From Agarophyton chilense (Eukaryota > Rhodophyta > Florideophyceae > Gracilariales > Gracilariaceae): a stretch of DNA of 64,000 nt. The stretch covers positions 62,001-126,000 of the forward strand of contig JARGXX010000021.1 in the NCBI GenBank assembly GCA_030374765.1, written 5' to 3'. The notes under the pieces were generated by a model that made no database searches, was not told where the DNA came from, and saw only the letters and a program-made list of their open reading frames with translations. Shown piece after piece: positions 1 through 64,000 of this stretch; position 1 is the stretch's first letter, and each line of letters begins with the position of its first letter. Both the position numbers and the translations under genes were made by a program.

Positions 1-21
1 GTCGATGAGGCAAGGAAGCTG

Positions 22-2502
22 TTGAAGCGCCTATTGTCGGGGAAAGTTCCGATAAGGCACGCTTCCGTCCTCCACGCCACTAGCCTACCACGTCGCCTGA
101 AGGTAGTGGCCATCAAGCTGTACAGCATTGACGCCAATGCCCTCTTGTATTCGGGGGCAGTGCCGAACCTCCTGTCCTGGGAGATGTGTGACCAGTTGAC
201 CCTGACGCCCTCGCCGACGAGCAGGAGGGTGACGGTGGTCGATGGGAGTGCCGCAGACGTTCTGGGTTGCGTGAAAGGAGTTTCAGTTTCATTTGGAAAG
301 ATGGGAGTCCCCTTGGACTTCTTGGTGGTGAAGAATACGCCGTTCGATGTGATAATTGGATGCCCGACCCTCGAGGCCCTGCAAGCTCAGCTAGACTTTA
401 GCAGACGGCAGATGAGCCTCACGATCGGGGCGGAGGAAGTCCTGTTACAGTTGTACAATGAGCCACAGGTGGTGGACGGAGCTCGCACCGATAGCGAGGA
501 CTTTGTGTCGCCGGACGACTCGGAACCGGATGTGTTTCCTGCTGAGTCTGGATCTTCCAGTTCCGGCTCAGCGGGCGAGTCAGAGAGCGAGTCGGAGTTG
601 GTACTAGCAGTACTCGACAGGGAGCCTCATGAGCCTGACCTGGCGGGCGTCGATTCAGACGTCCCATCGTCAGGGGAAGACGAACAGAGTGCACGGTCGG
701 CGTTGTTGTCCTCGAAGATGGCGCACCTGCGCCCAGACGTCCACAAGCAGATGACGGACTCCCTGAAGGAGACCGACATTATTGCCTGGAGTAGTGGCGA
801 TCTCCGTCCAGCGGATGTGCCCGTTAAGCACAGTTTCGAGCTGACGGACGAGAAGCCGCTCTACTCAAAGGTGCGAAAGATGCCCCCGAGTCACAACGCC
901 GTGATCAGGAAAGAAGTGAATGAGCTGTTGAAGACGGGAATCATTACCCCGTCCAGCTCTGCTTGGTCCTTTCCAGTGGTCATAGCGACCAAGAAGAATG
1001 GCAAGCCGAGGTTCTGCGTTGATTACCGACAGCTGAACCGGGTGATGAAGTCAGACCGCTGGCCTCTCCCGAAGATTGAAGAGATCTTCGACGACCTCGT
1101 TGGGTCGAAGGTCTTCACGACGTTAGACCTTTTCACAGGTTACTGGCAGGTCCGCATGTCGGAGGCCTGCAACGAAAAGACGACGTTCGTCTGTCGTTAC
1201 GGCACCTACAAGTTTGAGGTGATGCCGTTCGGGCTGATGAATGCCCCCTCTACATTTCAGAGAATGATGGATGAGGTGTTGCGGGACCTGCCCTTCGTTA
1301 TGGTGTACGTTGACGATGTCGTCATCTTCTCCAAGACGATGGAGGAGCACCTGGCCCATTGTCGGGAGGTGTTCCGCAGGATTGGTCTCGCTAGTTTGAA
1401 GGTGAAGGTGACGAAGTGTAGCTTCGCACAATCTGAGATCAAACTCCTTGGCCATGTGATTGACGGGAACGGCATCCGGGTGGACGTTGATAAGATCCCC
1501 GACATTGTGGAGGCCCCCGTCCCGAGAAACAAGACAGAGCTCAGGAGCTTCCTTGGTCTGGCGGGGTACTATCGAAGATTCATCAGGGACTTCGCCAAGA
1601 GTTCGGCGGTGCTGCATGCCGCCACTTCGGCGAAGAAGAAGTTCGAGTGGAACCCCGAGATGCAGGTCGCGTTTGAGGATCTCAAAAAGAAAATGACGAC
1701 GCCGCCGGTGCTAGCCTTTCCCGACTTCGACTCTCCGTTCATTGTCGAGACTGATGCTTCGGGTGTGGCATTGGGGGCTGTCCTCAGCCAAAAGAAAGAG
1801 GATGGGAAAGTGCACCCCATCCAGTACGCGTCTAGGTCTATGACGCCTGCGGAGAGGAACTATGCCACCTGCAAGAGGGAGGCATTGGCAGTTGTGTTCG
1901 CCCTGAAGAAGTTTCGGGTGTACCTACTGTCGTCAGTCCCCTTCACGGTTCTTACAGATCACCAGGCCCTTCAGTATGCCTTCCGGGAGAAGGATGTGCA
2001 TGGAAGGTTGGCAAGGTGGCTGGACCTATTTGCGGAGTACGAGTTTGAAGTCAAGTACCGCCCGGGAGTCACCAATGGGGCCCTCGATTACTTGTCGCGG
2101 ATCCAGGCCGAGGAGAAGGGACCTGGACGTGATGAAACTGGACGAGAAGAAGGGTTAGTCGCGATCATTACTTGGTCGGACCCGCGTTTGGACGGACTGG
2201 AAGAAGGGCTGCTAAACGTCGCGAGGTTTCTCTCCGGGGCCCTCGTGCACGAAGAAGATGCGGACGCAAGGAGAGCCGTCCGTAGAAGGGCGAAGTCGTT
2301 CATGTTGTGGAACAACACTTTGTTTCACAGGGAGGCCGGAGGACTCCGCGCCGTACCACCGATGGGGGAGCGTGGAAAAGTGATTCAGATGTTCCATGAT
2401 GACATTGGTCACTGGGATGTCGCTGCGACACGGAGATTCATCCGGGAAAGGTTCTGGTGGCCGGGCGTCCTCAAGCGTGACCGCGTACGTGCGTGGATGT
2501 GA
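22..2502 (+). CDS. Gypsy Pol: aspartyl protease, reverse transcriptase, RNase H (broken)
   Basis: An 826-codon frame that is probably the continuation of an ORF from outside the window. Residues about 31-125 form a retropepsin-like domain, but the expected D-S-G-A catalytic motif reads Y-S-G-A (Tyr43, codon at 148-150), so protease activity is probably lost. An acidic Ser-rich linker (about 150-235) follows. RT spans about 265-470 with the YVDD catalytic motif at residues 429-432 (1306-1317). RNase H follows, with the TDASG Asp at 578 and the TDHQAL Asp at 646. The frame then enters the integrase zinc-binding HHCC domain (His pair near residues 793-797) and runs into a TGA at 2500 after a frameshift near 2476-2485. 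The product would copy element RNA into DNA inside cytoplasmic particles. Confidence 0.85.
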   Translation: MKRLLSGKVPIRHASVLHATSLPRRLKVVAIKLYSIDANALLYSGAVPNLLSWEMCDQLTLTPSPTSRRVTVVDGSAADVLGCVKGVSVSFGKMGVPLDFLVVKNTPFDVIIGCPTLEALQAQLDFSRRQMSLTIGAEEVLLQLYNEPQVVDGARTDSEDFVSPDDSEPDVFPAESGSSSSGSAGESESESELVLAVLDREPHEPDLAGVDSDVPSSGEDEQSARSALLSSKMAHLRPDVHKQMTDSLKETDIIAWSSGDLRPADVPVKHSFELTDEKPLYSKVRKMPPSHNAVIRKEVNELLKTGIITPSSSAWSFPVVIATKKNGKPRFCVDYRQLNRVMKSDRWPLPKIEEIFDDLVGSKVFTTLDLFTGYWQVRMSEACNEKTTFVCRYGTYKFEVMPFGLMNAPSTFQRMMDEVLRDLPFVMVYVDDVVIFSKTMEEHLAHCREVFRRIGLASLKVKVTKCSFAQSEIKLLGHVIDGNGIRVDVDKIPDIVEAPVPRNKTELRSFLGLAGYYRRFIRDFAKSSAVLHAATSAKKKFEWNPEMQVAFEDLKKKMTTPPVLAFPDFDSPFIVETDASGVALGAVLSQKKEDGKVHPIQYASRSMTPAERNYATCKREALAVVFALKKFRVYLLSSVPFTVLTDHQALQYAFREKDVHGRLARWLDLFAEYEFEVKYRPGVTNGALDYLSRIQAEEKGPGRDETGREEGLVAIITWSDPRLDGLEEGLLNVARFLSGALVHEEDADARRAVRRRAKSFMLWNNTLFHREAGGLRAVPPMGERGKVIQMFHDDIGHWDVAATRRFIRERFWWPGVLKRDRVRAWM

Positions 2503-3466
2503 GCAGTGTCAGAGGGTGGCAAGGCTGCCCACCTATCGCACTAACCTCCGCGCCCCTGTCACCGGACTCTTCGAGACGTTCTCCCTGGACTTCGCAGGTC
2601 CGTTCCCAGCGTCAAAAGAGAAGAAGAAGTTCCTCATCATCGCGGTGGAGCACTTGACTGGATGGCCCGTAGCACGGGCCACCACAAACTCGGTCGCAGA
2701 CACGGTGGTCGAGTTTGTGAGGGACGAAATAGTTCGTCCATTTGGCCCTCCTCGCACCGTTGTCTCCGATAACGCGAATGTGTTCACGGCGGGTGTTGTC
2801 GAGGCGTTCAATAAGAAGCACGGGATATCTTGGAGGACGGTGCTGCCCTATGCCCCGATGGCAAACGGTAGGGCAGAGAGGATGGTCGGGACGATCAAGG
2901 GCGCGGTGAAGAAGATCGTATTACAAGGAACGCTGGACTGGGAAGAGGCCCTGCCCAGCGTCTTGTCCGGGTATCGTAGGAGAGACCGAGGGGTGGTGCC
3001 GTCTCCTTTCGAGCTATTGTACGGGGTTCGTCCCCGCATGATGGCGACGGATGCCGTGGCACTGTTGCCCTGCGCCACTCCGAGCCAAAGAGCCCTCGAG
3101 GTCTTGGGCATGAGCGGAGAGCGGGCAATGATGGTTGCGAGATCCAGCAACCCCCCGCTGACGAAGAGGAAGATCGAGAAGTACGTGGTGGGAGACGAAG
3201 TGCTGGTGGCGCACGGTCCGGCGTTCAACAAGGCCAAGATGTGGCCCGCTTTCGACTCGTACTACTATGGCCCATGCAGGGTCGTGAAAGCTGCTCATCC
3301 GCGCTACGAGCTGCAGTCTGCGACCGGGCAGGTCACTCGCAGTGCTATACACGCGAGGAGGCTGAAAGGGTACAGACGTCAGCCTCCGCATCTGCAGAAA
3401 CCAGTTCCGGCCGATGCGTGTCGCTGCAGCGCGAAGCAGGGACCAGTGTCCTGTGGAGAGCAGTAA
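2396..3466 (+). CDS. Gypsy integrase, second half of frameshifted Pol
   Basis: Overlaps the previous frame. The meaningful part starts near 2479, where the CxxC half of the HHCC zinc domain (CEQC) appears, so the natural protein was one Pol chain and this ATG is not a real start. The catalytic core keeps D (2588), D (2768) and E (2876); the last two are separated by 35 residues, the classic DD35E spacing. Beyond the core is a basic C-terminal region with an SH3-like stretch (about 3180-3380), ending at TAA in a Cys-rich tail. The integrase would insert element DNA into the nuclear genome. The frameshift means this copy could only work by recoding or if the base-calling is wrong. Confidence 0.82.
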   Translation: MMTLVTGMSLRHGDSSGKGSGGRASSSVTAYVRGCEQCQRVARLPTYRTNLRAPVTGLFETFSLDFAGPFPASKEKKKFLIIAVEHLTGWPVARATTNSVADTVVEFVRDEIVRPFGPPRTVVSDNANVFTAGVVEAFNKKHGISWRTVLPYAPMANGRAERMVGTIKGAVKKIVLQGTLDWEEALPSVLSGYRRRDRGVVPSPFELLYGVRPRMMATDAVALLPCATPSQRALEVLGMSGERAMMVARSSNPPLTKRKIEKYVVGDEVLVAHGPAFNKAKMWPAFDSYYYGPCRVVKAAHPRYELQSATGQVTRSAIHARRLKGYRRQPPHLQKPVPADACRCSAKQGPVSCGEQ

Positions 3467-3753
3467 GCCAGTGGAAGGGAAAGGTGAAAGGAAGGCTTGA
3501 GTCCGAACCTAAGTGAAGGTGGAAAAGCCATGGAACGCTAGAAAAGAAGAAGCTTTAGGACGCATGGGGCTGGGCTACAGCCGAAGGAAGGGTGGATCTA
3601 AAATCAAGCTAAGGCTGGCGGGTCGGAGCGGAATAAGACTCTGAGCTTTCCCCCGAAGAAGAAGGTGGCGGGTGAAGATGCGTCATTTGCACCTCAGGAA
3701 GAGGAGAGGGATTGCGGTTCCCGGCGCGGGTAGAGGTTCTGTTCCGATGTCAA

Positions 3754-3866
3754 CCGGCCGACGCTCCTTTCGACTCCTTGGACGATGAAGTACTTTTCTT
3801 CGGACCGGCCGACGCTTCTTTCGACTCCTTGGGCGATGAAGTACTTTTCTTCGGACCGGCTGACGC
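3754..3866 (+). repeat. 51-bp tandem repeat, about 2.2 copies
   Basis: Units start at 3754, 3805 and 3856 (partial), each beginning ccggcYgacgc and ending acttttcttcgga, with two or three differences between the full units. The period is a multiple of three. It lies just inside the proposed 3' LTR of the gypsy element, where tandem repeats often act as enhancer-like or hypervariable blocks; that role is inferred. Confidence 0.85.
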
Positions 3867-4510
3867 ACGAGGGTGTGTTGCGCGTCGAGGTGGACCTTCA
3901 GCCGTCATTCGGGCAGTAGAAGATCGCCTCGGCGATGTTGAAGGACCACCTTGAACAGTTGCGGCTCCTCACGACGTCTTGCGGATGATGTTGAAGACCG
4001 AGCCGTTGGTTGAAAGGCGCGCGATGCAAGAATTTGCGAGCTTCCTTTTCGCGGACGCGTTCCGCTTAGGGGCTCTTGGCCCCAAGCGCGTTGGAGCTGA
4101 GACGCGGTCGGAAAAGGACTAGTGCGGTGCGTGGAGGACGAAGCTGTTCCGGTACTTACCGGATTAACAGGAGAGGGAGCGGGAGGCAAGGTGTTGTTCT
4201 CTCTGCTCCTAGTCCTCTCTTGCCGACGCGACTCCTTGCGACGCGCTCTGTAGGCAGCCCGCAGTCGACCCTTGTCGCCCTGCGCCACCACTGCTGGAAG
4301 GTTAAGAGTTGCCCGAGCTATCTCACGTTCCGGTGGCGCTGGGGCATGGGGACTGCGGGCGTTCATCGCGCGTCGCGGCATGGCGAAGAGAAAAAAGGGG
4401 TTCGCGGCGAGTGTCGTGGGAAGGGAAAATAGAAGGTAGAACAGACGGGGGTAGCGCGGTTGCTACGGTAGACAGCGCGTGCTGGAGGGTAGCGGTTCCA
4501 TCCACTCTTC

Positions 4511-4580
4511 CTGCGCCACGGTGGCGCAGGCTATGGGGGGGTCCGTGTCGGGCACGTGTGGCGCGCAGGCGCCACACGTG
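4511..4580. repeat. Two adjacent GC-rich inverted repeats
   Basis: 4511-4529 is a 9-bp perfect dyad around one base (ctgcgccac / gtggcgcag). 4553-4580 is a 12-bp perfect dyad around four bases, with arms starting cacgtgtggcg. Both could form stable hairpins in RNA or be paired protein-binding sites. They sit in the GC-rich proposed LTR of gypsy element A. Confidence 0.7.
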
Positions 4581-4700
4581 TCGACGTAGTGCATAGCGAG
4601 CTCGCCGCCGCTCGCGCTCGATAGTTTAGTGGGCGAGATCGGCAGCGGCTATTAAGGAAAAAGGAGGAACAGTCGGAAGAAAAGAAAAGGGTACGCTTGC

Positions 4701-5417
4701 CCCTACAGACAAGCGCTTTTCAACCACCAGTCAAAAATTGAGCATTTTGGATGTTATTGTGGGCGCCATCTTTAGGTGTGACGCTGTGGGCCAGAATTTA
4801 CAGTAAACGTCGGCGAAAATAAGCCTTTTCCGTTATTGAATGGCCCAGATAGATTAATGAGATATAAGTATTCCGTTATAAACTTCCTCTTGATTTTCCT
4901 AAACCAACGCAAACCTATATCAATAGTTACTAGGGGGTCTGACTCCCTAGCTTTCGGTCAGACATTCTCTATGCGTAACGATTTCTTTAGCCTTCAAACT
5001 TCTGCAATATCCAAAAATTGACTTGTACAATCCATACAAAGTTTCCTAAAGAGAATAATAACAAAACTTTATGCTTTCGCTCTATATTTAAAGCTTTTTT
5101 TTAATAGAAAAGGTTACGCAGCATCAATTGCAACAGCATCTCTTTCAATGCTAGATCTCATATTTGTACTAAGTCTAAACGACTTCGACAGGCTTTTAAC
5201 TTGTGGGGGATTTCTAGACATATCCAGCATCGTTTCAACACACATACCGTCTCTTTTCTGCGTCAAAGACGCCTGAACGCATGTAGTGGGCTCGAAAGTG
5301 GTGTTCTGTCCATCATATAGTAGCTCATTCGTTCCCTGAACTTTGAGAAAGGCTTCAAAGATATTTATGATTTATTCAGTTGCTCTTTCTGCAAAGATTA
5401 TCTCACTAGAACCTAAG
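4701..5417. other. AT-rich stretch, no gene seen
   Basis: No ORF with coding character, no LTR ends and no repeat could be recognised. Base composition drops sharply from the GC-rich gypsy 3' region to AT-rich DNA near 4740. Confidence 0.5.
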
Positions 5418-5857
5418 TGTAGTATCCGCTCTAACGGAGAGAGCAGACACCTGCGACAGCGTTCGGACTGCCGATAGGTCGCTTGCAGCGAAGGAAAAGG
5501 GGTAGTAGAGCTACAACACCAGCGAGCTGGAAGTGGGGTGTAAGGCCACTACTCGCCAGCGAGGGTTGACAGTGCAACTTTAGAACGTTGATGGAACGTA
5601 GGTACGAGACGGCTCGTGAAGTGGTTGGGGGCTGACTATCAATTATAGCTCGTCCGGATCTCCGGTTAAGGAATCCTAAGCGAGAAACAGAATAGTCATG
5701 ATGCCCATGTTGTCTCCTTTACTTGAAGTCGGCGCTCACCTCTGGTACACTATATACTGTGTGCCAGGGTGAGTGCCCAAATAAATATATAAATAATACC
5801 CAGTGGTCAGCCCCTTAGCCAAACCACTGTATGAGTATGGTCCCTAATGGACTTACA
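5418..5857 (+). repeat. Possible solo LTR relic
   Basis: Begins tgtagtatcc and ends cttaca (TG...CA). Internally it has a GC-rich half followed by GTGCCAGGG and an A/T-rich segment (near 5760-5800), the same order seen in the chromovirus LTR at 14356-14799. No matching target-site duplication was found (ctaag versus tctac), so the exact ends are uncertain and this is an inference from layout. Confidence 0.3.
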
Positions 5858-7441
5858 TCTACAAAAGGTAGTAAAACCAGCCACGTGGTTCGCCACTACA
5901 TGCGCCGTTGCAAGCCACTCCACTCGTGATAGTACGTGTTCCAACAATGTCCCCTGCCTCCTGCCATCCTACGCGGTGTGTCGCTTCTTATCCTAGCACT
6001 GACCAGGCCACTCAGTAATGAGTTCCAAACGCGACTTTGCGACAAAAAAACCATCGGAACGCCGAAGTAGTAGAATACTACACTAAGCAACAGACACCTT
6101 ACCTTTTTATAATGTTGAAGGGCTCGAATCCAAAAAAGTGATGATTTGGGTGTCAATCGTTGGTTGAGGTTGTTCAGGAGAGAAGTCAAGGACATCAGAG
6201 CATTTTTTTCGGAGATCTAGAACCTCCAAAATGGAGCTAAAACGCATTATCACTCGATAGTTACGACTTTATGCTTCTGGAGTACTGTAATCGCAACTAG
6301 TAGCCTTTCAAGCAGCAAACTAACCAATAAAAATATAGAAACTGAGTCATTTTCCTTAATGTGCCATCATGGCTTTCGAAGCCAGCGATTGTATAGAAAG
6401 TGCAGACCCTGCTGGCACTCCATCGACATGTGTTTCAGCAACGCTGGAGCACTGTAATCATTCCAGGATCCACAGCTATGGCACATTTTTTTTACAGATC
6501 TCCGAATAGCTTTGACAGTGGAAGAACCTGAGAAAACGGCAAATTTCGTGGTGTCTTTGAATACTCAGGCATCGACATTATGAAAACTCGACTAACCAAG
6601 AAAATTCTTCTTTCTCTCGGTTCTAAAAACTGTCGCTAAGACAAGCCAAATTCCAGCACGTTTATATCGCCCTGGCACGCCATTTTCGAAGTTATAGTAT
6701 TTTCGCACAAGGTAATGCATAATTCGGAGCAAATGTTCGCTTACACTTTTCTATTTGAACCATTTCATTTTGATACTGTATTACTTCCTTGCTTTTAACG
6801 TTTATCTTTTTCTTTGTGCCAAATATATCAACCTATCGTTTCTCCTGCACAACAACTCCAGCGTTCGGGTAACTTCAACACAAAACCCACACCAAACCCA
6901 GTCTTGGCGCTTGAAAGCGGAAATAAAAGTACTTTGTTCATGGGAACTGCGTGTCCCTGCAAATCCTTTGTTTGGCTTTGTAAGCATGCCCAGAAAAAAC
7001 TGGAAGATCACATTTCAGCGCTACACCCAGGCTTGGAGAGCACAAATTCTGTATGAAACCCACCAAAAAAATTTCGAAACGATGTCATGTCTAAGACCGC
7101 TTCATCAGCACGATTGACAAGTAAAAACAGTCATTCATTAATAATCATAGCAGGTCTGCTTAAGAAAACTGTGACATGCATATTTGTGCAAGTCACTCAA
7201 AAACGACAAAAACACAAGAAACAACACAAGAAAAATGAAAACATTGAAAACACATCTGAAACCTTTTATTTTAGTATTAGAAAACCCTAGGTCCGTAAGA
7301 AGTCAAGCGCCATTTCACGCAAGCCAAGAACGCCCTCCACTATGATGCGAATGACGTCACACGGACTTGCGGCGAAATCCATTTCATGTAGGAACCCGCG
7401 GAGATACGGCCACGGCGATTACAGCAGAGCCTCCTTGTCGT
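5858..7441. other. Non-coding AT-rich stretch
   Basis: Only short open frames occur, such as 6755-7117 and 7087-7290 on the plus strand. They lack recognisable domains and have ordinary AT-rich composition. I see no repeat, RNA gene or LTR end here. Confidence 0.45.
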
Positions 7442-7960
7442 ACAATCACCTTTAATGTATGCTACTGTCTTGTCTCGGGAGCGTGCTGACGCTCAACCGT
7501 AGGGAGCATGGTGACGTTCAACCTAGAAGGTAGACGTAATAAATGTCGATGGTAACAGGGCACCGTGAAAACCTGCAGGGGCAAACGGCGGAGCAACTAG
7601 CCTATACCGTGTAGGTGAACGATGGTAGGCGTCAACGCGCGGGGAAGCCTGTGTGGTAGTTGAGAAACGATGAACCAAAAGGTATAGTCGTGACCCAAGT
7701 GGTGCCTGTGTTTATCAGATTAGGATGGGGGAGGTGCAGTTCCCCATATGCAGTGGACTGCACTCTCCAGATCACCCGGGAGGTGCCAGAAAGGCACGGT
7801 ATTTGACCATGTGTCAGAGACCTGGCCAGCACTGGCTACAGTGCCAGGTGGCCACTCCACTACTGTACTAAAATAAACATAATTACAATTACTAACAATT
7901 ACTCAACCAGAAGGTACATGTCAACACTACACGTGGCTGACAACACCTAGATGGTAGCTC
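7442..7960 (+). repeat. Possible LTR relic
   Basis: A GC-rich block is followed by TACAGTGCCAGG and then A/T-rich sequence (7840-7910). This resembles the segment ATTACAGTGCCAGGGAG of the solo chromovirus LTR near 14495-14510, on the same strand. Ends and TSD were not identified, so this is a weak call based on one shared motif and composition. Confidence 0.22.
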
Positions 7961-8008
7961 GCCCGGAGCTGCATGGCCGATGATCCCTGGCATCCATCAC
8001 CTACAAGG

Positions 8009-8242
8009 TCAGTGTAGTATATCGACAACCTCAAAGGTCAGCCCTTCCGCCACTATACGACACTCCTTCATGTCCGTTGTCATGATCGGTTGGCCACGTC
8101 TCACGGCGCGCAGCATCTCGCCGTCCTTCTCAATCGCGGTCATCTGCAATTTTGATACCGCAGGAGGGCCTGCATCGGGGGCTGCCATGGCGCTTCGTGA
8201 TTCGCCGGACATCTCGCTGTCTTCGACGACGCGAATTCCCAA
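8009..8242 (-). CDS. Short hypothetical ORF
   Basis: A 77-codon minus-strand frame starting MGIRVVEDSEM. It has a mixed, non-repetitive composition with charged residues and no recognisable domain or membrane segment. It could be the first exon of a gene running left, a retroelement gag fragment next to the LTR-like block at 7442-7960, or chance. Nothing in the context decides between these. Confidence 0.15.
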   Translation of the reverse strand: MGIRVVEDSEMSGESRSAMAAPDAGPPAVSKLQMTAIEKDGEMLRAVRRGQPIMTTDMKECRIVAEGLTFEVVDILH

Positions 8243-8650
8243 CGGCGCGTAGGTTCAAAAGTAGAACGTGGAGTGAGGCATCGCGGCGCAGGTTGGAAGA
8301 GGATGGAAAAATTATCCTGGGGAAAGGAGTAAAGGTGAGGCGGCCACGTAGTTTCTAGTCGAATCGAATCGATTGCAGTTAGAGAGGCTCTGATTTCATT
8401 GGATGACCGTTTGCTTGTTCATAAATATAAGGACCACTGATTTCACAACGCAAGGTCATGCCTGCACCTGGGCACCACAAATTCGGTATGCGACGCAAAT
8501 GCGTTCTGCGTCGAGTAAGGTGCGCAGTTAGAGACAGGCTGTTCGCTGCGGACCGAAAACTGCTCAAATTCTCGCACAGTTAAAGACAGGCTGGCAGGTG
8601 CCATACCGGAAGCCGCACGAATTCCTGCGCTGGCCTGCTACAAAATTGTC

Positions 8651-8657
8651 TATATAA
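8651..8657 (+). promoter_or_regulatory. TATA box
   Basis: TATATAA sits 361 bp upstream of the ATG of the zinc-finger relic at 9012. Upstream, a roughly 20-bp direct repeat (gttaRagacaggctg, near 8528 and 8580) could be a cis-element. The arrangement suits a polymerase II core promoter of that gene or of an old LTR. Confidence 0.35.
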
Positions 8658-9011
8658 GACCGATTTTGGTCGGCTCCAACCAACTCTGGTCAATTCAGCT
8701 CGACTAAAGCGGCCAAGCTACCCCTCTTCTGGCACCAAAACTATCTTTTTGCACAGTTTGGGCCTCTCTTGTCATTAACCCTCCGCCTTTTCTTTCTTTA
8801 CTTGGGGGTTGGGTCCGCTCTCTACCGCGACTGTGCTGATCTTTTCTGCAAACCCGTCACTCACATGGGACTGTTTAGCACTTCCTGTTGTCAACAGAAC
8901 CGCGTGATACGGCGTAGGGCTCACACTCTACGGCCATTTGGCATTCGTTCAAGAGTAATTGACTCTCACTGCTATTTTGGTATTGTGTGCAAGTACTGAC
9001 TTTAAACTGTC

Positions 9012-9464
9012 TTGCATATAGTGCCACCTTCTGCGATTTCATCTAGCGAATATCCAACTGCACAAGGTTCCGATTCGGAAGTGGAAGCCATCAGCGTCAC
9101 CAAGGAAACCACATCCCTCACCGGCTCTCCACTTTCTCCCGAACCCCTTAGCGACCCCCGCGCTCGTCACCTTTTTCGAGTCGTGACTCAACGGGAGTAG
9201 CGTCGCCGCCGTCTTCCATTTCGTAAACTCTCCCTGGAGCGCTGTACCGTCTGCATCACCAACGTGCAGAGCCAGCGCCGATTAAAGGTACATCACGGCG
9301 GCCGTACGCACCAAACCGCGTTACGACGCGCTTATCATAAAGATACCGGCGTCTGGTGCCGCATATGCGATATCAAGTTTTCCGAAGCTCACAATCTCCG
9401 AGTTTATAATGAGAGTCGTCGTCATCGTGCCGGCGTCAGAAAGAAGAGCAATACTATTTTCTAG
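9012..9464 (+). pseudogene. Decayed C2H2 zinc-finger protein gene
   Basis: One plus-strand frame runs from an ATG at 9012 to TAG at 9462 with a single internal TAG at 9198. Downstream of that stop are two U1/matrin-like C2H2 fingers: CTVC...HH...H and CRICDIKF...H. In the second finger the first expected His reads Tyr (VYNES), so it is probably not a functional metal site. The N-terminal part (residues about 1-60) is Ser/Thr/Glu-rich and disordered-looking. Such fingers bind double-stranded RNA or DNA; the actual target is unknown. The TATA box at 8651 is the likely promoter. Decay is inferred from the stop and the lost His. Confidence 0.4.
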
Positions 9465-9741
9465 AAGAGTTACGAGAAATACATCCAGTATTTATATCGT
9501 GGTATAGACCTTTACACATTTCATTTTATTACATTAAATCTTTATACTTTTGCCTCTCCCTGCCACAAATATATCGATGATTTTATCATTTGCACTCTCT
9601 ACCTATCACACTGCTTCATTCTGCTGTCTTTCTTTGACTTCTTTTCTTTGTCCTATTCTTGGCTTGTACTCTCGAGAGCATATCTACAAGTTGCGTTTCC
9701 ATGGGTTGTAACCACCCACGTCGTGTCGTCGTCCTACTTTT

Positions 9742-10188
9742 TGTAACGCAATGACGGGTTAAGTCAGCGTACGGGTCTCGACCGGTGGTAGCGTGGTAGA
9801 GCGGGTCCTATGGTTCGAATCCTTGACGGCGGCACTCCTAGAGTACTTGTTTCAATGGGCTGGCGTTTACTGCGTAGTCCTATAGGTTGGAGCTACGGAA
9901 ACGATGGCTTGAAGACCAAGGGGTGGAACTAATATTCCAAAGAGGTTTATTTAGTATCCTGACGGTGCCTACCGTACTCTAAGGGAGAAGCGTCACTTAA
10001 GCCAGGTAAATAGTAGTGGCCAGGCGCTGAGATCTCCCTGGCACTGTAGTGCTAATCTATTACACTAATTAAATTAAATTAATAATCTACATGAGTCCAC
10101 GTGAGGTCGACGCGTACACGTGTCATCTGCAAGATTCTTCAGGGCCCGGCGGCTTACAGGGCTCAGCCGCTATCACCGCTCCTTCACA
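9742..10188 (-). repeat. 3' LTR of the chromovirus
   Basis: On the minus strand it runs TGTGAAGGAGCGG to GCGTTACA (447 bp). It matches the solo LTR at 14356-14799 in reverse complement over its whole length (roughly 85-90 percent by eye). It is directly preceded on the minus strand by a polypurine tract (about 10204-10189, AAGGAGGGAGA), which marks it as a 3' LTR. Its terminal part carries a tRNA-like segment (9772-9834). Confidence 0.85.
9772..9834 (+). other. tRNA-like D-arm plus T-arm fragment inside LTR
   Basis: A D-arm-like stretch (TAGCGTGGTAGAGCG) is followed after only about 10 nt by a T-arm with a perfect B-box (GGTTCGAATCC) and a 3' half-acceptor (ACGGCGG). The anticodon arm and the matching 5' acceptor are absent, so this is not a functional tRNA gene. 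The same arrangement is conserved in the second LTR copy (complement of about 14722-14785), including T-stem pairing, so it is an old, inherited part of this LTR family. Confidence 0.55.
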
Positions 10189-10713
10189 TATCTCCCTCCT
10201 TAGGATTCGACCGTCACGGCGAAGTCCAAATTGCCTCACACCTTCCTGGGGGTCTGGCTCTAGTTGGACCTATTGATAACCCTCCGATCTTGCGTTCGGG
10301 GTCGGAACGTCGTGATCCTCGGCGTTCTAATGGACTGGACACGAGCGATGCCGTGCCCGACATTTCGGCGTCTTGTGACCAATCCGGTGGTTAGTTGTTC
10401 TCGTTACCAGTGGGCGCGACGGGTCGTCGCATCGCCACCATCCTCGGGGGTACCAGTGCGTAAGAGCAGACCCTTGGGTCCAGGTTGGCAATTAGTTCAC
10501 CTAAGGTACTGTACGCGCACCGGGGGGGGTTCCTTGCCGCTTATACTATCCTTCGGTATTCCTTTGGAGACTCTACGCGCGTTGTCCGCCGTGAACCACG
10601 GTGCGCGCTTCGTCCATTCAAGGTCACGTCAGTCATCCTGCCCGATTCGGTTTCATCTTTCCTTCTTCCCTTCGCGGTATTCTTCCATTGGTCGCGCGCG
10701 ATGCCGCGATCGC

Positions 10714-10721
10714 CTTATAAG
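10714..10721 (+). promoter_or_regulatory. Possible TATA-like core promoter of antisense ORF
   Basis: CTTATAAG lies 90 bp upstream of the ATG at 10810, on the strand opposite to the chromovirus. Spacing and motif fit a core promoter, but no other evidence supports transcription. Confidence 0.25.
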
Positions 10722-10809
10722 CCCGTCGGATATGCCATTCTCCCTCCGAACTGTGTCGCTACCGTCGGTTTTCCTATCCATTTCCCACCAAACTGTGGGC
10801 AGCGGCACC

Positions 10810-11319
10810 ATGGCTTCGAACAACGAAGCGGGGAGCTCTTCTGTATACCATGTGGCCTATGAACGCTCCGGGGACCGCTATGACCATATTATTGGACGGA
10901 ATCCGCGGGCCGTGCGTCATTTCATTCTGGCGTACCGTTGGCATTACTGCCTTGATGGACATTGTGACAGTCCTGGAGATGCTTACTTCTGGGTGTGTCG
11001 CTCGGTGCGCTACGCCGCAGTTGTCCAACAGGGTAAGGATCTAAAGACCGCTATGGTCAATATCCTACGGCAGAATGCGCAGTTGATGTCCCAGAGGGAT
11101 ACTGCCGACTTGGATGCCCGGTATGGTCTCAATTTGAGTGACCGGTAGATTTCCGATGGTGACAATAGTTCCTCAGGAGAATCCCCGCCAAAGAAGCGTG
11201 CTCGGCTCGCTGTGGCCGGTTCGGGTGGTCCAGTTGGGTCCGCGGGTGACCCTAATCCCGGTTTCGCTCCTGCAGGTTCCAATGAGGACGACGGAGTTAC
11301 TCCTGCGCCGCTCCAGTGA
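10810..11319 (+). pseudogene. Antisense ORF within chromovirus 3' region, putative nuclear protein
   Basis: Starts at ATG 10810 (MASNNEAGSSS) and runs 112 codons to a TAG at 11146. The same frame then continues open to TGA at 11317, giving 169 codons if the stop is ignored. The upstream part of this frame is open back to 10264 but is not needed. The first part is a compact mixed region with many His/Tyr/Arg residues and predicted helix (about residues 85-112). The second part is Gly/Pro/Asp-rich and carries a nuclear-localisation-like PPKKRAR (11185-11205). It lies antisense to the retroelement, between the chromodomain and 3' LTR, with TATA-like sequence upstream and AATAAA downstream (11405-11410). 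No family is recognised. It could be an element-encoded antisense protein, as described for some plant gypsy elements, or a captured host fragment. Confidence 0.35.
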
Positions 11320-11404
11320 GTCCTGTTGGAGTTCGGAGCGCTTCCACGAACCTTGAGGTCATGCTGAGGGCTATTAGGTCTCTGTTAGTTACTCGAGTCG
11401 GTTA

Positions 11405-11410
11405 AATAAA
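11405..11410 (+). promoter_or_regulatory. Possible polyadenylation signal of antisense unit
   Basis: AATAAA followed by a GT-rich run (gtagtgtgtgtg), the classic arrangement of a cleavage/polyadenylation site. It lies 86 bp past the end of the antisense ORF. Confidence 0.3.
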
Positions 11411-11699
11411 GTAGTGTGTGTGTTTTTCCAAGGTCTTTCTTGTATCTCAAATGTGCGTGCTCCGGGACGGCGTCTCATCCTGAAAGCGTCCCGGGTCTTC
11501 CTCAGGTGTCTTCGAAGGACTGACTATGTTCCCTGATGCGGGAGCTACAACGAACCGTCGTGCTCCGGCGAACCATCGTGTCGAGAGGCGGTTTGGGAAG
11601 CGGTTTGGGATTATTCGGGCCAAAGGTTGGATTATTCGGACCAATAGTTGCCCCTTCTTGAAGGCCGCGCTCCGAGTGGCTGATTCTGTGCCAATAACG

Positions 11700-12092
11700 G
11701 GCGATAAAATTAGCTAGAATGGTTTGAGGCTGTTGCCCAGCATCTTCTTCAGGGGTGTACCCGAACTAACGGACGCGATAGCGCATAGTTCCATCTTCTC
11801 CCATACCGGCGGAGATGATGCGCTGAATCACATATTCCGGTTTTCGTTCATCCTCCGGAAGGAGAGTGTGGTCCAGAGGGGCGAATCCATCGGAGTCCGT
11901 TGGGAGCGATGGGTCATAGTAGTTGGCATTTACCATCGTGTCCGTGAGGCTAGTCGAGTCCTCGGGAACTGCCTTAGGAGTGGTGGAGACTTGAGTGTCG
12001 ACCTGAGGTCGTGGTGCTTCCGTTGGGCCAGGGGGCTGGGACGTTCGTGGTCCGGAGGAACTGGGAGCTCGTGTCACGCGGTCAATAAACAC
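11700..12092 (-). pseudogene. Chromovirus Pol C-terminus with chromodomain
   Basis: The minus-strand frame passes through a Pro/Thr/Ser-rich linker into a chromodomain: YVIQRIIS...GTMRYRVR, then a TAG at 11768-11766 exactly where the conserved aromatic Trp of the RVRW motif is expected, then FGYTPEED. The chromodomain in this clade guides integrase to modified histones (H3K9 methylation in known cases). The Trp-to-stop change removes part of the aromatic cage and truncates the protein. Confidence 0.7.
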
Positions 12093-12200
12093 AGTGTCCT
12101 GTAGGCCGTCAATGAGTAAAGTTATGATGTGATAATTGGCCTTAAGGACTTTGTATGGTCCCGTACAGCGGGGTAAGAGCTTCCGCGTAGTGTCCTCGAC

Positions 12201-12791
12201 TTACTCACTGTCTTTCGGTGGCCGTCCAGGTAAACCAGATTTCTTTTCCCATAGGTCGGTGTGCCCCTGCGTGTTGCAGGCATAAACCAGTGGCTCAACG
12301 TATTCGTCCCAGTCCAATTGGTGCTCCGAAACGTAGTCCGCCAATCGGTCCAAAAGGGTGCGGTTGAAGCGTTCGGCTTGGCCATTGGTTTGCGGGTGGT
12401 ACGCCGTGGTGGTCAAATGTTTGATACCTAAGGTAGCACAGACATGTGAGAAGAATTTGGATACAAACTGGCTGCCGTTATCCGTAAGGAAGTAGAGTGG
12501 CATGCCATATGGATATACCCAGTCTGACAAGAAGGCCGTGGCGAAATCTGCGGCCGTTGTCTTTCCTAGGGGTAGGGCTCGGGTAAGTTTGGTAAACCTG
12601 TCGGTTGTAACCAAAACAAACCGTTTCCCATGGGACGACTTAGGCAAAGGCCCAAGTATATCCATTGTGACAAATTCCATTGGACCAGCGGCCGGGAAGA
12701 GTTTCAGTTTGGCCTGATGGTTTGCGCGAGACCCTTGGATCTGTGCGCACGATGCACAGTTCCGTGCGGTTTGCCATAGTTCCTGCGCCAT
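12201..12791 (-). pseudogene. Chromovirus integrase core
   Basis: A minus-strand frame of 196 codons begins within the HHCC zinc domain (CASC) and contains the whole catalytic core. The three acidic residues are in the motifs MDILGPL, LTDNGSQF and NGQAERFN. The preceding half of the zinc domain (about 12900-12795) is recognisable as GHP...VY.TLRKFFYWP but holds in-frame stops. After ACNTQGHT the frame drifts into unrelated residues, indicating a deletion or frameshift before the chromodomain segment. The element is therefore dead, although the core itself is well preserved. Confidence 0.8.
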
Positions 12792-13295
12792 TAGCGGCCA
12801 GTAGAAAAACTTCCTTAGGGTCTAGTACACTCTTCGGCCTCAGGGATGACCAGCCGAGCGAGGGAAATGGGCAAGCTATAGGAGTTGCGCCCTTAGAGAA
12901 GTTGGCATTACCCGTTGGAGAGCGCCATCCAGCGGTGAGCGGCGACATAGTAGTCCAAATCGGTCATAGTCGAACAGGCATCCTGGGGTTCTTACCGATT
13001 GAGCTGTTCCCTTGCATTATTCGTCTTCGACCGGCGCCTGTAGGAGTTTCTCAATAGTTATAGGGAGGAGCTCTTCTTCCTCCCGGGCTATCGCATTAAA
13101 CTGAGGTCATGCTGAATTGGGCGGTACTGTCTCCCAGTTAAGTAGGTATACTTCGTTCTCATTTACCTCAGGATCATCCGATTGGACTTTAACCATAAGG
13201 TCATCCGCTTCCGAATAACCCTGAGTCCCACCATCTGTAAAGGGGGTAGGAATTTGGTCGTCCAATGGAGTGTTATCAGTTCCGTCGGTAATGAT

Positions 13296-13775
13296 TCACG
13301 ACAGGGCATCTGTTGCCTGGTGTCTGATGCCTGGCCTATAGGTTATCTTGTAGTCATATTCTGACAGCTTGAGGCGCCACCGAGCCAGGAGACTTGATGC
13401 ATCGGTCATATTGGGTAACCAGCGGAGTGAATCGTGGGCTGTCCTAATGGAAACCCTAGTTTTCTTGAGGTATGAACGGAGTGTCAATACGGTCCATACG
13501 ATGGCTAGGCATTCCTTTTCGGTGGTGCTGTAGTTGCGCTCCGCGCTGGTGAGCGATCTGCTCCAATATCCAATAGATCGATAGTTTTTCGGTGACTCCT
13601 GTTCCTGTAGCAGTGCACATCCCAGTTGGACATCAGAGGCATCCGTGTCCAGTACAAAAGGCATATTGGGTTTTGGTAAAGCCAGTAGAGGTGGGTTCAG
13701 TAATTTGTTCTTTAGTCTCTGAAATGTCTCGTACTGGCCGTCCGTAAGGGCCTCAAACTTCGAAGGTGTTTGTCT
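13296..13775 (-). pseudogene. Chromovirus RT C-terminus and RNase H
   Basis: The minus-strand frame starts upstream of the Met at 13664, in a thumb/connection segment readable from about 13775 (KFEALTDGQ). It continues into RNase H with LDTDASDVQLG (catalytic Asp), a conserved Glu in the ERNYSTTEKE region, and a position reading TAHDSL where TDH or TDS is usual, so one catalytic Asp may be shifted or lost. It ends at a stop after QATDALS. Everything upstream in Pol is deleted at about 13780. Confidence 0.7.
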
Positions 13776-13780
13776 GTGTA

Positions 13781-14355
13781 CTCAGCATGCTAGTTCCATG
13801 TACTAGAAGCGTAGGGAGTAAAGAAATTCCTCAAAAATCTGCGAAAAATGGCGAATCGGCAATCTGTAAATGCAAATAATTGAGATTTTTCGGATACCAC
13901 ATCTTCGCGCATTCACGCAAATACTAGTAGTGGGGAATGCAGAACGGAAGTGCACTAAAGCGCTAGTTTTCATCTCATTCGATGGAAGTGAAACGCTAGT
14001 TTACCCCATGAACAGTGGTTTTGGGCAAAATACGGCCAAATTTTGACCCTGATTAAATCCAAATTTCTTTTTGGTGTTCCAAAGATGATTTGCAAATGGC
14101 TACTACGCAACAAGCCAATTCTCTAAAAATAGTCATTGTGGCGTTATATGGACGGACAAAGCTTCAGTCTAAGTATTGTCCAAAAAATAGACGCAATACA
14201 GCCGAAAAGAGGAGGCCTTGGGCAACATTTCGCCACTGTGGATGGTATCCTCTCACTTTCGGCAATATTTCGTCAATCTTGTGCTGGCTTCGCTGCTCCG
14301 TTGCTTATTTTAATTTGTTTTATTGGCAGTGCTGGTTCTTGAAGAGTTTCCGGAT
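13781..14355. other. Unique AT-rich stretch, nothing recognised
   Basis: Lies between the truncated chromovirus and the solo LTR. A short plus-strand frame (14136-14342) has no domain. No repeat or RNA motif was seen. Confidence 0.4.
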
Positions 14356-14799
14356 TGTGAAGGAGCGATGATAACGGTTGAGCCCTGTAGGCCACCGGGC
14401 CCTGAGGTCTCCCACAGGCGACACGTGGACGGGTCGACCTCAGGTGGCCTCATGTAGAATATTATTTTATTTTAATTAGTGTAATAGATTAGTATTACAG
14501 TGCCAGGGAGATCTCAGCGCCTCGCCAGTACTATTTACTTGGCTCGAGTGACGCTTCTCCCTTAGAGTAGGGTAGGCACCGTTAGGATACTAAATAACCC
14601 CCTTTGGTATATTAGTTCCACCCTTTGGTCTTCAAGCCATCGTTTTCGTAGCTCCAACCTGTAGGACTACGCTCTAAACACCAGGCCATTGCACAAGTAC
14701 TCTGGGAGAGCCGCCGTCAAGGATTCGAACCTTAGCACCCGCTCTACCACGCTATCACCAGTCGAGACCCGTACGCTGACCCACCGTCATTTCCTTACA
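14356..14799 (+). repeat. Solo LTR, chromovirus family
   Basis: TGTGAAGGAGCG to CCTTACA, 444 bp, plus orientation, matching the 3' LTR at 9742-10188 in reverse complement. It is flanked by cggat (14351-14355) and cagat (14800-14804), a 5-bp target-site duplication with one mismatch. There is no internal element sequence on either side, so it is a solo LTR left by LTR-LTR recombination. Confidence 0.8.
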
Positions 14800-14842
14800 C
14801 AGATGCAAAATTTGAACAGTTCCACGCTCAGCGTTATGCAAC

Positions 14843-15775
14843 TTGTTTACTACTTTAAAGTTATTTGAGAGACCAAATGCAGCCGATATTCTCCTCGAAG
14901 GTATAAAGAGTTGCTTAAAATGGGAATGGAACGCGAGAAATACTGCGACGATGGATGTTACGGACGCGAAGAGCGTAAAGGACGTGTCCGGATTGCTTGG
15001 CGATTGCAGGAAGATCTTTTCATCTGTGCACAACGTAAGCGCAGGTTAGGTAAAGGAAAAGGAAAAAGAGGGGGAAAAGACGAGAAGAAGATAAAAATAA
15101 AGGAGGAGAAACAAAGGAAGGTAGTCAGCCTTGACAATTTACTTCGGTCCTCTGCGACCGTTTTTGACAACTATAACTAACTTGCACGCACTTCCACCGC
15201 CGGTGCTAACCGTCGGCGGGTCTCCCACGTCTCACAGCTTGCCACCGTACGACGAGTAGTTGCGCGCCAAAACAATTTCAAACATAAAGCATATCACATA
15301 AAAACTCAAAAAATCATCCGAAGTGGTGCGCCAATGCCATCCGCCCTGCGCAGCCCAGATTCGGCTATTACGGCCAAACACCAATATCCAGCCCCCATTC
15401 GCACATTCTCTCCAACTGCATAGCCCGTGCTCATTCAGCGCTCTCGTCCAATCAGATCGCTCCACTTGGGCCGAAGCCCCAACACGCCCCATTAGAACCA
15501 CAACACTTTCCCATACCACGTTGCATGAGGGCATTTGCAGTAGCCAATCAGATGGCCGATTCACGTTGAGATTGAGATGAGGGGCATATGCGTTTTCCCG
15601 CGGAGGGTGCCCAAAAGTGCCCATGCTTAAATCCACTTTTGTTTTCCACTATTTTCGAGCTTCCCAGGAGGTCGGAGTCGCTGTGGACCTAAATACTCAA
15701 CATCTGTGATAGCAAGAGCAATAAACCAATCTCTAGTCACTGTCTACGCCAACAGTCACATTTTTCCTTCATGAG
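14843..15775 (+). pseudogene. Small ORF interrupted by a solo LTR
   Basis: A plus-strand frame (14843-15027, MFTTLKLFERP) continues in the same frame after the solo LTR and one TSD copy are removed, ending at TGA 15773. The total is about 85 residues. The complementary strand is also open across the join, so the coding strand is undecided. No family is recognised; it may be an exon of a decayed gene. Confidence 0.18.
15028..15702 (-). repeat. Solo LTR, copia family 1 (divergent subtype)
   Basis: On the minus strand it runs TGTTGAGTATTTAGG to TTGTGC (675 bp). It aligns along its whole length with the LTRs of element F (674 bp), with many substitutions. Perfect TSD tctgt lies at 15023-15027 and 15703-15707. 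Its start (GTATTTAGGTC instead of GTTTGGTCGAC) groups it with the solo LTR at 45341-46013 and the old 5' LTR at 46129. Confidence 0.88.
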
Positions 15776-18700
15776 GATACTCAAACCCTGGGTCAGTAGC
15801 TCATCATCATTCTGCTTTGCTTCTGCAGCTTTCTGAACGGCCTTAAAAAGTGCGTCGTTTTCCCTAGTGTGGAGGGAGATATGCTCATGAACACTGTCTA
15901 CCAACACGTCAACATAAGTCATTTATTTCGTCACTCGATCAATGAACTCGTTCCAGTTTAAATCTTGTTTCATCTGTGAGTCGTACTGTCGGGCCAAGTT
16001 CAACATCGCTGATCTCAGCCGCAAAGAATGATCCATGTCCCAGTACCGAAACATCCTCTTAAACACTTGTGTCACTAACATCTCGAAAGCACTGTGCGCG
16101 TTTATGAGCATCTTGAGAGGAGAACACCAAGCAGTGCTTTACCTCGAAAATATATCATGATGATTGAAGAGGGCATCCTGAGATACAGTTTCATCACAAA
16201 CGGAAACGCGTAGAACGTGTGCTGCTGCGAACGTTGCCGAAAGAATTCAAAGAGCCCAAACCATGTCTTTGGCGCTCCAGATAAGTCCGAGCCGAAGCAT
16301 GATCCAGATCACCACCATAAGGGCCCTTCCTCCGACCTTACGAAATTCAAGTGATCGTATAAGTACAGGGGTCTGCCTTTGTTCTCAAGTAAAGCAGCTA
16401 CCTTCGGTACGTTGTCGGAATTCGTGGTGAAACATGCCGTAACTGCGAGGACTTCGCTTTGATTTATGGTCATTTGCGAAAATCTGAATAACGAGGATGC
16501 ACCTCGAAATCACATCCAACGGCTACCGAACCCATCCTCGCGACAGTACATGTGTCCGCACAATGCTAGCCTCCTTATTATGCCAGCCTGCTCAACAGGG
16601 ACAGCTGAATTCTCGATTTCTTTGCAGAAAAAGACATGCTCTTCCTTTCAGTGCGCTTGTTTTTTTCATGCAGCTCGGCGTTCTCGCCTGCCAAACAGTT
16701 GTAGGTATTTCGTACAGGTGTTCTCTCGAGAACTCTCTTTAACTCCCTTTTTTTGGCATGCTATGTTCTATAAATATTACGTAGCAGAGAACGTTTCTTT
16801 CGAAAGAAACGTTTTCTAACTAAAAAAGCCAACACTCTATCAGGCCACTTGATGATAAATTCGTCGAGAACAGGATCTTGACGTCCTCGAAAAGAAAGAA
16901 AACACAACCTTCTCCAAAATGCCCGTTTCTCGAAAAAGTTAACATATATCTCTCCTCGATCACTGCAGAACATGGAAAGGTGAAACATCTCAAATATGGA
17001 TCAAGGTTTTGACAATGACCGACGGAAAAGCAGACACTGCTGTTCTTTTGAATCTCTGACACAACCTCTTCCCAGGTGACTGCGAACTCGCAGGCTTCCA
17101 CAAACGTCTACTATACTACTGCTTCCTCAAGGGACACTCAACCTCCCCGCCCATCTTTTGATTTCGTGAAGGTATGGATTCCGAGCTTGGTTCAAAGACA
17201 CGAAGCATCCGGGTCATTGAACACAAGATTTACCGGGTGTCACATTCCAAGCAAAACCCGTCACAGAGTCAGCGACAAACCTCCTGAACACAAATAGCGC
17301 AGCAAATGAACTTTAAATGATTTGTAAGAAACTATCACTGCGGCGTATCATCCTGGGGATTGCTCGCTCTACCATGCAAGCACGATGGTTTCGACACAAA
17401 GCGATTTGCAGTAACTCAGCCGCATTCGAATGTGTCCAACTCCTTCTGCCGCACAATTATTAGGGTGTGCAAATCCCTCTCCATTCGTGGGCGTAAAAGA
17501 GTTTGGACTAACATTACATCATCCATTTCTGCATTTGTGGGGGGGAGGACCTCTGCTCTAATATCTACAATCAATCGGTCCTCTGCCGCACTCTTCGCTT
17601 GCATATAAAAGCCACCCGTCCCATCCCGCCCCCTGCTCTCGTATCGATCCCAATAAATGGACGACCCCCCTGCCCCCCACCCCCCCCTACCTCAAAGAGA
17701 GGACTAGCAAATCACTTCACGTTTCCCACATAGTCAACGCTGCTGGCTTGTGGAACGTATTTTGTTCTTCTCGCGTGTATTTCGACGCGTAGCCACAGTG
17801 AATCGTGCCTCCTTCTCCTTCTTTTTGAAGAAGTAAAGCGTAACAAGTCACATCGATCATCGGTCTGCAGGGGTAGCAAAGATTGGAGGCCACCAGGGGC
17901 TGATGAAAACGCATAAAGAACATCAAAGGGCTCGTGATCAGCGCCTGTAGAAAGTCTCAAGAGGTAGTTCCCTCTGTATGCCTCTGAGGCTGGGTGTGTA
18001 CGGGGTACTTTGCGCTACTTGGCGACTCTTTTGTAGTTGCTCTACGCAGGCTGTCGAGAGGATGGGCTGAAAAGCGTTACATATAGAAGGTAAGTCACAG
18101 AGATAGGTTCTCATCGTCAAGCTGCAAACTTTCAACTCGACCTAGAACTGTAATTATGAATATACTTTGTGTCTATGTGCTAGAATCTACATGCGTTCCA
18201 CGTTCCACGTTCCGCGTTCCCCAACAGACTCCCTGGTTGGTAGTGCGGCAGCCTACCTGGTAATGCGCTAATGCGTTGAACCATTGGCGCATTCGTCTCC
18301 GGTAAAACTTGTACTTCCTTTTTCAGAAACATTTTCAAACCCAATTCTGAGAGAAAGCTCATTTCAATATACAAAGTTGGACCCCGACGTCTGAGTAGTT
18401 CTCCAAGATTCGAGAGTTATCGTTCCATAGTTCGCTCAAGATCTTTCGAGTAATGGTTGCCTAATCGGCATCACACTATCCATGTGTTCTGGTACTTGTG
18501 ATAACTTCAAACTAATCTCAAGACGTGATAACATTGGGTCGAGTTATTGCCGTCAAAACTGCGTCGTTTCCTGGCGTAGAATCACCAATGGGAGTCGTGG
18601 TCTCACGCGCCACGTTTCCGGCTCTAGACTTTCCTCCAACTTCAGCTGCTTAACCAACTGGGGTTGGATCTTCCTCGGAGGAGCCCTATTCTAAAACATC

Positions 18701-19416
18701 ATTGAGCGATGTACCTGTTTTTGTCGAGGACGTTTTCACAGCTTCATCTGCAATTATTGAGGATGCTTCTGGAGCCCTCTCAGTATTCAACCGCTCTTGG
18801 CTCGTAGATACGACATCCACAGAAATAGTTGTCAACTCCGAATCGTCACCCAGAGCTAATCTTGTGTCTCTGGGGAGGCGTTCAGAGACCTTAACGCCAG
18901 AAGAGCTTTCATTCGTTCTTACAGGACCATCGAACGTGACAGCACCCACGGTCTCCTCTGTTAAGCCCCCCTCTTCTTCGCGTTGATTTTATTCATGGCC
19001 TATTTATTTAGCTTCCATATCGTGCCCGCTGTCTTCATTCACAACTGCGAAATCCACTTTATTTGCACCGCCTGTTTCTTTCAGTTCTAGTCTTCGGCGC
19101 GGGTGAGATCTTGCATCAGAGGATCCTAGAGATGTAGTTTCTGCTGAATACACTATACCACTTTCCGTATCATCCCCAGAAACGGGAGCGGGTTCACGAG
19201 AAACAGCAGTCACCACCGCAGCATTTGATTCCGTAGTATCCGCACATTAAAGGAATGGCTGCGCTGAAGATGGCTACGCTGATTGTGCTTCGGAGATTCT
19301 AACACTAGCTGCACTAATTTCGGAAACAACAGCGCCGCCTGTATCTTTCGCCTCTCCACCCTTTCGACGCTATCATCCGTCTTCCTGACCTTACTGGGCT
19401 GGACCATCACGAACAT
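15737..19416 (-). pseudogene. Relic of a large host-like gene
   Basis: A series of minus-strand segments reads like pieces of one protein. From 19416 to about 18480 there is a Ser/Thr/Asp/Glu-rich disordered region in one frame, broken by stops. Further pieces lie at 18135-17712, 17604-17416 (charged, helix-rich) and 17101-16820. 16111-15737 is one continuous helical frame with a single in-frame TAA between RVTK and MTYVDV. The last part (many Lys/Glu/Gln, heptad-like) could be coiled coil. No family is recognised with confidence; a membrane-trafficking type protein is possible but unproven. Introns and decay cannot be separated by eye. Confidence 0.25.
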
Positions 19417-20010
19417 AAAAACATGCCGCTCGCTGCGCTGCGGGTTGTAAACGTGCGTCCCCGAACAAATATTTTATGAGTCAGACGCGCGCTGTGGTAA
19501 ATAGTAGACTATCTTTGGGGGCTGGCTGCTCGGTGTGCCTCGGAGTTGCTACTTTTTGCTTCGGTTGCACGTCTAGTTGGGGCACTGTGATTAAACTAAT
19601 CGCCTTCCTCGCGTGCAGCACGATGTTGCAGGCGTGGCGCGGCGGCGCCCTCCGAGCACGCCAACTGTGTGCCTTTCACGTCACCCATGCAACCACCACC
19701 GCGCGGACTACACGCCTTGCTTCATATGCCCCCCTCCGCTACGTCGCATTACGCCTGTCTGAACGTGCTTCAGTTTCGAGACGTGTTCCTAGCTGCGTAT
19801 GCCTCCACCGATGAAGTCGTGATAGCGTATGCCTCCGATCTGCATGCGTTGCGTCGACTGCGGGCTTCTCGGGCTTGCGCTCCAGCATTGCGCTGTGACT
19901 GCGTTGGCGTTCTTGAAATAAGACCCTGCAATTGCGGCTGCGTTTGGGGACTACATTTTCGTGTTGGTAGGCTGGTCTGAAGCTGCGCGCGAGCTTCGAT
20001 TTGTGTATGA

Positions 20011-21003
20011 CTGCAACCGTGTGAGCGACTGCCCGAGCCCATAGCAGACCCCATTGTGTTGCTGTCATGGAACACCTCCGGAGACAGGCTTTGGGTTATT
20101 GCTGATTCCATCTTTGTGTGTAAGATCGACTTTGCCTACTTTCCTGTGCGCTTTACACACTACCTCACTATTGCCCGTCAGCAAAACCTCACCATGACAC
20201 TCACGCTGACAGCAATATATCCAGACGCTTCTTATATCGCCGTTTCGTGTCTCTATGCGCGTGTATCGTACGCGTTCGCCATTGCTGCGAGCCTCAGTCC
20301 CGTTCCGTGTGCCGAGATTTTGCAGGGTAGATCGTGCATTTCCAATGTAAATTGAAACAAACGAAGAGGTAGCAACCAAGCAATAATGACCACAGATCGA
20401 GACGGAACTATACACGTTTGGGTGCGCGCTTCCACCCGCAACAAGCCGTACATCGAAGACAGAAACGCTCTCTATAGGCCTCCAGTCTTGAATTGAGGAG
20501 ATCGCGCGTAGTTCACATTTAGAGCGCACCTTTCCCAGGCGCCGACTTTCTCTCTTGGGGCGACGGCGGAGGTGTGGGTGATGATGAAGGCGATGATATG
20601 ACCAGTAATGATGCCCATTCTTTCCTGGCGTGGGGAACTGCCCCCAAGCGTAGTCGTTGCTGTCCTCGCTGTGCATCAGGGCTTTCTATTTCTCGCATGC
20701 AACGATATTTGTCTCACCTCTACCATGCCCGCCGTCTGCCGCGCTCGGGTTGGTGTTAATCATACCTCATATGTCATGGAAATCGTGGCAGCTGAGCCGT
20801 GTTCTTTGGTTATTCTGCGAAGCAATGGCTGGCAAGTCTCGATTTCGCATCTGGCGCAAAAGTGTGTCCTCAGGAGCTTAAGAATGGTTCAACCCGGTAG
20901 CACTTCTGTGAAAGAGAGATTGAAGCTATTGGATACAACTTCTGCAGATTTCTTGTATAGAGCGTGTCCGGTACGATTCTCATCTCCCGCTCAAGGTCCA
21001 TAG
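20011..21003 (+). pseudogene. Possible WD40-repeat protein relic
   Basis: Plus-strand frames contain two WD40-like signatures. LLSWNTSGDRLWV (about 20070-20110) resembles the strand that opens a blade, and MTTDRDGTIHVWV (about 20385-20425) fits the consensus DGTIxxW end of a blade. Segments at 20056-20355, about 20370-20490 and 20608-21003 lie in different frames or are separated by stops, so the gene is either spliced or decayed. WD40 propellers are protein-interaction scaffolds; large ones of this type occur in V-ATPase assembly (Rav1/DmX), a weak similarity only. Confidence 0.28.
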
Positions 21004-21396
21004 ACGGGGGAAGAAAGAAACGCATCGCTTTAACGTGAATCTCAAGCGATGTTCAGGACACTTTGTGTAAGCGCAAGAGACTCAGCATCAATTATCGCTG
21101 CGACGTTGCGAGGTATATAAAAAATTGTTCCCGCTTCGCACACAACGATGCCAGCAGGATTTTGTTCCCATAACGATTCCAAATGCGCGAAGGAGAAGGA
21201 AAAGAAGGATGAAAGATTAGAGGCTCTAGAAAAAGAAGGGAGTCGGGAGTCGACGGAAAGCGCTGCGCACGACGACGACTGAATGGAAAAGAATTGAAAA
21301 GAAGCACTTGAGCTCAGAATTAAGGAAATGGCCTAAAAAACGAGATAAGTCGCTACCGCCCCACTGCTTTGGAACTTACCGGTTTGCGACGGCGAG

Positions 21397-21452
21397 TATA
21401 TAAACGGTGACGCAGACGCATAGATTATATAAACGGTGATGCATACGCATAC
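21397..21452 (+). repeat. 29-bp tandem duplication containing TATATAA
   Basis: Two units (21397-21425, 21426-21452) share TATATAAACGGTGA and then gcaNacgcata. Each carries a TATA-box match, so a core promoter may have been duplicated upstream of the small membrane-anchor ORF at 21678. Confidence 0.5.
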
Positions 21453-21677
21453 GGCAAAGACGTTTTGCAGTAGAGTGGTGCCGTAGAATGAGGCTATGGT
21501 TGCCACAGGCGCCGACATACTTGGCTGGGTCGCAGAAGGTAGGAATGATGTCGGTGTCGGTGCGCGCCGATATGATGGGTTAGAAGTATGCGACTGGACG
21601 CTAGCATTGATTTTAAAACCGTAACCGGCGATTCCGCATCTGAATGACACTGACGATGGAAAGGCGATGGTGAGAAG

Positions 21678-21929
21678 ATGATGACCAGGCACTCGCGCAT
21701 ACAACTGCGCTTGTTGTTGTCGCTGCTGCTGCTGTTATTGGTTCCAGTGGTAATAGTGGTACGGCAACACACCAAAGCTTTTACACAAACCCCATGTGCT
21801 CCGAGAAAAGCAACTGTTGCAATATTTTTGCATAATGGATCTTCTTTAGGAGAATCATCAATGTCATTGGCAATTCTACGGCATTTTTCCGGGTTCCGTC
21901 GCTTTGATTACTTCGGTTACCAACATTAG
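21678..21929 (+). CDS. Hypothetical ORF with N-terminal membrane anchor
   Basis: An 83-codon frame. After a short basic N-terminus (residues 1-10) there is a roughly 19-residue Leu/Val hydrophobic segment followed by Arg, typical of a signal anchor of type II Golgi or ER proteins. The Leu run is encoded by a CTG/TTG trinucleotide-rich tract, so it may be a low-complexity accident. Duplicated TATA boxes lie about 250-280 bp upstream. No downstream domain is visible before the stop at 21927. Confidence 0.2.
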   Translation: MMTRHSRIQLRLLLSLLLLLLVPVVIVVRQHTKAFTQTPCAPRKATVAIFLHNGSSLGESSMSLAILRHFSGFRRFDYFGYQH

Positions 21930-22328
21930 CTGATGCCCTCCTTCCCCATCGGCCTGCAACTCAACGATTTACTTCTCTTCGTAATCAGGAAGCTTTGATG
22001 CAGTGAATTTTTGAAAGTTTCGCCGAACTACATAGAGGTCGGTAACAGTGTGAATCTGATGCCCACCTTACAGATGGTGAGAGCCAGCAGTGCGTCGTCT
22101 GCTTCCAGGCGGTGTTATAAATACCCTTGGTGCTTGGATTTGTCCCTTAAATCTACTTTTTGAGGTGGCATTGCGATCAGACTCACTATTGGGTTTATTT
22201 CCCTTCTCATGGTATTGACGTCGTGCGTTGCGGTTATCCCTTTCTCTGTGTCCGGTACGGTATTTGTAGACATTCTCCGATTTTTTTCGAAGCTCATCAA
22301 TCACAAGCTGAGTTTCGGTGCAGTGTAC

Positions 22329-23436
22329 TGATGGAGGTAGATAAGAAGGATGAGTGTTGAAAGGCAAGGTCGCCAGCTCTGGCTAGAATTTACTTGGGAG
22401 GTTGTCGATCTTCGACTTATACACTACTCAAATCTGACAGCCATCTAATCTCCAGCTCACGTAAACCCTAGACTACAACCCGGGGACATTCAATAATACC
22501 AAGCATATTCAAACATGACATTAAACCCTAACCCAAATTCACGTCAACATACTACAGCAAGGTACAACAGTGCACAACACACCATTACACTGACGTGTGC
22601 ACAAATTCAATATACCAGCACATACAAAGTGTAATCGGCCTCCATGGACGATCCTGTTCCAACAAAGCACTGCATGCCTTCTGTAATACACAAGACAGCA
22701 TGTCTGTTCTTCCAGAACATTCCATACAGCCTGTACTATGTGTTCAACATAAGATCTCGACAGCGTGGACACTTTGCACAGTAGCACAACTAGTGCATGT
22801 GGACACATGTATAAGGCAGACTCTTACTACTTTTCCACCAATTACAGTGACAGCACCAATCACTCATCCGATATCCAACAGTCACTGTAATTGGTGGAAA
22901 AGTAGTAAGAGTCTGCCTTATACATGTGTCCACATGCACTAGTTGTGCTACTGTGCAAAGTGTCCACGCTGTCGAGATCTTATGTTGAACACATAGTACA
23001 GGCTGTATGGAATGTTCTGGAAGAACAGACATGCTGTCTTGTGTATTACAGAAGGCATGCAGTGCTTTGTTGGAACAGGATCGTCCATGGAGGCCGATTA
23101 CACTTTGTATGTGCTGGTATATTGAATTTGTGCACACGTCAGTGTAATGGTGTGTTGTGCACTGTTGTACCTTGCTGTAGTATGTTGACGTGAATTCGGG
23201 TTAGGGTTTAATGTCATGTTTGAATATGCTTGGTATTATTGAATGTCCCCGGATTGTAGTCTAGGGTTTACGTGAGCTGGAGGTTAGATGGCTGTCAGAG
23301 TTGAGTAGTATATAAGTCGAAGATCGACAACCTCAAAGTAAATTCTAGCCAGAGCTGGCGACCTTCCCTTTCAACCCTCAACCTTCCCATCTAATTCCAT
23401 CAGTGACAGCACTAATCACTCATCCGATATCCAACA
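22329..23436. mobile_element. Palindromic LTR unit (two inverted family-2 LTRs) with TSD
   Basis: 22329-22880 is a minus-oriented LTR (TGTTGGATATCGG to CCATCA). 22881-23402 is the same LTR in plus orientation lacking its first 29 nt. 23402-23436 repeats the first 35 nt of the minus LTR. The arms (22329-22851, 22881-23402) are near-perfect inverted repeats of about 520 bp around a 29-nt spacer. The whole unit is bounded by tgtac at 22324-22328 and 23437-23441, so it was inserted, or rearranged after insertion, as one block. TATATAA at 23309-23315 is the LTR promoter. Confidence 0.85.
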
Positions 23437-23941
23437 TGTACCTTGTGCGGAGTTCTTGGGAGAATTAAGCGAGCACGGTCACATTCAGAGCTTTCGGCAC
23501 GAGGATTCCCAGCAACGCACACGTAGTGCACGTGCTCATTGAAAACTCTCCTTTCCAGAGAATCTTCAGTTTCAACATATACCAATGCCTTCACATTGGA
23601 TGGATTTAGTTCGCCAACGACTCATATTGAGTTCTGATCATCTGTTTTGTCTCGTCTTTGCTTCTCTTCAGTGGCACTGCACACACCTTTCGCTCCGCCA
23701 CTTGTGCCGCCTGGATTTTTACATACACTGCAAACAAGGCAGCCTTCTAAGGACTTGTCTGAACCATACTTTTCCATTATCGGTGTCACCGGTGATATGC
23801 CACAAATCACATGAATTGGATTCTTGCATATGAGACAGTAATGAATAGGATCAGAGCCGATCACTCCGTGCTTTACCCCACTTATTTAATTCATTCTCAA
23901 TGCAGAAAAACTGCTTCGGCATGTCTGAAAGATCTCAGAAC

Positions 23942-24629
23942 TGATGGATAGGGAAAGGCTGAAGGAAAGGTTGAGGAATGAAAGGAAAGTTCGCCAGCTC
24001 TGGCTCAGATTTACTCGGAGGCACTCAATCTCTCACTTATATACAACTCAAAAAACGTCAGCCAACTAGACGCCCACCCAGAGTAAACCCTAGACTACAA
24101 AGCAGGGACACCCAATACTACCAATCATATTCAAGGACGACATTAACCCTAGCCAAAGTTCATTGCAGCACACAACAAGGCAATACAACAGTGCACAGCA
24201 CATCATTACACTGACGTGTGCACAAATTCAATATGCCAGCACATGTTTCTTGCAATCCGCCTGCATACACGTTCACCTTCCAGCACAGTACACCAAGTCT
24301 TCTGTAATACACATGACACGCTCTTCTCCAAGTACATTCGTTACACCTTGTGAGACGTGTACATAGTACACCAGCTGGACATGTTGAACAGCGTGTACAG
24401 TAGTACAAGTAGACCACGTACACACGTGTAGTCCAGAAAATCCCAATAGTGCCATACCACTTGTACACACCACATTGCAGGTGCATATTTGCAGTTGCCA
24501 TTCACAGCACGAGTTCACGTTGAGGTCCGGCTGATACGCATATGCTCTTTTCCAGAGGCACCCTCCAAAACAGCCCATGTTCTCCTGCACATTTGGTTTT
24601 CAATGACAGCATAGGCACTTGCACCAACA
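23942..24629 (-). repeat. Solo LTR, copia family 2
   Basis: 688 bp, TGTTGGTGCAAGTGCC to CCATCA on the minus strand, with TATATAA-type box at 24038-24044. Perfect TSD agaac lies at 23937-23941 and 24630-24634. It shares its layout with the solo LTR at 56394-57080 and, over its 3' half, with the 5' LTR of element G. It interrupts the zinc-binding gene relic. Confidence 0.88.
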
Positions 24630-24745
24630 AGAACTGCTCGGGAATTTCAACGGATTTGAACCATGTGCGGGTAAAGATCTCGCGACTATGGCTGTCGTAT
24701 CTGAAAAGGTACCGGTCGGATGTCCTCAACTTGAGACTGCTTCCA

Positions 24746-24862
24746 CGTAACCTCATTCAACCAATGGATTTCCTTCTTTCACTTAATTTTATTCAACCAA
24801 TTGATTTCCTTCTTTCACGTAATTTCATTCATCCAATTAATTTCCTTCTTTCACGTAACCTT
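24746..24862. repeat. 36-bp tandem repeat (3.3 copies) with CCAAT-like boxes
   Basis: Units at 24746, 24782, 24818 and a partial at 24854. On the minus strand each holds ATTGGTTGAAT or ATTGGATGAAT. They overlap and lie directly upstream of the ATG at 24756 of the minus-strand zinc-binding relic, and a TATATG-type motif follows near 24868, so a promoter role is plausible. The plus strand encodes 12-residue repeats (FLLSRNF), most likely incidental. Confidence 0.75.
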
Positions 24863-25147
24863 GCTGCATATATCAGCCAATCATCCCGGGCAGATTACAT
24901 AGGTAGAGAATTAGGTGGACTGAGAATTGCAACTGGGGTAGGGGTACTTTCCGTCTTCTGTTGTCAAAACAAGATCTTCGAGTTTATGTACGTCGTTCAC
25001 CACATCACCCCTCACAAGCCTGAACCCCAGAGCCACAAGAGCCCCAGAGGCGCTCCACCATCTCGGTAGAGTCCTTCCCGTCTTCTTCGCTCACTTCCTC
25101 CTCGAATCTTTGAACCCCTCCTCCATTATCTCGCTCACAACCGTCCC

Positions 25148-25968
25148 TTGCGTACTCAGTACTCACCAACTCCCTCTTCACCACCCTCCTCATCTCCTCC
25201 GACGGCGCCAACTACGATGACAAATACAAATTCAAAAGCTGCATCTCCGCAATCGAAGAGATCATTTCACCTGTACACCACAGCACCAACAACAAAAACA
25301 GCAGCAAGATATGCAATGGCGACCCCACTCATTCCTACGTTGCCACCCGGGAACGAACCACCCTTTGGAACTATCCGAATCAGGAGCGATATTTCCATTT
25401 TCGCCGATACCAACAGCAGGCAAGGGACTTGCAGAACTACCGCTATCTGTACCAGAATCATCAATGGATAGCAGAAAAGGAGCAGATAAATTGAAAGAGG
25501 TAGTTGAGGGTACCCAGGGCTGCAAGCCGGCGAAAGTAGAAGCAGGCGACTCCTCACATGGTAAAAGGCTAGAGGATGAAACAACGCCTGGACTCTGCAC
25601 AACAGCGGTGGGCACCGCGATGGGCAGTGCAGAAGGTCTCGTCCCACCATAGTACGTGGTCGCATCACTTTGGTTAGCTGCTATCCTTGGGCTCGATCCT
25701 GCAAAATTGCCTGCATAGGCCGTCTAACTGGGAAATACACCAAGCTCGCGTACAGAGCAAATCTTGGAGACATACTACTACCCAAAGTATTATCTCAGAA
25801 AGAGGGAGAGCTAGTTGAGGAGCTAGGCGACGTTGTTGGGATCGATGGGACGAGAATTCCAGAATCGCCCCGAATCACCGCTGCAACAGACCAGATGACG
25901 CTCTGCGAGATAAGAGACTGTGATGCATCAGATGTTATCATATTTTGGTCGATGTTAACAGATGTCCC
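25148..25968 (+). other. Possible coding fragments cut by element C
   Basis: Open plus-strand stretches read like protein in at least two frames. One is about 25170-25490 (containing NYDDKYKFKSCISAIEEI). The other is 25670-25968 (containing GELVEELGDVVGIDGTRIP), which is interrupted by the copia LTR starting at 25969. A minus-strand Ser/Pro-rich frame (25262-25615) is also open. No domain is recognised and the strand is undecided. Confidence 0.2.
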
Positions 25969-26633
25969 TCACAACGTTAGCCCAGGTTTGGTGAATCAAA
26001 AGAAAAAAGAACGGGAATAGACGAGAAGAAGAGAAAACTAAAACAAGAAAAACAAGTGAAGGTCGTCAGCCTTGACAATTTACTTCGGTCGTCGGCGACC
26101 GTCATTGACAACTATAACTAAGTTGCACGCACTTCCGCCGCCGGTGCTCACCGTCGGCGGGTCACCCACGTCTCACAGCGTGCCACTGTGAAATGAGGAG
26201 TTGCGCGCCAAAACAATTTCAAACATAAAGCATAACAAATAAAATCTCAAAAAATCATCCGAAGTGGTATGCCAGTGCCAACAGCCCCGCACAGCCCAGA
26301 TTCGGCAGTAACGGCCAAACGTATCCAGCCCACATTCGCACATTCTCTCCAACTGCATATCCCGTGCTTATTCAGCGCTCTCGTCCAATCAGATTGCTCC
26401 ATATGGGCCGAAGCCCAAACACGCCCCATTAGAAGCAGACCACTTGTCCATGACACGTTGCACGAGGGCATTTGCAGTAGCCAATCAGATGGCCGTTTCA
26501 CGTTGAGATTGAGATGAGGCGCATATGTGTTTTTCCGCGGAGGGTGCCCGAAAAAACCCATGCTTAAATCCACTTTTTTTCCACTATTTCCAACACTCCA
26601 AAGGGCTTGGGGGCACAATCGACAAAAGTTCAA
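25969..26633 (-). repeat. 3' LTR of copia element C
   Basis: About 665 bp, family 1. Minus-strand order: TGTTGAACTTTTGTCG ... AACGTTGTGA. Preceded on the minus strand by the purine run GAGGAGGAA. Diverged from the F LTR by many substitutions. Confidence 0.85.
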
Positions 26634-29600
26634 CATTCCTCCTCGATTGCTTCCTCAAGTCCAACACGGTCCACATTATTGTTGTGAAGACCTGGGCGAA
26701 GTGGTTTAGTCAAGAAGTCCGCATCACTGTCTTTACTTGGAACGTACGTCACATCGATGGGACTATCCTTGACAAGTTCCCAAACGAAGTGCAACTTAAC
26801 GTCAATGTGCTAAGGGCGACCCGACGGACAGCGTTCACCAGTTGCCCAGTCAATGGCGCACTGGTTGTCCCAACGAATGGGCACAGCACCTTGCACTTTC
26901 CATCCAATCTCCTTAAGCACACGCTTCAACCAGATAACCTCCTGACACGCAAGCGTCAAAGCATAATACTCGGCCTCGCCGGTAGACAACGCCACCGAAG
27001 CCTGTTTTCTTGCGCCCCACATACATGTCGCTTTGCCAAGCTTCACTAAGAAACCGGACATTGACTTACGATCACTCGTGTCCGCAGCGTACTCAGAGTC
27101 AACGTACGCCTCCAGTTTCACCGTGCCGGAGTGACAGTGCACACCATGTCTAGTTGTACCGCGAAGGTAACGAAGAACCCGCTCTGCCGCCCTGTGACAG
27201 TAGGCCGTTGTAGATTTCTGGAAACGAGCCAAGATTAGGACGGGTGCTAATATATCCAACCGAGTTCCAAGTGCTACGTACAAAAGCGATCCAATGTTTT
27301 TCTGGTACAGCTGGGTATCCTGGATGGATTTGTCTTCCTCATATGTCCACCCGGTAAAAAAAGATTCTACCATAGGGGTGCATGCCGGATTGGATCGCTG
27401 AAACCCGAATCGGCGCAACACGCTTTCCGTGTACAGTGACTGACCAAGATACAGCGACACAGGTCGACTATCTGAATCTGAAGTCTATTTGAATTCAACG
27501 CCGAGGTACAAGTTAACTTCGTCCGCCAAACGCAGCTCGTAGAACGACTTAAGCTCCTCCAAAATCGCATCACGTTCCATGGCAAAAGTCGTGAATACTA
27601 GCAACTCGTCCACATAAACCAACACGAACGCATCCTCATTGCTCTCATTTTGGCGGCGAAAAGCGCAAGGTGCACTCGGAAAATCTTCAAAACATATGCG
27701 TTTCATGTCCTCGCAGAGTTTCTTATGCCATGCCAAGTGCGCTTGCTTCAGTCCATAGATTGTCTTCGGCAATTTGAAGCATCATGAAGTCACGCCAGGT
27801 ATACGTCGAGGTGACATGATCCACACATCTTCCTCAAGTTCGCCATTGAGAAACCCAGTCTTCACACCCACTTGCACCACCTACATGCGCAAGCATAACG
27901 TCAGATACAAGAATATGCGAACCAAAGAGAACGAAACAACTAGTGCATAAGTCTCCATGTAGTCCTGACCATATGTTTGGTGGTTTCCACCGGCTACAAG
28001 ACGAGCCTTGAAACGTTCAACTGACCCATCAGCACTGCGCTTTACCAGCAGTATGACGTGAATTGGTAGAGGTTGTGAAGCAGGAGAGTCATCAGGTTTA
28101 CATTTTTGCTTCTACTCCAATGATGAAAACTCTTCATCGATGGCTACTTGCCGGAAATTGCCTTCTTGAGTGAGGGCTCATTACTAGTAATGACTTTGAC
28201 TTGCGATGTACAGTGAGCAGACCCGGCCATGAACCACCTCAGAGGTTGACGGCGCGTGCGCCGCGGGTAGCGTGGTTCCGTATCAGCGTTGCCAGATGTA
28301 TCAAGGTCATCAGCAACACTTTCGTCATCACTTTCGGACTCCTCTGCATCGTCTTCATCGCTGCTGGAGTCTGACTCCGACTGCATGAGTGCTGGAATCG
28401 GGTGCAAGGATCCGTCATGAACCACCTCCTACTCAACATGATCGACGGAGAAGGTATCCGATTCGTCATCATTGCTATCACATCATCCCATATCGGAGCT
28501 ATTGTCATCATCTGACGCACTTTCATCATACATATATTTGGCAAGAGATGATGCGCCAGGGAACTTGGATTCATCAAAAGTAACATGTCGTGACACAATA
28601 ATACGCGGAGTACCGTCATTATCAACGACGAGCACCTTGTACACACCATACTTATGAGTCTCCAAGTACACTCCCTTAAATGCACGAGACTCGAACTTCG
28701 ATCCACGCAGAGTCATTAGCACGAATGTAGTGCATACAAACACACGCACGTGCTTCAACGAAGGTTTATTTCCAGTTACCAGAAAGTAGGGACTGTTGTT
28801 AACAGTAGAATGTTGCACTCGATTACGCACAAAGATAACAGGTTTCAGCGCATATGGCCACAAACATTCTGGTAGATCGGCTTGGATCAGCAACAATCGA
28901 GCAGCTTCCACCATGCTACGATTGATGCGCTCAGCTATAGCTTTGTGTTTGGGGGTGTATGGAGCAGAGAAAGAAGTGAGGCCACGTTTTGTTGCCAATT
29001 TCTCTTGCAACGCGATATATTCCTCTGCACAGTCCGAGTGCAAACTTTTGATAAGCACTCCTCCAAGCTGCTTAAAGTTTGCTGCAATACCCCCAAACAC
29101 ATCACCAAGGGCACTGCGATGGATCACCAGACCTAGGAACACAAACCATCAGTGATCATCGAGGAATGTACATGCATATTGAAACATGTCCGGAAAAGAC
29201 TTTTCCAGAGGACCTACAATATTCGAGTGCACAATGTCACCAACCGCGGTTGCGTGTTCAAAGTGACCTGGAAACGGAAGCTTATGATCCTTGCCAAGTC
29301 GACATGCTCTGCATACCTCCTCCATGTCACACAAGTGCGGCACTCCATCTGCTTACTTGTGTATCTATTGCAGATCACGTGGGTTGATGTGAGCCAGTCG
29401 TCTCTGCCACAGTTGAGTCTCCGTAGACTTAGTCGAACACGCAAGATCTTCATCAGTATGCCCTAAAGGTTGAGGCAGTGTGTAAAAGCGAGATACCTTC
29501 TCACGATCACCAATGCCCACCTCAAAACCATTTGACTCTAGCGTCAAACATTCACTGTGACGACTGAAGAGCGACTCAATACCTTTGTCGGCCAAACACC

Positions 29601-30438
29601 CGGTTAAAACCCAGTTTTATCCCAGAGTGCGGGTCAGTAGGGCATCACTCAGACGTATGTTCGCATTGTCCAAAGGAATGATCACCTCTCCGCGTTGTTT
29701 AGATACAACAGATGTGTTATCGGCAAGCATCACTGTCCTTTCGTCGCAAGGTTCAATTGAACCGGGCACGAACGTACAAACAGAATGGAAGCAATGTACT
29801 GTCGCACCGCTGTCTGCGTAGGTACTCAGGTCATTCGGCGGAACTATAGTGGTCCTTTCCACAGTTGCACCAGCAATTTCGATTTTTCCAGACTTTCCAG
29901 AAGACTTGCTCGAGGCGCTTCTACCACTACTGCCACCGATTCGCTTGGGTTGTGGCGACAGTTTATCGAGGATACTCTGCGGCAAGTGGTTGTCCGGGTT
30001 GTCCGGATTCATAAAGAAACGATCTTGTGTGTGTCCATCGCGATCACAGAAGTCGCAATGATGTCCATTGCTCGATCCAGAACGATCAAATGATGACGAC
30101 CTCAAGGCGGCAGCAAGTGCACGAGCAGTAGACTCAATGTCGGAGTGACCATCAGACTCCTCATCTTCGTTGTTTGTACTACTGCGGGTACGATTAGTCG
30201 ATTCAGAATGTCGACCAGATTTTTTGCTGCCCTTCTTCTTGCGACGTGAACTACGTCCAGACGGCCTTGCAAACACCTGTTTCGCGTTGTATTCATCTAT
30301 AAGGGTCGTGGCCACGTAGTCCCATGTAAGCTCAGCGATATCCTTGGTTCGAAGAGCTGCAGCAGTAGACTCCAGTGCGCAATTGGGATCAATAAAAGCC
30401 AGTAACATGGGAGCTCTGCGCTACTCTGGTACTGCCGC
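26634..30438 (-). pseudogene. Copia C Gag-Pol, 3' three-quarters (decayed)
   Basis: Minus-strand order: Gag C-terminus and zinc knuckle (30408-29617; the last Cys of CX2CX4HX4C is Phe), protease with ADSGA, integrase zinc domain (29595-29149), integrase core (29142-28483), RT (27772-27485, with YVDE instead of YVDD), RNase H (27460-26810). Most breaks are single in-frame stops in one frame. A deletion around 28140 removes the segment after ISGK and shifts the frame before RT. A stop replaces the Lys of SGRAKHID near the C-terminus. Three stops (about 29146, 28480, 28428) are identical to those in element D. The gene is dead, with the Asp-to-Glu change in YVDD also damaging the RT site. Confidence 0.85.
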
Positions 30439-31111
30439 TCACAACGTGAGCGCAGGTTAGGTAAAGGAAAAGGAAGAAGAGGGGGAAAAGACGAGAAGAA
30501 GAGAAAAATAAAAGAAGAGAAACAAAGGAAGGTAGTCAGCCTTGACAATTTACTTCGATCGTTGGCAACCGTCATTGAAAACTATATCTACCTCGCACGC
30601 AGTTCCGCCGCCGGTGCTGACCGTCGGCGGGTCACCCACGTCTCACACCTTGCCACTGTGCGACGAGGATTTGCGCGCCAAAACAATTTCAAACATGAAG
30701 CATATCAAATAAAAACTCAAAAAATCATCCAAAGTGGTGCGCCAGTGCCAACCACCCCGCGCAGCCCAGATTCGGCTGTTACGGCCAAACCCCGTATCCA
30801 GCCCACATTCGCACATTCTCTCCAACTGCATAGCCCGTGCTCATTCAGCGCTCTCGCCCAATCAAATCGCTCCACTTGGGCCGAAGCCCCAACACGCCCC
30901 ATTAGAACCAGACCACTTGTCCATACCACGTTGCATGAGGGCATTTGCAGTAGCCAATCAGATGGCCGTTTCACGTTGAGATTGAGATGAGGCGCATATG
31001 CGTTTTTCCGCGGAGGGTGCCCAAAAGTGCCCATGCTTAAATCCACTTTTTGTTTTCCACTATTTCCAACACTCCAAAGGGCTTGGGGGCACAGTCGACC
31101 AAACCTCAACA
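30439..31111 (-). repeat. Outer 3' LTR of element D
   Basis: 673 bp, family 1, TGTTGAGGTTTGGTCGAC to ACGTTGTGA on the minus strand. Outer boundary marked by TSD gccgc. Contains ATTGG/CCAAT boxes. Confidence 0.9.
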
Positions 31112-31149
31112 CCATAGATAGCCTTGAGCAGTTTGAAGCATCGTGAAGT

Positions 31150-31822
31150 TCACAACGTGAGCGCAGGTTAGGTAAAGGAAAAGGAAGAAGAGGGGGAAAA
31201 GACGAGAAGAAGAGAAAAATAAAAGAAGAGAAGCAAAGGAAGGTCGTCAGCCTTGACAATTTACTTCGACCGTTGGCGACCGTCATTGAAAACTATATCT
31301 ACCTCGCACGCAGTTCCGCCGCCGGTGCTGACCGTCGGCGGGTCACCCACGTCTCACACCTTGCCACTGTGCGACGAAAAGTTGCGCGCCAAAACAATTT
31401 CAAACATGAAGCATATCAAATAAAAACTCAAAACATCATCCAAAGTGGTGCGCCAGTGCCAACCACCCCGCCCAGCCCAGATTCGGCTGTCACGGCCAAA
31501 CCCCGTATCCAGCCCACATTCGCACATTCTCTCCAACTGCATAGCCCGTGCTCATTCAGCGCTCTCGTCCAATGAAATCGCTCCACTTGGGCCGAAGCCC
31601 CAACACGCCCCATTAGAACCAGACCACTTGTCCATACCACGTTGCATGAGGGCATTTGCAGTAGCCAATCAGATGGCCGTTTCACGTTGAGATTGAGATG
31701 AGGCGCATATACGTTTTTCCGCGGAGGGTGCCCAAAAGTGCCCAAGCTTAAATCCACTTTTTGTTTTCCACTATTTCCAACACGCCAAAGGGCTTGGGGG
31801 CACAGTCGACCAAACCTCAACA
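31150..31822 (-). repeat. Inner 3' LTR of element D
   Basis: 673 bp copy almost identical to 30439-31111. Between the two lies 31112-31149, a 38-bp copy of the RT segment that also precedes this LTR at 31823-31860, so the unit '38 bp + LTR' is tandemly duplicated. Confidence 0.9.
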
Positions 31823-33237
31823 CCATAGATAGCCTTGAGCAGTTTGAAGCATCGTGAAGTCACGCCAGGTATACCTCGAGGTGACATGATCCACACATCT
31901 TCCTCAAGTTCGCCATGGAGAAACGCAGTCTTCACATCCACCTGTACCACATACATGCGCAAGCATAACGTCAGATACAAGAATATGCGAACCAAAGAGA
32001 ACGAAACAACTGGTGCATAAGTCTCCATGTAGTCCTGACCATATGTTTGGTGGTTTCCACCGGCTACAACACGAGCCTTAAAACGTTCAACTGACCCATC
32101 AGCATTGCGCTTTACCTTCAGTATGACGTGAGTTGGTAGTGGTTGTGAAGCAGGAGAGTCATCAGGTTTCCAAGTTTGCTTCGACTCCAATGATGAAAAC
32201 TCTTCATCGACAGCTGCTTGCCACATGGTACGCTCCTCCGCACTGGCGGACATTGCCTCCTTGAGTGAGGGCTCATCACTAGTAGTGACTTTGACTTGCG
32301 ATGTACAGTGAGCAGACCCTGCCATGAACCACCTCAGAGGTTGACGGCGCGTGCGCCGCGGGTAGCGTGGTTCCGTATCAGCGTTGGCAGATGTATCAAG
32401 GTCATCAGCAGCACTTTCGTCATCACTTTTGGAATTCTGTGCATCGTCTTCATTGCTGCCGGAGTCTGACTCCGACTGCATGAGTGCTGGAATCAGGTGC
32501 GAGGATCCGTCATGAACCACCTCCTACTCAACATGATCGACGGAGAAGGTATCCGATTCGTCATCATTGCTATCACATCATCCCATATCGGAGCTATAGT
32601 CAGCATCTGACGCACTTTCATCATCCATGTAGTTGGCAAGAGATGATGCGCCAGGGAACATGGATTCATCAAAAGTAACATGTCGTGACTCAATAATACG
32701 CGGAGTACCGTCATTATCAACGACGAGTACCTTGTACACACCATGCTCAAGAGTCTCCAAGTACACTCCCTCAAGTGCACGAGACTCGAACTTGGGTCCA
32801 CGCGGAGTCCTTAGCACGAATGCAGTGCATCCAAACACACGCACGTGCTTCAACAAAGGTTTATTTCCAGTTACCAGAAAGTAGGGACTGTTGTTAACAG
32901 TAGAATGTTGCACTCGATTACGCACAAAGATAACATGTTTCAGCGCATATGGCCACAAACATTCTGGTAGGTCGGCTTGGATCAGCAACGATCGAGCAGC
33001 TTGCACCATGGTACAATTGATGCGCTCAGCTATAGCTTTGTGTTTGGGGGTGTATGGAGCAGAGAAAGAAGTGAGGCCACGTTTTGTTGCCAATTTCTCT
33101 TGCAACGCGATATATTCCTCTGCACAGTCCGAGTGCAAACTTTTGATAAGCACTCCTCCAAGCTGCTTAAAGTTTGCTGCAATACCCCCAAACACATCAC
33201 CAAGGGCACTGCGATGGATCACCAGACCTAGGAACAC
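31823..33237 (-). pseudogene. Copia D integrase core to truncated RT
   Basis: Continues the frame of 33244-35001 after a TGA. It covers the integrase catalytic core (LHSDCAEEY; the Asp is kept, the next Gly is Cys), then the acidic linker with stops at about 32575 (TGA) and 32521 (TAG), then the N-terminal part of RT up to LLKAIYG, where the LTR starts. The YVDD palm motif and RNase H are absent. The stops occupy Leu and Glu codons of the intact element F. Confidence 0.88.
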
Positions 33238-33243
33238 AAACCA

Positions 33244-35001
33244 TCAGTGATCATCGAGGAATGTACATGCATATTGAAACTTTTCCGGAAAAGACTTTTC
33301 CAGAGGACCTACAATATCCGAGTGCACAATGTCACCAACCGCGGATGCATGTTCAAAGTGACCTGGGAACGGAAGCTTATGAGCCTTGCCAAGTCGACAT
33401 GCTCGGCATACCTCCTCCATGTCACACAAGTGCGGCACTCCATCTGCGTACTTGTGTACATGTTGCAGATCACGTTGGTTGATGTGAGCCAGTCGTCTCT
33501 GCCACAGTTGAGTCTCCGTAGACTTAGTAGAAAGCGCAAGTTCCACACCAGCATGCTCTAAAGGTTGAGGAAGTGTGTACATGCGAGATACCTTGTCACG
33601 ATCACCAATGCCCACCTCAAAACCATTTGACTCTAGCGTCAAACGTACAATATGACGACCGAAGAGCGACTCAATACCTTTGTCGGCCAAACACCCGGTT
33701 GAAACCAAGTTGTATCCCAGAGCGGGGGTCAGTTGGGCATCACTCAGACGTATGTTCGCATTGTCCAAAGGAATGATCACCTCTCCGCGTTGTTTAGATA
33801 CAACAGATGTGTTATCGGCAAGCATCACTGTCCTTTCGTCGCAAGGTTCAAGTGAACCGGGCACGAACGCACAAACAGAATGGAAGCAATGTACTGTCGC
33901 ACCGCTGTCTGCGTAGGTACTCAGGTCATTCGGCGGAACTATAGTGGTCCTTTCCACAGTTGCACCAGCAATTTCGATTTTGCCAGACTTTCCAGAAGAC
34001 TTGCTCGAGGCGCTTCTACCACTACTGCCACCCATTCGCTTGGGTTGTGGCGACAGTTTATCGAGGATACTCTGCGGCAAGTGGTTGTCCGGGTTGTCCG
34101 GATTCATAAAGCAACGATCTTGTGTGTGTCCATCGCGATCACAGAAGTCGCAATGATGTCCATTGCTCGATCCAGAACGATCAAATGATGACGATCTCAA
34201 GGCGGCAGCAAGTGCACGAGCAGTAGACTCAATGTCGGAGTGACCATCAGACTCCTCATCTTCGTTGTTTGCACTACTGCGGGTACGATTCGTCGATTCA
34301 GAATGTCGACCAGATTTTTTCCTGCCCTTCTTCTTGCGACGTGAACTACGTCCAGACGGCCTTGCAGACACCTGTTTCGCGTTGTATTTATCTATGAGGG
34401 TCGTGGCCACGTAGTCCCATGTAAGCTCAGCGATATCCTTGGTTCGAAGAGCTGCAGCAGTAGACTCCAGTGTGCAATTGCGATCAATAGAAGCAAGTAA
34501 CATGGGAGCTTTGTGCGACTCCGGTACTGCCGCATCCTTCCCCATGCGCTCTAACTGAGCAAATAACGCCGTGTACTGGTCCACATAGCCTGACATATTC
34601 TGACCATTGTATCCCATACGGAATAGTTGAGTCTGCACAGCAATTCTGGATACAGTACGATTGGACGCATACCGTGCATCAAGTAATGCGAGCATGCGCG
34701 CCGGGTCGTCGTCGACATCCATGACCACACGAAGTGGCGCATCACCCAAGGCGCATATTATGATTCCACATGCCTTCTCGCGCTTGGCCACAACTCGAGC
34801 GCTATCAATAGCGGTATCCGATGTTGCTTCAGTAGTTGCTGAATATCCAGAATCGGATTCCACACCGTTCCACACACCTTTAACACGGCAGGCAGCACGA
34901 AGGCGATGGCGCCATAGGGCATAATCATCACCACGCCTTCCATGAAAACGAGGGATTTTCATCCCGGTAGTACTTTCGGATTCCATTTCCGTGTCCGACA
35001 T
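33244..35001 (-). CDS. Copia D Gag, protease and integrase N-terminus
   Basis: 585 codons from MSDTEMESEST to FLDDH, ending at a TGA where F has Ser. It is nearly identical to the start of F. Gag (residues 1-about 340) has a complete CX2CX4HX4C zinc knuckle, the protease keeps ADSGA, and the integrase zinc domain HxxxxH...CxxC is intact. A product of this length could still make particles and mature Gag, and could act in trans or interfere with F; that is inference. The ATG matches the start of F, C and E. Confidence 0.88.
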   Translation of the reverse strand: MSDTEMESESTTGMKIPRFHGRRGDDYALWRHRLRAACRVKGVWNGVESDSGYSATTEATSDTAIDSARVVAKREKACGIIICALGDAPLRVVMDVDDDPARMLALLDARYASNRTVSRIAVQTQLFRMGYNGQNMSGYVDQYTALFAQLERMGKDAAVPESHKAPMLLASIDRNCTLESTAAALRTKDIAELTWDYVATTLIDKYNAKQVSARPSGRSSRRKKKGRKKSGRHSESTNRTRSSANNEDEESDGHSDIESTARALAAALRSSSFDRSGSSNGHHCDFCDRDGHTQDRCFMNPDNPDNHLPQSILDKLSPQPKRMGGSSGRSASSKSSGKSGKIEIAGATVERTTIVPPNDLSTYADSGATVHCFHSVCAFVPGSLEPCDERTVMLADNTSVVSKQRGEVIIPLDNANIRLSDAQLTPALGYNLVSTGCLADKGIESLFGRHIVRLTLESNGFEVGIGDRDKVSRMYTLPQPLEHAGVELALSTKSTETQLWQRRLAHINQRDLQHVHKYADGVPHLCDMEEVCRACRLGKAHKLPFPGHFEHASAVGDIVHSDIVGPLEKSFPEKFQYACTFLDDH

Positions 35002-35914
35002 ATTTCAGTCTGTTATCCACGAAGCAGATAGAACGGAACCAAACGAAATTAATTAGTAGAGGGAAGCAGAGTGAGGGACTCAATGCCTTGGGAAGTTTAA
35101 GAAAAGGGCCACGAGCAGTGATGAATTCGTGGCCGAGCTTGCCCGAACGGAGTATCCCAACTCAAACGTTCGACAGCGAGGACGACAGCGGAGACTTTTG
35201 ACGTAGCCTGCAACGCTCATTGAGACGCGTCTCGTACGCGATCACAAGCGGAGCTCGGGTGCTCCCACGCTTGGAGTATACTCACGGGCAGTAGCAGAAG
35301 GCGTACCCGGAACAGACAAACTTCTCGACTTCGGGTTGAAACTTCTTGATTGAACCTACCGAGACTTGCTCGAGGTAGGCGGGCGCACTGGCGGGAGAAA
35401 CTACCTCCGCTACCCTAAAGGATGATCCCCTGGACCCTGGTTACTCTCTCCAGGTGAGGTACGCTTTGATTACCTACCGAACTCTGCGCACTTCAGAGTC
35501 CGGCGCTTTTAGTCCCTACGAGGCGTCCCAAGGAGGGGTGTCGTCAAGATACACTTCCCCCAGTTGACCCAAGCTAGCCTCTTGCGGGAAAGTAGCGCGG
35601 TCGTGCGGTGTAGTACGGTTGCTCCTACACTTCCAAGCCCAATTCATCGACCTCCGTACTCTACGGACGGAGAGCAGGATTTGGCAGACTTCCCGGTCTC
35701 GTGCCAAGGGGGTACTAACAAACGCGATATGTTTTCGCCACCAAGGAGGAAGTCCGCAGGGTACACGCCTGTCGCAAAACAAAATAACTTCTTGAATCCA
35801 GATGAGCGTTAGTCGTAGATCGCGCACCTGTGGCAGTAGGGAATCTTCTTGAATCCAAATAAATGTTAGTAGAGCGTGACGTCTGCGAAGAGTCGACGCT
35901 CTGGGCCCATAACC
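35002..35914 (-). other. Leader and primer-binding site of element D
   Basis: Minus-strand PBS GGTTATGGGCCCAG at 35914-35901, adjacent to the 5' LTR, matches the initiator tRNA-Met anticodon arm. The conserved structured leader block lies at 35524-35348. No coding capacity is supported. Confidence 0.75.
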
Positions 35915-36856
35915 TCACAACGTGAGCGCAGGTTAGGTAAAGAAAAAAGAAGAAGAGGGGGAAAGACGAGAAGAAGAGAAAAATAAAAGAAGAGAAACAA
36001 AGGAAGGTAGTCAGCCTTCACAATTTACTTCGATCGTTGGCGACCGTCATTGAAACCTATATCTACCTCGCACGCAGTTCCGCCGCCGGTGCTGACCGTC
36101 GGCGGGTCACCCACGTCTCACACCTTGCCACTGTGCGACGAGGAGTTGCGCGCCAAAACAATTTCAAACATGAAGCATATCAAATAAAAACTCAAAAAAT
36201 CATCCAAAGTGGTGCGCCAGTGCCAACCACCCCGCGCAGCCCAGATTCGGCTGTTACGGCCAAACCCCGTATCCAGCCCACATTCGCACATTCTCTCCAA
36301 CTGCATAGCCCGTGCTCATTCAGCGCTCTCGCCCAATCAAATCGCTCCACTTGGGCCGAAGCCCCAACACGCCCCATTAGAACCAGACCACTTGTCCATA
36401 CCACGTTGCATGAGGGCATTTGCAGTAGCCAATCAGATGGCCGTTTCACGTTGAGATTGAGATGAGGCGCATATGCGTTTTTCCGCGGAGGGTGCCCAAA
36501 AGTGCCCATGCTTAAATCCACTTTTTGTTTTCCACTATTTCCAACACTCCAAAGGGCTTGGGGGCACAGACGACCAAACCTCAACACATTCAGCGCTCTC
36601 GTCCAATCAAATCGCTCCACTTGGGCCGAAGCCCCAACACGCCCCATTAGAACCAGACCACTTGTCCATACCACGTTGCATGAGGGCAATTGCAGTAGCC
36701 AATCAGATGGCCGTTTCACGTTGAGATTGAGATGAGGCGCATATACGTTTTTCCGCGGAGGGTGCCCAAAAGTGCCCATGCTTAAATCCACTTTTTGTTT
36801 TCCACTATTTCCAACACTCCAAAGGGCTTGGGGGCACAGTCGACCAAACCTCAACA
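35915..36856 (-). repeat. 5' LTR of element D plus partial LTR duplication
   Basis: 35915-36586 is a full LTR (672 bp). 36587-36856 repeats the first 270 bp of the LTR, from the start TGTTGAGG to the segment around CGCTGAATG. So the 5' end has a tandem partial LTR, mirroring the LTR duplication at the 3' end. Confidence 0.88.
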
Positions 36857-37329
36857 GCCGCATTCTTACCCATGCGCTCTAACTGAGCAAGTAACGCCGT
36901 GTACTGGTCCACATAGCCTGACATATTCTGACAATTGTATGCCAAACGGAATAGTTGTGTCTGCACAGAAACTATGGATACAGTACGATTAGATGCTTAC
37001 CGTGCATCAAGTAGTGCGAGCATGCGCGCCGGATCGTCGTCGACATCCATGACCACACGAAATGGTGCATCACCCAAGGCGCATATGACGATTCCACATG
37101 CCTTTTCGCTCTTAGCAACAACTCGAGCGCTCTCAATAGCGGTATCCGACGTAGCTTCAGTAGTTTCAGAATGTCCAGAACCCGTCTCGACGACGGTCCA
37201 CACACTTTTCACACGACAGGCTGCACGAAGGCGATGACGCCATAAACCATAATCATCACCTCGTTTGCCATGAAAGCGCGAAATTTTTATCCCGGTAGTA
37301 CTTTCGGATTCCATCTCCGTGTCTGACAT
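36857..37329 (-). pseudogene. Copia C Gag N-terminus
   Basis: Starts at ATG 37329 (MSDTEMESEST) and is cut off at 36857 by element D. It joins 30438 when D and one TSD are removed. A TAA replaces Tyr at about 36996-36998 (DAR.ASNRT). Missense differences from F are frequent. Confidence 0.85.
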
Positions 37330-38242
37330 GTTTGAGTCTGTTATTCACGGAGCAGATAGAACGGAGCCAAAAGAAATTAATAAGTAGAGGGAAGCAGAGT
37401 GAGGGACTCAATGCTTAGGGGAGTTTAGGAAAGGGCCACGAGCAGTGATGAAGTCGTGGCCGAGCTTGCCCGAACGGAGTATCCTTACTCAAACGTTCGA
37501 CAGCGAGGACGACAGCGGAGACTTTTGACGTAGTCTGCAACGCTCACCGAGACGCGTCTCGTACGCGGTCACACGTGGAGCTTGGGTGCTCCCACGCGTG
37601 GAGTATACTCACTGGCAGTAGCAGAAGGCGTACCTGGAACAGACAAACTTCTCGACTTCTGGTTGAAACTTCTTAATTGAAGCTACCGAGACTTGCTCGA
37701 GGTAGGCGGGCGCACTGGCGGGAGAAACTACCTCCGCTACCCTAAAGGATGATCCCCTGGACCCTGGTTACTCTCTCCAGGTGAGGTACGCTTTGATTAC
37801 CTACCGAACTTTGCGCACTTCAGAGTCCGGCGCTTTTAGTCCCTACGAGGCGTCCCAAGGAGGGGTGTCGTCAAGATACACTTCCCCCAGTTGACCCAAG
37901 CTAGCCTCTTGCGGGAAAGTAGCGCGGTCGTGCGGCGTAGTACGGTTGCTCCTACACTTCCAAGCCCAATTCATCGACCTCCGTACTCTACGGACGGAGA
38001 GCAGGATTTGGCATACTTCCCGGTCTCGTGCCAAGGGGGTACTAACAAACGCAATATGTTTTCGATACCAAGGAGAAAGTCCGCAGGGTACACGCCTGTC
38101 GCAAAATAAAAATAACTTCTTGAATCCAGATGAGCGTTAGTCCTAGATCGCGCACCTGTCACAGTAGGGAAACTTCTTGAATCCAGATGAGTGTTAGAAG
38201 AGCGTGACGTCTGCGAAGAGTCGACGCCCTGGGCCCATAATC
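37330..38242 (-). other. Leader and primer-binding site of element C
   Basis: PBS GATTATGGGCCCAG at 38242-38229 (one mismatch). The conserved leader block lies at 37851-37675, with one stem mutated (CAAAGT against ACTCTG). Otherwise non-coding. Confidence 0.7.
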
Positions 38243-38910
38243 TCACAAAGTGAGCGCAGGTTATGAAATGAAAAAGGAAAAGAAAGAAAAAGACAAGAAG
38301 GAAGCGACAGTAAAAGAAGAAAAACAAATGAAGGTAGATAGTCTTCACAATTTACTTCGGTCTTCTGCCACCGTTATTGACAACTATAACTAAGTTGCAC
38401 GCACTTCCGCCGCCGGTGCTCACCGTCGGCGGGTCACCCACGTCTCACAGCGTGCCACTGTGAAATGAGGAGTTGCGCGCCAAAACAATTTCAAACATAA
38501 AGCATAACAAATAAAATCTCAAAAAATCATCCGAAGTGGTATGCCAGTGCCAACAGCCCCGCGCAGCCCAGATTCGGCAGTAACGGCCAAACGTATCCAG
38601 CCCACATTCGCACATTCTCTCCAACTGCATATCCCGTGCTTATTCAGCGCTCTCGTCCAATCAGATTGCTCCATATGGGCCGAAGCCCAAACACGCCCCA
38701 TTAGAAGCAGACCACTTGTCCATGACACGTTGCACGAGGGCATTTGCAGTAGCCAATCAGATGGCCGTTTCACGTTGAGATTGAGATGAGGCGCATATGT
38801 GTTTTTCCGCGGAGGGTGCCCGAAAAAACCCATGCTTAAATCCACTTTTTGTTTTCCACTATTTCCAACACTCCAAAGGGCTTGGGGGCATAACCGACCA
38901 AACTTCAATA
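38243..38910 (-). repeat. 5' LTR of copia element C
   Basis: 668 bp, family 1. Its start has decayed to TATTGAAG (expected TGTTGAAG). Closest in the window to the 3' LTR at 25969-26633, supporting that these two belong to one element. Confidence 0.85.
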
Positions 38911-40244
38911 CCAGTAACGGATTGGAGAGGCATAAGGAGGATGTGAAAAGCTATTTTGTGAAGCCATTAAGTTCGGCGTTTGCGATGTGGACTTTCCTCA
39001 AACCGGCGAGCTACAAGAGTTTGACAGTCTAGTTTGCTCGACGGTCATGCATCATCAGAAACATCTTCCACGCTAGTGGAAACAATGTGATAGTGCCCCC
39101 GTCATGTGGCACGTACCGTTTTTAGTCGTCACAACCATTTCAGCGGTGCCGAGAAAGACAAGAGGTGATATGTCAAAAAGTTAAAACTGCAGAGATTGTC
39201 CCGGCTGCGGTCACTCCACGCCAATTTTCCTCATTCCCAACAGCGTGCCCGAACTTGCTGTTTTCTCAGAAACGGCTCAGCACGCAGGCACTTTTCCGTA
39301 ATGAAGATGGAAAAACCCACCCTGTGTTCGTCTTTACCAGGTTTCGAAATATTTCTTCCTTAATATATATAGCCATATGATACATTCAGTCGGATGCAGC
39401 GTGTACATCTTACACGGAACCACACAGAAACCCGATCCCACCTAAACCAAACCTTACACTTCCGACCACTTCCTGTTGCTGATCAGATATTTTGTTCTGG
39501 GTTCTATAGGTTTGATAGGTTTGATAATCATATAAGATTTTGGTTGGGAAAGCTCCATAGCTTGCGCCCAAACTATAACGACGAGGGGTCTATATTGGCC
39601 AATGTCTCCCTCTTGCTAACTCGGCTATCGTCTTAGGCGCATCATCGACACTCTCCGGAGTTACTATCTACCTGTAATTACGTCCAATAAAACATGAAGT
39701 TTTGGCCTTCATCTCCCGTTTGAAAGCATTTAGTTAACAATGGCGCAATTCAGTAGCCAGTACTCTGTTTATGAGGTCAACAAAGCCTATCTGAAAGACT
39801 TGTCTTTCTTAAATATGCTGTAGATTTGTGCATATGTGGTTTCTCCACCGTAATATTGAAAATGGGGATGAAGATTGAAACTATAGGGCGTCGAAAACTA
39901 ACTTTTGAAACAAAGCAACAGCCAGGAATTGCGACCAAAGAAACAAAATCAGCAACTCTTTTTAGTACGAAACCTCTCATTTCATATCAGTTTAGACTGC
40001 TCTGTGGATAGATCTACAAGCAAGTGAATTCTCTGAGTATTGTGTACGAGTAGGCTTTCAAATATAGTTTTGCTATCTTAAGGTCGTTCAAACTGTATCA
40101 AAAATCGAACCTGGGTCCTCTATCTTTGTTTTAAGTCGTATGCATCTGGTACTATCATCTATGGCCTTTGAATCAAAAACACAGACGACCACTCAATCAC
40201 CACGTCTCCTTTGCTACTACAAATTTACGCATACCTCGAATTTT
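38911..40244. other. AT-rich flank, no certain gene
   Basis: A short plus-strand frame (about 38912-39032, GLERHKEDVKSYFV) begins right at the edge of element C and may be an exon remnant. Further small plus frames (39165-39380, 39394-39636) have no domain. Nothing else is recognised. Confidence 0.3.
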
Positions 40245-40939
40245 TTAATGGAGTAACAACTTGTTAATTTCCACGCTCTGGATCCGTGAGTTCCAAATAT
40301 CGCACCAGTGCCACGTAACAGCCAGAGTCGTTTGGTAGGGCAAAAAGCGCTTGTACAAAACCAACTTTTTCTTATTTTGGTGAGCGTATGCCACAGCATA
40401 ACGATCACAGTGACCTCGGACGTTTTCCCTACTTGCTAACTTGTGCTGGATACGATTGGCATCTTGGGAGTGCCACCACTCGTAGTTGATGCAAATTTGT
40501 ATCTCTGATTGTCTTCGAAGATATTTGAATCCCTCCTCGGTCATTACCGGAGAGCAAAAAGTTATATTTTTGTCTCTTGCACACTCTTGCATGTACTCAA
40601 GCGCTTTTTGATTTGTTCACAGAATTGATCGATGTCAGGATCTGGATTTCTTCGGTTTGCTCCATCCTCATTTGAAATGGGTCATATATTTAGTTTTCGG
40701 GTCATTTCTCCACGTGATGCCACGAACTTCGAAATATTGATGTTGTCGTGAAGATTGGTGCTTTCGTGTTCAAAGTCGTTTGTATCGACATCAATGATCT
40801 GTGTAACTAGTTGCAGTGCTATATGAGAGCGATGTCTGTTCGTTGAGTGGTATATATTTTTTATTCTTTTCTGTTTCGATCCATTGTGAGCCCTGTAACC
40901 ACCAGGAATGCACCAAAAGCATGTCAAGTGGTTGCGCAC
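40245..40939 (-). pseudogene. Unrecognised minus-strand gene fragment
   Basis: Two open segments, 40939-40682 and 40640-40245, read as protein-like sequence (for example INYEWWHSQDANRIQHKL) joined by a short gap with a stop. Composition is rich in Arg, His, Asn and aromatic residues. No domain is recognised. An intron or a frameshift could separate the parts. Confidence 0.22.
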
Positions 40940-41349
40940 GTGTCACATTAGTCTGTTTGTTTTCATATTGTTTTCTATGCCAATTTTACCTGTTTGGAGT
41001 ATTCCGAGGTTTAAACACATCCACGGCAAGCATTAAATATCCACAAGTTTTTTTGAGCCCATTTTGGGGAGCTGTTGACGCCATGGATTGCATTGTGCAC
41101 TTCGGCCATCTGAAGGGCACCTTGGACCAAGTCATCGTCGTCGGGATTCGTAAAGGTAAGGCCTCTGAGTTCAATCCAGATAAACGGGCAACGCTCTCTA
41201 CCCCCATGACTAGGCATGCCTGCTTTTTTTTCTCGCTTGGGTTACCTCTGAATGGAGTGATTAAAAGGATCTATGCGTATACTGCCATATTCAATATACG
41301 TTGGTTTGCAATAGAGACATATTTGGTAGCCGAATACAAGGAGGTATAG
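40816..41349 (+). CDS. Hypothetical 177-codon ORF
   Basis: The longest frame in the AT-rich part of the window, with hydrophobic Phe/Cys-rich segments at about residues 9-25 and 44-62 and a mixed region after residue 85. No domain is recognised. Its 5' part overlaps the minus-strand fragment at 40245-40939 and its 3' part opposes open minus frames (40986-41217), so either strand may be the coding one. Confidence 0.18.
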   Translation: MLYESDVCSLSGIYFLFFSVSIHCEPCNHQECTKSMSSGCARVTLVCLFSYCFLCQFYLFGVFRGLNTSTASIKYPQVFLSPFWGAVDAMDCIVHFGHLKGTLDQVIVVGIRKGKASEFNPDKRATLSTPMTRHACFFFSLGLPLNGVIKRIYAYTAIFNIRWFAIETYLVAEYKEV

Positions 41350-42306
41350 TGCTGAGCGAGATGTTAGCCAGCACTATCGGGGAGGATGCGGTAAAATTCT
41401 AGGTCCAGTATATACAAAGTGTCAAATCCAACCACAAAATACGGCAAAAGGGGCTCCGAGCCAAACCCTCGAAATGCAGACAACGCAGGCGGATACTCTT
41501 GGGCGCTCATGTCAGTGAGATCGTGCTGAGCTTTTTCAAGCGCTCCTATAGCGGCAGGAGAAAGCCTTCTCGACGGTTGAGCATTCGGTAATCTGTGCGT
41601 TTCTGTTAGTAACCAATGCAGAACAGTTTTTTCGACATCCCGACTTGAAGCACTTCCGTGGATCGCTGTACCTCCTTCACATGCTCTTTATGGATCTTAA
41701 TCTTGGACTTCAACGGCATTGTACATAACGTACAGTCTGTGAAACTGTCAGCACTTTCCAGATATAGAAAAGAACGTTATTGGGGCTGGTCCGCGACAAT
41801 AATATCGATTCGAGGAAGAACAATGGTGCCACCCATAACAATACCAGACTGGGACGTTTCAAGAAGATCTTTGAGTGAAAGGAAACGATACCTTTGAAAA
41901 AGCTTCCTTTTTTCTCTCCACAGTTCACCCATTGTTCGTTCGGTTCCATGGGAACCAACGCAGGGAGCTATGCCGACATCATGCCACTCATTGCCTCCCT
42001 CACGTAAGCTGCTGAAACGAACTCGAAGGGGATAGAACCTGTGAGATCCAGAGATTGTAAGAATTGTTCCATCGCAATATATACCAATTGCACCACTGAA
42101 CGCCTTTTACACCAGAATATACCGCTCAAGAACTCCAGAGTTCCATGGTGCTGAGTATATCCTATTACCTTTTTAATATTCTTCGCAAATGGTCGCACAT
42201 CTGAAGCACCTCTTACTTCTTATATCTCTTCTATGAGCAGTTTCAAGGAAGAACTGCAGACACCAGTTTCATCTCTTCTCAGCTGCGTGTTAATTACAGC
42301 CGTAGG

Positions 42307-43184
42307 TCAAGCATCCCGAACCGCGGACCATAGTCTAATTCTCTTGAAGCACGAGATAAATGAGTCAGGCGACTGAAACTGTTGCGTGAAGTGTCGCAAA
42401 GAGCTTGGAAGGGTTTCTTTTAGATTAAGCACCATTTCTGCAAAGTTGTGTGTTTCTCCAAGAAATAGCTGATGCTTCTGGGATTGCCCTAACACAATGG
42501 CAACTGATCGACGAATGCCATTTGGTGGCGGATTTGGTTCTTTAACACGAAACATTGGCCCCCATGAACATCCCTAGCAATAATAGTAGTCGAAAAAAAC
42601 CTCGTCTGAGACTCGTGTAGAGAATTAAGTAATGCTACTCGATGCATAATTTCTTGGGAGTGAACTTCCGGATGGTGGAAATAATTCGTCGGTTCTTTTT
42701 GGTTCAAAGACGTGCGTGGGTACGTCTTCTGATGAAGGCAATTGTTCTTGTCGGATGTTTTCATTCGAGAGCTTTGCTCCCTTTTCGTGAGACCTTCTCT
42801 CATGTCGGATGATATTCACCTGACCTTGAGACGAACGGCCCCAGATAGGATATTTCAACCTTATGGTCGAGATTTTGTGTATTTCATATGAGACCAGGGG
42901 AGATAATTGACATCTACAATCACGATCATCGTGACGAAAGCTCGCAAAATGGAACAGAATGGAATCATAATTATTCCATCGAACCAAAAGGCCCGCTTTC
43001 AATCCGAATGACGAAGGGCAATATCACTTTGAAGTGAATCATCCCTAAGCTTTTGTACGAACACTTCACCATACATAGGCCCTGCGGCTCTGTGGGACAC
43101 AAAACGTTCTTCATATTTCAGATGACATGAGCAAAAAACGTTCTGCTCTAATGTTAGGTACCAATCGTCGACTTTCCAGGCCAC
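42307..43184 (-). pseudogene. Unrecognised minus-strand gene fragment
   Basis: Overlapping minus frames (43184-42999, 43002-42625, 42803-42489, 42555-42307) read continuously if one or two frameshifts are allowed. Segments include GQVNIIRHERRSHEKGAKL and FQSPDSFISCFKRIRLW. The C-terminal part is helix-rich and ends at a stop at 42307. No family is recognised. Confidence 0.22.
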
Positions 43185-44840
43185 GAACGGAGGGAATGAA
43201 TGCGTCGGGTTTTCAGATTAATGATACAAAAACCGAGACAGATCCACAGCAAAGAACAGCGCAGGCAAAGGAGGGATCGACAGAGAACCTGAAAAACATT
43301 CCTGTGCGGGCGTCTTCACAATCGACACTCCGGCAATGAACGCTCAGCATAAAACAAAACCACGCGGATTCGGGAGCGCAACATGGGTCACATAGGTATA
43401 TTGGTACACCCATTGGAACACATGGACAACAGAAGTCATCCTACTGACAGACAGATACTAATCAGAGGCGTGTTATTGCTGTCGATGCTGTTCGCACAGC
43501 GAACGAGGATTGAACGCAGTCTTCCAAAGAAGTACTGAAATAATTGTGTGAAATCAATAATGAAATGACGCATTTCAAGGAGGAGGCGTGTGAACATATC
43601 AAAGCTGTTCGTATTGAATTTCGAAGTGGTTTCGACGAGTTTTTGAAATAACTTGGGGCTAGTAGACAACAATTCGTTGCTGCTCTTGCTGATAACTTTG
43701 AGAAGGAGGCAGAAGGTTATAAGATGGAGATACTGAAGAAAGTAAGATTTACCAAGGTCACGTTTTCATGGTGCAATATGTGATAAAGTCTTCATGCTAA
43801 CCTTCAGCTGTTCGAGCTTTGTGCATTGGTTAGAATGCGGAATTGTTACAGGTGAGTTACTTCAGTTTTGTCCTGAGAAGCAAGCTTTCTTCTAGCTAAC
43901 AAAAAACCCAGGAATGCATTCGCTACATGTGCTGTTTTCAGTTTATTGATTGGAAAAGAGGTGACCAAATCTACAGTGTTTCCGTCGAAAATGTCGGAAA
44001 AAGTACAAACTTTTCAGGAGATTCTAGGCTGTCGGATGGCTCAAAACGAAGTGTAGGCGAAGACAAAGAGGGAAAGGTTCTGTTTTCTGATATAAAAGTG
44101 ATAAAACGAAAAGTTGAGTATTCTATCATCGTCTACTCTTACGTAGCAAGGGATCACAGTAGAGCTCACGAAAGCATACCAAAATGGATAGTAATTTAAT
44201 ACATAATCGTTGCTCCGCAGTTTAGTTCTTTCTAACCATGTCAAAGTTCAAGTCCTTTGACAATTCTACGCCCCAGCGTGTCCATTGAATGCAGGACCCA
44301 AAGCAGACAAAGAAGCTAAGGGCCAGTATTTGATGAAGCTGATCACTATGGGCCAAGAAAAGGCGAGTTTACATTTCGTGATTCGTAGATATCTGCAATA
44401 TATATTGCTCTTTTTGAGGGAATAGTGACTGCAAAATCTGCTTTGAACCACTTGAAAGGCTTGGCAGTAATTGAGACGCTTCCAACAATTCCAAAATTTT
44501 GTACCCAAATAAATCCCGTACAGATGAGCATATTCTGTGCCGGCTACATATCTGTCAAGGTTTGCGCTTCGTTATTTCTTATCCAATGGATGCTTGATGT
44601 GTACGGACAATTCTCAACCCTTGCTATATACAGATCTATAGTCCTATTTACAGATTGAGTGTGTGGAAAAGACGTAGAATGAACAGATCACATGCTCTGC
44701 TTTGGGCTAAACGAGTTTCGAAATTCAAGGATATGCTCGAATCAGAGGCAACGTTGAATCAACATGATGAAGCATTTAATGATCCCTCTAATACTGTTCA
44801 TAAATCTAGCATATGTTGTGACAAAGAATTGGTTAATTGA
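43127..44840 (+). other. Possible spliced gene or gene relic
   Basis: Plus-strand open segments lie at 43127-43339 (basic, Thr/Ser-rich), about 43470-43741 (helical, with stops), 43943-44199 and 44655-44840. The second segment ends at AAGAA/gtaag; the following 66 bp (43742-43807) has a gctaac branch site and ends cag, as in a compact spliceosomal intron. A second candidate intron is gtgagt at 43851 to ttttcag at about 43940. The third exon begins FIDWKRGDQIY. In-frame stops in the second segment suggest decay or wrong exon limits. No family is recognised. Confidence 0.3.
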
Positions 44841-45335
44841 GTATAAATGTTTCGTGACGGTTAGTCCGTCAGTCTTTATTTCGCCGAAGCAGTACGTTGG
44901 AGCTAAAGTCACTGGTAGATTGGAAGTATCCGTATAACATAGCGATTCAGTGGTGCATGGTCAGGTGTAATCGTCAACAAGTAAGGATGTGACGACAGAT
45001 AGTAGGCCATGATGCCATTAGTATGGAAATGTAACATGACGGTTGCTTGAGAGCGGCACGACGACGCACTGACGACTAGCGTGCTACTAGTGGTTGATGA
45101 TGGCTTGTGTTGATCTGAAAATGCACTCTCGAATGGTGTATGTGGATGGTTACTGATGGCTTGTTTTCTGGCAAGCATACTGTAAATGTCATATCCGTTC
45201 AAATTTAGTTAGGGGACATAACGCGGGTGGCTACAACCTAAGGGAACACAAGTAGTAGATAAGCTCTCGAGAGTGCCAGTCCAGAATAGGGCAAATAAAA
45301 AAATTCAAAGAAAGACGACAGAAAGAAGTTGTGTA
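44841..45335. other. No gene recognised
   Basis: Intergenic-type sequence between the spliced-gene candidate and the solo LTR. A minus-strand frame at 44909-45202 has no domain. Confidence 0.35.
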
Positions 45336-45340
45336 ATGGG

Positions 45341-46013
45341 TCACAAAGTGAGCCCAGATTATGGAAAGGAAAAGAAAAGGAAAGAACAAGACAAAGAGGA
45401 AACGAAAGTAAAAGAAGAAAAACAAATGAAGGTAGTCAACCTTGACAATATACTGCGATCGTCGGCGACCGTTATTGAAAACTATATCTACCTTGCACGC
45501 ACTTCCACCGCCGGTGCTGACCGTCGGCGGGTCACCCACGTCTCACAGCTTGCCACTGTGAAATGAGGAGTTGCGCGCCAAAACAATTTCAAACATAAAG
45601 CACAACAATTAAAAACTCAAAGAATCATCCAAAGTGGTATACCAGTGCCAACCGCCCCGCGCAGCCCAGACTCGGCAGTAACGGCCAAACCCAGTATCCA
45701 GCCCACATTCGCACATTCTCTCCAACTGCATAGCCCGTGCTCATTCAGCGCTCTCGTCCAATCAGATTGCTCTACATGGGCCTAAGCCCAAACACGCCCC
45801 ACTAGAAGCAGACCACTTGGCCATAACACGTTGCACGAGGGCATTTGCAGTAGCCAATCAGATGGCCGTTTCACGTTGAGATTGAGATGAGGCGCATATG
45901 CGTTTTTCCGCATAGGGTGCCCAAAAGTGCCAATGCTTAAATCCCCTTTTGGTTTTCCACTATTACCACGCTTCACAGGAGGTCGGAGTGGCGGTCGACC
46001 TAAATACTCAACA
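45341..46013 (-). repeat. Solo LTR, copia family 1 (divergent subtype)
   Basis: 673 bp, TGTTGAGTATTTAGGTCGAC to CACTTTGTGA on the minus strand. Perfect TSD atggg at 45336-45340 and 46014-46018. Only about 115 bp separate it from the 5' LTR of element E, which has the same subtype start in the opposite orientation. Confidence 0.9.
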
Positions 46014-46128
46014 ATGGGTAGGGAGTTCGAATCATAAAATGACCAATATATATGTGGCAGGCGGAGGCAAAGGTATAAAGATGTGATGTAATAAATGTAA
46101 TGTGTAAAGGCCTACACCCCGATTTAAA

Positions 46129-46445
46129 TGATGAGTATTTAGGTCGCACCACTTTGGATGATTTTTTGAGGTTTTATTAGTTATGATTTATGTTTGAAAT
46201 TGTTTTGGCGCGCAACTCCTCGTCGCACGGTGGCAAGCTGTCAGACGTGGGTGACCCGCCGACGGTCAGCACCGGCGTTGGAAGTGCGGGCAAGGTAGTT
46301 ATAGTTGTCAATGACGGTCGCCGACGACCATACAAAATTGTCAAGGCTGACTACCTTCATTTGCTTCTCTTCTTTTACTTTCGTTTTCTTTTCGTCTTTT
46401 TCTTTCTTTTCCTTTTCCTTTTCATAACCTGCGCTCCCTTTGTGA
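46129..46445 (+). repeat. 5' LTR of element E with internal deletion
   Basis: Begins TGATGAGTATTTAGGTCG (first Cys-type base changed from TGTTGAG) and jumps at about 46146 directly to the CACCACTTTGGATG segment, which lies about 375 bp into a full LTR. About 357 bp are missing. Ends CCTTTGTGA beside the PBS. Confidence 0.8.
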
Positions 46446-47361
46446 GGTTATGGGCCCAGATCGTCGACTCTTCGCAGACGTCACGCTCTTCTGACACTCA
46501 TTTGGATTCAAGAAGATTCCCTACTGCGACAGGTGCGCGATCTACGACTAAAGCTCATCCGGATTCAAGAAGTTATTTTTATTTTGCGACAGGCGTGTAC
46601 CCTGCGGACTTTCTCCTTGGTATCGAAAACATATTGCGTTTGTTAGTACCCCCTGGGCACGAGATCGAGAAGTCTGCCAAATCCTGCTCTCCGTCCGTAG
46701 AGTACGGAGGTCGATGAATTGGGCTTGAGGGTGTAGAAGCAACCGTACTACACCGCACGACCGCGCTACTCTCCCGCAAGAGGCTAGCTTGGGTCAACTG
46801 GGGGAAGTGTATCTTGACGACACCCCTCCTTGGGACGCCTCGTAGGGACTAAAAGCGCCGGACTCTGAAGTGCGCAGAGTTCGGTAGGTAATCAAAGCGT
46901 ACCTCACCTGGAGAGAGTAACCAGGGTCCAGGGGATCATCCTTTAGGGTAGCGGAGGTAGTTTCTCCCGCCAGTGCGCCCGCCTACCTCGAGCAAGTCTC
47001 GGTAGGTTCAATCAAGAAGTTTCAACCCGAAGTCGAGAAGTTTGTCTGTTCCGGGTACGCCTTCTGCCACTGCCCGTGAGTATACTCCAAGCGTGGGAGC
47101 ACCCGAGCTCCGCTTGTGATCGCGTACGAGACGCGTCTCGGTGAGCGTTGCAGGCTACGTCAAAAGTCTCCGCTGTCGTCCTCGCTGCCGAACGTTGGAG
47201 TTGGGATACTCCGTTCGGGCAAGCTCGGCCACGAATTCATCACTGCTCGTCGCCCTTTTTCTTAAACTTTCCAAGGCATTGAGTCCCTCACTCTGCTTCC
47301 CTCTACTTAATAATTTCGTTTGGTTTCCTTTTTATCTGCTTCGTAGATAACAGACTGAAAC
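46446..47361 (+). other. PBS and leader of element E
   Basis: GGTTATGGGCCCAG at 46446-46459 (initiator tRNA-Met anticodon arm). The conserved leader block lies at 46837-47013. ATG of gag at 47362. Confidence 0.75.
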
Positions 47362-49068
47362 ATGTCGGACACGGAGATGGAATCCGAAAGTACTACCGGG
47401 ATGAAAATCCCTCGTTTTCATGGAAGGCGTGGTGATGATTATGCCCTATGGCGCCATCGCCTTCGTGCTGCATGCCGTGGTAAAGGTGTGTGGAATGTCG
47501 TGGAATCCGATGCTGGATATTCAGCAACTACTGAAGCAACATCGGACACTGGTGTTGACACCGCTCGCCTCATGGCCAAGCGCGAAAAGGCTTTTGGAAT
47601 CATCATTTGTGCTCTTGGCGATGCTCCACTACGCGTGGTTATGGATGTCGATGACAACCCGCAGCGCATGCTAGCTTTGTTAGATGCACAGTATGCGTCT
47701 AATCGTACCGTTTCTAGGATCGCAGTTCAAACACAGCTGTTCCGCATGGCGTACAATGGTCAGAATATGGCTAGTTATGTGGACAAGTACACAGCTCTGT
47801 TCTCTCAATTGGAGCGTATGGGAAAAGATGCGGCTATACCGGAATCTCACAAGGCTCCGATGTTGCTCGCTTCCATAGATCCCGACTGCGCTTTGAAGAC
47901 CACGGCTGCGGCTCTTCGCACCAAGGACATCGCTGAGCTCACATGGGATCATGTTGCTACTACGCTCATCGATGAGTATAATGCAAAGCAAGTGACAACG
48001 AAGCCACCAGGGCGAAGCTCTTGTCGGAAGAAGAGGGGCAAGAACAAAGGCGGTCGACATTTTGACACCACCGAACGCGCCAAGTCTGTCTCAGGAAACA
48101 GTGGCGATGAGTCGGATGACCAATCTGACCTTGATTGTACCGCTTGTGCACTTGCCCTGGCCCTGAAGTCAATTTCTTCGGATCGTTCCAGCAGTAGCAA
48201 TGGTCACCATTACACCTTCTGCGACCGTGATGGACACACTCAGGGTCGCTGTTTCATGAATCAGGAAAACCCTGAAAAACACCTACCGCAAAACATCATA
48301 GAAAAAGTTTCGTCTCATTCGAAGAAAGTGGGTGCAGGTGGTGGATCGATCAAGTCATCTGCTAAGTCTGGAAGGGTGGAAGTCGCTGGTGCAGCAGTCT
48401 ACAAAACCAACATAGTTCTCCCAAAGGATCTGAACACTTATGCTGATAGTTGTGCGACTGTGAATTGCTTCCATTCGGAGATGGCGTTCATACATGGTTC
48501 ATTGCACTCTTGTAACCGAAGGACGGTTATGCTCGCCGACAACACTACAGTGGTAGGCACTCGATGCGGAGATGTGCTCCTTCCCTTTCGGAATGCAAAT
48601 CTACGGCTCACAGCTGTGCTGCTTTTACCGAGTTTGGGATACAACTTGGTGTCCACTGGATGCTTGGCCGACAAAGGTATTGACTCGTACTTCTCTCGTC
48701 TCCATGTGAGTTTAATGCGTGAGTCCAATGGGTTTGAACTGGGTTGTGGTTACTCTGATGCAGAGTCTGGCATGTACATGCTTCCGCAACCTATGCTACA
48801 TACCTCACCGGCGGTGGCATTAGTGGCTCGACACACGGACACTGAGGTTTGGCACCGACGGCTTGCGCATATGAACGTGCGAGACCTACAGTTGGTGCAC
48901 AAGTATGCCGATGTTGTCCCACAGCTGTCTTTAATGGAGGAGGTATGCAGGGCCTGTTGTCTTGGCAAGGCTCACAAGCTACCATGTCCGGGTCACTTCC
49001 AACATGCCGCCGCTGTTGGTGACATAGCGCATTCGGATATTCTTGGACCTTTGGTGAACTCCTTCTAA
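47362..49068 (+). CDS. Copia E Gag, protease, integrase zinc domain (broken)
   Basis: 568 codons from MSDTEMESEST to a TAA (49066) that sits where F has Pro in the integrase core. The zinc knuckle has lost its first Cys (YTFC instead of CDFC), and the protease reads ADSCA instead of ADSGA. Both changes would damage function. The integrase zinc domain (HRRLAH...CRAC) is intact. It is about 70-75 percent similar to F by eye, so it is a distinct older lineage. Confidence 0.85.
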   Translation: MSDTEMESESTTGMKIPRFHGRRGDDYALWRHRLRAACRGKGVWNVVESDAGYSATTEATSDTGVDTARLMAKREKAFGIIICALGDAPLRVVMDVDDNPQRMLALLDAQYASNRTVSRIAVQTQLFRMAYNGQNMASYVDKYTALFSQLERMGKDAAIPESHKAPMLLASIDPDCALKTTAAALRTKDIAELTWDHVATTLIDEYNAKQVTTKPPGRSSCRKKRGKNKGGRHFDTTERAKSVSGNSGDESDDQSDLDCTACALALALKSISSDRSSSSNGHHYTFCDRDGHTQGRCFMNQENPEKHLPQNIIEKVSSHSKKVGAGGGSIKSSAKSGRVEVAGAAVYKTNIVLPKDLNTYADSCATVNCFHSEMAFIHGSLHSCNRRTVMLADNTTVVGTRCGDVLLPFRNANLRLTAVLLLPSLGYNLVSTGCLADKGIDSYFSRLHVSLMRESNGFELGCGYSDAESGMYMLPQPMLHTSPAVALVARHTDTEVWHRRLAHMNVRDLQLVHKYADVVPQLSLMEEVCRACCLGKAHKLPCPGHFQHAAAVGDIAHSDILGPLVNSF

Positions 49069-49791
49069 GACAGGTTCCGGTACGCAAGTAAGTTCTTGGA
49101 TGACCATTCACGCTTTGTGTTTTTCGGTTTGATGATGCACCGCAGTGCGCTGACCGATGTGTTTATCCGTGTGGCAGCCAAGTTGAAACGACTTGGAGGA
49201 GCAGAAATTTATGGTGTCCACTCCGATGGCGCAGCGGAATATGTTGAACTGCAGCACAAACTGGGCGGAGAGCATGGGCACACTTCTTTCCCAGCTCCAT
49301 ATACTCCAGAACACAACGCCATTGCGTAGAGCATCAACCGAACCATGGTGGAAGGTGCTCGGTCGCTTCTCATCCAGGCCAACTTACCTGATTGTTTGTG
49401 GCCATTTGCGTTGAAGCATGCCATATACGTACGCAACCGTGTGAAACATTCCAGAGTTGATGATACTCCTTACTTTTTCGTTACTGGAAACAGGCCGTCA
49501 CTGAAGCACGTGCGTGTGTTTGGATGTACCGCATTTGTGCTCAGGACCCCTCGTGGACCAAAGTTCGAGTCGCGTGCACTTGAGGGAGTGTACTTGGAGA
49601 CTCTTGAGCATGGTGTCTACAAGTTACTAGTCACTGGTGATGATGATACCCCACGCATTGTGGAGTCCCGGTATGTGACTTTTGATGAGTTTAGGTTCCC
49701 CAACATACCAGCTCTATCCAACTATATGGATGACGAGAATGCGTCGGATGATGATTATGCGTCACTAATGGGCTCTGAGGGGACTACTGGT
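49069..49791 (+). pseudogene. Copia E integrase core up to insertion of F
   Basis: Same frame as the previous segment. It contains DDHSRF, VHSDGAAEY (second catalytic Asp) and then a TAG at 49327 that replaces the catalytic Glu codon of AIAERIN. It is interrupted after the Gly codon at 49789-49791 by element F. The continuation is at 56354. Confidence 0.85.
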
Positions 49792-50465
49792 TGTTGAGGT
49801 TTGGTCGACTGTGCCCCCAAGCCCTTTGGAGTGTTGGAAATAGTGGAAAACAAAAAGTGGATTTAAGCATGGGCACTTTTGGGCACCCTCCGCGGAAAAA
49901 CGCATATGCGCCTCATCTCAATCTCAACGTGAAACGGCCATCTGATTGGCTACTGCAAATGCCCTCATGCAACGTGGTATGGACAAGTGGTCTGGTTCTA
50001 ATGGGGCGTGTTGGGGCTTCGGCCCAAGTGGAGCGATTTGATTGGACGAGAGCGCTGAATGAGCACGGGCTATGCAGTTGGAGAGAATGTGCGAATGTGG
50101 GCTGGATACGGGGTTTGGCCGTAACAGCCGAATCTGGGCTGCGCGGGGTGGTTGGCACTGGCGCACCACTTTGGATGATTTTTTTGAGTTTTTATTTGAT
50201 ATGCTTCATGTTTGAAATTGTTTTGGCGCGCAACTCCTCGTCGCACAGTGGCAAGGTGTGAGACGTGGGTGACCCGCCGACGGTCAGCACCGGCGGCGGA
50301 ACTGCGTGCGAGGTAGATATAGTTTTCAATGACGGTCGCCAACGATCGAAGTAAATTGTCAAGGCTGACTACCTTCCTTTGTTTCTCTTCTTTTATTTTT
50401 CTCTTCTTCTCGTCTTTTCCCCCTCTTCTTCCTTTTCCTTTACCTAACCTGCGCTCACGTTGTGA
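49792..50465 (+). repeat. 5' LTR of element F
   Basis: TGTTGAGGTTTGGTCGAC to TCACGTTGTGA. It contains two ATTGG (CCAAT) boxes near 49946 and 50040 and a TAGATATAG-type A/T box near 50312. U3, R and U5 limits cannot be set by eye. A 156-codon frame runs through most of it (49791-50261), also open in several other copies. Confidence 0.93.
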
Positions 50466-51378
50466 GGTTATGGGCCCAGAGCGTCGACTCTTCGCAGACG
50501 TCACGCTCTACTAACATTTATTTGGATTCAAGAAGATTCCCTACTGCGACAGGTGCGCGATCTACGACTAACGCTCATCTGGATTCAAGAAGTTATTTTG
50601 TTTTGCGACAGGCGTGTACCCTGCGGACTTCCTCCTTGGTGGCGAAAACATATCGCGTTTGTTAGTACCCCCTTGGCACGAGACCGGGAAGTCTGCCAAA
50701 TCCTGCTCTCCGTCCGTAGAGTACGGAGGTCGATGAATTGGGCTTGGAAGTGTAGGAGCAACCGTACTACACCGCACGACCGCGCTACTTTCCCGCAAGA
50801 GGCTAGCTTGGGTCAACTGGGGGAAGTGTATCTTGACGACACCCCTCCTTGGGACGCCTCGTAGGGACTAAAAGCGCCGGACTCTGAAGTGCGCAGAGTT
50901 CGGTAGGTAATCAAAGCGTACCTCACCTGGAGAGAGTAACCAGGGTCCAGGGGATCATCCTTTAGGGTAGCGGAGGTAGTTTCTCCCGCCAGTGCGCCCG
51001 CCTACCTCGAGCAAGTCTCGGTAGGTTCAATCAAGAAGTTTCAACCCGAAGTCGAGAAGTTTGTCTGTTCCGGGTACGCCTTCTGCCACTGCCCGTGAGT
51101 ATACTCCAAGCGTGGGAGCACCCGAGCTCCGCTTGTGATCGCGTACGAGACGCGTCTCGGTGAGCGTTGCAGGCTACGTCAAAAGTCTCCGCTGTCGTCC
51201 TCGCTGTCGAACGTTTGAGTTGGGATACTCCGTTCGGGCAAGCTCGGCCACGAATTCATCACTGCTCGTGGCCCTTTTCTTAAACTTCCCAAGGCATTGA
51301 GTCCCTCACTCTGCTTCCCTCTACTAATTAATTTCGTTTGGTTCCGTTCTATCTGCTTCGTGGATAACAGACTGAAAT
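50466..51378 (+). other. PBS and leader of element F with conserved structured block
   Basis: PBS GGTTATGGGCCCAG (50466-50479) abuts the LTR and complements the initiator tRNA-Met anticodon arm. A direct repeat (tggattcaagaag, 50523 and 50581) follows. The block at 50856-51032 is shared with element G. It has hairpins ACTCTG/CAGAGT (50881-50899) and CCTACC/GGTAGG (51001-51025), and invariant strings TCCAGGGG, CTTTAGGG and GCCAGTGCGCCCGC (50988-51001). It may serve packaging, dimerisation or translation. Confidence 0.75.
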
Positions 51379-54300
51379 ATGTCGGACACGGAAATGGAAT
51401 CCGAAAGTACTACCGGGATGAAAATCCCTCGTTTTCATGGAAGGCGTGGTGATGATTATGCCCTATGGCGCCATCGCCTTCGTGCTGCATGCCGTGTTAA
51501 AGGTGTGTGGAACGTTGTGGAATCCGATTCTGGATATTCAGCAACTACTGAAGCAACATCGGATACCGCTATTGATAGCGCTCGAGTTGTCGCCAAGCGC
51601 GAGAAGGCATGTGGAATCATAATATGCGCCTTGGGTGATGCGCCACTTCGTGTGGTCATGGATGTCGACGACGACCCGGCGCGCATGCTCGCATTACTTG
51701 ATGCACGGTATGCGTCCAATCGTACTGTATCCAGAATTGCTGTGCAGACTCAACTATTCCGTATGGGATACAATGGTCAGAATATGTCAGGCTATGTGGA
51801 CCAGTACACGGCGTTATTTGCTCAGTTAGAGCGCATGGGAAAGGATGCGGCAGTACCCGAGTCGCACAAAGCTCCCATGTTACTTGCTTCTATTGATCCC
51901 AATTGCACACTGGAGTCTACTGCTGCAGCTCTTCGAACCAAGGATATCGCTGAGCTTACATGGGACTACGTGGCCACGACCCTCATAGATGAATACAACG
52001 CGAAACAGGTGTCTGCAAGGCCGTCTGGACGTAGTTCACGTCGCAAGAAGAAGGGCAGGAAAAAATCTGGTCGACATTCTGAATCGACTAATCGTACCCG
52101 CAGTAGTGCAAACAACGAAGATGAGGAGTCTGATGGTCACTCCGACATTGAGTCTACTGCTCGTGCACTTGCTGCCGCCTTGAGATCGTCATCATTTGAT
52201 CGTTCTGGATCGAGCAATGGACATCATTGCGACTTCTGTGATCGCGATGGACACACACAAGATCGTTGCTTTATGAATCCGGACAACCCGGACAACCACT
52301 TGCCGCAGAGTATCCTCGATAAACTGTCGCCACAACCCAAGCGAATGGGTGGCAGTAGTGGTAGAAGCGCCTCGAGCAAGTCTTCTGGAAAGTCTGGAAA
52401 AATCGAAATTGCTGGTGCAACTGTGGAAAGGACCACTATAGTTCCGCCGAATGACCTGAGTACCTACGCAGACAGCGGTGCGACAGTACATTGCTTCCAT
52501 TCTGTTTGTGCGTTCGTGCCCGGTTCACTTGAACCTTGCGACGAAAGGACAGTGATGCTTGCCGATAACACATCTGTTGTATCTAAACAACGCGGAGAGG
52601 TGATCATTCCTTTGGACAATGCGAACATACGTCTGAGTGATGCCCTACTGACCCCCGCTCTGGGATACAACTTGGTTTCAACCGGGTGTTTGGCCGACAA
52701 AGGTATTGAGTCGCTCTTCGGTCGTCATAGTGTACGTTTGACGCTAGAGTCAAATGGTTTTGAGGTGGGCATTGGTGATCGTGACAAGGTATCTCGCATG
52801 TACACACTGCCTCAACCTTTAGGGCATGCTGGCGTGGAACTTGCGCTTTCGACAAAGTCTACGGAGACTCAACTGTGGCACCGACGACTGGCTCACATCA
52901 ACCAACGTGATCTGCAACATGTACACAAGTACGCAGATGGAGTGCCGCACTTGTGTGACATGGAGGAGGTATGCCGAGCATGTCGACTTGGCAAGGCTCA
53001 TAAGCTTCCGTTCCCAGGTCACTTTGAACATGCATCCGCGGTTGGTGACATTGTGCACTCGGATATTGTAGGTCCTCTGGAAAAGTCTTTTCCGGAAAAG
53101 TTTCAATATGCATGTACATTCCTCGATGATCACTCACGGTATGTGTTCCTAGGTCTGGTGATCCATCGCAGTGCTCTTAGTGACGTGTTTGTGGGTATTG
53201 CGGCAAAGTTTAAGCAGCTTGGAGGAGTGCATATCAAAAGTTTGCACTCGGACGGTGCAGAAGAATATATTGCCCTGCAAGAGAACTGGGCAGCAGAACA
53301 TGGCCTCACTTCTTTCTCTGCTCCATACACCCCCGAACACAACGCTATAGCTGAGCGCATCAATCGTACCATGGTGGAAGCTGCTCGATCGTTGCTGATC
53401 CAAGCCGATCTACCAGAATGTTTGTGGCCATATGCGCTGAAACATGTTATCTTTGTGCGTAATCGAGTGCAACATTCTACTGTTAACAACAGTCCCTACT
53501 TTCTGGTAACTGGAAATAAACCTTTGTTGAAGCACGTGCGTGTGTTTGGATGCACTGCATTCGTGCTAAGGACTCCGCGTGGACCCAAGTTCGAGTCTCG
53601 TGCACTTGAGGGAGTGTACTTGGAGACTCTTGAGCATGGTGTGTACAAGGTACTCGTCGTTGATAATGATGGTACTCCGCGTATTATTGAGTCACGACAT
53701 GTTACTTTTGATGAATCCAAGTTCCCTGGCGCATCATCTCTTGCCAACTACATGGATGATGAAAGTGCGTCAGATGCTGACTATAGCTCTGATATGGGAT
53801 TATGTGATAGCATTGATGACGAATCGGATACCTTCTCCGTGGATAATGTTGAGGAGGAGGTGGTTCATGACGGATCCTCGCACCTGATTCCAACACTCAG
53901 GCAGTCGGAGTCAGACTCCGGCAGCAATGAAGACGATGCACAGGATTCCGAAAGTGATGACGAAAGTGCTGCTGATGACCTTGATACATCTGCCAACGCT
54001 GATACGGAACCACGCTACCCGCGGCGCACGCGCCGTCAACCTCTGAGGTGGTTCATGGCAGGGTCTGCTCACTGTACATCGCAAGTCAAAGTCACTACTA
54101 GTGATGAGCCCTCACTCAAGGAGGCAATGTCCGCCAGTGCGGAGGAGCGTACCATGTGGCAAGCAGCCGTCGATGAAGAGTTTTCATCATTGGAGTCGAA
54201 GCAAACTTGGAAACCTGATGACTCTCCTGCTTCACAACCACTACCAACTCACGTCATACTGAAGGTAAAGCGCAATGCTGATGGGTCAGTTGAACGTTTT

Positions 54301-55680
54301 AAGGCTCGTGTTGTAGCCGGTGGAAACCACCAAACATATGGTCAGGACTACATGGAGACTTATGCACCAGTTGTTTCGTTCTCTTTGGTTCGCATATTCT
54401 TGTATCTGACGTTATGCTTGCGCATGTATGTGGTACAGGTGGATGTGAAGACTGCGTTTCTCAATGGCGAACTTGAGGAAGATGTGTGGATCATGTCACC
54501 TCGAGGTATACCTGGCGTGACTTCACGATGCTTCAAATTGCTCAAGGCTATCTATGGACTGAAGCAAGCGCACTTGGCATGGCACAACAAACTATGCGAG
54601 GATATGAAAAGCATATGTTTTGAAGAGTTACCGAGTGCACCTTGCGTGTTTCGCCGCCAAAACGAGAGCAATGAGGATGCGTTCGTGCTAGTTTATGTGG
54701 ATGACTTGCTAATATTCACAACTTCTGCCATGGAACGTGATGCGATTTTGGAGGAGCTTAAGTCGTTTTACGAGCTGCGTGTGGCGGACGAAGTGAACTT
54801 GTACCTCGGCGTTGAATTTAAATGGACTTTAGATTCAGATGGTCGACCTGTGTCGCTGTATCTTGGTCAGTCACTGTACACGGAAAGCGTGTTGCGCCGT
54901 TTCGGGTTTCAGCGATCCAAGCCGGCATGCACCCCTATGGTAGAATCTTTTTTTACCGGGTGGACATCTGAGAAAGACAAATCCATCCAGGATACTCAGC
55001 TGTACCAGCAGATCATTGGATCGCTTTTGTATTTGGCACTGAGAACTCGGTTGGATATATTAGCACCCGTCCTAATCTTGGCTCGTTTTCAGAAATCGCC
55101 CACGGCCTACTGTCACAAGGCAGCAAAGCGGGTTCTTCGTTACCTTCGCGGTACAACTGAACATGGTGTGCACTATCACTCTGGCATGGTGAAACTGGAG
55201 GCGTACGTTGACTCTGACTACGCTGCGGACACGCGTGATCGCAAGTCAATGTCTGGTTTCTTAGTGAAGCTTGGCAAAGCGACATGTATGTGGGGCGCAA
55301 GAAAACAGGCTTCGGTGGCGTTGTCTACCGGCGAGGCCGAGTATTATGCTTTGACGCTTGCGTGTCAGGAGGTCATTTGGTTGAAGCGTGTGCTTAAGGA
55401 GATTGGATGGAAAGTGCAAGGTGCTGTGCCCATTCGTTCGGACAACCAGTGCGCCATTGACTGGGCAACTGGTGAACGCTGTCCGTCGGGTCGCGCTAAG
55501 CACATTGACGTTAAGTTGCACTTCGTTCGGGAACTAGTCAAGGATTGTCACATCAATGTGACGTACGTTCCAAGTGAAGACAATGATGCGGACTTCTTAA
55601 CTAAACCACTTGGCCCAGGTCTTCACAACAATAACGCGGACCGTGTTGGACTTGGCCGACCAGTCGAGGAGGAGTGTTGA
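51379..55680 (+). CDS. Copia Gag-Pol polyprotein (intact)
   Basis: 1,433 codons in a single frame, as in most copia elements. Order: Gag with zinc knuckle CX2CX4HX4C at residues 284-297; protease with ADSGA (Asp365); integrase zinc domain from His501 to the CRAC pair at about 531-534; integrase core D562, D625, E659; acidic Ser/Asp linker (about 790-880); RT with KTAFLNG, GLKQ and YVDD at 1106-1109; RNase H with YVDSD (1277-1280), STGEAEYY (Glu1319) and SDNQ (Asp1355). It makes virus-like particles, copies the element RNA and integrates the cDNA. The stop TGA is at 55678-55680, inside the first six bases of the 3' LTR (TGTTGA). How Gag is made in excess is not obvious, since there is no frameshift or stop at the Gag-Pol border. 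Confidence 0.95.
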   Translation: MSDTEMESESTTGMKIPRFHGRRGDDYALWRHRLRAACRVKGVWNVVESDSGYSATTEATSDTAIDSARVVAKREKACGIIICALGDAPLRVVMDVDDDPARMLALLDARYASNRTVSRIAVQTQLFRMGYNGQNMSGYVDQYTALFAQLERMGKDAAVPESHKAPMLLASIDPNCTLESTAAALRTKDIAELTWDYVATTLIDEYNAKQVSARPSGRSSRRKKKGRKKSGRHSESTNRTRSSANNEDEESDGHSDIESTARALAAALRSSSFDRSGSSNGHHCDFCDRDGHTQDRCFMNPDNPDNHLPQSILDKLSPQPKRMGGSSGRSASSKSSGKSGKIEIAGATVERTTIVPPNDLSTYADSGATVHCFHSVCAFVPGSLEPCDERTVMLADNTSVVSKQRGEVIIPLDNANIRLSDALLTPALGYNLVSTGCLADKGIESLFGRHSVRLTLESNGFEVGIGDRDKVSRMYTLPQPLGHAGVELALSTKSTETQLWHRRLAHINQRDLQHVHKYADGVPHLCDMEEVCRACRLGKAHKLPFPGHFEHASAVGDIVHSDIVGPLEKSFPEKFQYACTFLDDHSRYVFLGLVIHRSALSDVFVGIAAKFKQLGGVHIKSLHSDGAEEYIALQENWAAEHGLTSFSAPYTPEHNAIAERINRTMVEAARSLLIQADLPECLWPYALKHVIFVRNRVQHSTVNNSPYFLVTGNKPLLKHVRVFGCTAFVLRTPRGPKFESRALEGVYLETLEHGVYKVLVVDNDGTPRIIESRHVTFDESKFPGASSLANYMDDESASDADYSSDMGLCDSIDDESDTFSVDNVEEEVVHDGSSHLIPTLRQSESDSGSNEDDAQDSESDDESAADDLDTSANADTEPRYPRRTRRQPLRWFMAGSAHCTSQVKVTTSDEPSLKEAMSASAEERTMWQAAVDEEFSSLESKQTWKPDDSPASQPLPTHVILKVKRNADGSVERFKARVVAGGNHQTYGQDYMETYAPVVSFSLVRIFLYLTLCLRMYVVQVDVKTAFLNGELEEDVWIMSPRGIPGVTSRCFKLLKAIYGLKQAHLAWHNKLCEDMKSICFEELPSAPCVFRRQNESNEDAFVLVYVDDLLIFTTSAMERDAILEELKSFYELRVADEVNLYLGVEFKWTLDSDGRPVSLYLGQSLYTESVLRRFGFQRSKPACTPMVESFFTGWTSEKDKSIQDTQLYQQIIGSLLYLALRTRLDILAPVLILARFQKSPTAYCHKAAKRVLRYLRGTTEHGVHYHSGMVKLEAYVDSDYAADTRDRKSMSGFLVKLGKATCMWGARKQASVALSTGEAEYYALTLACQEVIWLKRVLKEIGWKVQGAVPIRSDNQCAIDWATGERCPSGRAKHIDVKLHFVRELVKDCHINVTYVPSEDNDADFLTKPLGPGLHNNNADRVGLGRPVEEEC

Positions 55681-56348
55681 GGTTTGGTCGACTGTGCCCC
55701 CAAGCCCTTTGGAGTGTTGGAAATAGTGGAAAACAAAAAGTGGATTTAAGCATGGGCACTTTTGGGCACCCTCCGCGGAAAAACGCATATGCGCCTCATC
55801 TCAATCTCAACGTGAAACGGCCATCTGATTGGCTACTGCAAATGCCCTCATGCAACGTGGTATGGACAAGTGGTCTGGTTCTAATGGGGCGTGTTGGGGC
55901 TTCGGCCCAAGTGGAGCGATTTGATTGGACGAGAGCGCTGAATGAGCACGGGCTATGCAGTTGGAGAGAATGTGCGAATGTGGGCTGGATACGGGGTTTG
56001 GCCGTAACAGCCGAATCTGGGCTGCGCGGGGTGGTTGGCACTGGCGCACCACTTTGGATGATTTTTTTGAGTTTTTATTTGATATGCTTCATGTTTGAAA
56101 TTGTTTTGGCGCGCAACTCCTCGTCGCACAGTGGCAAGGTGTGAGACGTGGGTGACCCGCCGACGGTCAGCACCGGCGGCGGAACTGCGTGCGAGGTAGA
56201 TATAGTTTTCAATGACGGTCGCCAACGATCGAAGTAAATTGTCAAGGCTGACTACCTTCCTTTGTTTCTCTTCTTTTATTTTTCTCTTCTTCTCGTCTTT
56301 TCCCCCTCTTCTTCCTTTTCCTTTACCTAACCTGCGCTCACGTTGTGA
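55675..56348 (+). repeat. 3' LTR of element F
   Basis: 674 bp, identical by eye to the 5' LTR. Follows the polypurine tract 55666-55674. Its first bases supply the gag-pol stop codon. TSD ctggt follows at 56349-56353. Confidence 0.93.
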
Positions 56349-56393
56349 CTGGTGATGTCTCGGAAGGTTTCTCTGTCGATGAAGTGGACTTCG

Positions 56394-57080
56394 TGTTGGT
56401 GCAAGTGCCTATGCTGTCACTGACAACCAGATGTGCAGGAGAGCATGGGCTGTTTTGGAGGGTGCCTCTGGAAAAGCGCATATGCGTATCAGCCGGACCT
56501 CAACGTGAACTCGTGCTGTGATTGGCTACTGCAAATGTGAACATGCAATGTGGTATGTACAAGTGGTGTGCCACTATTGGGTTTGTCTGTGGGACACGTG
56601 TGTACGTGGTCTACTTGTACTACTGTGCACGCTGTTCAACATGTCCAGCTGGTGTACTACGAAGAGACCTCACAAGGTGTAATGAATGTACTTGGAGAAG
56701 AGCGTGTCATGTGTATTACAGAAGACTTGGTGTACTGTGCTGGAAGATGAACGTGTATGGAGGCGGATTGCGAGAAGCGTGTGCTGGCATATTGAATTTG
56801 TGCACACGTCAGTGTAATGATGTACTGTGCATTGTTGTATTGCCTTGTTGTGTGCTGCAATGAACTTTGGCTATGGTTCATGTCGTGCTTGAATATGATT
56901 GGTAGTATTGGGTGTCCCTGCTTTGTAGTCCTGGGTTTACTCTGGGTTGGCGCTTAGTTGTCTGACGTTTTTGAGTTGTATATAAGTGAGAGGTTGAGCG
57001 CCTCCAATTAAATCCGAGCCAGAGCTGGCGAACTTTCCTTTCATCTCCCAACCTTTCCTTCAGCCTTTCCTTTTCCATCA
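56394..57080 (+). repeat. Solo LTR, copia family 2
   Basis: 687 bp, TGTTGGTGCAAGTGCC to TTCCATCA, TATATAA at 56979-56985. Perfect TSD cttcg at 56389-56393 and 57081-57085. It is inserted in element E's gag-pol linker, 40 bp after the site used by F. Same family as 23942-24629. Confidence 0.9.
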
Positions 57081-57085
57081 CTTCG

Positions 57086-58523
57086 AAGACCAGACCAACG
57101 AGCAACAAGACCCCGTACCTCTGTTGGTGGAGTCCGACTCCGACTCTGATGGTGACGAAGACGATGTGGACGGCGCCGATAGTGATGATGGAGGGTCCTC
57201 ACACGATCCTGACACATTCTCCACACCTGATCAGGAACTTCGGTACCCGCGTTGCACTCGTCGTCAACCGCCCAAATGGTTCATGGCTGGATCTGCACAG
57301 TGTACTACGAACATCAACGTCACCATCAGCGATGAACCAACACTGAAGGAGGCCATGTCCGCCACTCCGGAGGAGCGTGATATGTGGCAAGGAGCCATTG
57401 ACGCCGAGTTTGAATCATTGGAGTCCAAGGATACCTGGACACCAGAAGACTGCCCTACCTCGCAGCCTCTGCCCACGCCTGTCATTCTAAAGGTGAAGCA
57501 CAATGCCGATGCATCAGTTGAACGTTTCAAGGCTCGTGTGGTGGCTGGCGGAAACCACCAGACATATGGTGAGGACTACTTGGAAACATATGCTCCAGTG
57601 GTGTCGTTCACCCTGGTTCGCATTTTTCTGTACCTCTCGTTGTGCTTGCGCGTGTTTCTGCCTCAAGTAGACGTGAAGACGGCGTTCCTCAATGGGGAGC
57701 TCGAGGAAGATATGTGGGTCATGTCCCCTCGCGGCATACCTGGGAACACTTCCCGCTGCCTTAAACTGCTCAAGGCCATCTATGGGCTCGAGCAGGCACA
57801 CTTGGCATGGCATAAGAAATTATGCGCAGACCTGAAAAGCATGGGATTCGAAGAATTACCCAGTGCCCCATGTGTGTTTCGCCGACGCAATTACCGCGAT
57901 GAGGATGCCTTCGTGTTGGTGTATGTTGATGACCTCCTGATTTTTACCACCTGTGCCATCGAACGGAGTGCAATTGTGGAGGAGCTCAAGTCTTTCTACG
58001 AACTTCGCATGGCTGATGACGTGAGTCTGTTCCTCGGTGTTGAGTTGAAATGGACTTTGGATGCCGATGGTCGCCCTCTCCAGCTGACATTAGGCCAGTC
58101 TGTGTACACGGAAAGCGTGTTGCGGCGATTTGGGTTTGTACGACCGAGGCCGGCGTGCACACCAATGGTGGAGTCATTCTTTACCGGGTGGGCGGCTGAG
58201 GAAGATAAGTCCATCCAGGACCCGCAATTGTACCAGCAAGTCATTGGATCGCTGTTATACTTGGGGCTTCGCACTCGCCTGGACATACTTGCGCCAGTGC
58301 TTATCTTGGCTCGCTTCCAGAAATCGCCAACGGCCTTTTGTCACAGGGCTGCAAAGCGCGTGCTGCACTACCTACGAGGCACTTCCGAGCACACTCTGCT
58401 CTACCGCGCTGGCTCTTGCGACTTGGACGTGTATGTTGACTCCGACTTCGCTGCAGACAAGGTGGATCGCAAGTCCATGTCGGGATTCGTGGTGAAGCTT
58501 GGATCAGCCACATGTGTTTGGGG
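57086..58523 (+). CDS. Copia E reverse transcriptase and RNase H, truncated
   Basis: Resumes E's frame after the solo LTR: an acidic linker, then RT with KTAFLNG (about 57674), GLEQAHLAWH (the usual GLKQ is GLEQ) and LVYVDDLLIF, then RNase H with YVDSDFAAD (about 58434). It is open without stops to 58523, where the 5' LTR of element G begins. The RNase H C-terminus (STGEAEYY onward) is therefore missing. It has no start of its own: the open frame simply enters from the upstream block. Confidence 0.88.
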
Positions 58524-58806
58524 TGTTGGCTGTTGACCCTGTGCGTCAATGTAATTATGGGCTGTGCACTGTTATACTGCCTTGTTGTGCGCTGCAATGA
58601 ACATTGACTAGGGTTAATGTCATGCTTGAATATGATTAGTAGTATTGAGTGTCCCTGCTTTGTAGTCTAGGGTTTACTTTGGGTTGGAGTCTAGACAGAG
58701 TAGTATATAAGCGAAAGTTTGAGCGCCTCCAAGTAAATCCAAGCCAGAGCTGGCGAACTTCCTTTTCATTTCCTCAACCTTTCCTTCAGCATTTCCCTAT
58801 CCAACA
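58524..58806 (+). repeat. 5' LTR of element G (short form)
   Basis: TGTTGGCTGTTGACCC to CTATCCAACA, 283 bp, TATATAA at 58704-58710. It corresponds to the 3' portion of the 687-bp family-2 LTRs, so about 400 bp of U3 are absent. Ends in CA directly before the PBS. Confidence 0.8.
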
Positions 58807-60009
58807 GGTTATGGGCCCAGCCCCGCGGACCTCCGCCGTATAGTTCGTCTCTCGCGGCTCTCCCGCACCGCCGTTCACCCGCTTCGCTGTTCTATTCTCT
58901 TCGTTTCCGCCTTAGTAGCCGTTTCGTCGGGTGTGTGACCGTATCGTGGGTTGGTGTTGGTATTTTCTTTCGGTCTTGCGTTACTCCCTGAGGGCGTTGT
59001 GGTGGTAGTGGTTGGACGTTGTTATCGTGATTCTGTTTGGGTGCTCGTTGTTGCCCGTGTTTGTCGATCGCTATCCGTTTCGTTTGGTCTCCCTCTCTTT
59101 CGTTGTTTTGTGGATCCCTGCGTCGTGTTTGCGGGTTTTGATCTGAGAGGTTGAGGACCGTGTTTGTTGAAGTCTGGGCCTGGAGTTCTTGGCTCAGCGT
59201 TCGTGTGTGTTTGTGTGTTTGGTCTGCATCTTTGCCTGTTGTACGAGCGGTTGATCCGAGGCACTTTGGGTGATTCCTTGTACTCGCGGACGTTAGCCTG
59301 GCGGCTTGAACCAAAGCAGGTGTACTGTCAAGCGGGTTCCACACTGGTCCTTTTAGGGCGGATAACAGTGACGGTTGAAAGATCTGGTTGAACTTTGCGG
59401 GTGCATTTGTGGACGGGGTGCCGTGGCGCACTGCATTTGGCTGGTTGTTTGACTTTGTGTGTGAGCCCGACCTTTGTGGTTGAGCACTTGGACTGTTGTG
59501 AACAGCATCTATAAGGGGCTTTTGATCCGCAGTACGCGGGGAGGCGACGTTTCGAAGGCTGACCTCCTTTTCAGGATCAGGCCGCGTGCGATCTTCATTG
59601 ATTGCTCGTTAGAAGCGTATCTTGGTGTTGATGTAGCTTCGGTTTTGAGGTCGCGCTAGTTCCTGAAAGAGGCCAGAGAGGGTCAACTTGGTGAAGGCAT
59701 ATCTTCGGTCATTAACCATCCTCTGGAAGCCTCGTAAGGAGCAACGCGCCTTCTCCTTGTCACGTGGGAGGAGGTAGACTGCAGAAAACCGTTATCTACC
59801 CAGAAGAGCACTGGGGGCCAGGGGTCCAAACTTTAGGGACGCGGGTATAGGAAGCCCTGCCAGTGCGCCCGCAGACTATTGTCTGTTCAATCTTGAAGAA
59901 TTATTTGTTGTTTGTTGTTTTTGCTTTGTTGTTGTTGTCTGTTGTTGTTGTTCACTTGTCTGTTGCTGTCCAGCCATCTCTCTCGGCCTCTTGTGACACT
60001 TTGCACAAC
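58807..60009 (+). other. PBS and leader of element G with conserved structured block
   Basis: PBS GGTTATGGGCCCAGC (58807-58821). The block at 59729-59892 shares with F the strings GCCTCGTA, GCGCC, GGTAG, CCAGGGG, CTTTAGGG, GCCAGTGCGCCCGC (59859-59872) and GTTCAATC. Its hairpins have different stem sequences: TCTCC/GGAGG (59752-59771), GGTAGA/TCTACC (59773-59800) and CAGAC/GTCTG (59872-59885). No coding function is supported for the rest of the leader. Confidence 0.7.
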
Positions 60010-61944
60010 ATGGATTCGTTCAGTGGAGTGAAAATCGAAAAGCTGGTTGAGGATAACTTCCACGTATGGAAGCAGAAGATTGAGCTGCTGCTTGCACTCA
60101 AGCTCGACGGTCACCTCGACTCTGTTAGACCCACTGAAGAAGATGAGCTGTCGACTTGGAAAAAGAATGATGCCAAGGCCAGAGCTATTATTGGTCTCAC
60201 ACTCAGTGATGAGCATTTAGATCATGTGCGGGACGCCGACAACGCTGCCGATATGTGGAAAGCCATTTGCGATGTGTTCCAACGCAAGACTCTGCTCAAC
60301 AAAATCAACGCCCGACGGTCCTTCTACTCTGCCAAGATGCGTGATGATGAGAAAATGCTACAGTTCATCAACCGTGTACGTCATCTGGCATCGGACCTGA
60401 AGTGTATGGACGTTGTTGTTGAGGAGGAGGACATCGCTATGGCCATCCTATGCGGACTTCCGGAAAGATTCGAGCACCTCATCGTCGCAATTGATACCAC
60501 GATTGGCGATCGTCAACTCACTCTAGAGTTTGTGAAGAGTCGTCTGCTGCAAGAAGAGCAGCGAATGAACGATCGTGCCAAGGAGGATCCTGGTGGAAGT
60601 GAGGCAGCTTTGCTTGGCAGGCAGTTCCGATGGATGAACATCGAGTGTCATTATTGTCATAAGAAGGGTCATATCCAGAGGAACTGTTTCAAGAAGCAAC
60701 GTGATGGGGCTAACAGGAATCAGGTCGGTGCTGCTCACCCAACTGTCAATACTGAGCTCAGCGATGAGCGAGGTACGGGTGGCAACGACTCTGACTTTGT
60801 ATGTCTCATTGCTACTGGCTCTGATAAAGCCACGAACAGTGACTGGATTGTTGACTCTGGTGCTACTGCCCACATGACTTTTGACGAATCCATGTTCCAA
60901 ACATATGATAGTAAGGTGTCTTCTGGCGTTAGCATCGGTAATGATTCCAAACTAGAGTCTGTTGGTCACGGTAGTGAGGAGCTTGATCTGGTTGATGAAG
61001 GGTCCAAACGGAAGTGCCAGCTGAAGCAAGTTGTTCATGTACCGAATTTAAGGTACCATTTGCTTTCTGTATGGGCGATTTGTGATCTGGGGTGCAAAGT
61101 AGTGTTTGAAAAAGAGAAGGTATGTGTATACAAGGGGTCAAAAGTGGTTGCCTTGGGTCGCCGCGTCAAAGGCCTATACTACCTTTGCACTGCTGCACAC
61201 CAGTGTGCAGATGTAAACAGCGCACTTGTGTTGGACTTGTCACGATGGCATGCTCGAATGGCTCATGTTAATGTGGATGGTATCAAGCATTTGGCTCGAA
61301 ACAAGGTTGTGTCAGGGCTCAATGTAGACGTTGCGCAGGATTCAGATGTGTGTGGCTCATGTGTAGTAGGAAAAGCAACGCGTGCTCCGACTCCCAAGCA
61401 AGGGGGGGAACGAGCAAAACACGTACTGGAACTTGTTCACTCCGATGTGTCAGGTCCAGTAAGTGTGAAATCCTTGGGAGGCACGCACTACTTCGTCACA
61501 TTCATCGATGATCACAGTCGTTTCTGTTTCTTCTACATGCTCAAAACTAAGGATGAGGTGTTCCAGATGTTCCTAAGGTGGCTCAGGTTTGTTCAAAACC
61601 AAACTGGCAGACAAGTGAAAACCATCACCGCACGTGAGAGTGTGCTCAAAGCATTGCGCACTGACAACGGTGGTGAATATCTGTCACATCGTTTTACCAA
61701 AGAACTTGAACGTCACGGTATTGAGCATCAGCGAACTGTGCCTTACAATCCTCACCAGAATGGACTTGACGAACGGTTCAACCGCACACTCATGGACTTG
61801 GACAGATCGATGTTATGTCACAAGAAATTGCCAAAGCACTTTTGGGCTGAGGCACTGAATGTTGCAGTGTATGTGCGCAACCGTGTGACTTGCAAAGCTC
61901 TTCCAAGTAGTGTGACACCATATGAACTGTGGCATGGTCAGTAG
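60010..61944 (+). CDS. Copia G Gag, protease, integrase (interrupted by stop)
   Basis: Start chosen at ATG 60010 (MDSFSGVKIEKL). The frame is open back to 59863, but the extra 49 residues are leader-encoded and unlike Gag. Gag of the UBN2/copia type (residues 1-about 200), zinc knuckle CHYCHKKGHIQRNC, protease DSGATAHM, integrase zinc domain HARMAH...CGSC, core D (VHSDVSGP), D (TDNGGEY), E (LDERFNRT). Ends at TAG 61942-61944 within HGQ.PDVSNLRVFG, a one-base change from Lys or Gln. The same frame continues immediately, so the stop is probably a recent mutation. Confidence 0.88.
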   Translation: MDSFSGVKIEKLVEDNFHVWKQKIELLLALKLDGHLDSVRPTEEDELSTWKKNDAKARAIIGLTLSDEHLDHVRDADNAADMWKAICDVFQRKTLLNKINARRSFYSAKMRDDEKMLQFINRVRHLASDLKCMDVVVEEEDIAMAILCGLPERFEHLIVAIDTTIGDRQLTLEFVKSRLLQEEQRMNDRAKEDPGGSEAALLGRQFRWMNIECHYCHKKGHIQRNCFKKQRDGANRNQVGAAHPTVNTELSDERGTGGNDSDFVCLIATGSDKATNSDWIVDSGATAHMTFDESMFQTYDSKVSSGVSIGNDSKLESVGHGSEELDLVDEGSKRKCQLKQVVHVPNLRYHLLSVWAICDLGCKVVFEKEKVCVYKGSKVVALGRRVKGLYYLCTAAHQCADVNSALVLDLSRWHARMAHVNVDGIKHLARNKVVSGLNVDVAQDSDVCGSCVVGKATRAPTPKQGGERAKHVLELVHSDVSGPVSVKSLGGTHYFVTFIDDHSRFCFFYMLKTKDEVFQMFLRWLRFVQNQTGRQVKTITARESVLKALRTDNGGEYLSHRFTKELERHGIEHQRTVPYNPHQNGLDERFNRTLMDLDRSMLCHKKLPKHFWAEALNVAVYVRNRVTCKALPSSVTPYELWHGQ

Positions 61945-63663
61945 CCTGATGTGAGCAACCTGCGTGTGTTTGGGAGCCGATGCTGGTACAAGGTTGTGGA
62001 TCATAAGCTGAAGAAGCTAGAGGAGCGTGGTGTGGAAGCTATCTTTATTGGGTACACCCCAGGGTCTCACGGATACAAGTTGTGGGACTCTGAAAAGAAA
62101 AAGGTGATTGTGTCAAGAGATGTACGGTTTGATGAGTTTTCGGGCTCAGACAACCAGTTTAGCTATGAGGAAGAGGACTACGCAGACATTGACTTTAGTA
62201 ATATGTCTAGTCCACATGATACCTCTACATCTGACACATCTAGTGGACCCAGCGATGATGACCCTTCTGCGCCTTTGCCTGACTCTGATGATGCTTCTGA
62301 CAGCTCTGTTGATGATTCCGCAGCTGATACACCAGTTGAGCCTGTAGTGCATGAGACACAACCTGTTCGTAGGTCCACGCGTGAACGTAGGAAGCCGAGC
62401 TCATGGTGGCGTGCAACTGCTCTACTCACTGCCAGTGATGACACCCCGTCGTCATATGATGATGCTGTGTCACGTCCTGATTCCGAAGCATGGAAGAAGG
62501 CAATGAAGAGTGAGTACCAGTCACTAATTGAGCATGACACATGGGACTTAGTGCCAAGGCCAGCAGACAGCAACGTGATTTCGTCCAAGTGTGTGTATGT
62601 GCAGAAGTATAAAGCAGCACCATCTGGTGAACCAACTATCAGGTACAAGGCTCGTATGGTTGCTAGGGGATTCCTGCAGATCGAGGGTGTTGACTTTTCT
62701 GAAACATATGCACCTGTTGTTATGTTTACCTCGATCAGGATGATTCTGTCAGTGAGTGCTGTACGAGACTTTCATTTGCACCAGATGGATGTGAAAACAG
62801 CTTTTCTGAACGGTGACCTTGAGGAGACAGTGTACATGGAGCAGCCAACAGGTTTTGTGCAGCAAGGTAACGAGGATCTGGTGTGTCGTTTGAAGAAAGC
62901 CATCTATGGGCTACGACAGGCACCCAGACAGTGGCATGCAAAGATATACTCGTTCCTTGTTGAGGAGATGCAGTTGACGCCAAATGACGCAGATGAGTGT
63001 GTGTACAGCGGAAAGATACTGGGATTTGTTGTTCTAATTGCTCTATACGTTGATGACTTGCTTATTGCAAGTCCGAGCATGAAGACAATGGATCGTGTAA
63101 AGGCAGAGCTGTCGTCTCGGTTCCACATGAAAGACCTCTATCAAGCTCGCATGGTACTCGGATTCGAGATCCACCGTGACAGAGTTAAGCGAGAGTTGTA
63201 TCTGACTCAGTCTGCGTACACACAAAAGGTCTTGGAACGTTTTGGCATGCACCAGTCTAAACCAGTTGACACTACAATGGAAGTTGGCATGGACCTGTCT
63301 GCGATTCGGGATGTTCTCAGGGAGGTGCCGTACCGTCAGGCAATTGGCTGTCTCATGTACTTGTCTGTAGGAACTCGTCCAGATATCTCATACGCGGTGT
63401 CTAAACTTGCCAAGTATGTTGAGAAACCTGTAGAGATTCACTGGAAGGCAGTCAAACGTGTGCTTCGCTATCTCAACGGTACTTGTACATTTGGTCTCAC
63501 CTACGGCTTAAACACCGATTTGGCACTTCATGGCTACGTGGACTCTGACTGGGCAGGCGATGTTGCAAACTGCAAGTCTACCAGTGGATACTTGTTCATG
63601 ATGGCTGGAGGTTCTGTGTCATGGTGTTCACGTCAGCAAGAAGTGCTGAAGCTGAGTATGTGA
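61945..63663 (+). CDS. Copia G reverse transcriptase and RNase H start
   Basis: Continues the frame after the TAG: NLRVFGSRCW, an acidic linker (about 62180-62350), RT with KTAFLNGDLEE, GLRQAPRQWH and LYVDDLLIA, then RNase H with YVDSDWAGD and STSGYLF. It ends at an artificial TGA at 63661 because a small deletion near 63640 removes the VALSTTE segment and shifts the frame. Confidence 0.88.
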   Translation, partial: PDVSNLRVFGSRCWYKVVDHKLKKLEERGVEAIFIGYTPGSHGYKLWDSEKKKVIVSRDVRFDEFSGSDNQFSYEEEDYADIDFSNMSSPHDTSTSDTSSGPSDDDPSAPLPDSDDASDSSVDDSAADTPVEPVVHETQPVRRSTRERRKPSSWWRATALLTASDDTPSSYDDAVSRPDSEAWKKAMKSEYQSLIEHDTWDLVPRPADSNVISSKCVYVQKYKAAPSGEPTIRYKARMVARGFLQIEGVDFSETYAPVVMFTSIRMILSVSAVRDFHLHQMDVKTAFLNGDLEETVYMEQPTGFVQQGNEDLVCRLKKAIYGLRQAPRQWHAKIYSFLVEEMQLTPNDADECVYSGKILGFVVLIALYVDDLLIASPSMKTMDRVKAELSSRFHMKDLYQARMVLGFEIHRDRVKRELYLTQSAYTQKVLERFGMHQSKPVDTTMEVGMDLSAIRDVLREVPYRQAIGCLMYLSVGTRPDISYAVSKLAKYVEKPVEIHWKAVKRVLRYLNGTCTFGLTYGLNTDLALHGYVDSDWAGDVANCKSTSGYLFMMAGGSVSWCSRQQEVLKLSM

Positions 63664-64000
63664 GTCTGTGCAGTGGTTCCAAAGAGGCCATCTGGCTTAG
63701 GCGTTTGTGGAATGGCATCGGCATAGTCATTGGAGTAAAAGTGGACGATTCGGTAAAGTTGCTTGTTGAACCAACGCCTGTATATGTTGACAACCAAGGG
63801 TGCATTGACCTTGCCCGAAATGGCGTTGTCAACAAGCGTACCAAGCATATCGACATTCGTTTTCACTTTACTCGAGAAGCTCTACGTGACACGTCGATTG
63901 TGTTGTTCTACTGCCCTACCAATTGCATGACTGCCGATATGCTCAACAAACCACTTTGCCGTGTGAAGCACGAAAGGTTCCGTGAAGACAGTGGCGTCCG
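63645..64000 (+). pseudogene. Copia G RNase H C-terminus, shifted frame
   Basis: After the frameshift the protein resumes as AEAEYVSLCSGSKEAIWL, then YVDNQGCIDLARN, KRTKHIDIRFHFTRE and TADMLNKPL, the typical copia RNase H and C-terminal signature. The window ends before the stop and 3' LTR. Confidence 0.85.

What the first reader, a model, noticed from the sequence alone, without database searches (positions are those of the whole stretch)
50856..51032. Structured leader RNA conserved between two very different copia families
Seen directly: leader blocks in element F (50856-51032) and element G (59729-59892) share GCCTCGTA, GCGCC, GGTAG, CCAGGGG, CTTTAGGG, the 14-mer GCCAGTGCGCCCGC and TTCAATC in the same order, although the Gag proteins and LTRs are very different. 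Between the invariant strings, hairpins change sequence but keep pairing: ACTCTG/CAGAGT versus TCTCC/GGAGG after GCGCC, and CCTACC/GGTAGG versus CAGAC/GTCTG after the 14-mer. Copies also lie at 46837-47013 (E), 35348-35524 (D) and 37675-37851 (C). This pattern suggests selected RNA structure: a packaging/dimerisation signal, translation element or ribozyme-like domain. I know of no described motif that fits, but I cannot search.
Basis: partly seen in the sequence, partly recalled or inferred. Interest (0 to 1): 0.75.

Follow-up and report, generated by a model that had tools for sequence, protein, structure and literature searches.

The report
Conserved RNA fold in copia leaders
Two very different copia-type jumping genes in what is probably a red alga carry the same folded stretch of RNA ahead of their genes, and its stems have changed letters in matching pairs, which suggests that the RNA shape itself is kept for a step of the element's life that is not yet known.

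Summary
C, D, E and F are one sequence type, G a second; a third (H, L065) was found once elsewhere in the genome. The host is probably a gracilarialean red alga. RNAalifold on F, H and G gives one fold (P1-P10): 0 of 200 column shuffles are as stable (z -3.7; F+G z -5.6). In my hand model of 58 pairs F and G differ by 15 two-sided compensatory changes, 5 pairs broken. In C and E against F the block changed less than the flanking leader (p about 0.001 each). Rfam: no match. Both leaders are poor in ATG, against a simple internal ribosome entry site. Against: single-sequence folding prefers other folds, changes in the copies look neutral, G against L076 shows no trough, and there are only three types, in one genome. 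Other copia families seen there have the primer site and no block. Function is inferred: a packaging/dimerisation-type domain is my first choice, a host-read export or translation element the main rival.

The parts
50781..51032 (+). Structured leader block of element F (P1-P10 plus TTCAATC)
59652..59892 (+). Structured leader block of element G
46762..47013 (+). Block in element E (F type)
35348..35599 (-). Block in element D (F type)
37675..37926 (-). Block in element C (F type)
50466..50479 (+). Primer binding site of F, GGTTATGGGCCCAG, complementary to the anticodon arm of a tRNA-Met gene of this genome (L101, anticodon cat)
58807..58820 (+). Same primer binding site in G
49792..50465 (+). 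5' LTR of F (100% identical to 55675-56348)
55675..56348 (+). 3' LTR of F
50781..50786 (+). P1 5' strand CGCGCU; pairs with 50991-50996 and closes the domain
50879..50901 (+). P5 hairpin of F: five two-sided compensatory changes against G, three against H
50988..51001 (+). 14-mer GCCAGTGCGCCCGC, the same in F, H and G (3' strands of P9 and P1)
51001..51025 (+). P10 hairpin of F: two two-sided changes against G, one G.U in H
51026..51032 (+). Unpaired TTCAATC of F, the same in H and G
59886..59892 (+). Unpaired TTCAATC of G
51379..55680 (+). F Gag-Pol open frame (Retrotran_gag_2, rve, RVT_2; one CCHC knuckle)
60010..61944 (+). G Gag and first part of Pol, start ATG at 60010, one CCHC knuckle

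Best explanation
The block is a cis-acting, selected RNA domain in the leader of the genomic RNA of two copia lineages. Shown by sequence: it lies between primer binding site and gag. Supported by comparison: it folds into a domain closed by P1 with an arm P2-P4 and hairpins P5-P9, followed by hairpin P10 and an invariant TTCAATC. Inferred: it works like the packaging/dimerisation domain of retroviral leaders and of Ty1. It would mark full-length RNA as genome, be bound by the zinc-knuckle end of Gag (from which point F and G proteins can be aligned) or by a second RNA copy, and help to part packaged from translated RNA. Its presence in two lineages with dissimilar capsid parts could come from an old exchange, or from common descent with loss elsewhere. 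Structure under selection: about 0.9. This function rather than another: about 0.4.
For: RNAalifold on F, H, G: -61.4 kcal/mol against -42.2 (sd 5.2) for 200 column shuffles, 0 of 200 as low; F and G alone z -5.6, 0 of 200. Hand model of 58 pairs: standard in F 56, H 54, G 55; F-G 15 two-sided, 1 one-sided, 37 the same, 5 broken; dealing out partners anew gives 5.7 two-sided on average, 0 of 2000 reach 15. Copy L067 has a two-sided change in the alternative hairpin P8alt, GGGCC/GGTCC to AGGCC/GGTCT. Block against flanking leader: E 1 of 252 changed against 29 of 660, C 3 of 252 against 39 of 659, Fisher p 0.0013 and 0.0012. Both Gags carry one CCHC knuckle, and F-G protein similarity begins there. 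Ty1 has sequences for translation, packaging and reverse-transcription start in a conserved structured 5' domain (PMC5454406: abstract, section 3.2 and passages seen).
Against: No packaging, dimer or Gag-binding data. The best fold that contains the model lies 14 (F), 25 (H) and 17 (G) kcal/mol above the predicted minimum; in H, P1-P4, P6 and P7 have pair probability about 0, in G P8 and P9. The minimum folds themselves are ordinary (z 0.04 for F, -1.65 for G). F-H and H-G alone are weak in the alifold test (z -2.2 and -2.0; 7 and 8 of 200). F-H two-sided changes (3) are no more than with partners dealt anew (mean 2.2; 752 of 2000 reach 3). The hand model was tuned on these sequences. Changes among F copies keep pairs no more than random placement (2 of 10; mean 1.8); G copies 4 of 7 (mean 3.3). 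G against L076: block not less changed than the rest of the leader (9 of 241 against 29 of 956, p 0.54). The P5 loop palindrome is lost in 46 of 48 G loops counted. Other copia families seen in the genome show no block. Three types only, all in one genome.
Confidence: 0.45

Rival explanations
1. The block is read by a host factor rather than by Gag: an RNA transport element of the CTE/RTE kind, or a translation element that helps ribosomes along the long leader. Such modules can serve unrelated elements because the partner belongs to the host.
For: The capsid parts of F and G are barely alike (21%, E 0.017) while the RNA is kept, so a shared partner outside the capsid is an economical reading. 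RTE and MTE, and the structured leader of cauliflower mosaic virus, are described as export elements (PMC12786077, passages seen).
Against: Other copia families seen in the same host show no block. No Rfam match. The few ATGs of both leaders speak for scanning and against simple internal entry.
Confidence: 0.33
2. Shared origin or exchange only: one lineage took the leader of the other by template switching, and no function keeps the stems.
For: Leader exchange seems to happen: E and F are 94-100% alike through leader and the first 185 bases of gag, then 72-81%. The block's distribution does not follow the best RT tree.
Against: 15 two-sided compensatory changes between F and G, and 0 of 200 shuffles in the alifold test; the trough of divergence in C and E lies on the block, though exchange may explain part of it.
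Confidence: 0.1
3. The block binds the initiator tRNA primer beyond the primer site, as Box0 and Box1 of Ty1 do (PMC8396678, passages seen).
For: A 9-base complementary run, CCAGTGCGC to GCGTGCTGG of the genome's tRNA-Met, in F, H and G.
Against: Shuffled tRNA halves do as well in 61, 54 and 44 of 200 cases for F, H and G.
Confidence: 0.05
4. Self-cleaving ribozyme or another described RNA family.
For: None beyond compact folding.
Against: No Rfam match at gathering scores in the window; up to E 5 nothing around F and one chance-level match around G.
Confidence: 0.03

Closest known systems
Ty1 5' TIPIRT domain (yeast Pseudoviridae)
   Same: Structured 5' domain of a copia-type genomic RNA, conserved among Ty1 and Ty2 (PMC5454406: abstract, section 3.2 and passages seen)
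   Different: The Ty1 domain begins at the RNA 5' end, takes in the gag start and is a pseudoknot; here the domain lies wholly in a long leader, after the primer site, and no pseudoknot or kissing pair was shown
BARE1/BARE2 of barley
   Same: Two copia-type elements said to share dimerisation and packaging signals (PMC3735527, passages seen)
   Different: BARE2 lacks its own Gag start; F and G are distant and each has a gag frame
Retroviral packaging/dimerisation leaders
   Same: Place between primer site and gag, several hairpins (recalled; only search listings seen)
   Different: No sequence relation found; palindromic loop not kept here
RTE/MTE and cauliflower mosaic virus leader export elements
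   Same: Structured cis elements of retroelement RNA (PMC12786077, passages seen)
   Different: No Rfam match here; export not tested
Sirevirus conserved non-coding motifs
   Same: Conserved non-coding parts in divergent copia-type elements (PMC2829016: abstract and outline seen)
   Different: The abstract names PPT copies, LTR repeat boxes, LTR junction and integrase signal, not a structured leader domain

Membership tests
Ty1/copia (Pseudoviridae) elements F and G | Copia-type Gag, integrase before a reverse transcriptase of RVT_2 type | tested here: met
Ty1/copia (Pseudoviridae) elements F and G | Primer site complementary to initiator tRNA, here its anticodon arm (half-tRNA primer, recalled for Drosophila copia) | tested here: met
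   14-base complement of the tRNA-Met gene in L101; that this tRNA-Met is the initiator is recalled from its sequence
Packaging/dimerisation leader domain | Lies between primer site and gag | tested here: met
Packaging/dimerisation leader domain | Conserved secondary structure with compensatory changes | tested here: met
   limits in the Against line
Packaging/dimerisation leader domain | Conserved palindromic or mutually complementary loops | tested here: not met
   P5 loop palindrome in F, H and window G, lost in 46 of 48 G loops counted; other loop pairs not tested
Packaging/dimerisation leader domain | RNA is bound by Gag, dimerises, is enriched in particles | not testable with these tools
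   -
Internal ribosome entry site | Upstream ATGs tolerated because the leader is bypassed | tested here: not met
   F leader 2 ATG (dinucleotide expectation 6.5), G leader 2 (12.4), one of each in the primer site; indirect
Internal ribosome entry site | Starts translation without a cap | not testable with these tools
   -
RNA transport element (CTE/RTE) | Promotes export through a host receptor | not testable with these tools
   -
Rfam families | Match to a covariance model | tested here: not met

The most novel reading that the evidence does not exclude
A portable RNA module: a 250-nt domain that two distant copia lineages with dissimilar capsids both keep because a partner common to both, most simply a host protein or the ribosome, reads it. 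Leaders would then be exchangeable parts that decide whose RNA is exported, translated or packaged in red algae.
Probability: 0.3. Interest if true: 0.72.

Novelty: new variant of a known kind. Interest (0 to 1): 0.52.

Why it matters
The cis-acting RNA structures of copia-type elements are, as far as I recall and saw, worked out mainly for Ty1. A domain with compensatory changes between two distant families gives a comparative handle on how such elements mark their genomic RNA, in a host group where my searches listed no such work. If a host factor reads it, it would point to a step of retroelement RNA handling that several families share.

Tried and rejected
Rfam: no match at gathering scores in the whole window; none up to E 5 for 50700-51400; one chance-level match (a bacterial sRNA, E 3.6) for 59600-60000.

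tRNA-primer complementarity: not above shuffles. In one search the G protein was read in a wrong frame; its G rows are void and were redone.

Palindromic kissing loop in P5: present in F, H and window G, lost in 46 of 48 G-type loops counted, overlapping loci included.

Small upstream frame as a shunt signal: the start-stop ATG TAG of window G (59631) is in 2 of 41 matches counted.

Further types in the genome. Pattern AAGAGGC.. with F and G letters excluded: 0 hits, but it would miss type H as well. Pattern GGKCCAGGGG..CYTTAGGG with exclusions: 9 hits, reversed control 3; the 6 fetched are one F copy, one G copy and four without a match, the other 3 were not fetched. Pattern CCAGTGCGCCCGCK..: not completed. 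Of the 260 places only 100 are listed, so a further rare type is not excluded. The primer-site pattern sees only sites followed by G or T.

Viral contigs: 0 matches to the 14-mer pattern; 7 to a looser pattern, not followed up; 2 stretches matched peptide patterns of the G reverse transcriptase, none confirmed. Phage records: no match.

Tandem LTR-leader units on C1 looked like leader-only elements, but share one junction, so a local amplification is likelier.

No covariance model was built and R-scape was not run.

Full report
What is there. The window lies in a genome of 79.8 Mb in 135 contigs. One beta-tubulin of it is 97% identical to that of Gracilaria domingensis, while the next matches of its own length are unnamed and 83-85%, so the host is probably a gracilarialean red alga. 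The window holds several copia-type elements. Element F has two identical LTRs, 49792-50465 and 55675-56348, and an open Gag-Pol frame from 51379. F and G both begin their leader with GGTTATGGGCCCAG, the complement of the anticodon arm of a tRNA-Met gene of this genome. That is the half-tRNA primer known for copia of Drosophila (recalled). Leaders are long: 913 nt in F (50466-51378), 1203 nt in G (58807-60009; the G boundary is inferred from the primer site).

The shared block. Whole leader against whole leader, F and G match only in two pieces of the block (72-73%) and in the 14-base primer site; their LTRs show one 23-base match at E 0.034. The pattern 14-mer + gap + TTCAATC is found 260 times in the genome, its reversed control 0 times; 100 places are listed. 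Of 74 matches in the loci then held (overlaps included, two cut short) 29 are distinct: F-like, G-like, and one of a third type at C2:744656, locus L065, here called H. A search with H's block gave H once and 39 F-like places at 81-82% (best 40 of 153 candidates scored).

Fold. RNAalifold on a plain MAFFT alignment of F, H and G gives a domain closed by CGCGCU/AGUGCG (P1), an arm P2-P4, hairpins P5 to P9, and hairpin P10 outside: -61.4 kcal/mol against a mean of -42.2 (sd 5.2) for 200 column shuffles, none as low. F+G: z -5.6 (0 of 200). F+H: z -2.2 (7 of 200). H+G: z -2.0 (8 of 200). I then fixed 58 pairs by hand: standard in F 56, H 54, G 55. Between F and G 37 are the same, 15 differ on both sides and still pair, 1 differs on one side, 5 are not standard in one of them. 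Partners dealt anew give 5.7 two-sided changes on average; 0 of 2000 reach 15. Between F and H: 45 same, 3 two-sided, 4 one-sided, 6 broken; 752 of 2000 dealings reach 3, so these alone prove nothing, though all three sit in P5 (ACUCUG/CAGAGU against GUUCUG/CAGAAC, and the basal pair). H and G: 33 same, 12 two-sided, 6 one-sided, 7 broken; P4 is best here (three two-sided), while F has two U.U mismatches. P1 keeps pairing in all types but for its last pair in H, and 4 and 2 of 15 distinct G rows carry C to T changes that leave G.U pairs. In the CCAGGGG region two exclusive hairpins have some support: CCAGGGG/CUUUAGG (P8) and GGUCC-AGG-GGAUC (P8alt). P8alt reads GGGCC/GGTCC 39 times, GGTCC/GGATC 33, GGGCT/GGTCC 4 (paired), AGGCC/GGTCT 1 (two-sided), and GGGCC/GGTAC and GAGCC/GGTCC once each (broken) (overlapping loci included).

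Constraint. Against F, copies E and C show a trough of divergence on the block: E 1 of 252 changed against 29 of 660 in the flanking leader, C 3 of 252 against 39 of 659; Fisher p 0.0013 and 0.0012. E and F stay 97% alike through the first 185 bases of gag and then fall to 72-81%, so recombination also shapes these leaders and may explain part of the identity. G against L076 shows no trough (9 of 241 against 29 of 956, p 0.54). Changes among copies keep pairs no more than random placement: F 2 of 10 (mean 1.8; 10 distinct rows of 30), G 4 of 7 (mean 3.3; 17 distinct rows of 48). A second count of G, 45 copies, has 9 changes in 116 paired positions, 6 of them pair-keeping, and 18 in 125 unpaired, p 0.15.

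Against the fold. The best fold containing it lies 14 (F), 25 (H) and 17 (G) kcal/mol above the minimum, and the minimum itself is ordinary (z 0.04 for F, -1.65 for G). P5 and P10 have high pair probability in F and G, and P2 and P3 in G; in G P8 and P9 are near 0; in H only P5, P8b, P9b and P10 reach about a half or more. The domain may switch, or be held by protein, or part of the model may be wrong.

Which elements have it. A primer-site pattern that leaves out F's and G's next base gave 19 places. Two (L076, L077) are G copies. The other 17 show none of GGGTCAACT, GCCTCGTA, CCAGGGG, CTTTAGGG or CCAGTGCG in the next 1.5 kb; other short strings occur singly (CGCGCTA in L078 and L085, TTCAATC in L092). 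In the two of these where I read an open gag frame, it starts about 160 (L079) and 230 (L078) nt after the primer site. By Gag, F is nearest to L079/L082 (94 and 74 bits, F rows), and G's capsid part is nearer to L078 and L088 (86 and 74 bits) than to F's (22 bits). By reverse transcriptase, however, the best match of F among those compared is G (203 bits; L107 191), while G's is L107 (256 bits; L106 206, F 203). In the tree F joins L104/L105 weakly with long branches, G lies among unnamed proteins from the protein search; F and G as one clade is not rejected (p-AU 0.147). So exchange, or common descent with loss, are both open.

Function. F and G leaders hold 2 ATGs each, one in the primer site; dinucleotide expectation is 6.5 and 12.4, P(2 or fewer) 0.043 and 0.0004. 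Ribosomes thus probably scan these leaders, and a simple internal entry site is less likely. Place, size and shape resemble packaging/dimerisation leaders, and both Gags have one CCHC knuckle at which their similarity begins. Against this: the capsids differ and a palindromic loop is not kept. A host-read export or translation element is the main rival.

Literature. Searches on structured or covarying leaders of copia-type elements, packaging signals, IRES in copia, and red-algal copia listed, by title and start of abstract, no paper that describes this domain; three lists were cut (12 of 19, 12 of 76, 12 of 37), and only open-licence PMC papers are held. Seen: PMC5454406 (abstract, section 3.2, passages), PMC8396678 (passages), PMC3735527 (passages), PMC12786077 (passages), PMC2829016 (abstract, outline), PMC3587641 (passages; red-algal GalEa-like copia elements are known).

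Noticed in passing
50162-52300 against 46145-48290: Element E shares leader and the first 185 bases of gag with F at 94-100%, then drops to 72-81%: a likely recombination point.
   Followed up: partly
G000:C6 31956-49806, C2 658682-664652, C20 55262-68426: Leader copies at spacings of 5939, 5937 and 6560 bases; these look like tandem arrays of whole elements.
   Followed up: no
G000:C1 1036321-1039151; L047-L049: A 1393-base LTR-plus-leader unit repeated in tandem with one shared junction.
   Followed up: partly
50466-51378 and 58807-60009: ATG is rare in both long leaders.
   Followed up: yes
22-3466: Parts of an element with RT, RNase H and integrase domains of the Ty3/gypsy kind (the kind is recalled).
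   Followed up: no
22324-23408: A 1.1 kb stretch that matches its own reverse complement at 95.5%.
   Followed up: no
G000:C2:744640-744930 (L065): Single copy of a third leader type, surrounded by pieces of other LTRs; its gag was not looked for further.
   Followed up: partly
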